NCBI RefSeq assembly: GCF_036850765.1
Contig: NC_089490.1
Coordinates: forward strand, 127,376,522 to 127,440,521
Source: Saccopteryx bilineata
Lineage: Eukaryota; Chordata; Mammalia; Chiroptera; Emballonuridae
Reading direction: 5' to 3'
Length of the DNA stretch: 64,000 nt
The stretch's first letter is position 1, and every line of letters begins with the position of its first letter. Made by a program: the position numbers and the translations under genes. The notes under the pieces are model-generated. The model ran no database searches, was not told the DNA's origin, and was given only the letters and a program-made list of their open reading frames with translations. Shown piece after piece: positions 1 to 64,000 of the stretch.

Positions 1-45
1 CACACACATATATATGTACACACACATATATATATATATATTTAT
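1..45. repeat. CA/TA simple repeat
   Basis: Alternating CA and TA dinucleotides run into a T/A-rich stretch. It abuts the 3' end of the RPL27A retrocopy, so part of it may be a degenerated poly(A) tail (TTTATTTATTTTATTTTTTG on this strand). Confidence 0.8.
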
Positions 46-515
46 TTATTTTATTTTTTGAAAAGCACTTGTGAACATTTAAGGAATTTTCCTCTGTGTG
101 GCTTCAAGCTACCAGGCCACAGGACTCCCAACACCCTTAATCTTCTCCTCAGCTCTTCTGCTTCGCCATAACAGGCTGCTCTGGGAGCTTTCCCTTCCCC
201 AGAACTTTGTAGTAGCCTGATCGTACCACATCAGTGACAGGAGCAGCTCCAAACTTGTTTTTGGCAGCATTTACCTGTGTCTACTCACTGACCAAGGTCC
301 ATGCATTATCAAGGTTGACAGTTGAGCAGAATCTCTGGTTCCTCTTTAAGTGGTAATGCCTCAGGCCAACTTTCCCAAAGTAACCTGGATGATAGTTGTT
401 AAAGTTGATCCTGTGATGATGCAAGCCACCAGTGTTATCTTGGCCTCCTGAGTGCTTTTTGTGCTCGTAGATGTGACTCACATGAGTCCCCATTATTTTT
501 CCTCTCACTTTTTAT
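46..515 (-). pseudogene. RPL27A: Processed pseudogene of ribosomal protein L27a
   Basis: The minus strand translates to an L27a-like segment containing [20 protein letters not shown] and HYHLKRNQ. It then hits an in-frame TAG at 283-281, where the parent has Gln (after WTLVSE). Beyond the stop the same frame continues with NAAKNK and [13 protein letters not shown], then loses a short segment before [12 protein letters not shown] codons and a 3' UTR-like piece. There are no introns, the N-terminus (first ~12 codons) is eroded, and an A-rich tail lies at the left. It is therefore an L1-mobilised cDNA copy with no coding capacity, lying downstream of CELA1. Identity rests on recognising the L27a protein. 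Confidence 0.9.
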
Positions 516-1020
516 TCTCCTCTTCTACTTAATTCTTTCTTTGTTCAACATCTTTTTTTTTCTCGTTTTTTTTCTCTTCTATCCTTTCGAGTCTCCTTTT
601 TAATTTGCCTCTTTCTTTGCTAGCATCTCACCTACTACCTAATCCTATACTCCTGTCTCAAGTGTATCCTAGTATGAAGTTGCCATCATCCTGAACCTTG
701 GGGTGAGCACTTGTTCTAGGCACTGAAGGGGGAAAAAGAAGGAGTCCACAGTGTACCTGGGAGATCAGAGAATATTTTGTCACTTGGAAGCATTTAAAAG
801 TATTCTGTACCGTTGAATATAGCAAATATGCACAGGAGGAGGGGAGATGGGCAGATCCTAAAATAATTCCGAAAGGATAATATAAAACTACTCCCATTTG
901 GCTTAGTTTGTAAACTGGTTAGAGGTGGCAGCAAATGGAAGAACCAGAAGTGGGGTGAAATCTAACTTGGGCCCTAGAACTACATTTCTTCTAGAGAGCT
1001 TAATAACAAAAACAGACACA
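516..1020. other. Intergenic stretch, CELA1 downstream flank
   Basis: No gene or clear repeat was recognised. The first ~90 bases are pyrimidine-rich. On the minus strand 1005-1020 is GT-rich (TGTGTCTGTTTTTGT) and is the likely downstream element for CELA1 cleavage and polyadenylation. Confidence 0.5.
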
Positions 1021-1041
1021 GGTTGATAATTTATATGCAGT

Positions 1042-1047
1042 TTTATT
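1042..1047 (-). promoter_or_regulatory. CELA1: CELA1 polyadenylation signal AATAAA
   Basis: AATAAA on the minus strand lies about 98 nt after the TGA and is followed within ~25-40 nt by a GT-rich tract. This gives a 3' UTR of about 115-125 nt; a short 3' UTR is usual for pancreatic proteases. Confidence 0.8.
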
Positions 1048-1144
1048 TGCTTTTCTGTGTCTGGTTCAAATAGTGTTGGTGGTCTCAAGGTTTACTGTGA
1101 ACTGAAGAATCATCTTGGGATAGCTGTTGTACTCCGGAAGATGT

Positions 1145-1162
1145 TCAGTTTCTGGCAATGAC
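1145..1162 (-). CDS. CELA1: CELA1 coding exon 8 (residues 262-266 and stop)
   Basis: Follows a TTTTCCTTCAG acceptor. Encodes VIARN then TGA (1147-1145), matching the conserved VIASN-type C-terminus of elastase I with Arg in place of Ser. The 3' UTR continues to about 1025. Confidence 0.92.
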   Translation of the reverse strand, partial: VIARN

Positions 1163-4100
1163 CTGAAGGAAAAGCCATTTATACTCACAGTCAGTGACTT
1201 CTGCCCACCTCCTTTCTTTTTCCTTCAGGGTTCCTAGTTAAGTATGGCCCTGTACTGGGTTTATGGGGAGTTAACAGGTTGTGGAGCAGGATGTAGGTTT
1301 CCGCTGTGTCAGGACAATTCAATGTTATAGGCATATACCCAGGGCTTAGTGGCAAGGACAGAATTTGAAATGGTTGTAAGTCAGTGTTCATGCCATAAGA
1401 CTCCAGAATATATTAGAAGACTGGAGAGCACAGGTGGAGTGACTGTGAGGCTCTCCCACTAGGTCAATATTGGTAGAGTCTCACCTCACCCTCAAACATT
1501 GTTTATAGTGGTAAAACCTCTGTCCAAAGGGTAGAGCAAATTCTCATAATGGGAGAGAATGTTAATGCCTCTTCCCTTGTCCAGGAGCATGCACACCTTC
1601 TGGAGCTGTTTTCCCCTTGGCTTTCACATAGGAAAGTAGTGATATGTGCCTGGTTCAGATCTGTTGTTACCACCATCCAACTCTAAACAGTAAACAATAT
1701 GGTGAAGCCTGCTTAGTGGGTATGTGAAGGGGGACTCGGAACGGCAGCATTATTGAGGAAAAGTGTACTATGGAGGGATGGGAAAGGAGTAAAACATTGA
1801 ATGTGTTGAGGAATATGATGGCTTCCCCTACCCAACTTTTGTTCCCCAACCTAGCCAGTGCACAGGTCTCCAGATGACCCTATTTGAACCCGTTTCTTTT
1901 AGAAGACTCACGCTATTCATCCAAGAGATGTAAGCAGAAACCCGGGTGAAGACTGTTGGCTTCCTGGAGACATTACAGCCCTGGCTGGATACAAAGCTGG
2001 TCACTCCATGGACAGTATACTGGCCATTCACCATGCAGTGGAGCGGGCCCCCAGAGTCACCCTGCAGAGAATAAAAATAGGTTTCTAAAATTCCAGATAT
2101 TTTGATCTTTGGGCCTTTGCTTCTGCTTACATGTTGTCCATCCCCATCTCTGTAAAATCCTGTAGTTTAAAAACTAATTCAAATCACCACTTGCTTCATA
2201 TCCCCACAATCAAGATGAATTTCTTCTTTCTTTCTAAACAACCACAGTACTTCTTTCTTTCTTTTGAATTATTTATGTCATGTTCTACCTTATATTTTGG
2301 TTTTATAATTTATTTCTACCTCCCATGCATATCTAAGAGCTTGAGACAGAAGCTGTGTTTTGCTGATATTTTTTCTTTCCACAATGCAAACATATAACTT
2401 TGAACATCTAAAGTTTAATAGCTTTTATTGACTTAAATTGAACCTGCAATGGGAGAAGTAGGGTGTTCTAATGATTTCTCTATCCCCAGCATGTAGACCA
2501 ATGGGTCTAATTAGACTTAGTGGTTTCACACAGTGTAGGTAGTCAACACATGTTAAACTAAACTGAGGTGGGCCCTGGCCAGTTGGCTCAGTGGTAGAGT
2601 ATCAGCCTGGCATGCAGGAGTCCCGGGTTCAATTCCCGGCCAGGACACACTGGAGAAGCACCCATCTGCTTCTCCCCCCTCCCCCCTCCTTCCTCTCTGT
2701 CTCTCTTTTCCTCCTGCAGCCAAGGCTCCATTGGAGCAAAGTTTGCCCGGGCCCTGAGGATGGCTCTATGGCCTCTGCCTCAGGTGCTAGAATGGCTCTG
2801 GTTGCAACAAAGCAATGTCCCAGATTGGCGGAGCATCGCCCCCTGGTGGGCATACCTGGTGGATCCTGGTCGGGCGCATGCGGGAGTCTGACTGCCTCCC
2901 CATTTCCAACTTCAGAAAAATACAAAAAAAACCCCCAAAAAACAACAACAAAAAAAACACCTAAACTGAGGTGAAGAGGAAAGAAAAAGATGTATTAGGT
3001 AGTGGTTATGTGTTCAGGCTTTGAATTAGAGGAACCTGGATTTATAGAATATGACCTTGATGCTCTTCTTCATACTCAGTCCCTAGAATGCCAGTTCTAT
3101 AATTCCAGACATTAAATTGGATGATAGTCCTTGGAAGAATATGACTAGCACAAGAGGACAGACCTAAAGATGCTGATATTGAAAGTCCCCCAATGAAATG
3201 GCCTAGCCAGATCACCTGACAAAGCAGTTCACTATCGATGAACCCCACCTAAGATTCAGAGCTACCTATTTGCTTTTTACCAACCACTCTGAAATAAGAG
3301 CAGATGGCCAAAGGTTACCAAACATTTGAAGAAAACCTCTCGTATAAAAGTAAAGATCAAAAGAAAGAGACAAAAAAATAAACAAAGGCAACCAAGATTA
3401 TGCAGGGAGAAGAAAACAAGCACTAAAACTATGATTAATATTGCATCTGTGATACAAAAACAGCATGTATTAAACAGAATGTTCAGAAAATAAAATGAGC
3501 CTTTGGAAATTATGAATGTGATAGTAGAAATGAAATATTGGAAGTGTTAGAAGATAAAGGAGAACAAACCAAGTATAAATAAAATAAGAGGACCAATTTA
3601 GAAGGTAAATAAGTCAATAATAAATTCTAGAAAGAGAAAATAAAAACAGAGGGGAGGAAATCATCAACAAATAAATATTTTCAGAAATAAAGCTCTGGAG
3701 TTTACAGAATGATAAAACCTAGTAAGTGTCCCTTGTGCTGAATGCAAGTAGACACATACCAAGACACAGAACATTCGGAAAAAGAAAAGATAAAATAAGT
3801 CACTTACAAATTAGTAAAGAGTGTGGGGTTGAATTAGCAGTAAGTTGAGTATGTAGTATGCAAATAAAAAAAGCAATTATTATTTTCCAGGGAAAACAAA
3901 GTTATGTAGAAAATGAAAAGTAATCATAGAATACATGGTTTGGTTGTGAATAGCATTTGACATAAATCATAATAAACATTAAATGTTAATCTAATAAAAA
4001 TTATTTGGGGAGATTGAAGGTGATGGGAAAAGTTCATGGTTGGGGGAAGTATATATGTATAAAAGGAAAAGAGATCCGCATCTCTCATACTGCCTAAACT

Positions 4101-7100
4101 GAAAAATTAAGTAGCAATGTAAATATATATATAATTTTTTTAAATAGAGGTATAGGGGTAGAAACCAAAAGTCAGCTGCAAAAAGTTGAAAGTTTTCCCT
4201 TCTGGGAAGCAAGAACTCAAGGGGTAGAAGGAACACAATGACTATTCTTTTCTATTATTAAGCTTCATAGTTATACCTGCCCCTTTAAGTGATTTAATAC
4301 ATATAGCTTCCATAAAAAAATCAAAACTTGGCCCTGGTTGGTTGGCTCAGTGGTAGAGCGTTGGCCCGGCATATGGAAGTCCCAGGTTCCATTCCCGGCC
4401 AGGGCACACAGGAGAAGCGCCCATCTGCTTCTCCACCCTTCCACCTCTCCTTTCTTTCTATCTCTCTCTTCCCCTCCCGCTGCCAAGGCTCCATTGGAGC
4501 AGTTTGCCCGGGCACTGAGGATGGCTCTGTGGCCTCTGCCTCAGGCACTAGAATGGCTCTGATTGCAGCAGAGCAATGCCCCAAGATGGGCAGAGCATCG
4601 CCCCCTGGTGGGCATGCCGGGTGGATCCTGGTCAGTGCATGCGGGAGTCTGTCTGACTGCCTCCCCGTTTCCAACTTCGGAAAAATACAAAAAAAAAAAA
4701 AAAGAAAAAAGAAAAAAAAGAAAAACTTAAAAAACGAAAGTACTAGAGAAACAGACCAAAAGTTTAAATTGGGGATAATTCTTTTAAAAAGGAACTAGTT
4801 GTACCCCACCTGAACTACTGCTTAGGCAAAGATGTTTTCTTTAGCTTATTGTACTTGAAACATACAAAAAAAACCCAAACCTTTTCTACCCAAATTATAA
4901 CAATAGGAATTTGAGAGTATTTCTGGGCTATGGGTCAGGATGGTAATTTGAGTTGTGTGTAATACTATTGTCTTATGTTAATTGACCTGCAAAGAAACAA
5001 ATAGGCCCTGGAAAGATGGAGGGCATGGCTAAGGATTTTAGGACCCAAGGAAGAGATGGACAAGAGTTCAGTGGAGTACGGGATTGAGGTAAAAAGAATT
5101 CAATAAATTTATTCTCAGGTTAGGGTTGGGAACATACAGAGAAGTCTGAAAACCTAGAAGACTCAATGTTTGGAAGAGGCCAATGGGAAAGGACCTAGAG
5201 ACACAATTGTCTCAGAGAATTGTCAGTTGGAGTGGCAGCCAGAAGAGAAGTACTCTAGTTTCTTAGAAAACTAGACCATGGGAGAGAGTAGAAGGAAGTG
5301 AATTAATTCAGAAAGCTTAAACTTTAAGAGATTATAAATTAAACTGGCTGTTGAGGACCTGGAAGAGGTTGCCTTATGCCTTAGTTTCTTTTTTAGCCCC
5401 TCCTTGCATATAGGGTTCCCAGGATACAGGACTCTTAAGTTTTAACACTGGAAAAACCCTGGGAAAACCAGGATGATTTAGTCATATTATTTCCATAGTA
5501 CTAAGTGCTCACAGAAAACCTTTAAGCTTTTGCTTCTACTATTTCAGCCAGCCTACCAGCCTCCTGCTGGCTTTTCCTTTTACGCTTACTCTTAGCTTGG
5601 ACTTTGCATTTGATCTGCAATCCTGTCCTTTTGCTGAAGTAATTAAGGAAAACCTATTCCCGAGTTAATCCATTCTCTCTCTTTTTTATTATGTGAGAGG
5701 CATGGAGGCAGAGAGACAGACTTGTGCGTGTGCCCCAACCGGAATCCACCCGGCAAGCCCTTTACCGGGAGATGCTCTGCCCAGCTGGGGCCGCTGCTCT
5801 GTTGCTTGCCAACCAAGCTTTTTTTTTTTTTTAATTTTTTATTTAGTGCCTGAGGTGAGGCCATGGGACCATCCTCAGCGCCCAAGGCCAACTTGCTGAA
5901 AGCATTCTAGCCATTGCTGTGGGAGAAAGAGAGAGAGAATGGGAAGGTATAGAGAAGTAGATGGTCACCTCTCCTGTGTGCCCTGACCAGGAATCGAACC
6001 TGGGACTTCCATATGCCAGGCTGATGCTATACCGCTGAGCCAACTGACCAGGGAATCAATTTTCTACAACTGAGTCTTTGAGTAAAATGAATGGTTATTG
6101 TGTGGTCTTTAACCTTTTGGAGGCCAATCCTTCTCTCATTCATTTTAATTAGAGGCATATCTTTCTGTCATTCACTTTAATCCAGACCCATACAAGCCTT
6201 TCCACTTCATTTTCAGCATCCAGTCTGACTCCCACTTCATGAATAAACAGAAGCTATAATGCAGAACACCTGCCAACTTCCATCTACTCAGCATGCACAC
6301 GCTTTCACGTTTATGCACATTTTGGCATTCTTCTCCCTGTTCAGAGCCAGCTCCAGCTCTGCTCTTGGTTTCATCTTTTCTGTCTCCTCTGGGATCTTGT
6401 GCCATCCATTTATTCTTCTCTTTGATTCTGTAGGATGCTTTCCTCTCTATTTAACATACTCAATTTTCTTTCCTCTTAAAAAATGCACTCTCTTCTTGGC
6501 TTGTCATTGCTCTTAGAGTGACCAGACTTTTTTTGCTTCTCTCTCTCACCCAAGATTCTTTGAAGAGTACATTTCCTTGGTATGTTTCTTATTGCCTCTT
6601 CTTCCTTACCCTTTAGACTCTGCCATCACCACTCCACTGGAATTGTTCTTGCCAGTGACTCATCTGCTAAGTAGTCTCTTTCAGGTATCTACTGTGGCTC
6701 CTGGCTGCACTGTCTACTATGTGATGACCTATCAGTATTTTCTGAGATTTTATAAAACCCTTATTTTTCTCTTGCCTCTGATCCCTCTTAGAGCTTTTTG
6801 GGTTTGTTGTCTTTCACCTATCTTCCTGAACCATTCAAGTATTTATACTATCACAGTTCTTCTAACTCACTGCTCTTTTCTTTTTTTTTTTTTTTTAGCA
6901 GTTTTGGGGTCTCATTTGCTTTATCTCTAGCCCAGTTCGCTCCCCTAGGTTCCACTTTATTTTTTTAAGACCTTATTTATTTATTTTAGAGAGAAGAGAG
7001 AGAGAAAGGGGGGAGGGATGAGAAGCATCAACTCCTATATCTCCCTGACAGGGCAAGCCCAGGGTTTTAAACTGGCAACCTCAGCATTCCAGGTTGGCAC

Positions 7101-10100
7101 TTTATCCATTATGCCACCACAGGTCAGGCCTCCATTTTCTTTGTATCTGACTTCTTACTAGTTAACTATACCTGAATATCCCAAACTCATCACCTTTTCT
7201 CCCAAATCCTATAAATCTGGTCTCATTTAAGGAAGCAAACCCCTCTCCCAAATCACTTAAACCAAATGCCTGTAATTCATTCCATAGTCTCTTTCTTCCC
7301 TCTTCTCCACTGCCCTAATTCAGGCCCTCAGATTTCTTGCCTAGATAATTACAATAGTCTTCTAACCACTCTTCCTGCCAGCCTTGCCCTCTTCAAAAAC
7401 ATGATTATCTTGTCATCCGAGAGTGCTTCTAAAAGGCCAATCTGGTCATGCTGTTCTCCTGTTTAAAACTCTTCCATAATTTCTCAATATCTAAGTGATA
7501 AAGTTCATGTCCCCAGGCATGGTATTGGAAGCCCTGTCACATGGTTCCTAGTGTCATCTCCTGACATTCCCTAGCCTGCGCTAGTTTATATTATAACCCA
7601 AAGGGGTCAGCAAACTATTCTGTAAAGGGCCAAATATTAAATATCTTAGGCTTTGCAGGCCATACAGTCTCTGTTGCAACTACTTAATTCTGGGAAAACA
7701 GCCATAAACTGTATGTAATAAACAACTATGGCCGTATTCCAATAAAATATTTTTATGACATTGGAATTTCATATATTTCACGTGTCATGGCATATTATTC
7801 TTTTATTTTTTTCCCAACCATTTAAAAAATGTAAAAACTATTCTTAGCTTATAAGCCAAACAAAAACAGGCAGCATGACCTGGCTGGGTAGCTCAATTGG
7901 TTAGAATGTTGTTCCAATATGCCAAGGTTGCAGGTTTGATCCCTGGTCAGGGTACATAAAAGAATCAACCAGTGAATGTATAAGTGGGAGGAACAACAAA
8001 TCTATGTTTCTCTCTTTTTCTCTCTTAAATTAATATATAAAAAAATAAAAGCAAAAAAAGGCAGCAGGCTGGGCTTGGAGGCTTGTGGGCTTTGACCTTT
8101 GCTCTACCTGCTGTAGGGAACACCCATAATTCTCTATGTGTCCAACCTAGGTTCTTGGCCCATGCCTTTCTCCATGCTGTTTCTTCTCTCCAAATATCTT
8201 TCCTTCCTTCTTTAACCTTCGGGACTCACTACAGTCTCCACTTTTTCAGGGAAAGCAAGTCTTTTCTGACCCCAACAGAGAGTGAGGTAAGTACCTATTT
8301 TTTGAACTACTATATCACCTGATGCTTATTTTTATTATAACACTTAACCATATTGTACTTTAATGTTCTTTCATATGTCTGCTCTTCCCATTCCTCCACA
8401 GTGTTTGACTTAGCTTTGTATCCCTAGAATTTAGCACAGTGTCTGGCATTTTATTTAGTAGATAATCAAGAACATTTGTTGAACTGCAGTAAGAAATATG
8501 TAAGATGATCATTGCTGATTGAGCTTGTTTAAATAGAAGGTTCATATATATATTTTACTATTATAAAACCATTTTCTGCACTTTCCCCTACTATATTCAC
8601 CTGTATATACCACTGTAAATACTAGTGGAGTTAAAGGGTGATAGTAGAGGAGCTACAAAAATAATTGGGTTAATGGGAGGGGAGTTACCTTATGCAAAAT
8701 TAAAAGCATCACTCCAGGCTCAGCCCCACGACATCCATAAAAAAGTCTAGGTTACAAAAAAATTCTAAAGTACACACATATGCACCAACACAGATTTTGG
8801 GCCACATATAAACTTTTGAGGTGAGGCCAGTAGGCAAGATATATTTTTAGGTTCCTTTCAACTTTAATATCCTATGAGCACAAAAGTTACTAACACAGAA
8901 TCACTCTCATTCTCATTCATGAAACCAGAAACCAGAGTAGAAAGTTGAGTATGTACATGGGGTATAAGCAGGTGTGGAACAGGGGGTGAGGAAAAGATGA
9001 AGAGTAGTAGGCAGAGAGGGGAGGAACCTGGAGTGAGACTTCTGACATTTCCTACATGTGTTCACCTGGCATCCAGAACGAGCTCCATCTCCTCCAGCAC
9101 ACACCATGGTGTTCTTCACAGTGGAGCCCCAGTAGGAGGAGCTAGAACAGGTGGCATAGTCCACAGTGGGCAGGTAAGCCTGCTGCAGGGTCTGGGCCAG
9201 CTGCCCATTGGCTGAACAGAATACACAGCATTGGAGATCAGCCCCATATACTGTCCAAGAAAAAAACCTTCCACACCCTCCCAAACATTCCCAGGCTGCG
9301 ATGAAAGCTGAACTAAGGGCAAGCTCGCTCTCTTTGCTCATTGCATGTCCTACATCCTCCTCTTTTCTCTCTTTATATGGAATTTGCAGACCCCTTCCTT
9401 CAGGGAGTCATCTTTGATTACTGTTTCCAAGCTCCAAACAACCAATCTGACTCCTACTTTATTTATTTGTATTTCATGGGTACCTTGGCTAAGTAACTGG
9501 AATTATTTGTTGTTGCTTATCTGCCTGTACTACTTTCTTCATACACTGTAAACCCCATGAAACAGAACTGGGACTGTGCACCCTTGTTTTTATTTCTTAA
9601 GAGTTGGTGCAGCTTTTGTCTGGCTCTATGACTTTTCACAGCCTTTGCACATGAATTATTTCTATGGATCTTTACAACCCTTCGTGTTAAAGATCATGAA
9701 ATGAACCATAATGACATTAAATGAACTGAGAGTAGAGCTGAGTTAGAAGTATATGTCTCAGCTCTAGGTTCTTAGTAGACTGGCTGCTCATAACAAGGCC
9801 TTGCCTCTCTTCCAGAGCTCAGATACTGCCTGGTGGCTGACAGACTTCTATGTTAGGCTTAATGTCTCTGCCCTTCTAAATTATCTCTGCTCACAGAAAG
9901 CTCTACCCCCTTTCCATGCTATTGGAATGACATTCCCTACCAGAAATCTTCCCATGATGACAAGAAGAGGGCTGAGGCCTCCTGTACCTTAATTTCTTTG
10001 GACCTTATATAGCTAACCCTGGTTCATTCACTCCAACCCAAAGCCCAGCAACTGTCTATGGAGGTAGCACAATGGTATAATGACCACCAAAGTGGGAGCC

Positions 10101-13100
10101 AGGATACCTGGATTCTGGCCCTAGCTAAACAGTTACTAACTACTTGTGATCTTGTACAAGGTCTTTAATTTCTTTGGGCCTCAGTTTACTCATGTATAAA
10201 ATGAGAGGCTGATACATAACACTCTCTGAGGTAGGTTGTTTTTTGTTTGTTTTAGAGTCTATGAATCTCTGCCTCGATTTCATAGTCTGTTCTTAGCTTG
10301 ATTTCATGTCTCAGGTATTTTTTTCTCTTGTTTCCTTTGCTTTCTGGCCTCTGGCTATGAACACCTGAGACCACTGAAAACTGTACCCCAGAAGTTCAAC
10401 TAATCAAGGTCCATGTGGTAGATGGTGCCTATGTAGGTGACTTACTTCTGGTCCTGCCCCAGCCTGTAATGTAGCAGGGACTGTTGTTAGCCAGGATGGT
10501 TCCCTCCCTCGGCAGAACACCCAGCTGGACGTAGCTGTTGAGGGTAACGCTCTGGGCTAGGCGCAGCAAGGCAATGTCATAGCTGTGGGAGGAAAACAGA
10601 TAACTCATTCATGTCAGCCCTTTCTTCAGGTCAGCATATGGGCAGGCCCTCACTAAGCCTTCACGTCCCCAAAGAACTGGAAACCAAAGATTTTGAATTT
10701 GCTAATTCTCAAACTTGAGGCGTTATACATTTGGATTGTTAGGACATTATATATTTAACAGTAGCGATGGTGGATGAGGTCTTGATGTTGTAATCTTTCT
10801 TTGACCCCTTCAATCCAGGAGAGTGGAGCTGATATCTTTCGGTTGTAAGTGGGGAATCAGGAGGATCAGGGTGGTATGATGATGGTAATAGAGAAGAGTT
10901 CTCAAGGAAGAAAAATGTAAAAAATCTGTGTAGTTCTGAAAGTTTTGAAGAAATATCCCAATTACTTGAACCAGTCTCAACCCCCACATTTTATTGACTT
11001 GACCACCATTTTAACAACTTCTTAAAGTAATTTAGAAAAAACCTTTTTTGGAGGAGTTTTCACATGTAAGATTCATTTTAAGAAATTTACTTTTGCTGAT
11101 GGAGTCTGTTCCATAAAATGAATAATAAATAACAACAACAAAATAACCCCAGAAACATTAAACTGCAGAAAAGGAGCTTCAGGTGATCCAGTTCAATAAG
11201 GCAAACCAGCCTAGATCAAATAAATAAATAAATTTTAAAAATTCTCAAGCTCTCCAAAGTCTAAATTCTCAAAGTCGTCCTGGATGCATGTGTAGGAAGC
11301 CTTAACCCTGTTGCTAGCTAGTCAATCCTCCACCTCTGAGCCCAAGGCTAGCCCAGCTTTGCCCTTACCCAGCAGCCACATTATTGCTGTTCCAGTATGG
11401 ATGCACCACGATCTTCTGCACACCCACATACTGCTCGGTACCATCATTCTGGCTCAGATTGTGGTCTCCAACCACCACACGGAACCTCATTTGGCTGGAG
11501 TGAGAGAAGGAAGCCCTGAGTGAACCACAGTGCTCAAACCTCTTTCCCCCTTAGAGAAAAGTTGGGAAGCCATCTTATGCTTTGTCTTTAGGACAGGAAC
11601 CCATCTTATTTGGCCCAGGCAGAGGAAGGATAAAAAACATTGGATGATAAGAAAGTAACAAGATCTCTCATTTCCTAATTCACTAACTTGTGGGAGTGAC
11701 CAAACTACCATCACAAATTATTGAAATAAACATCATAAACTGAATCTCTCATAACCTGAGAGGGGTGTGGTGAGCATAAATAAAATAATGGCTCTTGGCT
11801 TACAGAGGGATTTTGAAGGAAGTGTAAATATGTAGACCAGTAATTCTTAAAGCATGGTCCCTAGACTAGCAGAATCAGCATAACCTGGAAACTTGTTACA
11901 AATACAGATTAGCAGGCCTTAGCTTGGGCCTACTAAATAAAAAAACTGCTGAGTGGGGCCCAGCAATCTGTGCCTTCCAGGTGATTCTGATACATGCTCA
12001 AATAAGAACCATTGCTCCATATGAAAAAGTTGTTACCAGCTAGGCATTGAGCAGGGATTTAAATACCTTTACCTTCTTAACCCTCACAATAACTCTACAA
12101 AGTAGATATTATTATTCCACTTTTAGAGATAAGAGAATGAGGATTTAGAGAAGTTAAGTAAGTTGTCTAAGGTCACATAGCTGGAAGATGGAGGAATGGG
12201 ATTTTAACCTGAGCTGACCTGATACCAAAATTTGTACTTTTTACTATATTCTACTACCTCCCCAGAGGCCCATTAAAGTCCTGCCCTGAGTGGTCAAAGA
12301 TACAAATTTCTCCAGAAGGGCCAGACTCTTCCCCTCCCAGGGGCTCAGAAAAGCTAGTCTTTGTTTTTCTCACTTGTCCACACAGTGAGCAGCTGTCATC
12401 ACCCAGTTCTGTCTGATGAGGGTCCCTCCGCAGGTGTGATACCAGTTACCTCCAGACTGGTACTGGAGGGAAATCTAGATGGGGAAGAAGAAAGGAAGAA
12501 TAGGTGGTGTTTCTTAAAAGGATTTTTCTAAACTACATTACCCCCTTAAATTCCTGCCATCCCTTGAAACATTCTTCAACTTTCTGGGCTAGAGATGGCA
12601 AATAGGTTTCATTTGACCTGTCAGTTGCTATTGATTGGTTGGTAGTGGCTACCTGGAGTGGTGGTTAGAAAGGGTGTATAGATGATCTGGGATCAGCAGG
12701 AAAGAGTGCTCCATTGTTTGGTGATTTTGCTGTGTACATGGATGGGTAGGGGAAGGTAAAAGCATACAGACTGTATGGGCATCTGTGTTAGGCTTGCTCA
12801 CTGGTTTACCAGATGCAAGCCCTTTGCTTGATTAGTGCGTGAGCACACAGCAACACTTCATGGGTATGGCCTATGTAAGGCTATGGGTGCTTGCGCTCAG
12901 GAGGATTGCAGATGCGCAGATTGTGTGCCCACCACTGTGAGGGGCCATTTTGCTGTTTGTTTTCCTGAGAGGCAGTTTTCCCTGCCTGTGTGCTTGTCCA
13001 CCGTTGTGAGATTTTAATAAATGGAATGGCCCAACCCTTTCTGGCTCCACAGTTTTTCTCCCTTCTGCCCAAATCCAATGTGGACCTGCCTGGCCTTGGC

Positions 13101-14676
13101 CACCAGCATTACAGCACCCTACTCTGGGTTGCTGCAAAAAGCCAAGTACCCAGGTCCTTTCACCTCCTTTCCTCTTGGGAGGTAATGTAGCTATGGGTTT
13201 GCTTCATCACCTAAGACCCACAAGCTTAGATTTCAGAACTTCCTCTCCAATGTTTTCAAGATACACCCTATCCTCTTACTTTAGGGAATATTTAGAAATA
13301 CCATTGGAGTGTTCATTTTTATCAGTTCATGTCTTCTCCTTCAGCACCTCATATTATGCAATAGTTTTACTACTGAAAATTGGGGCTCAAATTTTTGTAA
13401 CTTGAATTTAATTCTAATTACAGTGATTCCTCTCAATTTGCCAGTTTTACAGATTTATAATTGCTTCAATCAGAGCCTGTCCTGTCCTGTTATGAAAGTA
13501 GAAACTCTTTAAATAGCCAAATAAGCAACATGCTCTACTTGGGGGCAGGAGTGCACTTGCATGTGTGACACATACTATTGGAGGTGTGTGTGTGTGAATA
13601 TGGGTCGAGGTATGTGTAGTCTGAAGTGTGAGTCTTGCACAGTCTTGTTAATGTAGCACAAGCGGTGTTGCTGGGAGTATAAATGTGATTTGTATTTAGG
13701 TGTGTGCCTGGGAGAGTGTGGTTGGTGTTTAAATTCCTTCCTTCAAGTTTTTTACATTTAGAAAACCCAGGTAAGCCTAGTCCCATTTATCTTTAAATCT
13801 AGATCCCAGACAGTTGGAGTTTCCTGTTGTAAGGACATACACAAACACATGTAATACTGTGTATCAGTGCCTAGGAAACTCCTATGTTATTGGAAATCTG
13901 AGGCCTGAAGAAACACCCACCTGAGAGGGCCAGGAATTCCTCCGGGCCTCAGTCCCTCCAACTACCCGGGCGTTGGTTTCCGGAAAATCCTGGGTGCTGT
14001 GTCCTTTGTGGGGCAGAAGAAAGTGAGTGATGACTAAGCATGGGGTCAGCCCAGGGTGGAGGTGGGGGTAGCAGTTGTGCTTTGTCTGCAAATTCAGTTC
14101 CTCCCTAGCAAATGAGGGCCCCAGCTGTGAGTCCTTGGAGCCTCTTTTGAAAGCAAGAGTCTGAGTGCCTTCTGCTTTCCTTGGCTGTCCTCAGAACTCT
14201 GGCATGCTATGAAGGACCTATCTCAAATCACCAGGGTAGGGCCTCAGAGGTTGTATATGGTCTCATTCTTGCTCAGGGTCATCCTGGGCCTGAGGAGATG
14301 ACCCCCCACCCCAAGCTTTGGCAGGATTCTCTGGGGGTCAGAGACAGCAGAGCACATCCCAGCCAGGCACCGGCTGAGGATGTCTTCCTGTCCGTGGGGG
14401 TGGTAGGGAAGCCCAGGACCCTGGAAGAGGTTTCCCTCAGCTTCATGAGGGGCCTGCATGGGGAGTGGCTCTGACCCTTCCAATCGTGGGCTCCAGGGGA
14501 TTCAAGTTGTCGCTGAACTCACAGGCAGAGTGTCCCACTCACCTGGAGTAGAGAGCATGCCTGGGCTTATGGATAGCTTTCTGACCCTCCTGCTAAAATT
14601 CCCCTCCCTAGAATTCAGGCCACTTGACCCACTTACCATAAAGGACCAGCGTGGCGAAGACCAGGAAGCTCAGCAT
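1145..14676 (-). CDS. CELA1: Chymotrypsin-like elastase family member 1 (elastase I), complete 8-exon gene
   Basis: Secreted S1-family serine protease zymogen of pancreatic acinar cells that cleaves after small aliphatic residues. Coding segments (minus strand, 5' to 3'): 14676-14637, 14003-13921, 12474-12374, 11494-11369, 10582-10446, 9211-9066, 2061-1912, 1162-1145. They total 801 nt and give 266 aa plus TGA, the length of pig elastase-1 precursor. The hydrophobic signal peptide is about residues 1-16. The activation peptide ends at Arg26, before VVGG at 27. The triad is His71 (TAAHC), Asp119 (YDIALL) and Ser214 (GDSGGP). All seven introns are GT-AG and phases join without error. A TATA box and a PTF1-like element precede the gene, suggesting acinar expression is retained, whereas the human gene is reported silent in pancreas. 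No lesion was seen. Neighbour GALNT6 is same-strand but far upstream. Confidence 0.97.
1163..1911 (-). other. CELA1: CELA1 intron 7 (749 bp)
   Basis: Bounded by GTGAGT and CAG. No repeat or gene was recognised inside. Confidence 0.9.
1912..2061 (-). CDS. CELA1: CELA1 coding exon 7 (residues 212-261), catalytic serine exon
   Basis: Starts after TTCTCTGCAG with GDSGGP, containing nucleophile Ser214. Continues through GVTSFVSS (the S1 pocket wall, with Val at the elastase-type position) and ends AYISWMNS before GTGAGT. 150 nt, phase 0 at both ends. Confidence 0.97.
2571..2960 (+). mobile_element. Long tRNA-derived SINE (family A, RHIN-like)
   Basis: Defines family A for this window: a tRNA-like head with A box (GGCTCAGTGGTAGAG) and B box (GGTTCAATTCC), an acceptor-like stem GCCCTGG/CCAGGNC, then a ~300 bp body (TGGAGCAAAG..., CCCCCTGGTGGGC) and an A-rich tail. 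A 13 bp target duplication, ctaaactgaggtg, is present at 2558-2570 and 2961-2973. Mobilised by L1. Confidence 0.93.
4330..4720 (+). mobile_element. Family A SINE
   Basis: Full-length copy with a long A/GA-rich tail. The likely short target duplication is (a)aaaactt on both sides (about 4322-4329 and 4721-4728). Confidence 0.9.
5680..6053 (-). mobile_element. Diverged family A SINE
   Basis: Minus-oriented, clearly older than the other copies. The tRNA-like head is at 5985-6053, and the body carries an internal poly(T) expansion at 5820-5835. Confidence 0.85.
6965..7130 (-). mobile_element. Short Ves-like SINE (family C)
   Basis: Minus-oriented short SINE: GA-rich segment, GAGAAGCATCAACTC, then a tRNA-like head ending ...CCACAGGTCAGG. 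Ves-type SINEs are widespread in bats; the subfamily is not assigned. Confidence 0.85.
7604..7874 (-). mobile_element. hAT-Charlie-type DNA transposon fossil
   Basis: Contains the recognisable AAACTATTCTGTAAAGGGCC and TTTGCAGGCCATACAGTCTC blocks. It is the reverse-oriented relative of the element at 42427-42610. Non-autonomous, no ORF. Confidence 0.7.
7876..8060 (+). mobile_element. Short Ves-like SINE (family C)
   Basis: Head GACCTGGCTGGGTAGCTCAA, B-box-like GGTTTGATCCC, then AGAATCAACCAGTGAATG, a CT-rich tract and an A-rich tail. Confidence 0.85.
9066..9211 (-). CDS. CELA1: CELA1 coding exon 6 (residues 163-211)
   Basis: Acceptor TTCTGTTCAG. Completes Thr163, then [14 protein letters not shown]..., [20 protein letters not shown] and GARSGCQ just before the catalytic-serine exon; donor GTGAAC. 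146 nt. Cysteines of the S1 disulfide loops are conserved. Confidence 0.96.
9212..10445 (-). other. CELA1: CELA1 intron 5 (1234 bp) with a MIR fossil
   Basis: Mostly unique sequence. About 10064-10240 (plus) resembles a MIR SINE: tRNA-derived GTAGCACAATGG..., then CTTTGGGCCTCAGTTTACTC and ATAAAATGAGAGGCTGAT. No exon signal was seen. Confidence 0.75.
10446..10582 (-). CDS. CELA1: CELA1 coding exon 5 (residues 117-163), catalytic aspartate exon
   Basis: After CTCCCACAG, completes Gly117 then [14 protein letters not shown] with Asp119 of the triad. Continues through [14 protein letters not shown]. Donor GTAAGT. 137 nt, phase 2 in and phase 1 out. Confidence 0.97.
10583..11368 (-). other. CELA1: CELA1 intron 4 (786 bp)
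   Basis: GTAAGG...CAG. AT-rich, with AAATAAATAAAT at 11218-11233. No mobile element was recognised. Confidence 0.85.
11369..11494 (-). CDS. CELA1: CELA1 coding exon 4 (residues 75-117)
   Basis: After CTCACTCCAG, completes Asn75 (AA|C), then [34 protein letters not shown] and NNVAAG. Donor GTAAGG. It encodes the calcium-binding-loop region of elastase. The 75-78 loop (NQMR) differs from the human YQKT I recall. Confidence 0.96.
11495..12373 (-). other. CELA1: CELA1 intron 3 (879 bp) with MER5A and MIR fossils
   Basis: About 11843-12022 has the MER5A hallmark blocks (CAGCATAACCTGGAAACTTG, GGGGCCCAGCAATCTGTG, GGTGATTCTGATACATGCTC). About 12030-12265 looks like a MIR (CTAAGGTCACATAGCTGG and flanks). 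Neither carries coding capacity. Confidence 0.75.
12374..12474 (-). CDS. CELA1: CELA1 coding exon 3 (residues 42-75), catalytic histidine exon
   Basis: After [29 protein letters not shown], then [12 protein letters not shown] with His71 in the TAAHC motif. Ends AA before GTGAGA. 101 nt. Confidence 0.97.
12475..13920 (-). other. CELA1: CELA1 intron 2 (1446 bp)
   Basis: Contains a putative solo LTR (12784-13113). The rest, including TG/CA-rich sequence at ~13555-13720, shows no gene. Confidence 0.85.
12784..13113 (+). mobile_element. Putative solo LTR of an endogenous retrovirus
   Basis: A ~330 bp unit begins TGTGTTAGG and ends CATTACA, so it has TGT...ACA termini. AATAAA (13016-13021) lies ~95 bp before the end, as in an R/U5 arrangement. 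Flanks are GCATC (12779-12783) and GCACC (13114-13118), a plausible 5 bp duplication with one mismatch. No internal retroviral genes are present. The family is not identified. Confidence 0.6.
13921..14003 (-). CDS. CELA1: CELA1 coding exon 2 (residues 14-41), activation site
   Basis: After CCCCACAAAG: completes Gly14, then [21 protein letters not shown] and NSWPSQ; donor GTGGGT. Trypsin cleavage after Arg26 would free Val27, whose amino group activates the enzyme. 83 nt. Confidence 0.97.
14004..14636 (-). other. CELA1: CELA1 intron 1 (633 bp)
   Basis: GTAAGT...AAAG. GC-richer than the other introns; no repeat was recognised. Confidence 0.9.
14637..14676 (-). CDS. CELA1: CELA1 coding exon 1 (residues 1-14), signal peptide
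   Basis: ATG at 14676-14674, then [12 protein letters not shown], a hydrophobic secretion signal. Ends with the first base of Gly14 before GTAAGT. It is the first ATG downstream of the TATA box and aligns with pig and rodent elastase I starts. Confidence 0.95.
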
Positions 14677-14722
14677 GTTGCCAGCGGAGTAGACCACTGC
14701 CCCTTACTATGAACCAAGCCCT

Positions 14723-14729
14723 CTTTATA
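14723..14729 (-). promoter_or_regulatory. CELA1: CELA1 TATA box
   Basis: TATAAAG on the minus strand, 47 nt upstream of the ATG. This places transcription start near 14695-14700 with a very short 5' UTR, typical of acinar digestive-enzyme genes. Confidence 0.85.
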
Positions 14730-14790
14730 CTCCTCTTATCAGCAGCTTTGCTGACCTTCTTCCTGCCAACTGGCAAGGCTGTGGATAGAA

Positions 14791-14812
14791 GGCAGGGAAA
14801 ATCGCAGGTGAC
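14791..14812 (-). promoter_or_regulatory. CELA1: PTF1-type acinar enhancer element (elastase I A element)
   Basis: On the minus strand an E box, CACCTG, is followed one helical turn later by TTTTCCC. This is the bipartite site bound by the PTF1 complex (PTF1A with an E protein plus RBPJ/RBPJL). It closely matches the rat elastase I A element as I remember it, at a similar distance (~100 nt) from the start site. Occupancy is inferred. Confidence 0.75.
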
Positions 14813-16080
14813 ATGGAAATATAAATGAAAAGATTTCTTTTCAAGTAAACTAATTTATCTGTTGTTCAAAGACAGAACAAGGTCATGGCTGAATTAATCA
14901 CCTGCTTTTAGTTGAAAAGCATCCAACAAACTCTTTTTCAGAAATAAGATGGAGAATCAGGACTGGTTTTTCCCTCAGGGTGCTCCCCTCCTAGTCTATC
15001 ACTGCCTCGCTATCCTCAGTGGCACTACACTGGAGGTGAGGTCCTCGGGATTGGAGGAGGGAAGAGTGGTTAGTAAGATAAGGAGGCAGCAGCATCTCCC
15101 TGTGCAAACAGGAGGTTGGGATGTGCCCCCAGGTTGCAGACAGGTGTAAATGCAGGGAGGCAAAGGCAAAGCAGGTACAGTGGAAAGAACGCTTACGGAA
15201 GAAGGTACTTACTAAGAAACAGGTTTGAGGAGACTCAGATGGATAGCACAACAGAGGACTCCCAGAGGAGAATGTGGGGAGGGTTAGAAGAGGGAGCCCT
15301 CAGGATAGGAGATAATTTGAGGGTTATGAGGGTAGAGGGCAGAGGGAGCAGGAGATGAAAGGTCAGGAGAAGAGTAAAGAGGGAGATGCAGTGTGCCTTG
15401 AGGTAGATAGAAGACTTTGTGTTGGGAGGCCCCAGAGCAGAGGACTGTGGGTGGAATGGTAATTTAGGCACAGGGAAGCCAGGAAACTTGGAAGCCTCGA
15501 GGGAAGCAGCCAAGGTACCAGGTCCCTAGAACTCCAGAATTCAAGTTTTCATGCCTGCAGGTGCAGGAGAGGCCTGGAAAGGGCTGTTAGTAGTTCTGTA
15601 CAGTCACCTTTTCAGGGCCTTGAGTTATTCAGGGGAATTGTACTAGGAAGCTCAGGTAACCTGGAGAGCTCCCTCCCCAGTCCAATCCTCAGCATTCCAA
15701 CACGAAATAGAGCTTGGAGAAGAGGGCTGGGAAACCAGGGCCTTTTTTGTCCTCTTCTCACCTCTGGCCTCCTTTGGAGTGTAAGGAGACAGGTCTAAAC
15801 CCAGGGTAAGGAGTTTAAGATGAGGCTTTATGTTCTCCTCAAGGTTACTCCTTAACATCACATACTCCAAAGTGACCTTTCAGGGCAGAGCCAATATTAC
15901 TAACATCTCTGTACCCATGGTTAGTCAATAGAAGCCAATCAGTATTCATTTAAACACCAAACTCTTTAGGACTGCATTTAAGAGCCTCATTACCAGTGTC
16001 TAATCTACATGCCCTGCATCATCTCCCATGCTGGTCACACTTCCATTCTCACTCTTAGGGGTAGACATAGATAGTGGCTT
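14813..16080. other. Intergenic unique sequence upstream of CELA1
   Basis: AT-rich sequence with TAAT-type homeodomain cores (about 14846-14900) could belong to the CELA1 enhancer. The remainder to 16080 is unique, purine-rich in 15040-15480, with no gene or repeat recognised. Confidence 0.5.
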
Positions 16081-16481
16081 TGGCTTAACTTTTTAAAACT
16101 TTTTTTATTTTTCAATTACAGTTGATGTTCAATATTATATTAGTTTCAGGTCTACAGCATAGTGTTTAGACATTTAAATAACTTAATAAGTGATCCCCAG
16201 ATAAATCTTGTACCCACCTGACACCTTATATAGTTACTACAATATTATTAACTATATCCCACAAACTACTTTACGAACTCATAATATTTTGTAATTGCCA
16301 TTTTGTACTTCTTAATCCCTTCACCTTTTTCACCCAGCCCCCAACCCCAGTCTCATCAGCAACCATCAGTTTGTTCTCTGTATCTTAGTTTGTTTCTGTT
16401 TTATTTTCTTTTTTAGATTCCACATATAAGTGAAATCATATGGTATTTATTTTTTTCTGACTTCTCTCATTTATCATAATA
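16081..16481 (-). mobile_element. Old L1 LINE, 3' UTR segment
   Basis: Minus-oriented L1 3' region (TTTCAATTACAGTTGATGTTCA, then ATTCCACATATAAGTGAAATC). It is broken by a DNA transposon and resumes at 17442 with CCCTCTAGGTTAATCCATAT, so the two halves were contiguous. Confidence 0.75.
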
Positions 16482-17439
16482 CAAATATTGATCAACTTAC
16501 GACCTATGCAACTTACGACCACTTGACTTTATGACCACAATCGTTAGCCACGACTGCTCCGTGTCTGGCAGCGCAAGCATTGCCCAGCTGGGCGTACAAC
16601 AGTGCAGACCAGCTTCTGGCAGCACTACCATCTCCGCGTGCACTATTTCAACTGTTATCCCAGACTTGGTATGGCAATTTGTGTTTTGTGTCTTGAATAT
16701 TTTTCATCAAACCCCTCCCAAGAAGTCTACCAAGAGAAAATTGTCTTTGCAAATATTAAACCAGTTGTACTGGTAATGCAGTGTTTTACTTAAACCTGAC
16801 GAATGTAAAAATAAGAAACAAAATGGTGTAGGCCCTGGCCGGTTGGCTCAGTGGTAGAGCGTCGGCCTGGCGTGCGGAAGTCCTGGGTTCGATTCCTGGG
16901 CAGGGCACACAGGAGAAGCGCCCATCTGCTTCTCCACCCTTCCCCCTCTCCTTCCTCTCTGTTTCTCTCTTCCCCTCCCGCAGCTAAGGCTCCATTGGAG
17001 CAAAGATGGCCCGGGCGCTGGGGATGGCTCCATGGCCTCTGCCTCAGGCACTAGACTGGCACTGGTCTCAACAGAGCGTCGCCCTGGATGGGCAGAGCAT
17101 CGCCCCCTGGTGGGCGTGCCGGGTGGATCCGGTCGGGCGCATGCAGGAGTCTGTCTGACTGCCTCCCCGTTTCCAGCTTCAGAAAAATATAAAAAAAAAA
17201 GAAAAGAAAAAAGAAAAAGAAACAAAATGGTGTAGAGATGATACAAATGGCATAAAATGAACAAAGAAAATTATGATATATAACAACAGTGAAAGAAAAT
17301 TATGATAAAATATGACTTAAAGATTTTTATAATATCATTTCACAGTACTGTACAACGTACGGACTACTCAACTTACGACCAAATCATGTTACGGCCAGTC
17401 TGTTGGAACCAATCATGGTCGTAAGTCGAGCACTAGCTG
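16482..17439 (+). mobile_element. Pogo/Tigger-like DNA transposon
   Basis: Terminal inverted repeats share ACTTACGACC: the left end begins CAAATATTGATCAACTTACG and the right end reads in reverse CAGCTAGTGCTCGACTTACG. Additional copies of ACTTACGACCA lie sub-terminally. A TA-type target is inferred from the L1 host. At 16690-16770 a short plus-strand peptide with PPKKSTKRKLSL recalls the start of a Tigger transposase DNA-binding domain, but there is no intact ORF. A SINE (16831-17218) sits inside. Confidence 0.7.
16831..17218 (+). mobile_element. Family A SINE inside the Tigger-like element
   Basis: Full-length with a perfect 16 bp target duplication, gaaacaaaatggtgta, at 16815-16830 and 17219-17234, so it is relatively young. 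Confidence 0.95.
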
Positions 17440-17441
17440 CA

Positions 17442-17554
17442 CCCTCTAGGTTAATCCATATTGTCACAAATGGTAAGATTTAATTCCTTTTTATGGTTGA
17501 GTAATATCCCATTTTATATATGTACCAGTTCTTCATCCATTTTTCTTTTAATTG
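17442..17554 (-). mobile_element. Old L1 LINE, continuation
   Basis: Continues the 16081-16481 fragment (TTTATGGTTGAGTAATATCC, TATGTACCAGTTCTTC). It then jumps to L1 inter-ORF-like sequence near 18085, so the host L1 is internally rearranged. Confidence 0.6.
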
Positions 17555-17727
17555 GAGCACTTAGGCCATGGTTGGGTTGCTCAGTTGGTTGGGGTGTCAT
17601 CATGATGCACAACAGGGCACTGGTCAGGGCAAATACAAGAATCAACCAATGAATGAATAAATAAATGGAACAACAAATAGATGTTTTTCTCTTTCTCTCT
17701 CCCTTCCTTTCTCTAAAAAATCAATTA
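17555..17727 (+). mobile_element. Short Ves-like SINE (family C)
   Basis: GGCCATGGTTGGGTTGCTCA head, AGAATCAACCAATGAATG, a CT tract and an A-rich end, directly abutting the next SINE. Confidence 0.8.
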
Positions 17728-18068
17728 AGCCTGACCAGGCGGTGGTGCAGTAGATAGAGCATCAGACTGGGATGCGGAAGGACCCAGGTTCGACACCCCG
17801 AGGTCGCCAGCTTGAACGTGGGTTCATCTGGTTTGAGCAAAAAGCTCACCAGCTTGGACCCAAAGTCGCTGGTTACTTGGTCTGCTGAAGGCCCGTGGTC
17901 AGGGCACATATGAGAAAGCAATCAATGAACAACTAAGGTGTTAAAACGAAAAACTAATGATTGATACTTCTCATCTCTCTCTGTTCCTGTCTGTCTGTCC
18001 TTCTCTCTGACTCTCTCGCTATCCCTGTAAAAAATAAATAAATAAATAATAAATAAATAAAAATTAAA
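17728..18068 (+). mobile_element. Long SINE with repeated GCTCACCAGCTTGGACCC module (family B)
   Basis: Defines family B here: head GCCTGACCAGGCGGTGGTGC, GACTGGGATGCGGA, then CCCCGAGGTCGCCAGCTTGA and AAAAAGCTCACCAGCTTGG, GAGAAAGCAATCAATGAACA, a CTGTCTGTC tract and a (TAAA)n tail. tRNA-derived and distinct in body from family A. Confidence 0.88.
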
Positions 18069-18084
18069 AATCAATTAAAAAGTT

Positions 18085-18541
18085 CATTTTTTACAATTAA
18101 GGTTATTATTGATAGGTATGTAATTATTGCCATTTCATTAATTGTTTTCTGATTGTTTTTATAATTCTCTATTCCTTTCTTATTCTCTTGTATATTGAGG
18201 ACTTTGTAATGTTGAGCTTGGATTCCTTTTTCTTTATTTCTTGTATATCTCTTACAGATTTTTTTGTTTTTGCTTACCACATGCTTCTTATATACAAAAC
18301 AAGGTATGTTTATAACAGTCTATTTTAAAATGATGGTCGCTTAAGTTCAAACGCATTCTAAAATCACTACCATATTTACTCACCCCCTCCGTGTTTATAT
18401 TTCTGCCATTCTTTTTACTTTTGTGTATGTGCGTGTGCATGTACCCCTTAATTTACTGTTTTAATTATACCTGATCTTCCAACTTTTGCCTTTTAACCTT
18501 TGTACTAGCTTTAGTGTTGGTTGATCTACTGCTTTTATTAT
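18085..18541 (-). mobile_element. Old L1 LINE, inter-ORF/ORF1-side fragment
   Basis: AATTAAGGTTATTATTGATA matches the sequence just upstream of L1 ORF2 (compare 23955-23990 in the younger L1). Old and AT-rich, with no ORF. The younger L1 appears to be inserted at its right end. Confidence 0.55.
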
Positions 18542-19014
18542 GTATTTGCTTCTTTTTTTTAGATTTCTAAAAAATTTTATTTATCATTTTAATTTGTATT
18601 TACATAGATTCAAGTGTCCCACCAAATATATCTCCCTCCATCCCCTTATTCCCCTCGGCCCCCCATGCCCCCTCTCTCCAATGTCTTTCCCCCATCCCTC
18701 CAGGATTTGCTGTCCTATTCTCTATAATACTGTGTTATGATATACTAGAAAGCCCGGTGGTCATACGAAATGACCGCTGCTCTAGATATTATAAATTGTA
18801 ATTAAAATGATTTGTGCAAAGGTGTCGCTAATTCAAACTGAATTACCCAGGGCAGGCGGCGAGGACGCCCCTTTGCTTACTGCCCCACGGGGTTTCCCCC
18901 TTCTACTTGCTTAATTGCTTAAAGTAGAGTGCAATGAAGGAAACCACTGGTGGTACATTTCTTAAGAGCCACCGCTAGCTCAATAAATAAAGGTGATTTA
19001 AATAATAAAATGTT

Positions 19015-19417
19015 GGCCCTGGCCGGTTGGCTCAGTGGTAGAGTGTCGGCCTGGCGTGCGGAAGTCCCGGATTTGATTCCTGGCCAGGGCACAAAGGAGA
19101 GGCGCCCATCTGCTTCTCCACCCCTCCCCCTCTCCTTCCTCTCTGTCTCTCTCTTCCCCTCCTGCAGCAAGGCTCCATTGGAGCAAAGATGGCCCGGGCG
19201 CTGGGGATGGCTCCTTGGCCTCTGTCCCAGGCGCTAGAGTGGCTCTGGTCGTGACAGAGCAATGCCTCGGAGGGGTAGAGCATCGCCCCCTGGTGGGCAG
19301 AGCGTCGCCCCTGGTGGGCATGCCGGGTGGATCCTGGTCGGGTGCATGCGGGAGTCTGTCTGACTGTCTCTCCCCATTTCTAGCTTCAGAAAAATACAAA
19401 AAAATAATAATAACAAT
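19015..19417 (+). mobile_element. Family A SINE inside the Helitron
   Basis: Target duplication aataataaaatgtt at 19001-19014 and 19418-19431. The body carries the duplicated GGGCAGAGC(A/G)TCGCCCC module. It post-dates the Helitron. Confidence 0.95.
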
Positions 19418-19434
19418 AATAATAAAATGTTAAT

Positions 19435-19955
19435 TCACATGTCAAAGATCTCTTTGTACACAACATTTCTTGTGTAGATCTTCCCATCATTTTTAAGCTC
19501 GCCTTGCAGAGGACCATCAATTATTTTTAATTTTATGTCCGTTCTTTCACGAACTCTTGAACAGGCAACATAAAGTTGACCGTGTCCAAATGCAGGCTCA
19601 GGTAAAAAAATGCCAACACGCTTAAGCGTTTGGCCCTGAGACTTATTGATGGTCATAGCAAAGGCAAGTCTTACGGGAAATTGTCTATGTCTCAATTGAA
19701 ACGCAACCCTGTTTGAGATGGAGCCAAACCAATTCTTGAAATGACATATATTTCACCTTTAGAGGAGCCAGTCAAAGACTTAGCTATTATGACATTATTT
19801 TTCAATTGAAGAACCTCTAGTCTTGTACCATTGCAAAGACCCCTTCTGGTGTTAAGATTTCTTAACAGCATAATAATTGCTCCAATCTTTAACCTCAATT
19901 TGTGAGGTGGCATGCCAGAAGGCAGGACTATTTGAATGCCGTGGCAACTTCACCC
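19435..19955 (-). pseudogene. C-terminal fragment of Helitron Rep/Hel (PIF1-like helicase)
   Basis: Two overlapping frames form one helicase C-terminus. The upstream part (to ~19696) has GIQIVLPSGMPPHKLRLK, IGAIIMLLRNLNTRRGLCNG and ISRIGLAPS. After a one-base frameshift near 19695-19700 it continues RQFPVRLAFAMTINKSQGQT (SF1 helicase motif V region) and GHGQLYVACSRVR (motif VI with the conserved arginine), ending KEIFDM stop at 19435. The HUH Rep endonuclease and helicase motifs I-IV are absent, removed by the internal deletion that joins the 5' terminus to this segment near 19950. Non-functional. Confidence 0.92.
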
Positions 19956-20782
19956 CATTGGCTAGTACAGTTATGCAAGCAACCAATAAGCTATCGGTGA
20001 CAAACAGACACTTAAGCCGCATATAGTAAAGATAATTTCATTAATCTCTTTCCCTTCTCTGATCCCATCTTCTCTTCTACTTTCCCTCTGACCACTTTCT
20101 CTCTGGTCCCTTTGATACCACCTCTGCCTCTGTTCTGTTGCTTAGTTCACATTGTTCATTGGATTCCTCAAATGAGTGAGGTCATATGGTATTTTTCTTT
20201 CTCTGCCTGGCTTATTTCACTTAACATAATAGTTTCCAGGTTCATCCATGTTCTTGCAAAAGCTAAGGTTTCCTTCTTCCTCACAGCCACGTAGTATTCC
20301 ATTGTGTATATGTACCACTGCTTTTTAATCCACTTGTCCACTGATGGACACTTGGGCTGTTTCCAGATCATGGCTATTGTAAACAATGCTGCAATAAACA
20401 TGGGGGTTTATTTCTTCTTTTGAATCAGTGATTTGGTATCATAGGATATACTCCTAAAAGTGGAATAGCTGGGTCAAAGGGCAGTTCCATTTTCAATTTT
20501 TTGAGGAATCTCCATACTGTTCTCTACAATGGCTGCACCAGTCTGCATTCCCACCAGCAGTGTAGGAGGGTTCCTTTTTCTCTGCACCCTCTCCAGCACC
20601 TGTTATGTGTTGTTTTGTTAGTAAGCGCCATTCTGGCAGGTGTGAGGTAGTATCTCATTGTGGTTTTAATTTTCATTTCTCTATGGTTAGTGATGTTGAA
20701 CATTTTTTTATATGCCTATTGGCCATCTGTATGTCCTCTTTGGAGAAGTGTCTATTCATTTCTTTTGCCCATTTTTTGATTG

Positions 20783-20878
20783 GATTGTTTCTTTTCCTGG
20801 TATTGAGTTTTACAAGTTCTTTATAAATTGGATTGTTTCTTTTCCTGGTATTGAGTTTTACAAGTTCTTTATAAATTT
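20783..20878. repeat. In-frame 48 bp tandem duplication in L1 ORF2
   Basis: Unit 20783-20830 (gattgtttctttt...ttataaattg) is repeated at 20831-20878 with one terminal difference. On the minus strand it duplicates 16 residues ([16 protein letters not shown]) in the C-terminal part of ORF2p. Confidence 0.95.
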
Positions 20879-23800
20879 TGGTTATTAACCCTTTATCAGA
20901 CATATTGTTGCATATATTCTCCCATTGTGTGGGTTGTCTTTTTATTTTGTTCATGTTGTCTTTAGCTGTGCAAAAGCTTTTTAGTTTCATGTAGTCCCAT
21001 TTGTTCATCCTGTACTTTATTTCACTTGCCTGTGGAGATAAATCAGCAAAAATATTGCAATGAGAGATACTGGAGAGTTTACTGCCTATGTTTTCTTCCA
21101 AGATAGTTATGGTTTCACAACTTACATTTAAGTCTTTTATCCATTTTGAGTTTACTTTTGTGAATGGTGTAAGTTGATGATCCAGTTTCATTTTTTTGCA
21201 AGTATCTCCCCAATTTTCCCAACACCATTTGTTAAAGAGACTGTCCTTACTTTATTTATTGTATGCTCTTACCTCCTTTGTCAAATATCAATTGTCCATA
21301 TAGGTGTGGGTTTATTTCTGGGTTCTCTGTTCTGTTCCATTGATCTGTATGCCTGTTCTTATGCCAGTAACAAGCTATTTTGAGTATGATGGCCTTGTAG
21401 TATAACTTGATATCAGGAAGTGTGATACCCCCCACTTTATTCTTCTTTTTCAGGATTGCTGAGGCTATTTGTGTTCTTTTTTGGTTCCATGTAATTTTTG
21501 GAATATTTGTTCTATATCTTTGAAGTATGTCATTGATATTTTAATAGGAACTGCATTGAATTTATAGATTGCTTTGGGTAATATAGACATTTCAATGATA
21601 TTTATTTTTCCTACCCATGAACATGGTATATGCTTCCATTTGTTTGTATCTTCCTTGATTTCCTTTAACAATGTTTTATAATTTTCCGAGTACAAGTCTT
21701 TAACCTCTTTGGTTAAATTTACTCCTAGGTACTTTATTTTTTTTTGTTGCAATAGTGAAGAGGATTGTTTTCTTAATTTTTCTTTCAGACAGTTCATTGT
21801 TGGTGTATTAAAAAAACACTGATTTCTGAATATTAATTTTATATCCTGCCATCTTGCTGAATTCATTTATCAGGTTCAGTAGTTTTTTGACTGAGACTTT
21901 AGGGTTTTCTATGTACAGTATCATGTCATCAGCAAATAATGCTAGTTTTACTTCTTTTCCAATTTGGATGCCTTTTATTTCTTCTTCTTGTCTTATTGCT
22001 GTGGCCAGGACTTCCAGAACTATGTTGAATAAGAGTGGTGAAAGGGGGCACCCCTGTCTTATTCCTGATCTTAAGGGGATTGCTTTTAATTTTTGCCCAT
22101 TGAGTATGATGTTGACTGTGGGTTTGTCATAGATGGCCTTTATAATTTTGAGGTAAGTTCCCTGTATGCCCACTTTGCTGAGAGTTTGATCATGAATGGG
22201 TGCTGGATTTTATCAAATGCTTTTTCTGCATCTATTGATATTATCATGTGATTTTTATACTTTCTTTTATGTGTTGAATCACATTGATTGATTTGCAGAT
22301 ATTGTACTAGCCTTGTCTCCCTAGAATAAATCCCACCTGATCATGATGTATGATTTGTTTCATGTATTGCTGGATCCGGTTTGCTAATATTTTGTTGAGA
22401 ATTTTAGCATCTAAGTTCATCAGGGATACTGGTCTATAGTTTTCTTTCTTTGTAGTGTCTTTGCCTGGTTTTGGAATTGGTATTACGCTTGACTCATAAA
22501 AGGAGTTTGGAAGTCTTCCCTCTTCTTGAATGTTTTGAAATAGCTTGTGAAGGACAGGAGTAAGTTCTCTGAATATTTGATAGCATTCGCCTGTGAAGCC
22601 ATCTGGCCCAGGACTTTTGTTTGTTGAGAGTTTTTGATAACTGTTTCAATCTCATTTGATTAAATCGGTCTGTTTAGGTTTTCTGATTCTTCTATATTGA
22701 TTTTTGAAAGATTATATGTTTTGAGGAATTTGTCCATTTCACCTAGGTTTTCTAATTTTATAGCATACAGTTCTTCATAGTATTTTCTTAAAATCCTTTA
22801 TATTTCTGCTGTGTCAGTTCTCTCATTTCTAATTTTATTTGAGTCCTCTCTTTTCCTTAGTGAGTCTGGTTAAAGGTTCATCAATTTTGTTTACCTTTTC
22901 AAAGAACCAGCTCTTGGTTTCATTGATCCTCTGTATTGTTTTTTAGCCTCTGTGTCATTTATTTTTGCTCTGATCTTTATTATTTCCTTCCTTCTACTTC
23001 CTCTGGGTTTTACTTGCTGTTCTTTTTCTAGATTTTTAGATGCAGGGTTAAATTGTTTGAGCTTTTTCTAGCTTAAGGTATGCCTGTAGTTATGAATTTC
23101 CCTCTCAGGACTGCTCTTGCTGTGTCCCAAAAATTTTGAGTTGTTGTATGTTTGTTTATATACATTTGTTTCAAGGAAATTTTTTATTTCTTCCTTGATC
23201 TCATTGTTAACCCATTCGTTATTTAATAACATACTATTTAGTTTTCAAGTGTTTGAGTGTTTTTCAGTTTTTCTATTGTAGTTGATTTCTAGTTTCATGC
23301 CATTGTGATCAGAGAAAATGCTTGATATGATTTCAATCTTCTTAAATTTGTTGAGACTTGTTTTGAGTCCTAGCATGTGGTCTATCCTAGAGAATGTACC
23401 ATGAGCACTTGAAAAGAACGTATATTCTGCTGCTTTAGGGTGAAAGCTTGTGAAGATGTCTATTAAATCCAGTTGATCTTGTGTGTCCTTTATGTCTTCT
23501 GTTTCTTTGTTAGTTTTCTTTCTTGAGGATCGATCTGTCCAGTGGTGTTAGTGGGGTATTAAAATCCCCTATTATAGTATTGCTGTTGATTCACCCTTTA
23601 TGCCCATCAAAATCTGCTTTATGTATTTAGGTGCTCCTATATTAGGAGCATAGATATTTATAATGGTTATATCTCCCTATTGGATTGATCCCTTTATCAT
23701 TATGTAGTGACCTTGTTTATCCCTTACTGTAGCCTTTGTTTTAAAGTCTATTTCGTCAAATATAAGTGTTGCTACCCCAGCTTTTTTTTTTTTCATTTCT

Positions 23801-24712
23801 ATTTGCATGAAATATTTTTTCCATCCCTTTACTTTCAGTCTATGTGTGTCTTTTGTTTTGAGGTGTGTCTCTTGTAGACAGCATATGTATGGGTCCTGTT
23901 TTCTTATCCACGCAGCCACCCTATGTCTTTTGATTGGAGCATTTAGTCCATTCACATTTAAGGTTATTATTGATATGTAGTTTTTATTGCTATTTTATTC
24001 TTTAAATCTACATTCCTGTTTTACTAGATTTCTTCCCCACTTTGTTCTGTTTACAGCAGGCCCCTTAACATTTCTTGTAGCATTGGTTTGTTTGTAATGA
24101 AGTCCTAATTTATTTATTTTTTTGTCTGGGAAAGTTTTTATTTCTCCTTCACTTTTAAGTGATAGCCTTACTGGATAATGAAGTCTTGGTTGTAGGCACT
24201 TGTTTTGCATTACTCTGAATATTTCCTGCCATTCCCTTCTGGCCTCTAATGTTTTGGTTGAGAAGTCAGATGTCATCCTTATGGGGGGTCCTCTGTAAGT
24301 AATAAACTGCTTTTCTCTTACAGCTTTTAGTATTTTTTCTTTATCTCTTAATTTTTGTATTTTAATTATGTGTCTTGGGTTGGCCTTTTTGGGTTCATCA
24401 TTAATGGAACTCTCTGTGCTTCTTGATATTGTGTGACTTTTTCCTTCATCAATTTAGGGAAGTTTTCAGCTATGATTTCTTCAGTCAGCTTCTCTAGCCA
24501 TTGTTCTTTCTCTTTTCCTTCAGGAACCTCTATGATGCGGATGTTATTTCTCTTCATGTTATCACAGAGCTCTCTTAGAGTTTCCTCAGACTTTTTGAAC
24601 CTCTTCTTTTTGCTGCTCTGCTTCCGTGCTTTTGTTTATCTTGTCCCCTAACTTGCTGATTCGATCCTCAGCTTCATCCAGCCTGCTTTTAATTCCTTCC
24701 AGTGTGGTCTTT

Positions 24713-25084
24713 TTTTTTTTTTTTTTAATTTTTCCGAAGCTGGAAATGGGGAGAGACAGTCAGACAGACTCCCGCATGCGCCCGACTGGGATCCACCCGG
24801 CACGCCCACCAGGGGCGATGCTCTGCCCCTCTGGGGCATTGCTCTGTTGTGACCAGAGCCACTCCAGCACCTGGGGCAGAGGCCAAGGAGCCATCCCCAG
24901 CGCCCGGGCCATCTTTGCTCCAATGGAGCCTCGGCTGCGGGAGGGGAAGAGAGAGACAGAGAGGAAGGAGAGGGGGAGGGGTGGAGAAGCAGATGGGCGC
25001 TTCTGTGTGCCCTGGCCAGGAATCAAACCCGGTACTTCTGCACGCCAGGCTGATGCTCTACCACTGAGCCAACCGGCCAGGGCC
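24713..25084 (-). mobile_element. Family A SINE in the L1 ORF1 region
   Basis: Target duplication ccagtgtggtcttt at 24699-24712 and 25085-25098. Lacks the duplicated body module. Confidence 0.95.
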
Positions 25085-25118
25085 CCAGTGTGGTCTTTAT
25101 TTCTGGTATTGTACTTAT

Positions 25119-25493
25119 TTCTTTTTTTTTTCTTTGTATTTTTCTGAAGCTGGAAACGGGGAGAGACAGTCAGACAGACTCCCACATGCGCCCGACTGGG
25201 ATCCACCCGGCACGCCCACCAGGGGCGACACTCTGCCCCTCTGGGGCGTCGCTCTGCCGTGACCAGAGCCACTCTAGTGCCTGGGGAGGAGGCCAAGGAG
25301 CCATCCCCAGCGCCCAGGCCATCTTTGCTCCAATGGAGCCTTGGCTGCGGGAGGGGAAGAGAGAGACAGAGAGGAAGGAGGGGGAGGTGGGGAAGCAAAT
25401 GGGCGCTTCTCCTATGTGCCCTGGCCGGGAATTGAACCCGGGTCCCCCATATGCCAGGCCGATGCTCTACCGCTGAGCCAACCAGCCAGGGCC
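25119..25493 (-). mobile_element. Family A SINE in the L1 ORF1 region
   Basis: Second minus-oriented copy only ~35 bp from the previous one. Flanks share an approximate duplication (gtacttatttc / gttatttc). Its divergence from the neighbour argues for separate insertion rather than tandem duplication. Confidence 0.92.
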
Positions 25494-27116
25494 GTATTTG
25501 TTATTTCTGACTGATTCTTTTTTATTATTTCAATGTCCTTTTTCATACTTGCTATCTCTTTATTTAGGTGCTCATTATGTCCATCCATTGTTGCTCTAAG
25601 ATCTTTGAGCATCCTAACAATCATTATTTTAAACTCTGCATCCTGTAATTTGGTTATTTCCAACTCATTCAAATCTTTTTCTGGAGATTTCTCTTAATTC
25701 ATTTGGGTTGCATTTCTCTGCCTTTCCATAAGAAAGGTGTGGCCTCTGTATTCTCTAGGTGTGGTCTGTCTGCAGGCCTCCCACCCCCTCTGCTGCTGCC
25801 TTGGGCTGTCGGACTGGGCATTGCTGGTGCCGGCCTGCTGAGGTGGTTGCTGTGGTTTCTGCCTCACCTCTGCGGGTGGGACTGAGTTCTCGTGCCCAGG
25901 CTGCAAGCCTTGGCTGGCTTGGCCTCCACACCTCCCCTGAGAGCAGGATTGTGCTTGTGTGCCTGGGCTGCAAGCCCTGGCTTCCCAGGCCTTTGCCCTG
26001 CCCCATGGGTGGGACTGCGTTCACGTGTTTGGGCTGCAAGCCCTGGCCGGCCCCCTGCCTCTGCCCCACCCCCTGGGCAGGGCTGCGCTCCTGTGCTTAG
26101 TTGCAGGTCTCTGCCAGTTTCCCCGCTTTTGCCTTGCCCCTGTAGGTGGGACTGCAGGCGGGACCGCTCTCACTCGTCCAGCCCGCAGTAGCGGATCAGA
26201 GCACTTTTGTGCACCCCTTCCGCCACTACAGTTGCCCTAAGCCTCTGCCCCCGCTGGGCAGGACTGCATGCACCCTGGACCTGAGTTGTGGCTGGCCCTG
26301 GCTTCCGCCCCTGCTGACGGGACTGCACTTCCACGTCCCCTTGCTGCCCACCCTCCAATGAGCACTCAGCAGTGTGGGTTGGGGCGATGCAGCTCAGACC
26401 TTAGCACTCAATACTGTATCCCTGATGGCTCCCTGCTTCTAAGCGACTCTGCTCTGAGTGCCACAGGAGAGCTTCTGTTTGGCTGGTATCCTGCTTCCCT
26501 TTGCTGGTATAGCTGCTGGTTCCAGGAAAAATATTCACTTTAGATTTGGGGAGTGACTCAGCCCAGGGGTTAGGGTGGCTGTTCCTCAGTGTTTCTCCTT
26601 GTGCCTCCTAGATTACACTCTCCTCCTGCTGTTCCAGTCCTCTCATCTCTTCCCGTCCCCCAGATCCCCAGCTGAGTGGTTGTGAAAGAGGTTTTCTGCG
26701 TGATCCCTTTAAGAAAAATCCTGGGTCTGAGAAATGTCTCTTTCTCACAAACAGTATCCTGACTTGTTTCACAGCTAAATACTGTCCATACGCCTCTTCT
26801 AGGCTCTAGGGCTGCAGGCTGCGGCTTTGTTCCTGGGGCCCAGGACCCTCCCTTCTCCGCTAAACTCACTTCCCGCCACGTGAGTCCCTCCGGGCTGCCA
26901 TTCACTCCTGGGAGCTGGGCAGCCCTCTCCGCGTTTCCGCTTTTCCTACCAATCTCAGTGTGGCTTCTTCAGTGATCCTTGGTTAAAGAGTCCTCTTAGT
27001 TTAGTTCAAAGTTGGTTTTTCTAGATGACTGTTCTTAAAATTAAGTTGTAATCCACTTTGGTTCTGGGAGGTGGAAGTTGGTACATTTGCCTACTCCATT
27101 GCCATCTTGCCACCTG

Positions 27117-27297
27117 TTGTTTTAGATTTTACTTATTGATTTTAGAGAGAGAGAAAGGGGGGAAGGAATGGGAAGCATCAACTCATAGTAATTGCTTCTC
27201 ATATGTGCTGTGACCAGGCTAGCCCAGGGTTTCAAACCAGCAACCTCAGCATTCCAGGTCAGTGTGTTATCTACAGTGCCACTACAGATCACGTTTT
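27117..27297 (-). mobile_element. Short Ves-like SINE (family C)
   Basis: Diverged minus copy immediately beyond the L1 5' end: TTATTGATTTTAGAGAGAG, GGGAAGCATCAACTC, CCAGCAACCTCAGCATTCC. Confidence 0.8.
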
Positions 27298-27299
27298 GT

Positions 27300-29840
27300 G
27301 TTCACCTGAGAATCTTTTCCTCTGATATTTTTTTATTTATATTTTTGGTTTTTTTGCTCTTCTTTTAAAAGAAGTCCTTTTTAACATTTCTCATAATATT
27401 CCTTTAGCCTTTTCTTGTCTGGGAAGTTCTTTATCTCTCCTTTAATTCTGAATGATAGCTTTGCTAGGTAATCTTGGGTGTAGGTCCTTGCTTTTCATCA
27501 CTTTTTGTGCCAATATTCCGTGCCAATCCCTTCTGGCCTACAAAGTTTCTGTTGAGAAATCAGCTGTCAGTCTTATGAGAGACCTCCCTTGTAGGTAACT
27601 ACCTTTCTCTTTCCACTTTTAAGATTGTCTTTAACCTTTGGTATTTTAATTATGATGTGTCTTGGTGTGGGCCTCCTTAGGTTTATCTTGTTTGGAAATC
27701 TCTGCATTGCATTTTCTGGGCTTGTATGTCTATTTCCTTCACCAGGTTAGGGAAATTTTCCATCATTATTTCTTCAAAGATTTTATTTATTCATTTCTAG
27801 AGAGAGGGGAGGGAGAGAGGGAGGGAGGGAGGGGGAGAGAGAGAGAGAGAGAGTGTGTGAGGGGAGAAAAAAGCCTGAAATCGTAGTTGCTTTGCATATG
27901 TGCCTTGACCAGCAAGCCCAAGGTTTCAAACTGGTGATCTCAGTGTTCCAGGTCGATTCTTTATCCACTGTGCCACCACAGGTCAGGCTCTTCAAATAGG
28001 TTTTCAACTCTTTCTCCTTTCTGTTCTTCTTCTGGTACTCCTATGATGTGAATGTTGGTATGCTTGATGTCCCAGAGGTCCCTTAAACTATCCTCATTTT
28101 TTCTGGATTTTTTTTCTTTATGCTGTTCTAATTGGGTGTTTTCTGCATTATATTCCAAATCACTGATTTGATCATCTGCTTTTTCTAATCTGACATTAAT
28201 TCTATCTAATGTAGTCTTCATTTCAGTTATTTTCTTCATTTCCAACTGGTTCTTTTTTATGTTTTCTATCTTCTTTCTATTTTTACAACTTCATTGTTGA
28301 AGTTCTCACTGGGATAATCTATTATTCCCCTAATTTAATTGAGTATCCTTACAACCAGTGTTTTGAACTCTGCATCTGATAGATTGCTTACCCTTATTTT
28401 TAGTTCTTTTTCTAGAGTTTTGTTTCATTCTTTCATTTGGGACATGTTTCTTTGTCTCCTCACTTTGGCTGCCTGTTTGTTTCTATGCCTTAGGAAGATC
28501 TGCCATGTCTCCTAGTCTTGGCAGAGTGGCCTTACGTAGTAGGTGTATTGTGGGGCCAAATGGCACAGTATCCCTGTCTACCTGAGCTGGGTGCTCCAGA
28601 GGTGTCCCTTTTTTAAGTCGTGTGTGCCCTCTTGTTGTAGTTGAGCCTTGATGCTGTTGGCACATTAGTGGGTGTGATTGACCTTCAGGCTGACTGGCTC
28701 TGAGGAATGGCTATGACCATAGTGGACAAGTTATTGTGTGGGGGCTGACGCCCATGAAGTGGAATTCAATTTAGGGAAGTCTGGTGCCTGCCAAGTCCAC
28801 CTCTTGGGTGTCTCTTTTGTGGCACTAGTTCAGTGGTGTGGTCTAAAGCTGACCACCAAGTGAACTGGTCCTGGGGCCTCTTGTGAGGGGCTCCTGTGCA
28901 GGCCAAGGTCAGCTGCTGCCTGTATCCAGCCCAGGGCCCCCTGATAGGAGCTACAAAATGATCTTGGTAGCTGCTTGTGCTGGGCTTGGAGGTACCTGGA
29001 AGTGGTTATGTTGTGAACCAAAGCTGGATGCCATTAGAGCTGGGCTGGGGGCCACTTAGTAAGAGGTAAAAAGCACAGTGAAGCCAGCTGCTGTTTGCTT
29101 GGGATCTGTAAACCTTTGAGAGATTTTTAGGAAAGTCCTCAGTAGTGGTTCAGGCCAGCAGCTTGTGTGGATCAGCCTCTGAAGAAGGTTCAGGCAGACA
29201 CATGAATGGGGTGAGGATCTGAGGGAATCACTATGGACTGGGTGAACTGTGTTAGCCAGGTGGGTGGAGACACTGATTTGGTTCCTGTCTGAGCCTGCCT
29301 GCTATGTGGGGGGAGGGACAACAAAGGAACAGTGGTGCACTTTAGTGGGGAGAGAGCTGCCCCTCCAGCTCTTGCCCTGAATCCAGTTCCTCCCTGTAAT
29401 TCCCTGGTGCTTTTTGAACAGCTGTCCCTTCTCTGGAGCTTTGGGTGTTTGTGAGTCTGTGCTTGGCCCCTTTAAGAGGGTTCCTGGGTCTACAGCAGGC
29501 CTGCATTTCATGAGGATTGAATCTCTGATTTTCACAGCCAGCTGTTGTGGGGACTCTTCTTTTCAGCACTGGTGGTCTGGGCTGGGGAGCCTGGTGTGGG
29601 GCTGGGATCCCTTGCTCCTTAATGGGACCTCCACAGCAGGATATCCCTCCCAGTTTTTAAATGCCACTCATGGGAATGGGACCTTGTTTGCACCCCTCCT
29701 ACCAGTCTCCAATTGGCTTCTTTTTCTTTACAGCCTTAGTTTTAGGAATTCTTTTCAGGCAGTGTTCAGGTGATTCTCAAGGATGATTGTTATAGAATTT
29801 AGTTGTAACTTATCTGGTCATGGGAGGAGCTAAGCACAGC
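27300..29840 (-). mobile_element. Old L1 LINE, ORF1 and 5' UTR
   Basis: Minus-strand L1 of an older subfamily. An ORF1p coiled-coil fragment is readable at 28245-27990 (MKKITEMKTTLDRINVRLEK, then DLRDLWDIKHTNIHIIGVPE with frame breaks), followed by a 5' UTR-like region to ~29840. It probably belongs to the same old L1 as 18085-18541, with the younger L1 inserted between. Confidence 0.75.
27775..27990 (-). mobile_element. Short Ves-like SINE (family C) in old L1 ORF1
   Basis: GA-rich expansion at 27800-27853, head end CCACCACAGGTCAGG. Short duplication (t)cttcaaa at 27771-27778 and ~27989-27995. Confidence 0.85.
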
Positions 29841-29849
29841 ATTTAGGCT

Positions 29850-30740
29850 TAACTCTCAAGGCACTGCATTTCTTCTAAGCAATTCTAATTCCAGGAATGA
29901 ATCCTTTTGAAATAAGCACAAGCACAAAAATAAATGTATAAGGAGTGGGTTATAGTATAGTTTGTCACAAAACTTTGATGCAAAATTGGGGAAACCTTAA
30001 GTATTCATCAATAAGGGGAGGTTAAAGAAATTGGATATAACCATTTTATGGAATATTATGTAGCTTTTAAAAATAACGAGTTAGGCCCTGGCCGGTTTGC
30101 TCAGTGGTAGAGCATTGGCCTGGAGTGCAGGAGTCCTGGGTTCGATTCCTGGCCAGGGCACACAGGAGAAGTGCCCATCTGCTTCTCAACCTCTTCCCCT
30201 CTCCTTCCTCTCTGTCTCTCTCTTCCCCTCCCGCAGCCAAGGCTCCACTGGAGCAAAGTTTGTCCAGGCCCTGAGGATGGCTCTATGGCCTCTGCCTCAG
30301 GCGCTAGAGTGGCTCTGGTTGCAACAGAGCAACGCCCCAGATGGGCAGAGCATCACCCCCTGGTGGGCATGCCGGGTGGATCCCAGTCGGGCACATGCGG
30401 GAGTCTGTCTGACTGCCTCCTCGTTTCCAATTTCAGAAAAATACAAAAGTAATAATAATAATAATGAGTTAGACTTAAATAAACTGACATGAAAAGCTGT
30501 CCTTGATATATTAAAGAAATCAAGTTGTAAATAGTATGGCACTGGGTACATGTATATTTGTAGATTCATAGAAAAACAGTATGGAAGGACTTATACCAAG
30601 CTGTAAAGTTACTACATCTAGAGAATGGTTCAGTAGGTATAGGAAAATTGTCAGGATGACATTCACTTTTTAAACATTTTCTGGATTAGATTTCTCTACA
30701 GAATTACTTTGTAATTAAAAATAAGTAAAGAATAAATTCT
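29850..30740 (+). mobile_element. L1 LINE 3' fragment (plus), split by a SINE
   Basis: ATTTTATGGAATATTATGTAGC before the SINE at 30084 and ATAGTATGGCACTGGGTAC-like sequence after it resemble L1 3'-end sequence in plus orientation. Old and non-coding. Confidence 0.5.
30084..30460 (+). mobile_element. Family A SINE
   Basis: Target duplication aaataacgagtta (30071-30083) with an imperfect repeat aataatgagtta ending at 30471. (AAT)n tail. Confidence 0.93.
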
Positions 30741-30780
30741 GGGACATTTAGCTATTTTTGGCAATGGCACCAATACTTTT

Positions 30781-31114
30781 TTTTTTTTTTTTTTGGTATT
30801 TTTCTGAAGCTGGAAACGGGAGGCAGTCAGACAGACTCCCGCAAGTGCCCGACCGGGATCCACCCAGCATGCCCACCAGGGGGCAATGCTCTGCCCATCC
30901 GGGCAGAGGCCAAGGAGCCATCCCCAGCGCCCGGGCCATCTTTTGCTCCAATGGAGCCTCGGCTGCGGGAGGGGAAGAGAGAGACAGAGAGGAAGGAGAG
31001 GGGGAGGGGTGGAGAAGCAGATGGGCGCCTCTCCTGTGTGCCCTGGCCGGGAATCGAACCCGGGACTCCTGCCCGCCAGGCCGACGCTCTACCACTGAGC
31101 CAACCGGCCAGGGC
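30781..31114 (-). mobile_element. Family A SINE with internal deletion
   Basis: Target duplication caccaatactttt at 30768-30780 and 31115-31127. About 45 bp of the body is missing around 30903, where GGGCAGAGGCC joins directly. Confidence 0.94.
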
Positions 31115-31586
31115 CACCAATACTTTTCAAGAGGGAAACATCCCCAAAGAGGACCTGCCATTTAATGCTAAGGTAAGAAGCTTCTGGAGCCAGGAGATAG
31201 TAGCACAGGGCTAGCATCAAGGTTTTAAGGTTTTAGGTTAACTCTGAGAGTAGTCAGAGGAGTGGATTTTAAAGAAGAGTGCAGATGTCAGGTAGGGCAA
31301 GGCCCACCTCGGCTAAAGAGAGGCCAGGAAGCTGGTTTCTTGAGCCTTTCAAGCACTCTCATCAGTGCTCTCTCCATCTTCTTGCCTACCTCCTTTCCCT
31401 AGTCTTCTCCTCACCCCCAAACCTGAGCCCACTCTATAGGTATGTCATATGTTTTGTTCTCCTCTGCTGCATCTCTCACCTTCAGTGAGTTACTCTTAGC
31501 TGACTGCCTGAGGAGAGGCAATGATGTTTTGGGTAGAAGTGAGAAGTCACATCAGGTGTCTTGGCTGGGCATATATAAGATTGGGC

Positions 31587-31820
31587 TGGAGAATGACTGA
31601 ATTGGTTCGAGCACATTGCACCTGGATGCTGAGGGTGGCTCTGTGGAGCCTCTGCCTCAGCTAAAAATAGCTCAGTTGCGAAAATGGCCCCAGATGGGCA
31701 GAGCATCAGCCCCAGACGGGGGTTGCTGGGTGGATTCCAGTTGGAGCACATGCAGGAGTCTGTCTCTCTGTCTCCCCTCCTCTCACTTAGAAAAGAAGAA
31801 GACGAAGAAGAAAAAAAAAA
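31587..31820 (+). mobile_element. Diverged 5'-truncated family A SINE
   Basis: Only the body (GAGGGTGGCTCTGTGGAGCC, CAGATGGGCAGAGCATC) and tail remain. Target duplication aagattgggc at 31577-31586 and 31821-31830. Confidence 0.85.
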
Positions 31821-31949
31821 AAGATTGGGCCAAAGAGCTGTTGGGTGATATTATAGACTATGAGGAATTGATTGAGATGTGGCAAATAATGCCTGATAAA
31901 TGATTGCATGTTTAATGCAACCAAGAGTAAGGCTAGGATTACAGTTAGG

Positions 31950-32920
31950 GACTATGGCTCCCTATGGCTTACCTGACTTATTAGCATGACATTCAAAGCC
32001 TTCTCAATTAGGCCCCAATCCCCTGCTCTATAGGGCTGACTTACCCAGTAGACACAGCAGGCACAGTACCTAGGGCCCACAATGCATTTAGGAGCCCCAC
32101 AAAAATGTTTTTGTGTATTTTAAAATCAAAAGAAATAATATGAATACCATAACCCTGGCTTATATTCATCTTTAAACCAATGCAGTAACAAAACAATTTT
32201 TTTTGAGGGGGTGGAGATGAGAAGTATCAACTCATAGATGTGGCACTTTAGTTGTTTGTGGATTACTTCTCATATGTGCCTTGACCCAGGGGCTCCAGCT
32301 GAGGCAGCTCAAACCAGCGACTTTGGGCTTCAAGCCAATGACCTTTGGCCTTAAGCCAGAGACCCCAGGATCATGGTGATGATCCCACATTCAAGCTGGT
32401 GAGTCTTGCGCTCAAGTGGGCAACCTAAGGGTTTTGAACCTGGGACCTCAGTGTCCCAAGTCGACACTCTACTCACTGCGCCACCAGTCAGGCATAAAAC
32501 ATAATTTTAAATCTTTTTTTATGAAGGCAAAAGTGCCCATGCAAATCACAATGTGGCTCTGATCTAGCTTCTACATCCACTGCTCACTTACCCTGATGTC
32601 CTCTTGGTTTCCCAGATTCACTTGTACCTTTGTCCCTCTGTGACTCTTCATGTTAAATCATTTCTTGTCATTACTTACTGAGCCTTCCCATCCTTTGAGG
32701 TCTCAAATCAAATGTCACCATCTTTGTGTGGCCTCCCAACTCCTTTAAATAGAAGAAATTGTTCTAACACATCTAAGTACATCTCTGAAATTTCCATGAC
32801 TTGCTTGTGTCTTTGTTTCCCCAACTAGAGTGTGAGTTCCACAGGGAAAGAGCATCTTATAACATATCTACATGTGCTTGATGCACAGTATGTAGGCTAG
32901 ATTGGGGGCCAGAGGATGTT
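31950..32920 (+). mobile_element. L2 LINE fragment, interrupted by a SINE
   Basis: L2-like blocks: GACATTCAAAGCCTTCTCAA before the SINE; after it GGTCTCAAATCAAATGTCACC, GTGTGGCCTCCCAAC and ACTAGAGTGTGAGTTCCACA. Confidence 0.6.
32196..32493 (-). mobile_element. Family B SINE
   Basis: Minus copy of the multi-module SINE (repeated CAAGCCAATGACC / CAAGCTGGTGAGT units, head CCACCAGTCAGGC). Approximate flanking duplication aaaacaatttt / aaaacataatttt. Confidence 0.87.
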
Positions 32921-33059
32921 TAGGAACAAGAGTCAGTGGCTGTGACAGAATTTTTCAGATATGCATAGTTTTTCACAACCTGAATCAACTGGTTCTCCAA
33001 AGGGACCGGCTAAGGAACAATGTAGGGGGAGCAGGATTCCATGCAAACTTCCTTTACTG

Positions 33060-34510
33060 ATGCCATAAAACCTTTATTTCCACTGAGATCTCAGGTCCAA
33101 TCCTTTTCTCTTTTTGGAAAATACCATTACCCTTTCCCACTCCAGGCCACATCCTGGGAGAGGATATGTTGTCTTCTCCCTTTGGCTGGGTTACTCCAGA
33201 ATATGTCCTCTACACTGTAGACTCTACAGGGTCCTAAAGATGCTTCAGGGACCTAGGAGACCTCCTGCAGCACTCAGCTACTGGGAATGAGGCAGCTGTG
33301 GTCCCATGGCACCCTCACGTGGTGACACCTGACAACCTCTACCAAAAGTCAGAAATCCTCCAGGAAGGAATTGTGAATCCGTGTGTGTGGGGTCTAACTT
33401 GCTTGGAAAAGAGCTGACATGCATGTCAGGTCTGCTCTACGTGGCATCTTCACGCAAGTATAGCAGACAAGGCCAGTCACGCAGTCATGTTTGACGATAC
33501 ACTGTCCCTGATTCCTCAGACTTCTCAGGGCTCTTGTTAGCCTTATCTGGGTCCTAGGCTCAGGGATGCCAGTGCCTTGCTGTGTGGCCTTGGTCAAATT
33601 ACTTCACTCGTTTGCCCTTAGTTTTTCTTTTTTTGTTTTTTTTCCTAAGTTAGAAGCGAGGAGGCAGTCAGACAGACTCCCGCATGCCCACCAGGGGGAG
33701 ATGCTCTGCCCCCCTGGGGTATTGCTCCGTTGTGGCTGGAGCCACTCTAATGCCTGAGGCAGAGGCCATGGAGCTGTCCTCAGCGCCTGGGCCAACTCTG
33801 CTCAATGGAGCCTTGGCTGTGGGAGGGGAAGAGAGAGACAGTGAGGAAGGAAAGAGGAAAGGGTGGAGAAGCAGATGGGAGCTTCTCTTGTGTGCTGACT
33901 GGGAATTGAACCCGGGACTCCTGCACGCCAGGCTGACACTCTACCACTGAGCCAACCGGCCAGGGCCGATGTTTTATTTTTTTTAAATGACCAGATTCCC
34001 TCTGTTACATCCGTCTAAGACTCATTCTTGACTCTTGTCTTGGTCACGTGATACATTTATCCGTCCTACCCTAAAGGCCGGTCCTTTAGGGAAAATATTT
34101 TCTGACATTAAACCGGTCCATGGCCCCAAAAAGGTGGGGGACCACTGCTCTAGATGACCAGGGATTCAGGACATGGCTGCAGAGGTACTTTTCTTGAATT
34201 CAACATTGCTGCCTTGGGCCTTAGCCAGGAGCTTTTTCTGCTTTGGAAGCTTCTGTTTCTAAGACAGAAGGAAAGCTCAGGCCAAGTGTTATATGTTCTA
34301 CAGTCTCTTCTATCAATGTGGAGAAAAGGAAATGGGCCCAATGCCGTTGCACAGAGTAGGAAAATCCTGCTGCCTTGATATCTGAAATTTGGCTTAGAAC
34401 TTCATCTTTAAGGCGTACAGAGAAGCTGGTGAGTGGGTTCCAACACATCAGGTTCCCAAAACCACCTTTTCCTGAGAGGCTGTGGGAACTCCCACAGGGA
34501 TGATCTGGGC
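33060..34510 (-). other. GALNT6: GALNT6 3' UTR region with candidate poly(A) signals
   Basis: Sequence downstream of the GALNT6 stop. Two AATAAA hexamers on the minus strand are candidates, at 33978-33973 and 33078-33073. The first lies right beside a SINE head and the second would give a ~1.45 kb 3' UTR. Neither has a strong GT-rich element. A MER20-like fossil (about 34073-34152) and a SINE lie within. The true end cannot be fixed from sequence alone. Confidence 0.35.
33622..33967 (-). mobile_element. Family A SINE downstream of GALNT6
   Basis: Minus copy with a small body deletion near 33690. The head ends GCCAACCGGCCAGGGCC at 33967. It has the same orientation as GALNT6, so it may be transcribed in its 3' UTR. 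Confidence 0.9.
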
Positions 34511-34624
34511 CTAGACAAAGAGCCAGTGCTGGTGCGGGTCACTGGGATTGCAGGAGGCCATGGCTGGCTTTTTGTCCTCAGACGTCAGGCAGGTGCCAGA
34601 TCCCGAGTTCCTCATAAGGTGGTC
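34511..34624 (-). CDS. GALNT6: GALNT6 coding exon 10 (residues 586-622, stop)
   Basis: Acceptor [29 protein letters not shown], then [12 protein letters not shown] and TAG at 34513-34511. It encodes the gamma repeat of the lectin domain. Confidence 0.96.
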   Translation of the reverse strand, partial: DHLMRNSGSGTCLTSEDKKPAMASCNPSDPHQHWLFV

Positions 34625-37600
34625 CTGAAAGATGACATAGCAAAGGGTCAACCTGGGCCTTGGTCCTGTAACAGTGCTACCGAGGGCAGTAAGTAGCACT
34701 GTTTTAGGTCCGGCATCGTGCCAGACATTCTGATGGGATGCATTCCTGAATTTCCACCTGGGTCTGGTGCCAATTACTCACCCCTAGCTTTAGTCTGAAT
34801 GGCTGGAATAGAGCAGGGACCTTGGGCTAACTGAAAAATGCTTTCAGGGCCTGCCTCCGCCAGATGGTCATTCTGAATGACCTGGGCCACTGCTGCCTAC
34901 TTCCTCTTTCTCTGCCTCGGATCATAGACTCCTCCCTTCCCTATTACCCCAAAGTAGGGCTTCACTTTCCCTACGCCAGGGACTGGGGATTGAGGTAGAG
35001 TAGGGTGTGGAGGCCACTGGGGGTGCTACTTTAGGCTCAGTACCGGAGGAGTTACATTGTAAATCTTGAGACAGTGTGATATAAAAGGAAGAATCCGTGC
35101 TTTCAAGGCAGACTTATCTGGGTCTGCATCTCAGGTCCACCACTTAACAGTGATGGGTCTTGGGCCAGTCACAAGCTTGCTGAGCTTCCATTGGCTCATC
35201 TATAGAAATAGGAACACCACCTACTTGGGAAGAGCCTCTGAATATTAGCCATAGTTTCGTGCCTGGCACAGGCAGGCACCATGAGTGACTCTTCACTTTC
35301 ATCTACTTAGGTTCAGTCTAAAAATACTTGAGTCATGACATAGCCGGCCACTGACCATAACCTCTGATCTTATCTTCACATCAGCCAGAACCAGTCATCA
35401 CCAAACATGACTCAAGCCCTGGAAACCTCGCCTGTAATCAAGCCCACGCTCCATACTTTCTACATTGTCCTGATCCATTCCATAGTATCTCAGGCATAAG
35501 ATGCAGAAAATATGGAGGGGGGCAGGGGTAACCTCAGGTTCTTGATACTGAGCTTTCTGGGATTACTTACCTGGGTCAATTCCCATTCCTCATCCTTGGG
35601 CACTTGGGTGTTTTTGCCAGTGAAGTGACAGCTCCTAAGGCCCAGAGTGCCAGCTCTAGCATGTAGACACAGCTGCTTTGCAACATTGTGGCGAAGGTCC
35701 CTCTGGGTTGTGTATTCAAAGTACTAGAAGTCAAGACAAGAGGTCTGAGGGACAGGTAGAGAGTTTGCCCACCACCTTCCAAAGCCATCTACCTTAAGAT
35801 ACCAGCCACACGTGGTCTCCTGGTGAGGCAAGTGAGCAGGTGACAAGATCTGGTAATTCACGTGTCACCTTCAGGATTTTAAAAACCTTATATGGTTTAT
35901 AGTGGGATTATATTTACCTAATTTTTAAATTTAATTAACACTTTAATTTAGCTTTGTTTTAAGCATTATCTGAGAAGTCATGTGTTTGATACACTAGTCT
36001 TTGTTGTTTTTGCTAATAGATTTCTAGTAAAATAAAGAGGTTCACCAACGTACCACCTAAAATCATTGTGCAGGTGAGTGGTACAGGGAATTGCTTAAGA
36101 ATGACTTTGTCTTCATATACACATGCTGGCAGCCTACTTAGTGTCCCAAGCCACTCCTGTCCTTGTTCCAGTTATGGTTCAAGTGCTTCTTCCTTACGAA
36201 ATGCTGGCCATTTAGGGAAGGTTGAGGGGCTGAGGTCAGGGAGGTTACCAGCTGCTCCTCAGAGAAAGCTGCAGCACTGTAAAGCACGGAGTTAATTTCC
36301 AGGATGCCAGGTGACTGAGATGTCAGGAGGTGTTTGTTTTGTGATCATATTTTGGTGGATAAGAATGGTATGATCTGGGCAGAGGAAACACTGAAGATGA
36401 ACTTGCATGTACAGCAGGGAAAGTGCCCAGAAATTTCCCATACTTACCCTAAAGCATCACTCAGCAGCTGGCAACCTCCAGCAAGCCGCCTCTGCTGAGC
36501 AGCCCCACCCTCCAGCCCTCTCTAGCACCCAGCTAACTGATGCCCAGTGCTCTCTGGATGTCCCTAATTCAGACTTCAGATCTTGTCTGTCTGTGTCAAG
36601 CGTTCTTCCTCAGATGGGAGCTTTCTGAGGGCAGGGATTCTATTTCTTCCTTTCTGGATTTTCCCCATCCTAGTCCTTAGAAAAGGACTAAATGGAGCAG
36701 AGAAAGGGGACTCATTAAGAGAGAGGAGGTGCCCAAAGACAAGGCTTCTCTTGGGCCTGCCCCAGTAGTGCTGGGCTGTATACCTGGTTGCCGCCAAGGC
36801 CGTGGCAGGCATACATGATGAGGGGCTTCCCTCCACGGTTGTTCTCACCCACGTCCAGGCACTGGCCGATGCCGAGGTTCTTTATCTGCAGAATGGTGAG
36901 GAGACAGGGGAAGCAGGACAGCACAGTCAGGAGTTTGTTAGTTCGTGGTGTTGGGCCCAACTGGAATAAGTTTGCATGGCTGAGTTTCTCTGATTTTTTC
37001 CCTCTGTTCATTAACCCAGATGCCTGGAATTAATAGCAAAGTGAGAGGTGCAGAGCCCACAGACTGGCTAGGGCAGGCTGGGCAAGCTCGCAAGTTGCCA
37101 GGTCCCTGGGAGAAAGCAGTCAGCACATGGGGATTTCTTTACCAGTGATGGCTCTCATAGTATGATTCCCCCAGACCATCAGCATCACCTAGGAATTGGT
37201 TAGAAATACAAATTTTCAGCATTTCTGACTTCAACCCAGTCCTATGGAATCAGCAGTCTGTGTTTTAACGCTCCTTCCTAATGATTCTGATGCAGGTAAG
37301 TGTTTGAGAACCACTCCTTATGAGTTTTTTTTCCTCTTACAATGAGTTTTTTCCCTCTTACAATGATTTTTAGCTATATCTAGAAGCCCCAAAGTCTTCC
37401 CTCTGGACAGAGAAGTGTGGAGAGTAAAATTCAGTTCTCATTTGCCATCTCTCTGCGGGGTAAGTGATCCTGAACTTCTCTAGGGGATTCTGTGATGATG
37501 GCAAAATAGTTCTCAAGACTCACAGCTCCGTAGAAGGTGGGCTTCAGGTCAGGAACAAACATCTCTGGGTAGATGTTGTGCAGGAACCAGGAAAAGTTAT

Positions 37601-40600
37601 GACAGTGTAGTTGTTCCCTCAGCTGCAGTCGTTCCGAAATGTCACCGAAGGATTTCTGTCAACCAAGCCAACCCACTAAGGGTCAGTTCCACCAGCCATG
37701 ACCTTCTTGTCTGGGTTGAAGCAGTCCAGAGTTCCTGTGGTCACCTTCTCCAAGAATGGGTCTCAGGCTCACTCTGCTCAGGACCTATTAGAGCTACTGA
37801 CCCAGCCTCACATCCAATCCCAAACCCATCTTGGCTTTGGAACCTCTACCTACAGCCTCTTACTTCCTCATCTCCCTCACTTCCTAGTCAGCTTCCTCCC
37901 AGCCCCATTCTGAGCCTCTCAGAGCACAGCCAGTCCTCCTGGAAGACGTTCTTTCTCCAAATCTCTTTGCTCTCCCCCCATAAAAGATGCTGGGCTCTCT
38001 AGCCAGGAACAACAAAGCTCCTCTCCTCACTCTCTAGCTTCCATGGGCTCTGGCTCCCAGGGTCTAAGGTGTAAAGGGAAGCACCAGGTGGTAGCCATGG
38101 GTAGGCATCTACTATTCAGTCCTTGACAGGGGTTTGGGGTCCTGTACTTCTCTTCATCCAGACACCTCCCGAGCACCATTTCCTCTCACCTCTCGGGCCA
38201 TCTTGGCTGCCTGCTTATTCCTCCGGTAGAATATCTCCTTGTAGCTGTCCATCCAGACCTCAGCCAGACGCACTTGGTTGCGAGCAATAACATTGATACC
38301 CTTGGGAAAGGTGTGGGGGCTTTTGGTACGGAACACGTGGCCTACCACAGAGCAGGGGATGATCTCCAGCTGGCCCCCACACTGCCATACCTGCCATAAG
38401 AGGATACAAAATGGAGTCTTCAGGGGTCTGGGTGTGACAATATCCCCCCAAAGAGCTCTGTTTTATTTTGATAGTGCCAGACCCCTGGTCTAAGAATTCA
38501 AAGAAATGCTGCTCTCTCTCCTAGAAGAAAAGACATTGACGAGGCTTTTTCCTAGGCTATGACTACACAATCCCTAGCTCTCTGATATTGGTTCACTCTG
38601 ACTTAAACAAACAGAAATTTGCAGGCTCTGGAGTTACCAGGGCCTACGTAAGAGAAAAGACAGTTTGGCTAACTTTGTGTCCATACGTCTACTTTGAGAG
38701 CTCTGGTCACTTGGCTTTTTGACCCGAAAATGTGATTTTATCAGCTCACTCAGGTATTACTGGAAACTCAAGTTTCCTCAAATCAAGACAGACTTGTGAC
38801 CCAATTAGAGCATCAGTGCATTAATTATAGCAAGGTTAGTCAACTGCAAGGTAGCCTGTGGTAGTCACCTGGACCTTTAGCACACTAGCTTCCTAGGAGA
38901 AACTGAACAGAGGTCAGAGGCTCATGGATGAGCCTAGAATCAGAACCCTAGGAGTTACAGGGCCTGAGCTGATGACAGTTCTGTTTAAGCCCTCCCACTT
39001 GTGTCTTCTCTTTTTAGGTTTTAAATTAGGATGTATGTTGTTCATTTTAGTATAGCAGCAACAGAAATATATAAGCATAGTAATAGCAGGTATTAAAGAT
39101 GTGCTTAATATGTGCCAGGCACTGTGAGAAGTGACTTCATAAATGAGCTCAGTTACTTATGAATTACCTCTCCAGTGGCATGGGGATTTGTATAGATTTC
39201 ATGGAGAGGCAATCCTTTCTGCCTAACCTAATCCTGATTTACTTTATTCCTAGAATCACTCAGAATTCTGGGGTCCACCAGAATTTGGGCCATCATCTTC
39301 TCCTATAGCATGAAGAATTTTCTGAGAATAAGGTAGGGAAACTCTAAAGACCACCAGAGCATGTGTCCTCTGACCTGGAAAGGGGAACCTGATTTGTCTA
39401 GAGAAAAGGATAGCGACTGCGTAGTGACCTGCTCCAGGGTCCTCTACCATTAAGCCCTTGACCAGGGTCTAATCCTTTTTCACAGACACCATGAAAAATG
39501 TCACTAGTCCTCAGATGTCCAGTTCCTATTATCACTTTTATCCCTTCTCTCTGAGTTCTTCCCAATTATCTGTTTCAAGTTGTCTAATCTGATTCCCAAA
39601 GCCCTACTGCCAGGGACAGGGGGGAGGGGAGCAGAGGAAAAACAGACTCATGACAGGAAACCAGCCACCTTTTAAGATCAGTTCCAGTGTGATATCTCTG
39701 CTGTCCCCTGGGATGTTGTGGTTCCCCCCTTGAAGCCCTCTTCATTCTCACCCGGAAGGACATTTCCACGTTCTCCCCTCCCCAGATCTCCATCTGATTA
39801 TCATAGGTACCGATGTGCTCAAAGTAGGACTTGGAAATGGAGAAGAGGCCACCAGCAAACGTCGGGGATCTGGAGAGACAGAGGAAGAAGCATGTGCATC
39901 TTCTGGGGGAAAGAGGCGTGGGAGCCTGGCTTGGGAAGTCGTGGACTCACTGCTAACGCCTCCTAACCTATCCACACTCCCTTTCCCAGGAGGTATAGCC
40001 CCTCTTCCACTAACTTGTTCATTTAAGCACATGTTTTTTGAGCTATTATGTCTTCTTTAACTTCTAGGAACCAAGTCAAAGAGAAATGTAATTATCGTTA
40101 CCCTCTTCTAAAAGGCACCTATTCATTTATTCAACCAGGAGTGTATTAAATGCCAGCCACCAGGGCCTGTGCTACATGTTAGGCATACAGAGATAAGAAA
40201 GACAGATCCCATTCTCTGAAAGCTCAGTCTAGTAGCAGAAGGTAAAGCTACCATCATTTGTTCACTTTTTCGCAGCAAGGTTCCTGAAGCATAGTAGATA
40301 CTCAGTTATTAGAAGCTATGTGAAACTGTTTTTGAAATGGGATTCAAACTATGAATAAACTAGTATTATGAGCTGGACTGACCCCATTCTTTCAGGGTCC
40401 CTGGCCCTTCAGGGACTAGAAAGCCACAGTTTTAGTAGGAGCCCAGCCCTGGTGCTTAATGCTGCATGAGCAACTAGCTTTGGAGAAAACCTGCTAGCAG
40501 CTTTAAACAGAGGAAACTCCCGGAAATAGAATAGGAAATGAGATGACTTCAAGCTCAACTTGCACTAAAGGGAGCATTTGGAGCTTACAAAAAGATTCTG

Positions 40601-41777
40601 GCTTTCAGACAAAAGCTGGGAAGCACAGACCCTTATGAAGATAAATTAACAAAAACATATCATTCCTAGAATTTAGATATTGTGTTGCTCTTAAGGGGGT
40701 TTGGGCTAAAGGTTGAAGGCGGGCTAAGGGCTCGGGGAGACTAGGGCGACTACTGGATATTTAATCAGTGTTGGCCTGGCCAGGCTCACTTGGATGGGGC
40801 TTTGCTGCCCCCTCTGTTGCTTCTTTATGTAGTACAAACAGGCAGAAAGACACCGCCAATCTCTGCCAGTCCAGAACAAATCCAAGTGCCTTATAGAACA
40901 TAGGGGCTCAGTCAGTGTTCATTGGACAGATCCGTCAAGGTGACTGCAGAGGAGCCTGACCTTCGTGTTAACCTTGTGGCTTCTGCTGTTGCCCTGAAGT
41001 TGGCTCCTGCAGCTGCTTTCTGGGAGAAATTTCAACTGGGAAACCCTTATGTTCACACCAGCTTTTCTGTCACTTGTTCTAACCTAGGGTTTCTAAGCCA
41101 GGCCAAAGAAGGCCTAAAAAGGCTCAGAGAGTCTTGGAACTCCAGACAAGCACTTTAGACCTAACCTACTTCTTCAGAGTCTCCCTGATGTGGGCTTGTC
41201 CCTTGGCTTTGAAAGGTCTCTCTGACCCAGAAAACACTGAAAAATTACCTCTTAGTATAAACTCTACACAGGGAACCTCACTGCTAACCCACAACCAATA
41301 GGCAACACCCTGTATTTCCTGGCCTTCTTCATAGGACCTTCTGGGTCATTTACCTCTTTACTTCTCTCCTCATTCTCCTGTTAGCTTTCAGAGTGGAGGA
41401 TGGAAGGGCACTGCCTGCAGGCCTCCCAGTGGGGTACCATGCACAGTGCTGGGAGCAAGCCACGCATGCCACCAGGGAGCAATTGCATCCCTCAAACACT
41501 GGACCAGTGAGCAAATTCATTTCTCAAACACTGAAGCTTTATCTTCCATCTGTATGGTTCTTGGACATTGGTGCCAGGAGCCCTGTCCCTTACTGTGCCA
41601 CTGTGTGCCTGACCTCAGTTTGGTGTGGGGAGGGACTTTGCTGCTGTACATACCGAACAAAGAACATCTATGAAACAGGCAGATGGTCAATAGGGAGTTC
41701 TAATTTCTCCCCTCTACCTTCTCTTTTCACCTCTCTCTTTTTAATTTGTTTTTATTTATTCATTTTTTTTTAGAGAG

Positions 41778-41828
<51 letters not shown>

Positions 41829-44800
41829 CGGGAGGAGGAGCTGGAAGAATCAACTCTCATATGTGTCTTGACCAGGCAAGCCCAGGGTTTCAAACCAGCG
41901 ACCTCAGCATTTCCAGGTCGACGCTTTATCCACTGTGCCACCACAGGTCAGGCCTTCACCTGTCTCTTTTTTGTTGCTCTTTCTCCTTCTAATGGAGACA
42001 GAGCAGCTACTGGCTGTTCAGGATCCGCAGGACTACTTCCTGTGGCACCCATCTAAGCCCTCTCCACTGACTGGGCAGCATTTTCTTAGGATTTGAGCAT
42101 GTGGAAGAGGAGGAACTCCCAATGCTCTCTTCCTTTCAAGCCTTCCCTCTTATCTCTACTCACTGTACCCTCTACCTTTGCTTCCCTCTATCCGAGATAT
42201 TCAGTTAGCTCTGAAGTTTTCTGGCCAGTATAGGAAAACAATGACATAATCACAGGATACTCTAAAAGTCACTCCCCAACTCTGTTTGGCTGAATCATCT
42301 GTCAAAATTAACTTATGATCTCTAACAACATACAGGCAATCGGAGAGGGAAGGACAGGGTATGAGGGGAAGGTTAACCCAGGTGGGCATTAAACAATGGG
42401 TACATTTTTATGCCTCTACCCTATAGCTCAGGGGTTGGCAAACTATGGCCCACAGGCCGAATCTGGCCTGGCTTTATATAAGAATGATTTTTACATTTTA
42501 AAAGGATTATTTAAAAGAAATACAAACAAAGGATATTATGTAAAAGACTGTATGTAGCTGGCAAACCTGAAATATTTACTATTTGGTCCTTTACCAGAAA
42601 AGTTCAGGGCAACTGCAACAAACTGCACACTACAGAGCACTTGTCTATATTGTTTTCAAAGAGAGTGATCCAGGAGCACACGCCACCTCCTATTACAATG
42701 TATATTCAACAATGGCCATGACCTGTCTCTCAGCACCTCTGTAAGCACCAGTCGTGGCCTTCTACATGCACGGAGGAATAGATGACATAAAACGGGTACA
42801 GCCCTTAGTCCAGTGCCTGGCACACAGTTAGTGGCAGATAGGAGAAAGCAGTCTAGTCCATGGTTAGGAGCATAGGCATTGGGTCAGACAGGCCAGGACG
42901 GGTACCCCTGGTACAACTTTTGTTAGCTGCATGATCTGAGGCCAGTTGTTTATCACTAGCAACCTCAATGTTCTCACCTATACAGGTTAATCGTAAGGGA
43001 TGAGGATTAAATAAAATATGTCAAGTGCTTGATAGAGCACCTAATAAATGACCTGAGCTGGCACAGATCCCTAGAACTGGGTGGGTCTGGAACCATGGAG
43101 GCCAGGTTGGTGGAGAAGGCTCACCAGGCTGTGGTCCTTACTTGATTGGGTAGGTCTCATCCTTGCGCCTCTGCTTTTCATGTGGAGGTAGAGTCTCCCA
43201 GCCGAAGGTCAGGCTCCAGTCAAAGTTGCCACGGCTATGGATTTTGCCCTTCTGGACGGGCTTGGAGAACTCAAACGTGTTAAGGTCAATGGTGACAATG
43301 TCTGGGCTCACCACCGCTGTCTCATCCTCGGTGATGCGAGCTACGAGGGGCTCTAGCCAGCCATGGAAGCACTCACCTGGAGGCTCAGACCATGAGATAG
43401 CTGTCAGCTAAGCCCATGCCCCAGGCCAGCGGGGACACCCAAGAAGACAAGAGAACTATCCAGCCATTTCCTAGCTAAAGGCAGAGAAACAGAGGTAGCT
43501 GTACAGAGTACAGGGAGATTTCCTGCGAACCTCCTACCTTCCCCTCCCCCCACCTAAAGATGCAGGCAGCTTTGGAGGGGAGAATGGAGGCCTCGAGGGA
43601 GTAAACATGGTCAACTCAAATGATCCAAAAGCACAGGGAAGGCCCTGGATGGGATCCCAGCCTACCCACGGAATCAGCCCTCCCTACCCAAGTGTGGATT
43701 TTAGAAGCAGGTGTCCCCTCTCCCAGGAATATCAGCATCTCAAGCTGCAGCTCCAATTATAGAATAACAATTTCTTCCATTTGCCTAGCCCTTTGATATT
43801 TCCAATTAACTATATATTTATTTAGCCCTCAGAGTAATAAATGTTGGTAAGGTTGGTACCCTCTTCGCATCTTACAAATGAGGACACTGAGGCTTTGCTA
43901 ATGGCAGAGCCAGAATGCAAACCCAAGTCTTCTGACTCCAGGTCTAGGGCTTTACCCAAAATATGCCACTGCTTTTAGGGAAGTTATTTTTTTCTGGCAA
44001 TGGTGGGAGGTGTTTTAGTTTGGGGCAAGAGGGAGGCCTTTTTGGCTCCAGGTGGCCCTACAGGAAAGCTCCACACAAATGAGTTTCCAGTGGTAACAGG
44101 AGGCCTCTCTGAGGTGTTGAGTTCAGAATGAGGTACAGATCAGGGAGAGGGGAATTTCTGGGGCCGGGCTCCAGAGCACACTCCCAGCGACTGTAGGATG
44201 ACCAATTTGTTTTAGGGCTGTGTGTGCCTCTTGATAAAACATCCTTGGGATTGGGATGAGTAAGGGCTAGAAGAAGTGAAGAGAATCTCAAGTCTCCTTC
44301 AATCCTGAACAGAGCAGGAAGGGTCGTTGGCTATGCTGAGCTGCCAGGGCGGAGGGGTGCCAGGCCAGCACACTTACTCACAGTGGGCATCCAGGAAGGT
44401 GAGCACCTCTGCCTGTGCCACGCTGGCTCCCAGCAGTCGAGCAGTGATCAACCCCTTCCGCTTCTCCTGCCGCACCACCCTCACAATCTGCAGCTGCTTC
44501 ACATACTGCTCCAGTTGCTCCTTTAAATACTCTGGAAGGAAGTGTGGTTGTCAGCTTACCACTTTGTTGCAAACCTAAGCTCCCGTTGGCACCAAGCCCT
44601 GGTGCTCTCAGGCCTCCAGCAGGCCTGAATTTTTAACCCTTCCATACTTATTGCACTAAGCAATTCCATGGAAGCAGCTGGTAGGGACAGGGTGAAAGAA
44701 GGAAGTCCTGCACGTGGCCAAGGACACCCTGCCACCCCAAGCCCACCTTGCAAGGACACGGGCTCTACACTGTTGATCCTGTGCCTGTTTACCTATGCAC

Positions 44801-47800
44801 CTTCTCCAAGTCCAAGACAGGAGCTCAGAGTTGTTTCTTTGGTCTAAATCAAGTATACACTTCCAACAAACTCTCTTCAGATGCTTCTCCTGGTCTCTGC
44901 ACCTGTTCAGCTACCATCTTTCAAAACTGTGATTCCAACCCCCTCTCCTTTCCACACCTCGTGGTTGTGACAGTTCTTTCTGTGTCTGACTCCCAGGCTC
45001 CTCAGAATAAGTCTGCCAGGTAGAACACACAAATGTTGATTTTTTTACTTGCTGGATCAGCAGCAAGAAATCATACTCTAATATTTTTTTTTATTACTTC
45101 CTCTGCACGTGGAATTTTTTAAGAAACGAAAAGATGCCGCACAGCTTTTTAATTAAATTTAAAACGTGTACCAAGTGCCTCTCATTGGCCAGGCACAGTG
45201 ATGAGCCTGGCCACAGAGGGAACAGGTAATCAGTGACCTGCCAGAGGTAATGCAGGGGCAACCATCCTGAATTTGGGGGTGGGGAAAGCTTTGTGAAGGG
45301 AGGGGCAGCTCTGCTGAGATCTTCAGTTCCTTCTGAGTGAGGGCTTACTTCATAACCCTGTTATTCAGTCTGAAATCTTCAGAGCATTAAAAAATAGCTC
45401 TATTCTGAAGCAATTCATCTTGAAGCATTCCAAATTTTACTTATGTTTTCTTAACTGTGATTTTGATTTACCCATGCCATTGTTCTGTTCCTGACTATGC
45501 AGAATGGAGCTGCTTATAGTTTCCGAAGTGGAGGTAAAGGTCAGGTGTGACAGATGACTGTGTCCTTTCTTTTTCGAGCTGTGGGATCAGCCCTTGCTCT
45601 GAGCACAATGCTATACAAACTGCGGGGCCTGAAATCAACTTGGGTGGGGGTGATCTCTTTCTCTCTCACACACACACCCACACAATGCCCAACTACTTGA
45701 GAACCTACTACGTGCCAATCATTGAAGTAGGTGCTTTCATGTTGTTTATTTGACATTTTCTATGAAGATCGAAAGACTATAAAATAGGGAGTACTGTCCC
45801 CAGTGATTATACAGTAAGTCAAAATAAGCCTCATTTGGCAGCTTCAGCCGAGTACTTGCTTAGCAATCACCTGCTAATTCACTGCTCAGGTGCCAGATAC
45901 TACCCTGGGCAGGGAGGGGCCTGGTCTGGGTCCTGCCTTTAAGGAGCTCCCAGACTCATAATCCAACTACAACCCCAAGTGCTGGCCCTAACAGGAAGGA
46001 GGGAAGAAGCCCAACCAAGAGCCTCACCTTCTCAGTGTGGCTGACATTTCCCCTGAGAACTCGCTTAACTGTGTTCACAGGAAGTTCTGGTGACGGAGAT
46101 AACTCAAGGACTAAACATCACAGGAAGTGGGTTTTGTGGTAAGAGACTACAGAGCACTGAGTTGTGAACCTCAGGGGGGCCTGAGCTCTACAAGGCCCTT
46201 CTCCCATAGCTTCCTTTCCAGCTCAGGTGGCTAGGCTGGACCTGGGGGTTCTGAACATGAAGGCAGGCCCTTCTAGGAAAGTGAGACAACTCCTCTAAGT
46301 TATGCCCCTCCTGACAGTCTTGCTGTCACACCCCTGGACTCACTGGACACAGGCAACAGAGACATGCATGGCAGAGCTGAGCATGGATACCAACATGCCT
46401 ATCCATACTGTCTTATGTCCCCCAGACAATAATTTAACTCCCCACCACCAAACCCAGCTTCATTCCTCATGACTGGAGTCTGTAAGACTCCCATGACCCC
46501 CAACACACGTGCCGTAGTCTCATCAATATGCAGGTGGCTCCTAGGTCTCCTTTCCTGGCCTTGCCATCTTTACTTGGGTGTCTAAAAGGAATACAAACCA
46601 AATTTCAGATTTCCTCCTAAGCTGCACCCCAGGCTCCCATGTTAGGACACAGTACCTGCATCAACCCAGCTACTCTAACCTAGGAGTCATGCTGGATTCT
46701 CCCTTTTCTCATCCTTTACAATTAGTCTATCTGTAAGTACTTCCAATTCGCTCTCTTGGTTCCCACTATCACTTTAGCAATAATGTCTTAACTGGTCTCT
46801 GGGTCTCTATACCACTCTTCCCAACCTATTCTTGACATAGCAGCCACAGTGGGCAGCAGAGTTATCTTGTAAAACTAAATCAGATCATGTCACTACAATG
46901 ATATAAAATGGCACTTCTATCCAAACAATATGGTGGTTCCTCAAAATATTAACAGAGGCACAGGAATCTAAACCTGATCCAAAAACACTCCTGGAATGCC
47001 TTATCTGAAATCTCTCCCTCCCTAAAGAAAAAGAAACTGTTGTTCTTCTCCACTGTGGCCAGGCCACAGAACCCACTGGATAACCAGACCAGGTGGCCCC
47101 CTGAAGGGACTTTCGTCTTTAACACCCTCACCAATTATTACCACAAAACTGGGAACTGGTTGGAGATCCCTTATGTTCAGGGCTTCTAGTATTCGCTCTA
47201 CCGTCCAAATCTCTATGCCGCCTGCTCCACAGTGCAGGCCCTTTTTTGCCAGAGAAACCTCACCTAAACCCTCCACTCCTGGTCTTTCCTTCTCAGTGGA
47301 CCCCCAACTCTTCCCCTCTTGTAGGGCTCTCTCTGTCCTATCAGGCTCCTCCACTTCCTTTGCAGGATCCTGTTTCTCATTCACCTGCAAATACCAGTCT
47401 TTCTTTCTCCTCCCCTGCTGGCCAGGGGCCCCTCCCTTCTCCTCTGTGTTCTTAAGCCCCTTCCCCATCAGGCCACCCTCCACTAGCCATTGGCCCTCAC
47501 TCTGGTTTACAGGGCTCCTGATCCCATGGCCCAGCCCAGTCTTCTTGCATGAAGCCCTGGCCCAGTAGCTCAGTTGGTTGCAGCATTGTCCTGATATGCC
47601 AAGGTTGCAGGTTTGATCCCCAGTCATGGCATATATAAGAATCAATCAACCAATGAGTGCATAAATAAGTGGAACAAATTAATGTTTCTCTCTCTTTTTC
47701 TCTCTCTCTCTACCTGTCCCTCCCTCCCTCTCCCTTTCCCCCTTCCTCTATCTCTAAAAATTAATTAAAAAAATTAAACATAGGCCCTGGCTGGTTGGCT

Positions 47801-50800
47801 CAGCGGTAGAGCGTCGGCCTAACGTGCAGAGGACCCAGGTTCGATTCCCGGCCAGGGCACATAGGAGAAGCGCCCATTTGCTTCACCACCCCTCCGCCGC
47901 GCTTTCCCTCTCTGTCTCTCTCTTCCCCTCCCGCAGCCAAGGCTCCATTGGAGCAAAGATGGCCCGGGCGCTGGGGATGGCTCTGTGGCCTCTGCCCCAG
48001 GCGCTAGAGTGGCTCTGGTCGCAACATGGTGACGCCCAGGATGGGCAGAGCACCGCCCCCTGGTGGGCAGAGCATCACCCCTGGTGGGCGTGCCGGGTGG
48101 ATCCCGGTCGGGCGCATGCAGTAGTCTGTCTGACTGTCTCTCCCTGTTTCCAGCTTCAGAAAAATGAAAAAAAAAAATTAAACATAGAATTACTACATGG
48201 GCCCGACCAGGCAGTGGTATAGTGGATAGAGCATCGGACTGGGATGCAGAAAACCCAGGTTTGAGACCCCGAGGTCACCAGCTTGAGCACAGGCTCATCT
48301 GGTATGAGCAAAAAGCTCACCAGCTTGGACCCAAGGTCATTGGCTCAGGCAAGGGGTTACTCGGTCTGCTGAAGGCCCACAATCAAGGCACATGAGAAAG
48401 CAATCAATGAACAACTAAGGTGTCGCAACAAAAAACTGATGATTGATGCTTCTCAGCTCTCTCCATTCCTGTCTGTCTGTCCCTATCTATCCCTCTCTGA
48501 CTCTCGCTCCGTCTCTGAAAAAAAAAATTACCACATGGTCCAGCAATTCCATCTCTGGGTCTATACTCAAAAGAAGTGAAAGCAAGGACTCAAACAAATA
48601 TTTATACACTGATATTGAGGGTAGCATTATCCACAATTTCCAAAATGCAGAAATAACCCCCAGTGTCCATGGATAAATGCACAGATGAACAAATCCAGTT
48701 TATACAATGAAATATCCAGCTAGTCCAAAGTGCTCCCCAAATATCTCCTCCCCTGGGTTTCACACAGTGCATTTCATGACTTTGGGGCTGTTCCTTCTCT
48801 CCTTTCCTTTGTCTGCTGATCCTTCTACCTTTCCTTCCTACAGTGCCCCTTCCTGGTCAGCCCCACCTCCTTACTCTTCCTCCATCTGTAAAGAACTTAC
48901 TAAGGGTCCTGTTCACTTCTCCACTCTGCTGGTCCTGGGTATGTGTCTGATTTTTCCCATTCATCTAGCAAATTCTCACAGGAGGGAGGCCTAGGCTCAG
49001 TCTAACTTCTGACATGGAGGTGCCCTGTTTGGGACACAATAGACCGATGGATGTGGGGGGCCAGTTTTCATAACCTTGGGGAGTGTGCCAGACCAGGAGT
49101 AGACCTGGCATCAGACCTGGCCACACAGGAGTACAATCTGTGCCCACAGTTCAGACTCTGAGGTAGGTAAGAAGTTGTTCTCCAACCTGCCCCTGCACCT
49201 CTTTCCTCCGCCCCAGCATCAAATGTCTGTACACCCGTGGTCAGAGAGCACTGCCAAGGACCTCAATTGGAGGACAGAGAGCATGGACATTGTATTTCAG
49301 CAGAGACACAGCTGTTGTCTGTGTGTCTGTAATGAGAGCCAGTTAACCTGATCAAATGGCCAATTGTGTGGAAAATTTATCCTGCTATGGACTGCAGAGA
49401 CTTCTGACCATGGATCTGAGTTTTGTCCTTTTCCCCACTGAACTCAACATTGCCAAAAGTATCTCAGGAGTCTAAAAGCCCTCATAGTAGGGTTGTTTGT
49501 TCTAGGGTCCACAAATTCCCTGGAATTACATGCAGAAATGTGGGTGTATGCACACTGTTGTAGTAATTCTGCACTATTATAGGGAGAGGGGCAAAGCCTT
49601 TAACAGATTCTCAAAGGAAGCCAGGCCCCAGAAAACTAAGAATGACAAATTTAGGATTTGGAGGCAGATGATTCCAAGATGCTGGAATTGGCCCTAAGAG
49701 AGAGTCCAGGGGACAACCAGAGAGAATGCCTGCTTGGGGCAGCTACTTTGGAGGGGCTGTAAGGGCTACTGCAAAGTCCACCCTCCTAGACACAGGCTGC
49801 TATGCCCTTTAGATGCTGCCCGTGCCAGCCTGGCATTATGTTACTGTCTAGCCTCGTCAGAGGCGTTGCCCTTGTACCTTATTATAGACTCAAAAAATTC
49901 TGGTGACAAGTAGAAACAGTTTAGAATTTCCACCCCATGTGATTCGAAGGAAGAAGCATCTGAAGGATGGGTAGCATAGGGTTGGGGGAGGTTTATCAGA
50001 GATCCCAGTTTTAGAGGAAGAGCAGCTTACACACCTGCTACCCATTCCACACAACCATTTCATTGCTACTAAGGGACCACTCTCTAGCCCCTCCCATCTC
50101 TGCCAAACTCTTTGCCTCTCCTTTTCTAGAAGCCTAATCTTATGCTCCTTGTCTACCAGGCTCTCTCACCACATCCCTGTTACTTGTTTGCCTTTGCTTT
50201 TTTAAAGTGCTGCCAGAATCGCTTCTCGGCCTTTTGGCTAAGATCAAGTATAGTATCTGTTCTTATCAGCTTAATAAAGTGCTGCCAGGTGTCTGTCCTC
50301 TCTGGGGAAAGGTGAACTCCCCAAAGACGTGCACTCATCAGTACTCACACTTAGCTCCTCCTTCCTCAGCCTTTCCCAGCCTATTTTACTTTTTAGCATC
50401 ACTGCTAATGAAGGCAGGAGAGAGGCTGGGGGAAGGTCAGGAAAAGGAGCAGCTCTACTGGAGTGGCCCTGGGGCATACACTGGGAAATGTGGTGTTAGT
50501 TTCTGCACTCAGTATGGGAGCATGGGCACAGGAGGCCAACCTAGGAGAGCCCTAGACAGACACTATGTGCCACCTGGTGGAGGGCTCAGCTCCTGGAGAC
50601 TCCCAGTCTAGTGATGACGTATCAATCCATCAGCCCCTTTCCTAGTTCTGGCCCTGTCATCTGCCTCTCGGGTGACAATAATAACTTTTTCTCTGAACTT
50701 GGGGTCCTCTGCCTCCCTTCCTGATAATTACCCTCTCCCCAAACTGCCATCCTTCTGAGACAAAATCACTCTCCATCTTAAACACTTTTCAATGACTCCT

Positions 50801-53800
50801 AATTTTCTAAATAAATACTTTGAGCATGGCATAAATTTCAATTCAACATCTTTTTAGTGCCATTTCCTAAAGTAAACCTAAGCTTCAGCCACATCAAAAG
50901 TCTCAATCTTTCACAAAATATGCCTGTCTCTAGGACTACGTCTATATCATTCTCTCTTCTGGGAATTCCCTTCAATACCTCTTCTTTCTGTAGACCAGCG
51001 GTTCTCAACCTGTGGGTTGTGACCCCGGCGGGGGTCGAATGACCAAAACACAGGGGTCGCCTAAAGCCATCGGAAAATACATATTTATTTAAAAATGTAT
51101 GTATATTTATTTAAAAATGTATTATATATTTATTTTAAAATGTATTGTATATTTATTTAAAAATGTATTGTATAATAAATATGTATTTTCCGATGGCTTT
51201 AGGCGACCCCTGTGTTTTTTTTGTGTTTTTTTTTTTTCATTTTTCTGAAGCTGGAAACAGGGAGAGACAGTCAGACAGACTCCCGCATGCGCCCGACCGG
51301 GATCCACCTGGCACGCCCACCATGGGGCGACGCTCTGCCCACCAGGGGGCGATGCTCTGCCCATCCTGGGCGTCGCCATGTTGCGACCAGAGCCACTCTA
51401 GCGCCTGAGGCAGAGGCCACAGAGCCATCCCCAGCGCCCGGGCCATCTTTGCTCCAATGGAGCCTTGGCTGCGGGAGGGGAAGAGAGAGACAGAGAGGAA
51501 AGCTTGGCAGAGGGGTGGAGAAGCAAATGGGCGCTTCTCCTGTGTGCCCTGGCCGGGAATCGAACCCAGGTCCTCCGCACGCTAGGCTGACGCTCTACCG
51601 CTGAGCCAACCGGCCAGGGCCAACCCCTGTGTTTTGGTCGTTCGACCCCTGCCAGGGTCGCGACCCACAGGTAAAATAAATATGTATTTTCCGATGTCTT
51701 TAGGTGACCCCTGTGTTTTGGTCATTCGACCCCTGCCGGGGTCGCGACCCACAGGTTGAGAACCACTGCTGTAGATATTCGTGGAATTGCTTTAAAAGGT
51801 GTGGGTGGGCCCTCGCCGGTTGGCTCAGTGGTAGAGTGTCGGCCTGGCGTGCAGGAGTCCCGGGTTCGATTCCCGGTCAGGGCACACAGGAGAAGCGCCC
51901 ATCTGCTCTACACCCCTCTCCCTCTCCTTCCTCTCTGTCTCTCTTTTCCCTTCCCGCAGCCAAGGCTCCACTGGAGCAAAGTTGGCCCAGGCGCTGAGGA
52001 TGGCTCTGTGGCCTCTGCCTCAGGTGCTAGAATGGCTCTGATTGCTGCAGAGCAACACCCCAAGAAGGGCAGAGCATCGCCCCCTGGTGGGCGTGCCGGG
52101 TGGATCCAGTCGGGAGCATGCGGGAGTCTATCTGACTGCCTCCCCGTTTCCAACTTCAGAGAAATACAAAAAAGAAAAAAAAAAGGTGTGGGTAGAAGTT
52201 TTGGTGAGCAACATCACTTGCCTACTACCAACTATAGCAATGAGGGCTTTTGAGGTGGACCCTTTCAGGAGTAGAAAAGTGGTCTAACAGGTAGGAAACA
52301 GAGGGAAGGCCCATCCCCACTCTCTGCTCTGACCTCTCCCCAGCATTTCTGACCTGGGGTTAGACTTAGAAGCTCTAAGAAAATCTTTCTCTTTTCTTTT
52401 TTTTTTAAACAGAGACAGAGAAAGGGACAGACAGGAAGGGAGAGAGATGAGAAGCATCAATTCTTCATAGTGCATCTTAGTTGTTCATAGATTGCTTTCT
52501 CATATGTGCCTTGACCAGGGGGCTCCAGCAGAGCGAATGACCCCTTGCTCAAGCCAGGGACCTTGGGCTCAAGCCAGACCATGGGGTCATGCCTATGATC
52601 CCATGATCAAGCCAGCAACCCCACACTCAAGCTGATGAGCCCATGCTCAAGCCAGTGACCTCGGGGTTTCGAATCTGGGTCCTCTGCATCCCAATCTAAT
52701 GCTGTATCCACTGTGCCACCACCTGGTCAGGCTCTAAGGGAGTCTTAAAAGCAAAAAATTCTAAGCTTTTGGGGCTTTTTGGGTGAAGTGGGAATGGAGT
52801 CTAGGTTCTAAGAATGTGGTCTCCCTGTCTCCTATCCCTAACCTTCCTGTTCCTCACTTGCTTTCTCCCTGCTTCTGGCCTTTATGATGAACTGTTATGC
52901 CAGGCAGCAGGCAGTGAGGGTGACGGCTCCCTCAAGAGAACCTGCCCTTGTTCCCAGAATACCAGGGAAGGCATTCGCCCCCTCCTCAGGGCCACCTCTA
53001 GCTCACCCTCAGTGCTGGCATCATCCACCAGTATGATCTCCTTCAGCAGGATGGCAGGAGTGGTGTGCAGAACACTGTACACTGTTCGCAGCAGCGTGGA
53101 CCAGGCCTCGTTGTGAAACACAATGATGACACTGGTGGTGGGCAGTGACGGGCAGCGCAGAAACTTCTGATCAACACATCTGGAAGGATGAAAATGTAGA
53201 TACAGCTCTCCAGGTCTCTCAGAGGTCTGGGAGTAGGGAAGGCTCTCTGCACAGATTACCTTAACCACCTATGCTCCTTGGAATGACCAGCCTACATTCT
53301 CTGTTGTAGTAGGGAATAGTTGCTGCCTGTTCCCACCTTACATTGTATTTACCACCTACTCTGAGCTTCTGCATAGGTCCTAGCCAACCTATTCCAAAAC
53401 GGGTTTCCCCCAGAGCTGGCTCGGTGCTCCAGCTGTGATGCTGAGGGCTCCTCACCTCGTCTGCTCTAGGAGTTCCCAGGACTGACTCTCTTCCTCAGTA
53501 ATATGTGTACTCTATAATGTGTAATCCAATCCAGATGTCCCAGAGGAAAAGTAATCAAGGGCAAATCTGACATCTGAGAAAAGCAACTACAGTTTTTATA
53601 CTCTTCTCATTACAGTTCTTCTCTAATCCATTCTCTCATTAATTCCCTGTAATCTGATACTACTATCACAATCCATTTCCTGTGACGGTTTTTCTATCCT
53701 CATCCACTCCAACCATTCTCTGGCACTTGGTCATGCTGCTATCCTCTTGACACTCCATGTGGGGTGGGGTGAGAATGTGTGAATCTTGGATCTCAAGGAA

Positions 53801-55231
53801 TCAAGTGAACCAACATCCTTTCTTATCCCCTCTGCTGGTCAGAAAGATTTCTCATGAAGCCTCCAGAGGAGACTCCCAGACTTCTTCCATTGGTTGCCAT
53901 ATGGCCCAATATGCTCTCCTGCTGAGAAGCTCATGACCATTCTAAGTGGCTCCAATTTCTAGGACTATAACACTTGATCCAATTCTGAGGAACCCCAGGT
54001 TCACAACCCTAAAGAATCATGAATTTGGGGACAGGGGCTCTCATGTGACAAAAGGTCAAAAAGGGTATAACTCTTGAGTTGGGAAAGACAAGTCTAAATG
54101 AGAAAGACACAAAATCTTTGACTTGAGGACAGTGTGAGCACAGTCATGACCAAATGATTAGAGTAAGGTGGCTTAGAGTTCGAAGTGCTGGTTCATTGCC
54201 CAGAATTGAAAGTATGAACAGCTTCAAATTAAGGCTGGAATGAATTCATGGTCCTATGCGCCTTCACTGGAGGAAGGAAATCAGGAGGTATGGGGACAGT
54301 CCTGACCACTAGGGCCATTGTCAGGAACCATCCCTTTCCCAGCAGCTTGGCAACACAGTCCCACAGTTTCTGGGGTAGGCCTCAGCAGAGGGCAAGACTG
54401 CCCAATCAGTGGCCTGAAATCAGTCCCTCTCAGTCACCCCTCTGCCAGGTCCTGGTCGCAGGCCCTGAGTTGTGTTTTCTGTATCCTGTTACCATCATAA
54501 TTGTGTTCCACTCTCACAGATCTCCCTAGGCCTCTGGCCTGACCAGAATACTTGTCAACCCCAAGTGCTGGGATAAGGGCAGTTGGTCAGGCAAAGGAGT
54601 GAGGCTATAGAAGAAATCCTTGCCCATATTCTAAAATCTCCATCAGCTCTTTACCTGGCACTTGGCCCATGGCCATGGCCATATAAGCCACACCTTTGGC
54701 AGAGTCCTGGCCTCACCCCATGAATCTGGGCACTACTTACTCAGGGGGTCGAGTGTCTGGCCCCAGGGCTCTCTGCAGGGAGATCCGGTCACTGGCAAAG
54801 GCATTGAAGCAGTGCTTCTTGTAGCCCTCTTCCTTTTCCTGGGTTTCCAGGGGGGTCCACTTATCCTTCTGGAATGCTTTCCCATCTGCCCCAGGGCCAT
54901 TGGGGTCCTGTGGTGGCCGTTCCCAGAATGGCTTCAGCTCAGCTGGGGTATAGAACCCAGGGAGGCAGGTCTTATTTGTGGAGGCCAGAGTCTCCTGGGG
55001 CTCTGGAGCCCTGATCTGGAGCTTAGGCATTGAATCCTTAAGGTTGTTCATGGCCCCCAACATGAGGTCCAGGACGTGATCCTTCTGGCTCACCAAGGAC
55101 TGTAGCCATGGTTTCTCTGTGGCCTGTTCCCTGCTGCTCACATCCCTCTGCAGGATGAAGAGGAAGAGCACAAAGGCGCTGCCCACCACGGCCAGGCGCA
55201 GGGGCATGTGGCGTCTGCGAAGGAGTCTCAT
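34511..55231 (-). CDS. GALNT6: Polypeptide N-acetylgalactosaminyltransferase 6, complete coding region
   Basis: Golgi enzyme that transfers GalNAc from UDP-GalNAc to Ser/Thr, the first step of mucin-type O-glycosylation. Coding segments (minus, 5' to 3'): 55231-54741, 53179-53007, 44531-44382, 43376-43142, 39869-39752, 38390-38190, 37655-37524, 36885-36784, 35723-35571, 34624-34511. They sum to 1869 nt, giving 622 aa as in human GALNT6. Short cytosolic RRR tail, membrane anchor about 11-28, stem, GT-A catalytic domain (DDAS 216-219, DxH 269-271, WGGEN 379-383, metal-site His407) and ricin-type lectin domain about 500-622 (CLD 509-511, QYF 534-536, EEW 579-581, QHW 617-619). N-glycan sequons at Asn86 and Asn476. 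All introns are GT-AG with matching phases; no disruption. Distinguished from GALNT3 by the N-terminus and length. Confidence 0.97.
34625..35570 (-). other. GALNT6: GALNT6 intron 9 (946 bp)
   Basis: GTAAGT...CAG. About 35060-35260 (plus) resembles a MIR (GGTCTTGGGCCAGTCACAAG, GAGCTTCCATTGGCTCATCT). Confidence 0.8.
35571..35723 (-). CDS. GALNT6: GALNT6 coding exon 9 (residues 535-585)
   Basis: After [49 protein letters not shown]; donor GTAAGT. Beta repeat of the lectin domain. Confidence 0.96.
35724..36783 (-). other. GALNT6: GALNT6 intron 8 (1060 bp)
   Basis: GTATAC...TAG. Mostly unique; AT-rich around 35880-36050. No repeat confidently named. Confidence 0.8.
36784..36885 (-). CDS. GALNT6: GALNT6 coding exon 8 (residues 501-534)
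   Basis: After [44 protein letters not shown]. Alpha repeat of the ricin-type lectin domain with its CLD motif; donor GTATAC. Confidence 0.96.
36886..37523 (-). other. GALNT6: GALNT6 intron 7 (638 bp) with MER5A fossil
   Basis: About 37150-37318 carries MER5A blocks (CCATCAGCATCACCTAGG, CAGTCTGTGTTTTAACG, TTTGAGAACCACT). Confidence 0.75.
37524..37655 (-). CDS. GALNT6: GALNT6 coding exon 7 (residues 457-500)
   Basis: After [53 protein letters not shown]; donor GTGAGT. Linker between the catalytic and lectin domains. Confidence 0.96.
37656..38189 (-). other. GALNT6: GALNT6 intron 6 (534 bp)
   Basis: GTGAGA...CAG. Unique pyrimidine-rich sequence on the plus strand; nothing else seen. Confidence 0.85.
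38190..38390 (-). CDS. GALNT6: GALNT6 coding exon 6 (residues 390-456)
   Basis: After [30 protein letters not shown] (His407 contributes to Mn binding in this family), [38 protein letters not shown]...; donor GTGAGA. Confidence 0.96.
38391..39751 (-). other. GALNT6: GALNT6 intron 5 (1361 bp)
   Basis: GTGAGA...CAG. About 39083-39175 may be a MIR/L2 fragment (TATGTGCCAGGCACTGTGAG). Otherwise unique. Confidence 0.75.
39752..39869 (-). CDS. GALNT6: GALNT6 coding exon 5 (residues 350-389)
   Basis: After GTCTCTCCAG: completes Lys350 then [44 protein letters not shown] (379-383) is the conserved Gal/GalNAc-transferase motif. Donor GTGAGA. Confidence 0.97.
41743..41954 (-). mobile_element. Short Ves-like SINE (family C) with GA expansion
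   Basis: Minus copy. (GA)n at 41772-41820, head ends CCACCACAGGTCAGGC. Imperfect long target duplication ttcacctctctcttttt (41726-41742) / ttcacctgtctctttttt (from 41955). Confidence 0.87.
42427..42610 (+). mobile_element. hAT-Charlie-type DNA transposon fossil
   Basis: CAGGGGTTGGCAAACTATGG terminus, GGCCCACAGGCCGAATCTGG, and AATATTTACTATTTGGTCC near the right end. Confidence 0.75.
43142..43376 (-). CDS. GALNT6: GALNT6 coding exon 4 (residues 272-350)
   Basis: After GAGCCTCCAG: GT completes Cys272, then [65 protein letters not shown]. Core of the GT-A fold. The acceptor is followed by GTGAG, which mimics a donor, but phase requires the split used here. Confidence 0.96.
43377..44381 (-). other. 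GALNT6: GALNT6 intron 3 (1005 bp) with MIR-like fossil
   Basis: GTGAGT...CAG. About 43760-43970 resembles a MIR/L2 3' region (TTACAAATGAGGACACTGAG, GCAAACCCAAGTCTTCTGAC). Confidence 0.75.
44382..44531 (-). CDS. GALNT6: GALNT6 coding exon 3 (residues 222-272), DxH exon
   Basis: After CTTCCTTCCAG: completes Glu222, then [49 protein letters not shown]. Asp269-x-His271 is the metal-binding DxH. Donor GTGAGT after the first base of Cys272. Confidence 0.96.
47554..47771 (+). mobile_element. Short Ves-like SINE (family C)
   Basis: GCCCTGGCCCAGTAGCTCAG head, AATCAATCAACCAATGAGTG, long CT tract and A-rich end. First of three stacked SINEs. Confidence 0.87.
47783..48174 (+). mobile_element. Family A SINE (GCCTAACGTGC / CCGCCGCGCTTTCC variant)
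   Basis: Target duplication aattaaacata at 47772-47782 and about 48175-48186, taken from the tail of the preceding SINE. Has the duplicated body module and the variant ACATGGTGACGCCC. Confidence 0.94.
48201..48525 (+). mobile_element. Family B SINE
   Basis: Target duplication aattactacatgg (48188-48200) / aattaccacatgg (48526-48538), one mismatch. Confidence 0.94.
48539..48720 (+). mobile_element. L1 LINE 3' fragment
   Basis: GCAATTCCATCTCTGGGTCT, GGACTCAAACAAATATTTAT, ATTATCCACAATTTCC and CCCAGTGTCCATGGATAAAT are standard L1 3' blocks in plus orientation. Confidence 0.75.
50218..50275 (+). pseudogene. RNU2: 5'-fragment retrocopy of U2 snRNA
   Basis: ATCGCTTCTCGGCCTTTTGG and the following ~38 bases match the first ~58 nt of U2 snRNA with about two substitutions (GTATAGT for GTGTAGT, CAGCTTAATA for CAGTTTAATA). 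The rest of U2 and any poly(A) are absent. Direct repeats aaagtgctgccag at 50204-50216 and 50276-50288 flank it, marking an L1-type insertion. Includes the branch-point-recognition segment (GTAGTA) but is non-functional. Confidence 0.93.
50996..51768. mobile_element. Palindromic hAT-type DNA transposon with duplicated right arm
   Basis: Inverted termini: left CAGCGGTTCTCAACCTGTGG; right end ACCCACAGGTTGAGAACCAC then TG. An 8 bp target duplication ctgtagac (50988-50995) / ctgtagat (51769-51776) is diagnostic of hAT. The interior is a long palindrome around an AT-rich centre (TATATTTATTTAAAAATGTA units, 51080-51180). The right arm (CCGATGGCTTTAGGCGACCC...GCGACCCACAGG) is followed by a second copy beginning 51672. 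A SINE is nested in the first copy. No ORF. Confidence 0.88.
51219..51622 (-). mobile_element. Family A SINE nested in the hAT element
   Basis: Target duplication acccctgtgtttt at 51206-51218 and 51623-51635. Has the duplicated body module. Confidence 0.95.
51808..52180 (+). mobile_element. Family A SINE
   Basis: Target duplication aaaaggtgtgggtg (51794-51807) / aaaaggtgtgggta (52181-52194). Lies ~40 bp right of the hAT element. Confidence 0.95.
52380..52731 (-). mobile_element. Family B SINE
   Basis: Minus copy with several CAAGCCAG(C/T)GACC modules and head end CCACCTGGTCAGGC. Short flank repeat gctctaag/tctaag. Confidence 0.87.
53007..53179 (-). CDS. GALNT6: GALNT6 coding exon 2 (residues 164-222)
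   Basis: After ATCCTTCCAG: completes Glu164, then [57 protein letters not shown]. Start of the GT-A domain (FHNEAWS and DDAS bind the sugar nucleotide in this family). Donor GTGAGC after the first base of codon 222. Confidence 0.97.
53180..54740 (-). other. GALNT6: GALNT6 intron 1 of the coding region (1561 bp)
   Basis: GTAAGT...CAG. Unique sequence throughout; no repeat or gene recognised. Confidence 0.85.
54741..55231 (-). CDS. GALNT6: GALNT6 coding exon 1 (residues 1-164)
   Basis: ATG at 55231 in context [32 protein letters not shown] then VLFLFILQ forms the cytosolic tail and signal anchor. The stem follows, with sequon Asn86-Lys-Thr, then [38 protein letters not shown] and GPDTRPPE. 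Donor GTAAGT. The start aligns with human GALNT6 from memory. Confidence 0.96.
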
Positions 55232-55333
55232 CCTCTAGAACCAATGGGGACCCTGGCTTAGTCACTGCAGCCGCAGAGCCTGACCCTGGAAATAGCTTGA
55301 TGTGTCCTGGTGGCCTCACCCTGGGACCTCAGC
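55232..55333 (-). other. GALNT6: Inferred 5' UTR part of the GALNT6 start-codon exon
   Basis: A strong acceptor (TTTTTCTCCTTTCTCAG) ends at 55334 on the minus strand, so the exon would run 55333-54741 with 102 nt of 5' UTR and be joined to an upstream noncoding exon. No such exon or promoter was recognised from 55.3 to 64 kb. Confidence 0.6.
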
Positions 55334-55527
55334 CTGAGAAAGGAGAAAAATAAGCCAAGGCAGGGGTGCAGAGGGAGCCATGGGGTTTAGGGTTCAAGAC
55401 CAGGCTCTGTTGCTGAAAGGTGACATCACTTTATTCAATCAGTTAACTTTCCTGTGCTTAAATTTAACTCTATCCATAAAATAAAACTGGAATCAGTGTT
55501 TCTTTCCTGCCCTAAGATTCTGGCATT

Positions 55528-55708
55528 GGCCCTGGCCGGATGACTCAGTGGATAAAATGTCATCCTGGCACTCTGAGGTCGTGGGTTTGATCTCTAGTCA
55601 GGGTACATACAAGAAGTAATCAATGAATGCACAACTAAATTGAACAACTAAGTGGAACAATGAGTTGATGCACCTCTCTCTCAATCAACAGAAAAATTAA
55701 AAAACAAA
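55528..55708 (+). mobile_element. Short Ves-like SINE (family C)
   Basis: Target duplication aagattctggcatt (55514-55527) / aagattctgacatt (55709-55722). Confidence 0.93.
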
Positions 55709-55722
55709 AAGATTCTGACATT

Positions 55723-56295
55723 AATGGATCTAGAGTAACCAGAACACTGAAACTCTAAATGCAGAGATTTAATTGATATAACCACTTTGGGAAACAATTT
55801 GGCATTATCAAGTAAAATTTAAAACATACACACCCTATGATGCTGATAATCCACTCCAGACAAACTCCAATGAACATGATCCAGGAGGCATATACCAGAA
55901 CGTTTCTAGTAGCGCCGACTAAAATGGCAAAAATAGAAACCCTCCAAACGTCCATCAGCAGTAGAATGAATAAACAGAGTATGAAATAGGTCCACATTAT
56001 GGAGTAAACCATTATGGAATGAACCAATTCTACAAGCAACATCGTGGATGTTGAGTGAAAAAAAGCAAGTAGCATAAAGATACATATAGTATGACCCCTT
56101 CTATAGAAAATTGTAAAACTAGACAATATATTGTTTATGAAAACAAAAGAGAATACAAACTATTGTTCATGAGTTAAAAAAATAAGTGTGGTAAAGCTAT
56201 AAAGAAAACTAAAGGAATGATGAGACCAAATTTTCTGAAGGAGTAAAGATGTAGGAATAGAGGCCCATGAGGACTTCAAAGTCAAGTGTTGTTTT
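55723..56295. mobile_element. L1-like 3' fragment and AT-rich flank
   Basis: CAGAGATTTAATTGATATAA, CACCCTATGATGCTGATAAT, ATCCATCAGCAGTAGAATG-like and CCATTATGGAATGAACC blocks recall an old plus-strand L1 3' region. The assignment is weak. Confidence 0.45.
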
Positions 56296-56297
56296 CT

Positions 56298-56657
56298 TTT
56301 TTTTTTTTTTTGACAAAGCCAGAGAGAGGGACAGATAGGGACAGACAGACAGGAAGGGAGAGAGATGAGAAGCATCAATTCTTTGTTGCAGCACCTTAGC
56401 TGTTCATTGATTTTTTTTTCTCATATGTGCCTTGACCAGGGGGCTAAAGCAGAGCAAGTGACCCCTTGCTCAAGATAGCGGCCTTGGGCTCAAGCCAGCA
56501 ACCTTGGGCTTCAAGCCAGCGACCCCATGATCAAGCTGGTGAGCCCACACTCAAGCCAGATGAGCCCGGGCTTAAGCTGGCGATCTCAGGGTTCTGAACC
56601 TGGGTCCTCCGTGTCCCAGTCCAATGCTCTATCCACTGTGTCACTGCCTGGTCAGGC
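56298..56657 (-). mobile_element. Family B SINE
   Basis: Minus copy. Modules CAAGCCAGCAACC, CAAGCTGGTGAGC and GGCGATCTCAGGG; head end CACTGCCTGGTCAGGC. Flanks agtgttgttttctt / agtgttttttttt. Confidence 0.9.
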
Positions 56658-57074
56658 TAGTGTTTTTTTTTCTTAAAGTGGATGGTGGCCACTACTGGTA
56701 CTGTTATTCCTTATACTCTAAACATGTTTTATAAATATTCTGTACCTACTGATATTTAATAAAAAATATATAAGCTTCTGTGACAACACTTTCCAGGCAG
56801 GACTGAGCTTCAGTGTTCATCAGTTTACACCCTCAGGCACATACATGATCCCACAGCTCAGAGGATGAATGTTTGCAAAACTTTCTGTGGAGAGCTCTGG
56901 AAACACAAGGGTCCCTTGTTAAGCACCAGACGTTCATGGCAATAGACCTGGGCACAAATCCCACTTTGCCCTTCTAGTAATAATAGAACCTATCTCCTGA
57001 GGTTGTCATATGATTAATAAATTTAGTGAATTAATTGTGGAAAAAATTTAGTAGTCTCTGCACATAGTAAATTT

Positions 57075-57280
57075 GGAAAAGAATTCCTTTTTATCATAAG
57101 CAGCTGTGTGACCCTTGGACAAATTACTTAATCTCTCTAAGCCTCAATTTCCTCATCTATAAAGTGGGGGTAACTAACACATAATTCACAGGGTTGTCAT
57201 GATAATTAAATCACAGATAATGTATGTAAAATCCTCAGCAGAGTACTTGGCACATACTAAGCCCTCAATAAATGGTATCA
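57075..57280 (+). mobile_element. MIR SINE fossil
   Basis: GTGTGACCCTTGGACAAATT, CTCAATTTCCTCATCTATAA, GGGTTGTCATGATAATTAAA and CTTGGCACATACTAAGCCC are MIR hallmarks. A family A SINE entered its right end. Confidence 0.85.
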
Positions 57281-57673
57281 GCCCTGGCCGGTTGGCTCAG
57301 TGGTAGTGCGTCGGCCTGGCGTGCAGAAGTCCCGGGTTCGATTCACGGCCAGGGTACACAGGAGAAGCGCCCATCTGCTTCTCCACCCCTCCCCCTCTCC
57401 TTCCTCTCTCTCTCTCTCTCTCTTCCCCTCCCGCAGCCAAGGCTCCACTGGAGCAAAGATGGCCAGGGCGCTGGGGATGGCTCCTCGGCCTCTGCCCCAG
57501 GCGCTAGAGTGGCTCTGGTCGCAACAGAGCGACGCCCCGGATGGGCAGAGCATCGCCCCCTGGTGGGCAGAACGTCGCCCCCTGGTAGGCGTCCCGGGTG
57601 GATCCCAGTCGGGCACATGCGGGAGTCTGTTTGTCTCTCCCCGTTTCTGGCTTCAGAAAAATACAGAAAAAAA
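57281..57673 (+). mobile_element. Family A SINE
   Basis: Target duplication aatggtatca at 57271-57280 and 57674-57683. Has the duplicated body module. Confidence 0.95.
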
Positions 57674-57808
57674 AATGGTATCAATTATTTCTATTATTAT
57701 AATTAGTAAATCCCTGCTCAGCTTTCCAACAATTTTCCTCAAGTATCTAGTCCTTGGTCAAAGCCACACTCATTACCCCGTGGCATGTCTTGCTTAAAAG
57801 TAACTTCA

Positions 57809-58170
57809 GGCCCTGGCTGGTTGGCTCAGTGGTAGAGCGTCGGCCTGGCGTGCAGGAGTCCGGGTTCGATTCCTGGCCAGGGCACACAGGAGAAGCACCC
57901 ATCTGCTTCTTCACCCCTCCCCCTCTCCTTCCTCTCTGTCTCTCTTCCCCTCCTGCAGCCAAGGCTCCATTGGAGCAAGGTTGGCCCAGGCACTGAGGAT
58001 GGCTCTGTGGCCTCTGTCTCAGGCGCTAGAATGGCTCTGGTTGCAACAGAGTGACGCCCCAGATGGGCAGAGCATCGCCCCCTGGTGGGCATGCCGGGTG
58101 GATCCTTGTCAGGCGCATGCGGGAGTTTCACTGCCTCCCCATTTCCAACTTCAGAAAAATACAAAAAAAA
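57809..58170 (+). mobile_element. Family A SINE
   Basis: Target duplication aaaagtaacttca at 57796-57808 and 58171-58183, shared with the next SINE. Confidence 0.95.
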
Positions 58171-58183
58171 AAAAGTAACTTCA

Positions 58184-58365
58184 GCCTGACCTGTGGTGGT
58201 GCAGTAGATAGAGTATTAACCTGGAATGCTGAGGTAGCTGGTTCAAAACCCAGGGCTTGTCCAGTCAAGGCACATACAAGAATCAATCAATGAGCAACTA
58301 AAGTGAAGCAACTATGATCTCGCTCTCTCCCTCTCTCTAAAAGCAATAATAAAATATTTTTCATT
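58184..58365 (+). mobile_element. Short Ves-like SINE (family C)
   Basis: GCCTGACCTGTGGTGGTGCA head, GAATCAATCAATGAGCAACT, CT tract, A-rich tail. Right flank aaaagtaacttca at 58366-58378 is a third copy of the same 13-mer. Confidence 0.93.
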
Positions 58366-58378
58366 AAAAGTAACTTCA

Positions 58379-60180
58379 GTTAAGCTACTTAATGCTCTTG
58401 TTGTGGAGAAGCCTGGTATTCAGAGTCACTTGAATCTGGGGAATATGATCTCAAGGGGGAACATGGGAGTCACTCTGAGCTGGGGAGACAGGTGGTTTTC
58501 TTTCATAACATCATATTGAGCAGCAGCAACAAAAATAAAATAAAATGAAATCTCTTTGAGCATCTATTTTATATTAGATGTTGTCTAGGAGATGGGAGAG
58601 GGGGTTTGTTTATTCTGCTAGTACTGATGGAGCGTCTTCTGTGACAGGTCTTCTGCCAGATAAGGGGGGGGGAGTGCAGAGATGTGCAAGCCCAACCTTC
58701 GAGGAATGTACAGTTGACTGGGAGAGTCATTTTAAACAGATCACTCAGTGAGAAGGTAGCATAAGAGATGCACCTTTGGGTGCTGAGGAATAAAGAATAC
58801 AGGAAACTCAGCAAGTAGGGGAGGGTAACATTTGTGAAGAGGTCCTATAGGGGTCGAGCTGGGCACTAACCCACGTAGTTGACCAGGCGAGATGAGTACA
58901 CACAGAGGCCTAGAGGCAGGAGACAGTATAGCCAATCAGAGAACAGCAAGTAGATTGGGCTAGTGGGAGTATGAAGTCTGATTGAAATAGCAAAGGATGG
59001 GCCTGAAGAGGCAGCTGCCACCACGTTATCATGCCAAGGAGTTTGCTGTTGACTTGAGGTATGAGGAGCAATATAGGGTAGAGGGAGAGACCAACATTAC
59101 AGGAAGGCACCTAGGAGACGGACCTGACTGGCAGCTAGACGGCCAGTTAAGGGGGATTTGAGGGTCTGACCCAAGATAGCAGCAGGGCTGATGGAGGAGA
59201 GAGAATGTGGTGCTGGGAACACTGCCTTCCCAGCAATGACTTGTGGAACAGTTTATTCCAGCTGGAAAAGAGGGAGCACAATTAGAAACAAAGGCATGGT
59301 AACAGCTTAGTTATCAGCTGCTGCCAAGTGCTCAAGACTCACCTCCTTCCAGGAAGGCCTCTGTGATCGACTCACTCAGAATCACCCAGATCACTTCAAC
59401 TCCCTCTTCCTGGCATTGCGCTGTGGTCCCTTGAAGTGGGGTTGGCCTTTATTCCTTTTATTTCCCCTGGAGAAAGAGACCTAGAGTTAAATAGAGCCCT
59501 TCCCAGGCATCTATTCTCTCAATCCAACCTGGCAGTCTAAGGCCTACTCTCTGGAGCCTGCAATTCCTCAAGGTACTAACCACATCCTGAAATGAAAGAA
59601 GACACCTGTGATTAGCCTTGGCAGTGAGGGACTGGGTCTCTAGTTTATTTGTTCAGCATGCAGACAATAGGAAAAGAGTCACTTAGAAGAGACATATAAT
59701 CTGATGGAAGCCAGAAGACTGAGTTGAAGGATTCCTGCTCTCTGTGTAGATGAGTCTCAGAAATGTGGCTAGCAAGTTCGAGGAGGTCACCCCTCCACCT
59801 GCCTTAGTGAAGGAATAGCCCTTCTTGCATGCAGTACTTTGTCAAGCGCAGGGCTTTACAAGACCCCCCCCCCCCAGTATCTTGTGTAGTGTAGCTCCCT
59901 CACCTTTGGGTTCCCACAGTGCGTCCACCAGGAGCACTGGCAAGTGTGCCCGTAGACCTCATCCGTCATTTCCCTCCAGCTGCTGATGAGTGTTCATTCC
60001 CAGTCCCTTTTCCTCCAGCCACTCTTGGAATTTCAACACATGGGGCCCATGTTGGTTTCTTTACTGAGATGATTCCAGCACACAAATTCACCTTCTCTTA
60101 CTGGTCTAAGGAAAGTGAGCATTCATCCAGCTTTGTGTCTATCAAATTGCTGATTGCAACCCCCTATAGGATTGTGGAAG
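58379..60180. other. Intergenic sequence upstream of GALNT6
   Basis: No gene recognised. About 59330-59560 looks L2-derived (CTCCTTCCAGGAAGGCCTCT). A poly(C) run lies at 59865-59876. The rest is unique. Confidence 0.5.
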
Positions 60181-60185
60181 AATTC

Positions 60186-60540
60186 TTTTTTGTATTTTTT
60201 TGTATTTTTCTGAAGCGAGAAGCAGAGAGGCAGAGAGACACATGCACCCAACCAGGATCCACCCGGCATGCCCACCAGGGGGTGATGCTCAGCCCATCTG
60301 GGGCATTGCTCCATTGCAACTGGAGCCATTCTAGCACCTGAGGCAGAAGCCATTGAGCCATCCTCAGCACCCGGGCCTACTTTGCTCCAATGGAGTCTTG
60401 GCTGTGGGAGGGGAAGAGAGAGATAGAAGAAGGGGAAGGGTGGAGAAACAGATGGATGCTTCTCCAGTGTGCCCTGACGGGAATCGAACCTGGGACTTCC
60501 ATACACAGAGCTGACACTCTACCACTGAGCTAACCAGCCA
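60186..60540 (-). mobile_element. Family A SINE
   Basis: Diverged minus copy. Head GCTAACCAGCCAAG at 60540, with a small deletion in the DxxC-loop region. Duplicated ttgtatttttt at the tail. Confidence 0.87.
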
Positions 60541-60693
60541 AGATGAAATTTAAACTGTTCCAAATCAGCATGGAAACAGTTCTTTAAAAAAAAACACAAC
60601 AGAATGGAATAGAACAAAAAAGAAAATACCGAAGTACTTTACATGTAATATAGGCATTGTTTTGTTATAATTTCGTTTCAGTTATTTTACATA

Positions 60694-60926
60694 GAGTGTT
60701 TCAAAAGTCTTAATGCAGTTTTAAGCTTTAATAACTCCAGGAATAGAAATACTACAGACTTTCAGCCCTGACCAGTTGTCTCAGTGGTAGAGCATCAGCC
60801 TGGCGTGTGGAAGTCCCGGGTTCAATTCCCAGCCATTTTCCAATTGTGTTTCTTTTGTAAGTTTGTAGAGTTCATACTTATGATGTGATTGAAGTGTAAA
60901 ACTGCCCTAAGACTTTTGTGATACCC
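60694..60926. mobile_element. Small mariner-like inverted-repeat element
   Basis: The left end TAGAGTGTTTCAAAAGTCTT and the right end read in reverse TAGGGTATCACAAAAGTCTT form a ~30 bp imperfect inverted repeat (continuing to GCAGTTTTA on both sides), flanked by TA (60692-60693, 60927-60928). About 160 bp of its own sequence remains apart from a nested SINE head. No transposase. Fits Tc1/mariner-type non-autonomous elements. Confidence 0.75.
60765..60834 (+). mobile_element. Head-only (tRNA-like) family A SINE
   Basis: GCCCTGACCAGTTGTCTCAG to TTCAATTCCCAGCC: just the ~70 nt tRNA-like part with both Pol III boxes, then it stops; body and A-tail are absent. No target duplication seen. Confidence 0.85.
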
Positions 60927-61388
60927 TACCACACATTAAATGGGTATGAAATTTTGTTGTAAAATGTCTTTCTTACTTTGGTCCAGTCATAGAAATCTGA
61001 AAGTCAAAGACACAGTCCAATCCCTTCAGCTGAGAGCCTACTACCCCCAAGAAGCCTTCTTAGGTCTCGAGCGAAATTCTCTCTCCTGTCTGGCCCTGAG
61101 CAGATGTTTCACTTCTGCCCTGGCCCATGACAGCCCTTCCTGTGTGGGACAGGTCTGTTCTCTCTCACACTTCTGAACTCCTGCACCAGAGAGGCCAGGC
61201 TGTTTTCAGCTCTTTACCACTTGCAAAGTCTGGCACAAGTTTGGTATGTAGGAAGTATTCCATAAACTCTTGTAAAATGAAATGAAGACAGACAGATTAA
61301 AACTAAAAGGGTAAGCACAGGCTTCACCAAGTGATGTTTTGAATGCACTGATTCCAGCAAGCATTGAGATGCATGAAATTCTGTTGTT
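60927..61388. other. Intergenic sequence, probable L2 remnant
   Basis: AGCCTACTACCCCCAAGAAG, GCACAAGTTTGGTATGTAGG and AAACTCTTGTAAAATGAAAT suggest an eroded L2 3' end. No gene. Confidence 0.4.
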
Positions 61389-61788
61389 GTTTTTTTTCCT
61401 GTATTTTTCTGAAGCTGGAAACGGGGAGAGACAGTCAGACAGACTCCCGCATGCGCCCGACCGGGATCCACCCAGCACGCCTACCAGGGGGCGACGCTCT
61501 GCCCACCAGGGGGCGATGCTCTGCCCCTCCGGGGCTTCGCTCTGTTGCGACCAGAGCCACTCTAGCGCCTGGGGCAGAGGCCGAGGAGCCATCCCCCAGC
61601 GCCCAGGGCCATCTTTTGCTCCAATGGAGCCTCGGCTGCCGGAGGGGAAGAGAGAGGCAGAGAGGAAGGAGAGGGAGAGGGGTGGAGAAGCAAATGAGTG
61701 CTTCTCCTGTGTGCCCTGGCTGGGAATCGAACCCGGGACTCCTGCACGCCAGGCCAACACTCTACCACTGAGCCAAGCAGCCAGGGCC
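61389..61788 (-). mobile_element. Family A SINE
   Basis: Target duplication tgaaattctgttgtt at 61374-61388 and 61789-61803, perfect. Has the duplicated body module. Confidence 0.96.
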
Positions 61789-61803
61789 TGAAATTCTGTT
61801 GTT

Positions 61804-62658
61804 ATACATTAGCATGCTACTCTGACTACATCTATGAGTCCAGCACCCTAGTTTTACAGGTGAGGCCAGAGTGGTTACATGGCTTCTCTACTGTCACACA
61901 GCCTGTGGTTCCCCGGAGCAGATGGCAGCCTCCTTACTCCCAGGCCACTGTTCTGTTTCCACATCTTACCTACCCCTGGACAGTTTGAGGACTGGGTTTG
62001 GCTCTCCAGAGCCTAGGGCAGAGCTGTTTTCCTGAGTGTCCCAACTTTACTTTCAGACCTTCCACCCCAACTCCCACTCAGGCCTACAAATGCTTTCAAG
62101 ATGCCCAAACTGGAAGTCCCAAGCAAAGATTCAGCTTTTATGAAAGCCAGGGTAAACTATGTGAACACACCCTTGCTGGCCACCTGGCCTCTTTGTAACA
62201 AAGTTTCTTTCTGTTTATCAACTGAGCTGCTTACCTCTGGGAGACGTGGCAGACAGGAAGTAAGACACCACCACAAGGATGTTTGTTCAAGTTAGTCAGG
62301 CTAAGGTTCAATTACAGGTTTCTTTGAAAAGAGATAACTGTGGGCACTCTCACCCAGGGTGCAGGCATGTGGAGCTGGACATCACGTTGGGGAGAGGATG
62401 GGCCGATCTTAAACTATTGGTTGGGGCAGGGGGCCAAGAGGCTGCTGTGGCCAAATGATCATCCCTCTCTTCCTTGCCATCATATACAGCCCATATTTCA
62501 TTTCCTCTGTTCTCATGCTGTGAACAAAGTAGCAAATGATCCCCTTCAATCTCCTCCTCCCAACTCTGACTCTTCTGATTACAGAAGGCTGGGAGGTTTT
62601 CACTTTTCTCCATAATTACATTTTTAAGACACTTCAGCTACTGTGGCTTATCTTCCTA
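61804..62658. other. Intergenic unique sequence
   Basis: No gene or repeat recognised apart from a possible MIR-like trace near 61855-61925 (TTACAGGTGAGGCCAGAGTG). Confidence 0.4.
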
Positions 62659-62672
62659 AAAAGACACACTGA

Positions 62673-63066
62673 GCCCTGGCTGGTTGGCTCAGTGGTAGAG
62701 CGTTGGCCTGGCATGCAGGGGACCCGGGTTCGATTCCCGGCCAGGGCACACAGGAGAAGCGCCCATTTGCTCCCCCCCCCCCCCCCACTTCCTCTCTGTC
62801 TCTCTCTTCCCCTCCCGCAGCCAAGGCTCCATTGGAGCAAAGATGACCCGGGCACTGGGGATGGCTCCTTGGCCTCTGCCCCAGGTGCTAGAGTGGCTCT
62901 GGTCACGGCAGAGCAACGCCCCGGAGGGGCAGAGCATCGTCCCCTGGTGGGCAGAGCATCGCCCCTGGTGGGTGTGCCGGGTAGATCCCAGTCGGGCGCA
63001 TGCAGGTGTCTGTCTGACTGTCTCTCCCCGTTTCCAGCTTCAGAAAAATACAAAAAAAAAAAAAAA
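62673..63066 (+). mobile_element. Family A SINE
   Basis: Target duplication aaaagacacactga at 62659-62672 and 63067-63080. Contains a poly(C) run (62774-62787) and the duplicated body module. Confidence 0.95.
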
Positions 63067-63080
63067 AAAAGACACACTGA

Positions 63081-64000
63081 AAGTTATTCCTGTAGCTAGT
63101 CTATCAAGTTTTTACCCCAGGATATCTAGGTTCATTTTATGTTTGCATAACATTTTAAGCTTGTTATCCAAACAGAGTTTTTAAATTGAAATAACCTACC
63201 CCATATTTTGTTCACACTGTATACTTAGAACATATATATACATAGCACTCAGTCAATATTTGTTACAAATTTGTAAAAGTCCCTGAAAATCAAAATAATA
63301 TGTAACCAAACAGGAAGTTCACCATCTAGCTCAGATTTCACTGGCATTACTTACAGGCCCTGACAGGTGAGGCTGGGATGTGCAACTGCACTCAGTTTGG
63401 GTGTTGAGACTGCTGGCTGCTAGGAATCCAAGGATGGAGAAACAAACTTCATGTGGGCATGAGGTGGTGTTTTCTAAACCCTGGTGATAGGCTGTGTTTG
63501 AGAAGGCAAAAAAAAAAAGGAACTTTAATTAAATCTTACCATCTGTTGGTTGGCGGGTGAGGTCAGGGCGAGAACTGGAGGTTAAGAGGAAAGGTATTCC
63601 TGAAGGTTTGGACTGGTCTCCAGATTGGGGTGGGGGTGATAGGAGAGGGCAGAACTGAAGTTTTTCCTTTTCTCCTCACCTCAGTCGACTCCTGCCTGTA
63701 GGCCTTTTACTCAGGGCCACCAGATACTTAACATGCCACACACTGAACTCAGGGTCTGTATCCTGCCCCCTAACCTAGCCAAAATCCTAGGAACAACCCC
63801 TTCTCCTGCCCCTGCCCCACTCCTGGGTATCTAGTTTTAAATCCCTTTTCAATGTCAGGTTCACCCTACATCCATGCCAAAATTCTGCCGATTCATTCCC
63901 TGCTTCCTGTATCCTCCTCTTCCTTTCTGCTCAAAACCATCATATTGGAATGTGTCCTTATCACCCAACATCTGGAGGCTAAGCAGAAGCATCCAGCCAG
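63081..64000. other. Intergenic unique sequence at right edge
   Basis: AT-rich to ~63340, then more mixed. No exon, CpG-rich promoter or repeat recognised. Confidence 0.45.

What the first reader, a model, noticed from the sequence alone, without database searches (positions are those of the whole stretch)
18745..20032. Helitron with diagnostic ends and a readable empty site, in a genome whose SINEs look rhinolophoid
Seen: TC 5' end, CTAG 3' end, hairpin exactly 10 nt before CTAG, A/T insertion context, no target duplication, and uninterrupted L1 3' UTR when the flanks are joined. Known: in mammals, Helitrons are described as abundant in vesper bats (Helibat). Inference: if the host is a horseshoe or leaf-nosed bat, as the family A SINEs suggest, this is a Helitron outside the classic host group, so an independent or wider invasion. 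The order L1, then Helitron, then SINE gives relative ages.
Basis: partly seen in the sequence, partly recalled or inferred. Interest (0 to 1): 0.75.

Follow-up and report, generated by a model that had tools for sequence, protein, structure and literature searches.

The report
Young Helitron family in sac-winged bat
A short rolling-circle jumping gene sits inside a LINE in a bat chromosome; it belongs to a family of over a thousand mostly young copies in what looks like a sac-winged bat, outside the only mammal family in which such elements were reported to have spread recently.

Summary
The Helitron is real and exact: window 18745-20032, read on the minus strand (TC at 20032, CTAG at 18745), inserted between A and T with no target duplication. 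In the host genome all 40 scored matches to the joined flanks (of 1,827 candidates) span the junction, and the 3' terminal 26-mer occurs 1,130 times at up to 2 mismatches (reversed control 0). It is an internal-deletion derivative (nt 1-95 + 4129-4907) of a broken 4,907-bp parent whose Rep-helicase is 54% identical to Helibat's Helraiser. Twelve full copies average 1.0% non-CpG divergence, about 4-5 My at recalled rates. A SINE hit this copy later.

The inference built on it survives: a recent Helitron expansion outside vesper bats, distinct from Helibat (recalled Helibat end: 0 matches). A second Helitron family is present. A 2026 paper still calls vespertilionids the sole mammals invaded by rolling-circle transposons (passage). 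Horizontal transfer is inferred, not shown.

The parts
18745..20032 (-). Non-autonomous Helitron copy, 871 nt without the SINE insertion (majority length of 12 copies 873); internal-deletion derivative of a 4,907-bp parent
   Evidence: TC...CTAG ends; empty site in 40 scored matches; 1,130 3' ends in the genome; parent L029
20031..20032 (-). 5' terminus TC, preceded by A
   Evidence: sequence; 5' flank A in 11 of the 14 copies whose 5' motif was recognised, of 24 sampled
19938..20032 (-). left terminal sequence, corresponds to parent nt 1-95
18745..19936 (-). right part, corresponds to parent nt 4129-4907 (interrupted by the SINE): helicase C-terminus, 3' untranslated part, right terminal sequence
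19695..19949 (-). helicase remnant A (Pif1 2B domain), frame 2
   Evidence: Pfam PF21530 E 3.9e-19; Helraiser 7lcc residues 1332-1409, E 1.2e-25
19438..19752 (-). helicase remnant B up to its stop codon, frame 1 (frameshifted relative to A)
   Evidence: Helraiser 7lcc residues 1407-1495, E 2.1e-29; 63% identical
18759..18775 (-). 3' subterminal hairpin, 6-bp stem, 5-nt loop
18745..18748 (-). 3' terminus CTAG, followed by T
   Evidence: T follows in 24 of 24 sampled copies
19015..19417 (+). younger SINE inserted into the Helitron (other window copies of this repeat hold tRNA-like parts)
   Evidence: 14-bp target duplication 19001-19014 / 19418-19431; many Helitron copies elsewhere are SINE-free
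18549..24600 (-). host L1 (label recalled; limits approximate); the Helitron lies in its 3' end region, same orientation

Best explanation
This is one copy of a young non-autonomous Helitron family in an emballonurid bat very close to Saccopteryx leptura (most likely S. bilineata; the species name is inference). A Helitron lineage distinct from Helibat entered or expanded in this host. Its Rep-helicase (HUH nuclease with two tyrosines plus SF1/Pif1 helicase) peeled off one strand starting at TC and stopped at the hairpin-CTAG end; the circle then integrated between A and T without target duplication (mechanism as established for Helraiser; inferred here from the ends). Internal deletions of the parent made short derivatives that the enzyme could still move in trans. 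One of these, joining nt 1-95 to 4129-4907, amplified, and one copy landed in an L1 3' end here. A SINE later inserted into it. The parent copy examined is broken and this copy encodes only a frameshifted helicase tail, so it is not autonomous. Shown: ends, empty site, number of ends, parent, divergence. Inferred: strand mechanics, age in years, horizontal entry.
For: Ends and frame; empty site in 40 scored matches of 1,827 candidates (six aligned); 1,130 3' ends, control 0; T after CTAG in 24 of 24 sampled copies; parent L029 4,907 bp with A|TC...CTAG|T, PF14214 E 4.5e-58 and PIF1 E 5.8e-24, HUH and both tyrosines at Helraiser Y727/Y731 kept, 54% identity (416 of 767 aligned residues); deletion junction; other derivatives of the same parent with other breakpoints; 1.0% mean non-CpG K2P in 12 copies; Rep domain over the cut-off in the 150 scored places of 291 candidates, 0 of 14 control genomes; host chromosome sizes against S. 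leptura; no match to the recalled Helibat end.
Against: No tool names the species; the host rests on contig sizes and on a weakly supported CELA1 tree (bats 85/83, nearest Myotis at 87/76). The Helibat end is recalled and had no positive control. No sister genome could be searched, so horizontal transfer against vertical persistence is open. The 24 sampled copies are exact matches to the window's 3' end, which may favour young copies. In 3 of 14 copies with a recognised 5' end the base before TC is not A. The parent's Walker A motif is altered, so that copy is not an active source; no intact one was looked for.
Confidence: 0.88

Rival explanations
1. The host is a vesper bat and this is an ordinary member of its known Helitron load (Helibat or another described family).
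For: The CELA1 tree puts the window nearest to Myotis among 26 mammals (support 87/76, not starred).
Against: Zero matches to the recalled Helibat 3' end at up to 2 mismatches in 2.6 Gb (no positive control); 54-63% amino-acid identity to Helraiser; contigs C8-C12 of 99.5, 96.9, 82.7, 81.4 and 59.3 Mb against 98.2, 96.2, 82.8, 81.0 and 58.1 Mb in Saccopteryx leptura, and 2.61 against 2.58 Gb.
Confidence: 0.04
2. Vertical persistence: the lineage was in an emballonurid (or older) ancestor and simply stayed active, without recent horizontal transfer.
For: No sister genome was searched; amplification age does not equal entry age. P0001, an unnamed ENA protein, looks like a more diverged relative that shares even the non-coding 3' part, so related copies exist in some other record.
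Against: Papers seen in passages report recent rolling-circle activity in vespertilionids only; elsewhere in bats only Helitron1Nb_Mam and 3Na_Mam at about 30% divergence are described. None of these covers emballonurids as far as seen.
Confidence: 0.3
3. The SINE travelled inside the Helitron (one SINE-bearing master copy), so the order Helitron then SINE would be wrong for this locus.
For: Five other copies with different flanks (L002-L006) carry a SINE at the same site. Helitron-borne SINEs are slightly nearer to each other (mean 8.2%) than to the 16 other window SINEs (9.8%).
Against: These SINEs differ by 4.5-10.3% non-CpG while the Helitron 5' parts differ by 1.1-3.7% (the 3' parts differ by 1-4% among L001-L004 but by 6-13% in pairs with L005 or L006); each is nearest to a free SINE of the window; these copies were picked by a query that contains the SINE. 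In the sample of 24, two copies have a SINE at other sites inside (L051, L053).
Confidence: 0.07
4. Chance ends on an ancient mammalian Helitron fossil.
For: Old Helitron1Nb_Mam and Helitron3Na_Mam copies exist in bats.
Against: 1.1% non-CpG divergence of this copy, exact empty site, 1,130 shared ends.
Confidence: 0.01

Closest known systems
Helibat1 / Helraiser (Myotis lucifugus; structure 7lcc)
   Same: TC/CTAG ends, A-T insertion, 3' hairpin close to CTAG (PMC4778049, passages), RepHel with HUH and two tyrosines, Pif1-type helicase; non-autonomous derivatives
   Different: 54% amino-acid identity over 767 aa, 63% in the window's C-terminal piece; different ends (recalled Helibat end absent); different bat family; on the helicase tree it groups with P0001 (99/91), not with Helraiser
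Helitron1Nb_Mam and Helitron3Na_Mam (ancient mammalian Helitrons, PMC4971623, passages)
   Same: Helitrons in bat genomes
   Different: about 30% diverged and shared by the four bats compared there; here about 1%
P0001, unnamed ENA protein (1,848-bp contig)
   Same: same family by protein and by the frame-shifted, non-coding 3' tail
   Different: 71% identical to the window remnant; source organism unknown, possibly another bat

Membership tests
Helitron (superfamily) | 5' TC and 3' CTRR ends | tested here: met
   TC...CTAG here and in the parent L029
Helitron (superfamily) | insertion between A and T, no target duplication | tested here: met
   this copy; 3' T in 24 of 24 sampled, 5' A in 11 of 14 recognised; L002 is an exception with an 11-nt repeat and a clipped 5' end
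Helitron (superfamily) | hairpin shortly before the 3' end | tested here: met
   6-bp stem 10 nt before CTAG
Helitron (superfamily) | autonomous partner encodes HUH Rep with two tyrosines plus SF1 helicase | tested here: met
   L029; that copy's frame is broken and its Walker A altered
Helitron (superfamily) | rolling-circle / circle intermediate | not testable with these tools
   one direct CTAG|TC head-to-tail junction seen in L047, compatible but not proof
Helibat family | Helibat-type 3' end | tested here: not met
   0 matches to the recalled end in G000
Helibat family | close protein identity to Helibat1 | tested here: not met
   54-63%
Autonomous Helitron | own full-length RepHel | tested here: not met
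   only helicase C-terminal pieces, frameshifted

The most novel reading that the evidence does not exclude
Emballonurid bats were invaded, by horizontal transfer and within about the last 12 My, by at least two different Helitron lineages, independently of the Helibat invasion of vesper bats; the claim that vesper bats are the only mammals invaded by rolling-circle transposons is then wrong.
Probability: 0.65. Interest if true: 0.8.

Novelty: new member of a known kind. Interest (0 to 1): 0.72.

Why it matters
Helitrons are said to have colonised only one mammal family in recent times. A second, young and distinct expansion in another bat family gives a replicate for asking why bats take up such elements, how they arrive, and whether they capture genes, with low-divergence copies, empty sites and a sequenced sister species to test it.

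Tried and rejected
Host from a SINE-derived protein (14 candidates, none scored) and from SINE words in papers (0 papers): led nowhere. The CELA1 search did not name the host; 26 of its 120 listed hits went into the tree, the other 94 (mostly non-mammals and near-duplicates) were left out. In viral contigs the 3' end pattern had 0 matches, the helicase piece had 21 pattern stretches but no relative, the parent's protein no stretch. 272 bases of the 3' part against phages: none. A vesper host, an old fossil and a hitch-hiking SINE were considered and rejected (see rivals).

Papers not held: look-ups for Paulat 2023, Osmanski 2023, Thomas 2010 and 2014 failed (identifiers recalled); so a report of emballonurid Helitrons there cannot be excluded.

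Genome-wide count of 5' ends and the search with the Helraiser C-terminal piece did not complete.

Full report
WHAT IS THERE. Reading the minus strand of window 18745-20032 gives an element that begins TC and ends CTAG, with A before and T after. A 6-bp hairpin ends 10 nt before CTAG. By itself the hairpin is weak evidence: 0.9% of random draws have one as good there, 4 of 74 CTAGT sites in the window (this one included) do, and the fold has z = -2.3. The inside of the element is decisive: two overlapping, frameshifted pieces (19695-19949 and 19438-19752) match residues 1332-1409 and 1407-1495 of the 1,496-residue Helraiser chain with E 1e-25 and 2e-29. No other copy of the Helitron part was found in the 64-kb window.

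EMPTY SITE. The joined 120-nt flanks were searched in the genome that holds the window. All 40 scored matches, of 1,827 candidates, span the junction at 94-97% identity. In the six that I aligned the junction itself is exact; there is one 1-nt length difference in the neighbouring TA run. So there is no target duplication. That the flanking repeat is an L1 is recalled.

A FAMILY, NOT A SINGLETON. The 3' terminal 26-mer occurs 1,130 times at up to 2 mismatches, against 0 for the reversed control. I fetched 24 of the exact matches listed there (19, 5). T follows CTAG in 24 of 24; a 5' motif was recognised in 14, preceded by A in 11, T in 2 and G in 1. The G is in L047, where one copy's CTAG directly abuts the next copy's TC. 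Eleven of the first 19, and one (L052) of the other five, match the window element end to end without a SINE; the rest are shorter matches, other deletion derivatives or interrupted copies.

PARENT. The best Rep-domain match in the genome lies in a 4,907-bp element (L029:1481-6387, minus strand; C1:289733280-289738186) with the same kind of ends and A/T flanks. It has PF14214 and PIF1 domains, keeps the HUH motif and the tyrosines that align with Helraiser Y727 and Y731, and is identical to Helraiser at 416 of 767 aligned residues, 54%. Its reading frame is broken by stops and shifts and its Walker A motif is altered. The window element corresponds to nt 1-95 plus nt 4129-4907 of this parent. 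Other copies join other points, for example 507 to 4647, 520 to 4686 and 1891 to 4690 (L030, L039, L010). These are internal-deletion derivatives, as expected for Helitrons moved in trans.

AGE. Eleven SINE-free copies plus the window copy were compared with their own majority: mean non-CpG K2P 1.0%, range 0.1-1.7%, window copy 1.1%; the parent's corresponding parts 1.5%. With recalled bat rates of 2.0-2.7e-9 per site and year this is about 4-5 My. The copies were chosen by an exact 3' end, so the sample may be young-biased.

THE SINE. Its 14-bp target duplication shows that it landed in the Helitron. Five other copies (L002-L006), retrieved by a query that contained the SINE, also carry a SINE at this site. 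These SINEs differ from each other by 4.5-10.3% (non-CpG) while the Helitron 5' parts differ by 1.1-3.7%. The 3' parts differ by 1-4% among L001-L004 but by 6-13% in pairs with L005 or L006, whose 3' parts align less well. Each SINE is nearest to some free SINE of the window, although on average the Helitron-borne ones are slightly nearer to each other (8.2%) than to the 16 other window SINEs (9.8%). They are best read as separate insertions at a favoured site. So the order L1, Helitron, SINE holds, with some doubt left.

HOST. The genome has 2,612,309,609 bases; contigs C1-C13 measure 408.4, 394.9, 317.9, 300.1, 266.3, 211.2, 114.2, 99.5, 96.9, 82.7, 81.4, 59.3 and 146.8 Mb, together 2.580 Gb, then C14 drops to 5.8 Mb; later contigs were not measured. 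Saccopteryx leptura has 2.58 Gb in 14 chromosomes of 392.7, 386.3, 372.6, 224.8, 221.1, 196.7, 121.8, 98.2, 96.2, 82.8, 81.0, 58.1, 57.4 and X 138.9 Mb (PMC13047367, part 1 of 3 of the text). Five small autosomes agree within about 2%, the putative X (C13) within 6%, and the host has one pair fewer; the large chromosomes differ, as fusions or translocations would make them. Rhynchonycteris naso has 2.455 Gb and 2n = 22 (PMC11375410, passages). S. bilineata with 2n = 26 fits (karyotype recalled). A CELA1 tree puts the window among bats with 85/83 support, nearest to a partial Myotis sequence, so it does not itself settle the family. The recalled Helibat end has no match in the genome (no positive control was run). 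I conclude an emballonurid, not a rhinolophoid and not a vespertilionid.

RELATION TO HELIBAT. The window's helicase piece is 63% identical to Helraiser, which ranks 15th of 121 compared. In a tree of 42 rows (top 40 of the 120 listed, plus the window and Helraiser) it groups with P0001 at 99/91, and Helraiser falls in another supported group. P0001 shares even the non-coding 3' tail read in another frame, so a relative of this family exists in some unnamed ENA record.

A SECOND FAMILY. The 150 scored Rep matches (of 291 candidates) pass the Pfam cut-off, with 0 of 14 control genomes. Of the 20 fetched, 2 are of the window's lineage and 18 of another; those 18 average 2.5% non-CpG divergence in the Rep part, about 9-12 My at the same recalled rates, again from the best-scoring copies. 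Two of them share about 2.1 kb whose ends are not TC/CTAG.

LITERATURE. PMC13003292 (2026; passages) states that vespertilionids are the sole mammalian lineage invaded by rolling-circle transposons; PMC4778049 (passages) says that the only Helitrons found in sequenced mammals were from vespertilionids, and PMC5664122 (passages) and PMC8075899 (passages) are in line with this. PMC10724287 gives a leaf-nosed bat relative (Aselliscus) 0.05% rolling-circle sequence in its table and 0.13% in its text (passages), without families. Of the held papers only PMC5664122 contains both Helitron and emballonurid. Key surveys (Paulat 2023, Osmanski 2023) are not held, so novelty is likely but not proven.

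VERDICT. A confirmed, structurally ordinary Helitron whose interest lies in its host and age: a young, high-copy family outside vesper bats. Horizontal transfer is likely but untested here.

Noticed in passing
G000, loci L011-L028: A second, different Helitron lineage with many Rep-domain copies, 18 of them averaging 2.5% divergence; two copies share about 2.1 kb with ends that are not TC/CTAG.
   Followed up: partly
L047, 1029-1030: Direct CTAG|TC junction between two copies of the family, like the head-to-tail joints described for Helraiser circles.
   Followed up: no
L002: A copy lying at almost the same spot of another L1 3' end, but with the first 7 nt missing and TATATACATAA repeated on both sides, unlike a canonical Helitron insertion.
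   Followed up: partly
window 19001-19014 and L002-L006: Six Helitron copies at different places carry a SINE at nearly the same internal site: probably a favoured target for the L1 machinery.
   Followed up: partly
window, e.g. 61382-61788, 57281-57688, 51227-51624: 17 copies of a roughly 400-bp SINE compared in 64 kb; in this emballonurid-like genome it cannot be taken as a rhinolophoid marker.
   Followed up: partly
window 1831-13970 and 36700-55234, minus strand: Exons of CELA1 and GALNT6 (recognised from recall; CELA1 supported); the Helitron lies between the two sets of exons found.
   Followed up: partly
window 20779-20877: Tandem duplication with a 48-bp period (100% match) inside the L1 ORF2 remnant.
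   Followed up: no
P0001: Unnamed ENA protein that encodes a frameshifted relative of this very Helitron, including its non-coding tail; its source organism would be informative.
   Followed up: partly
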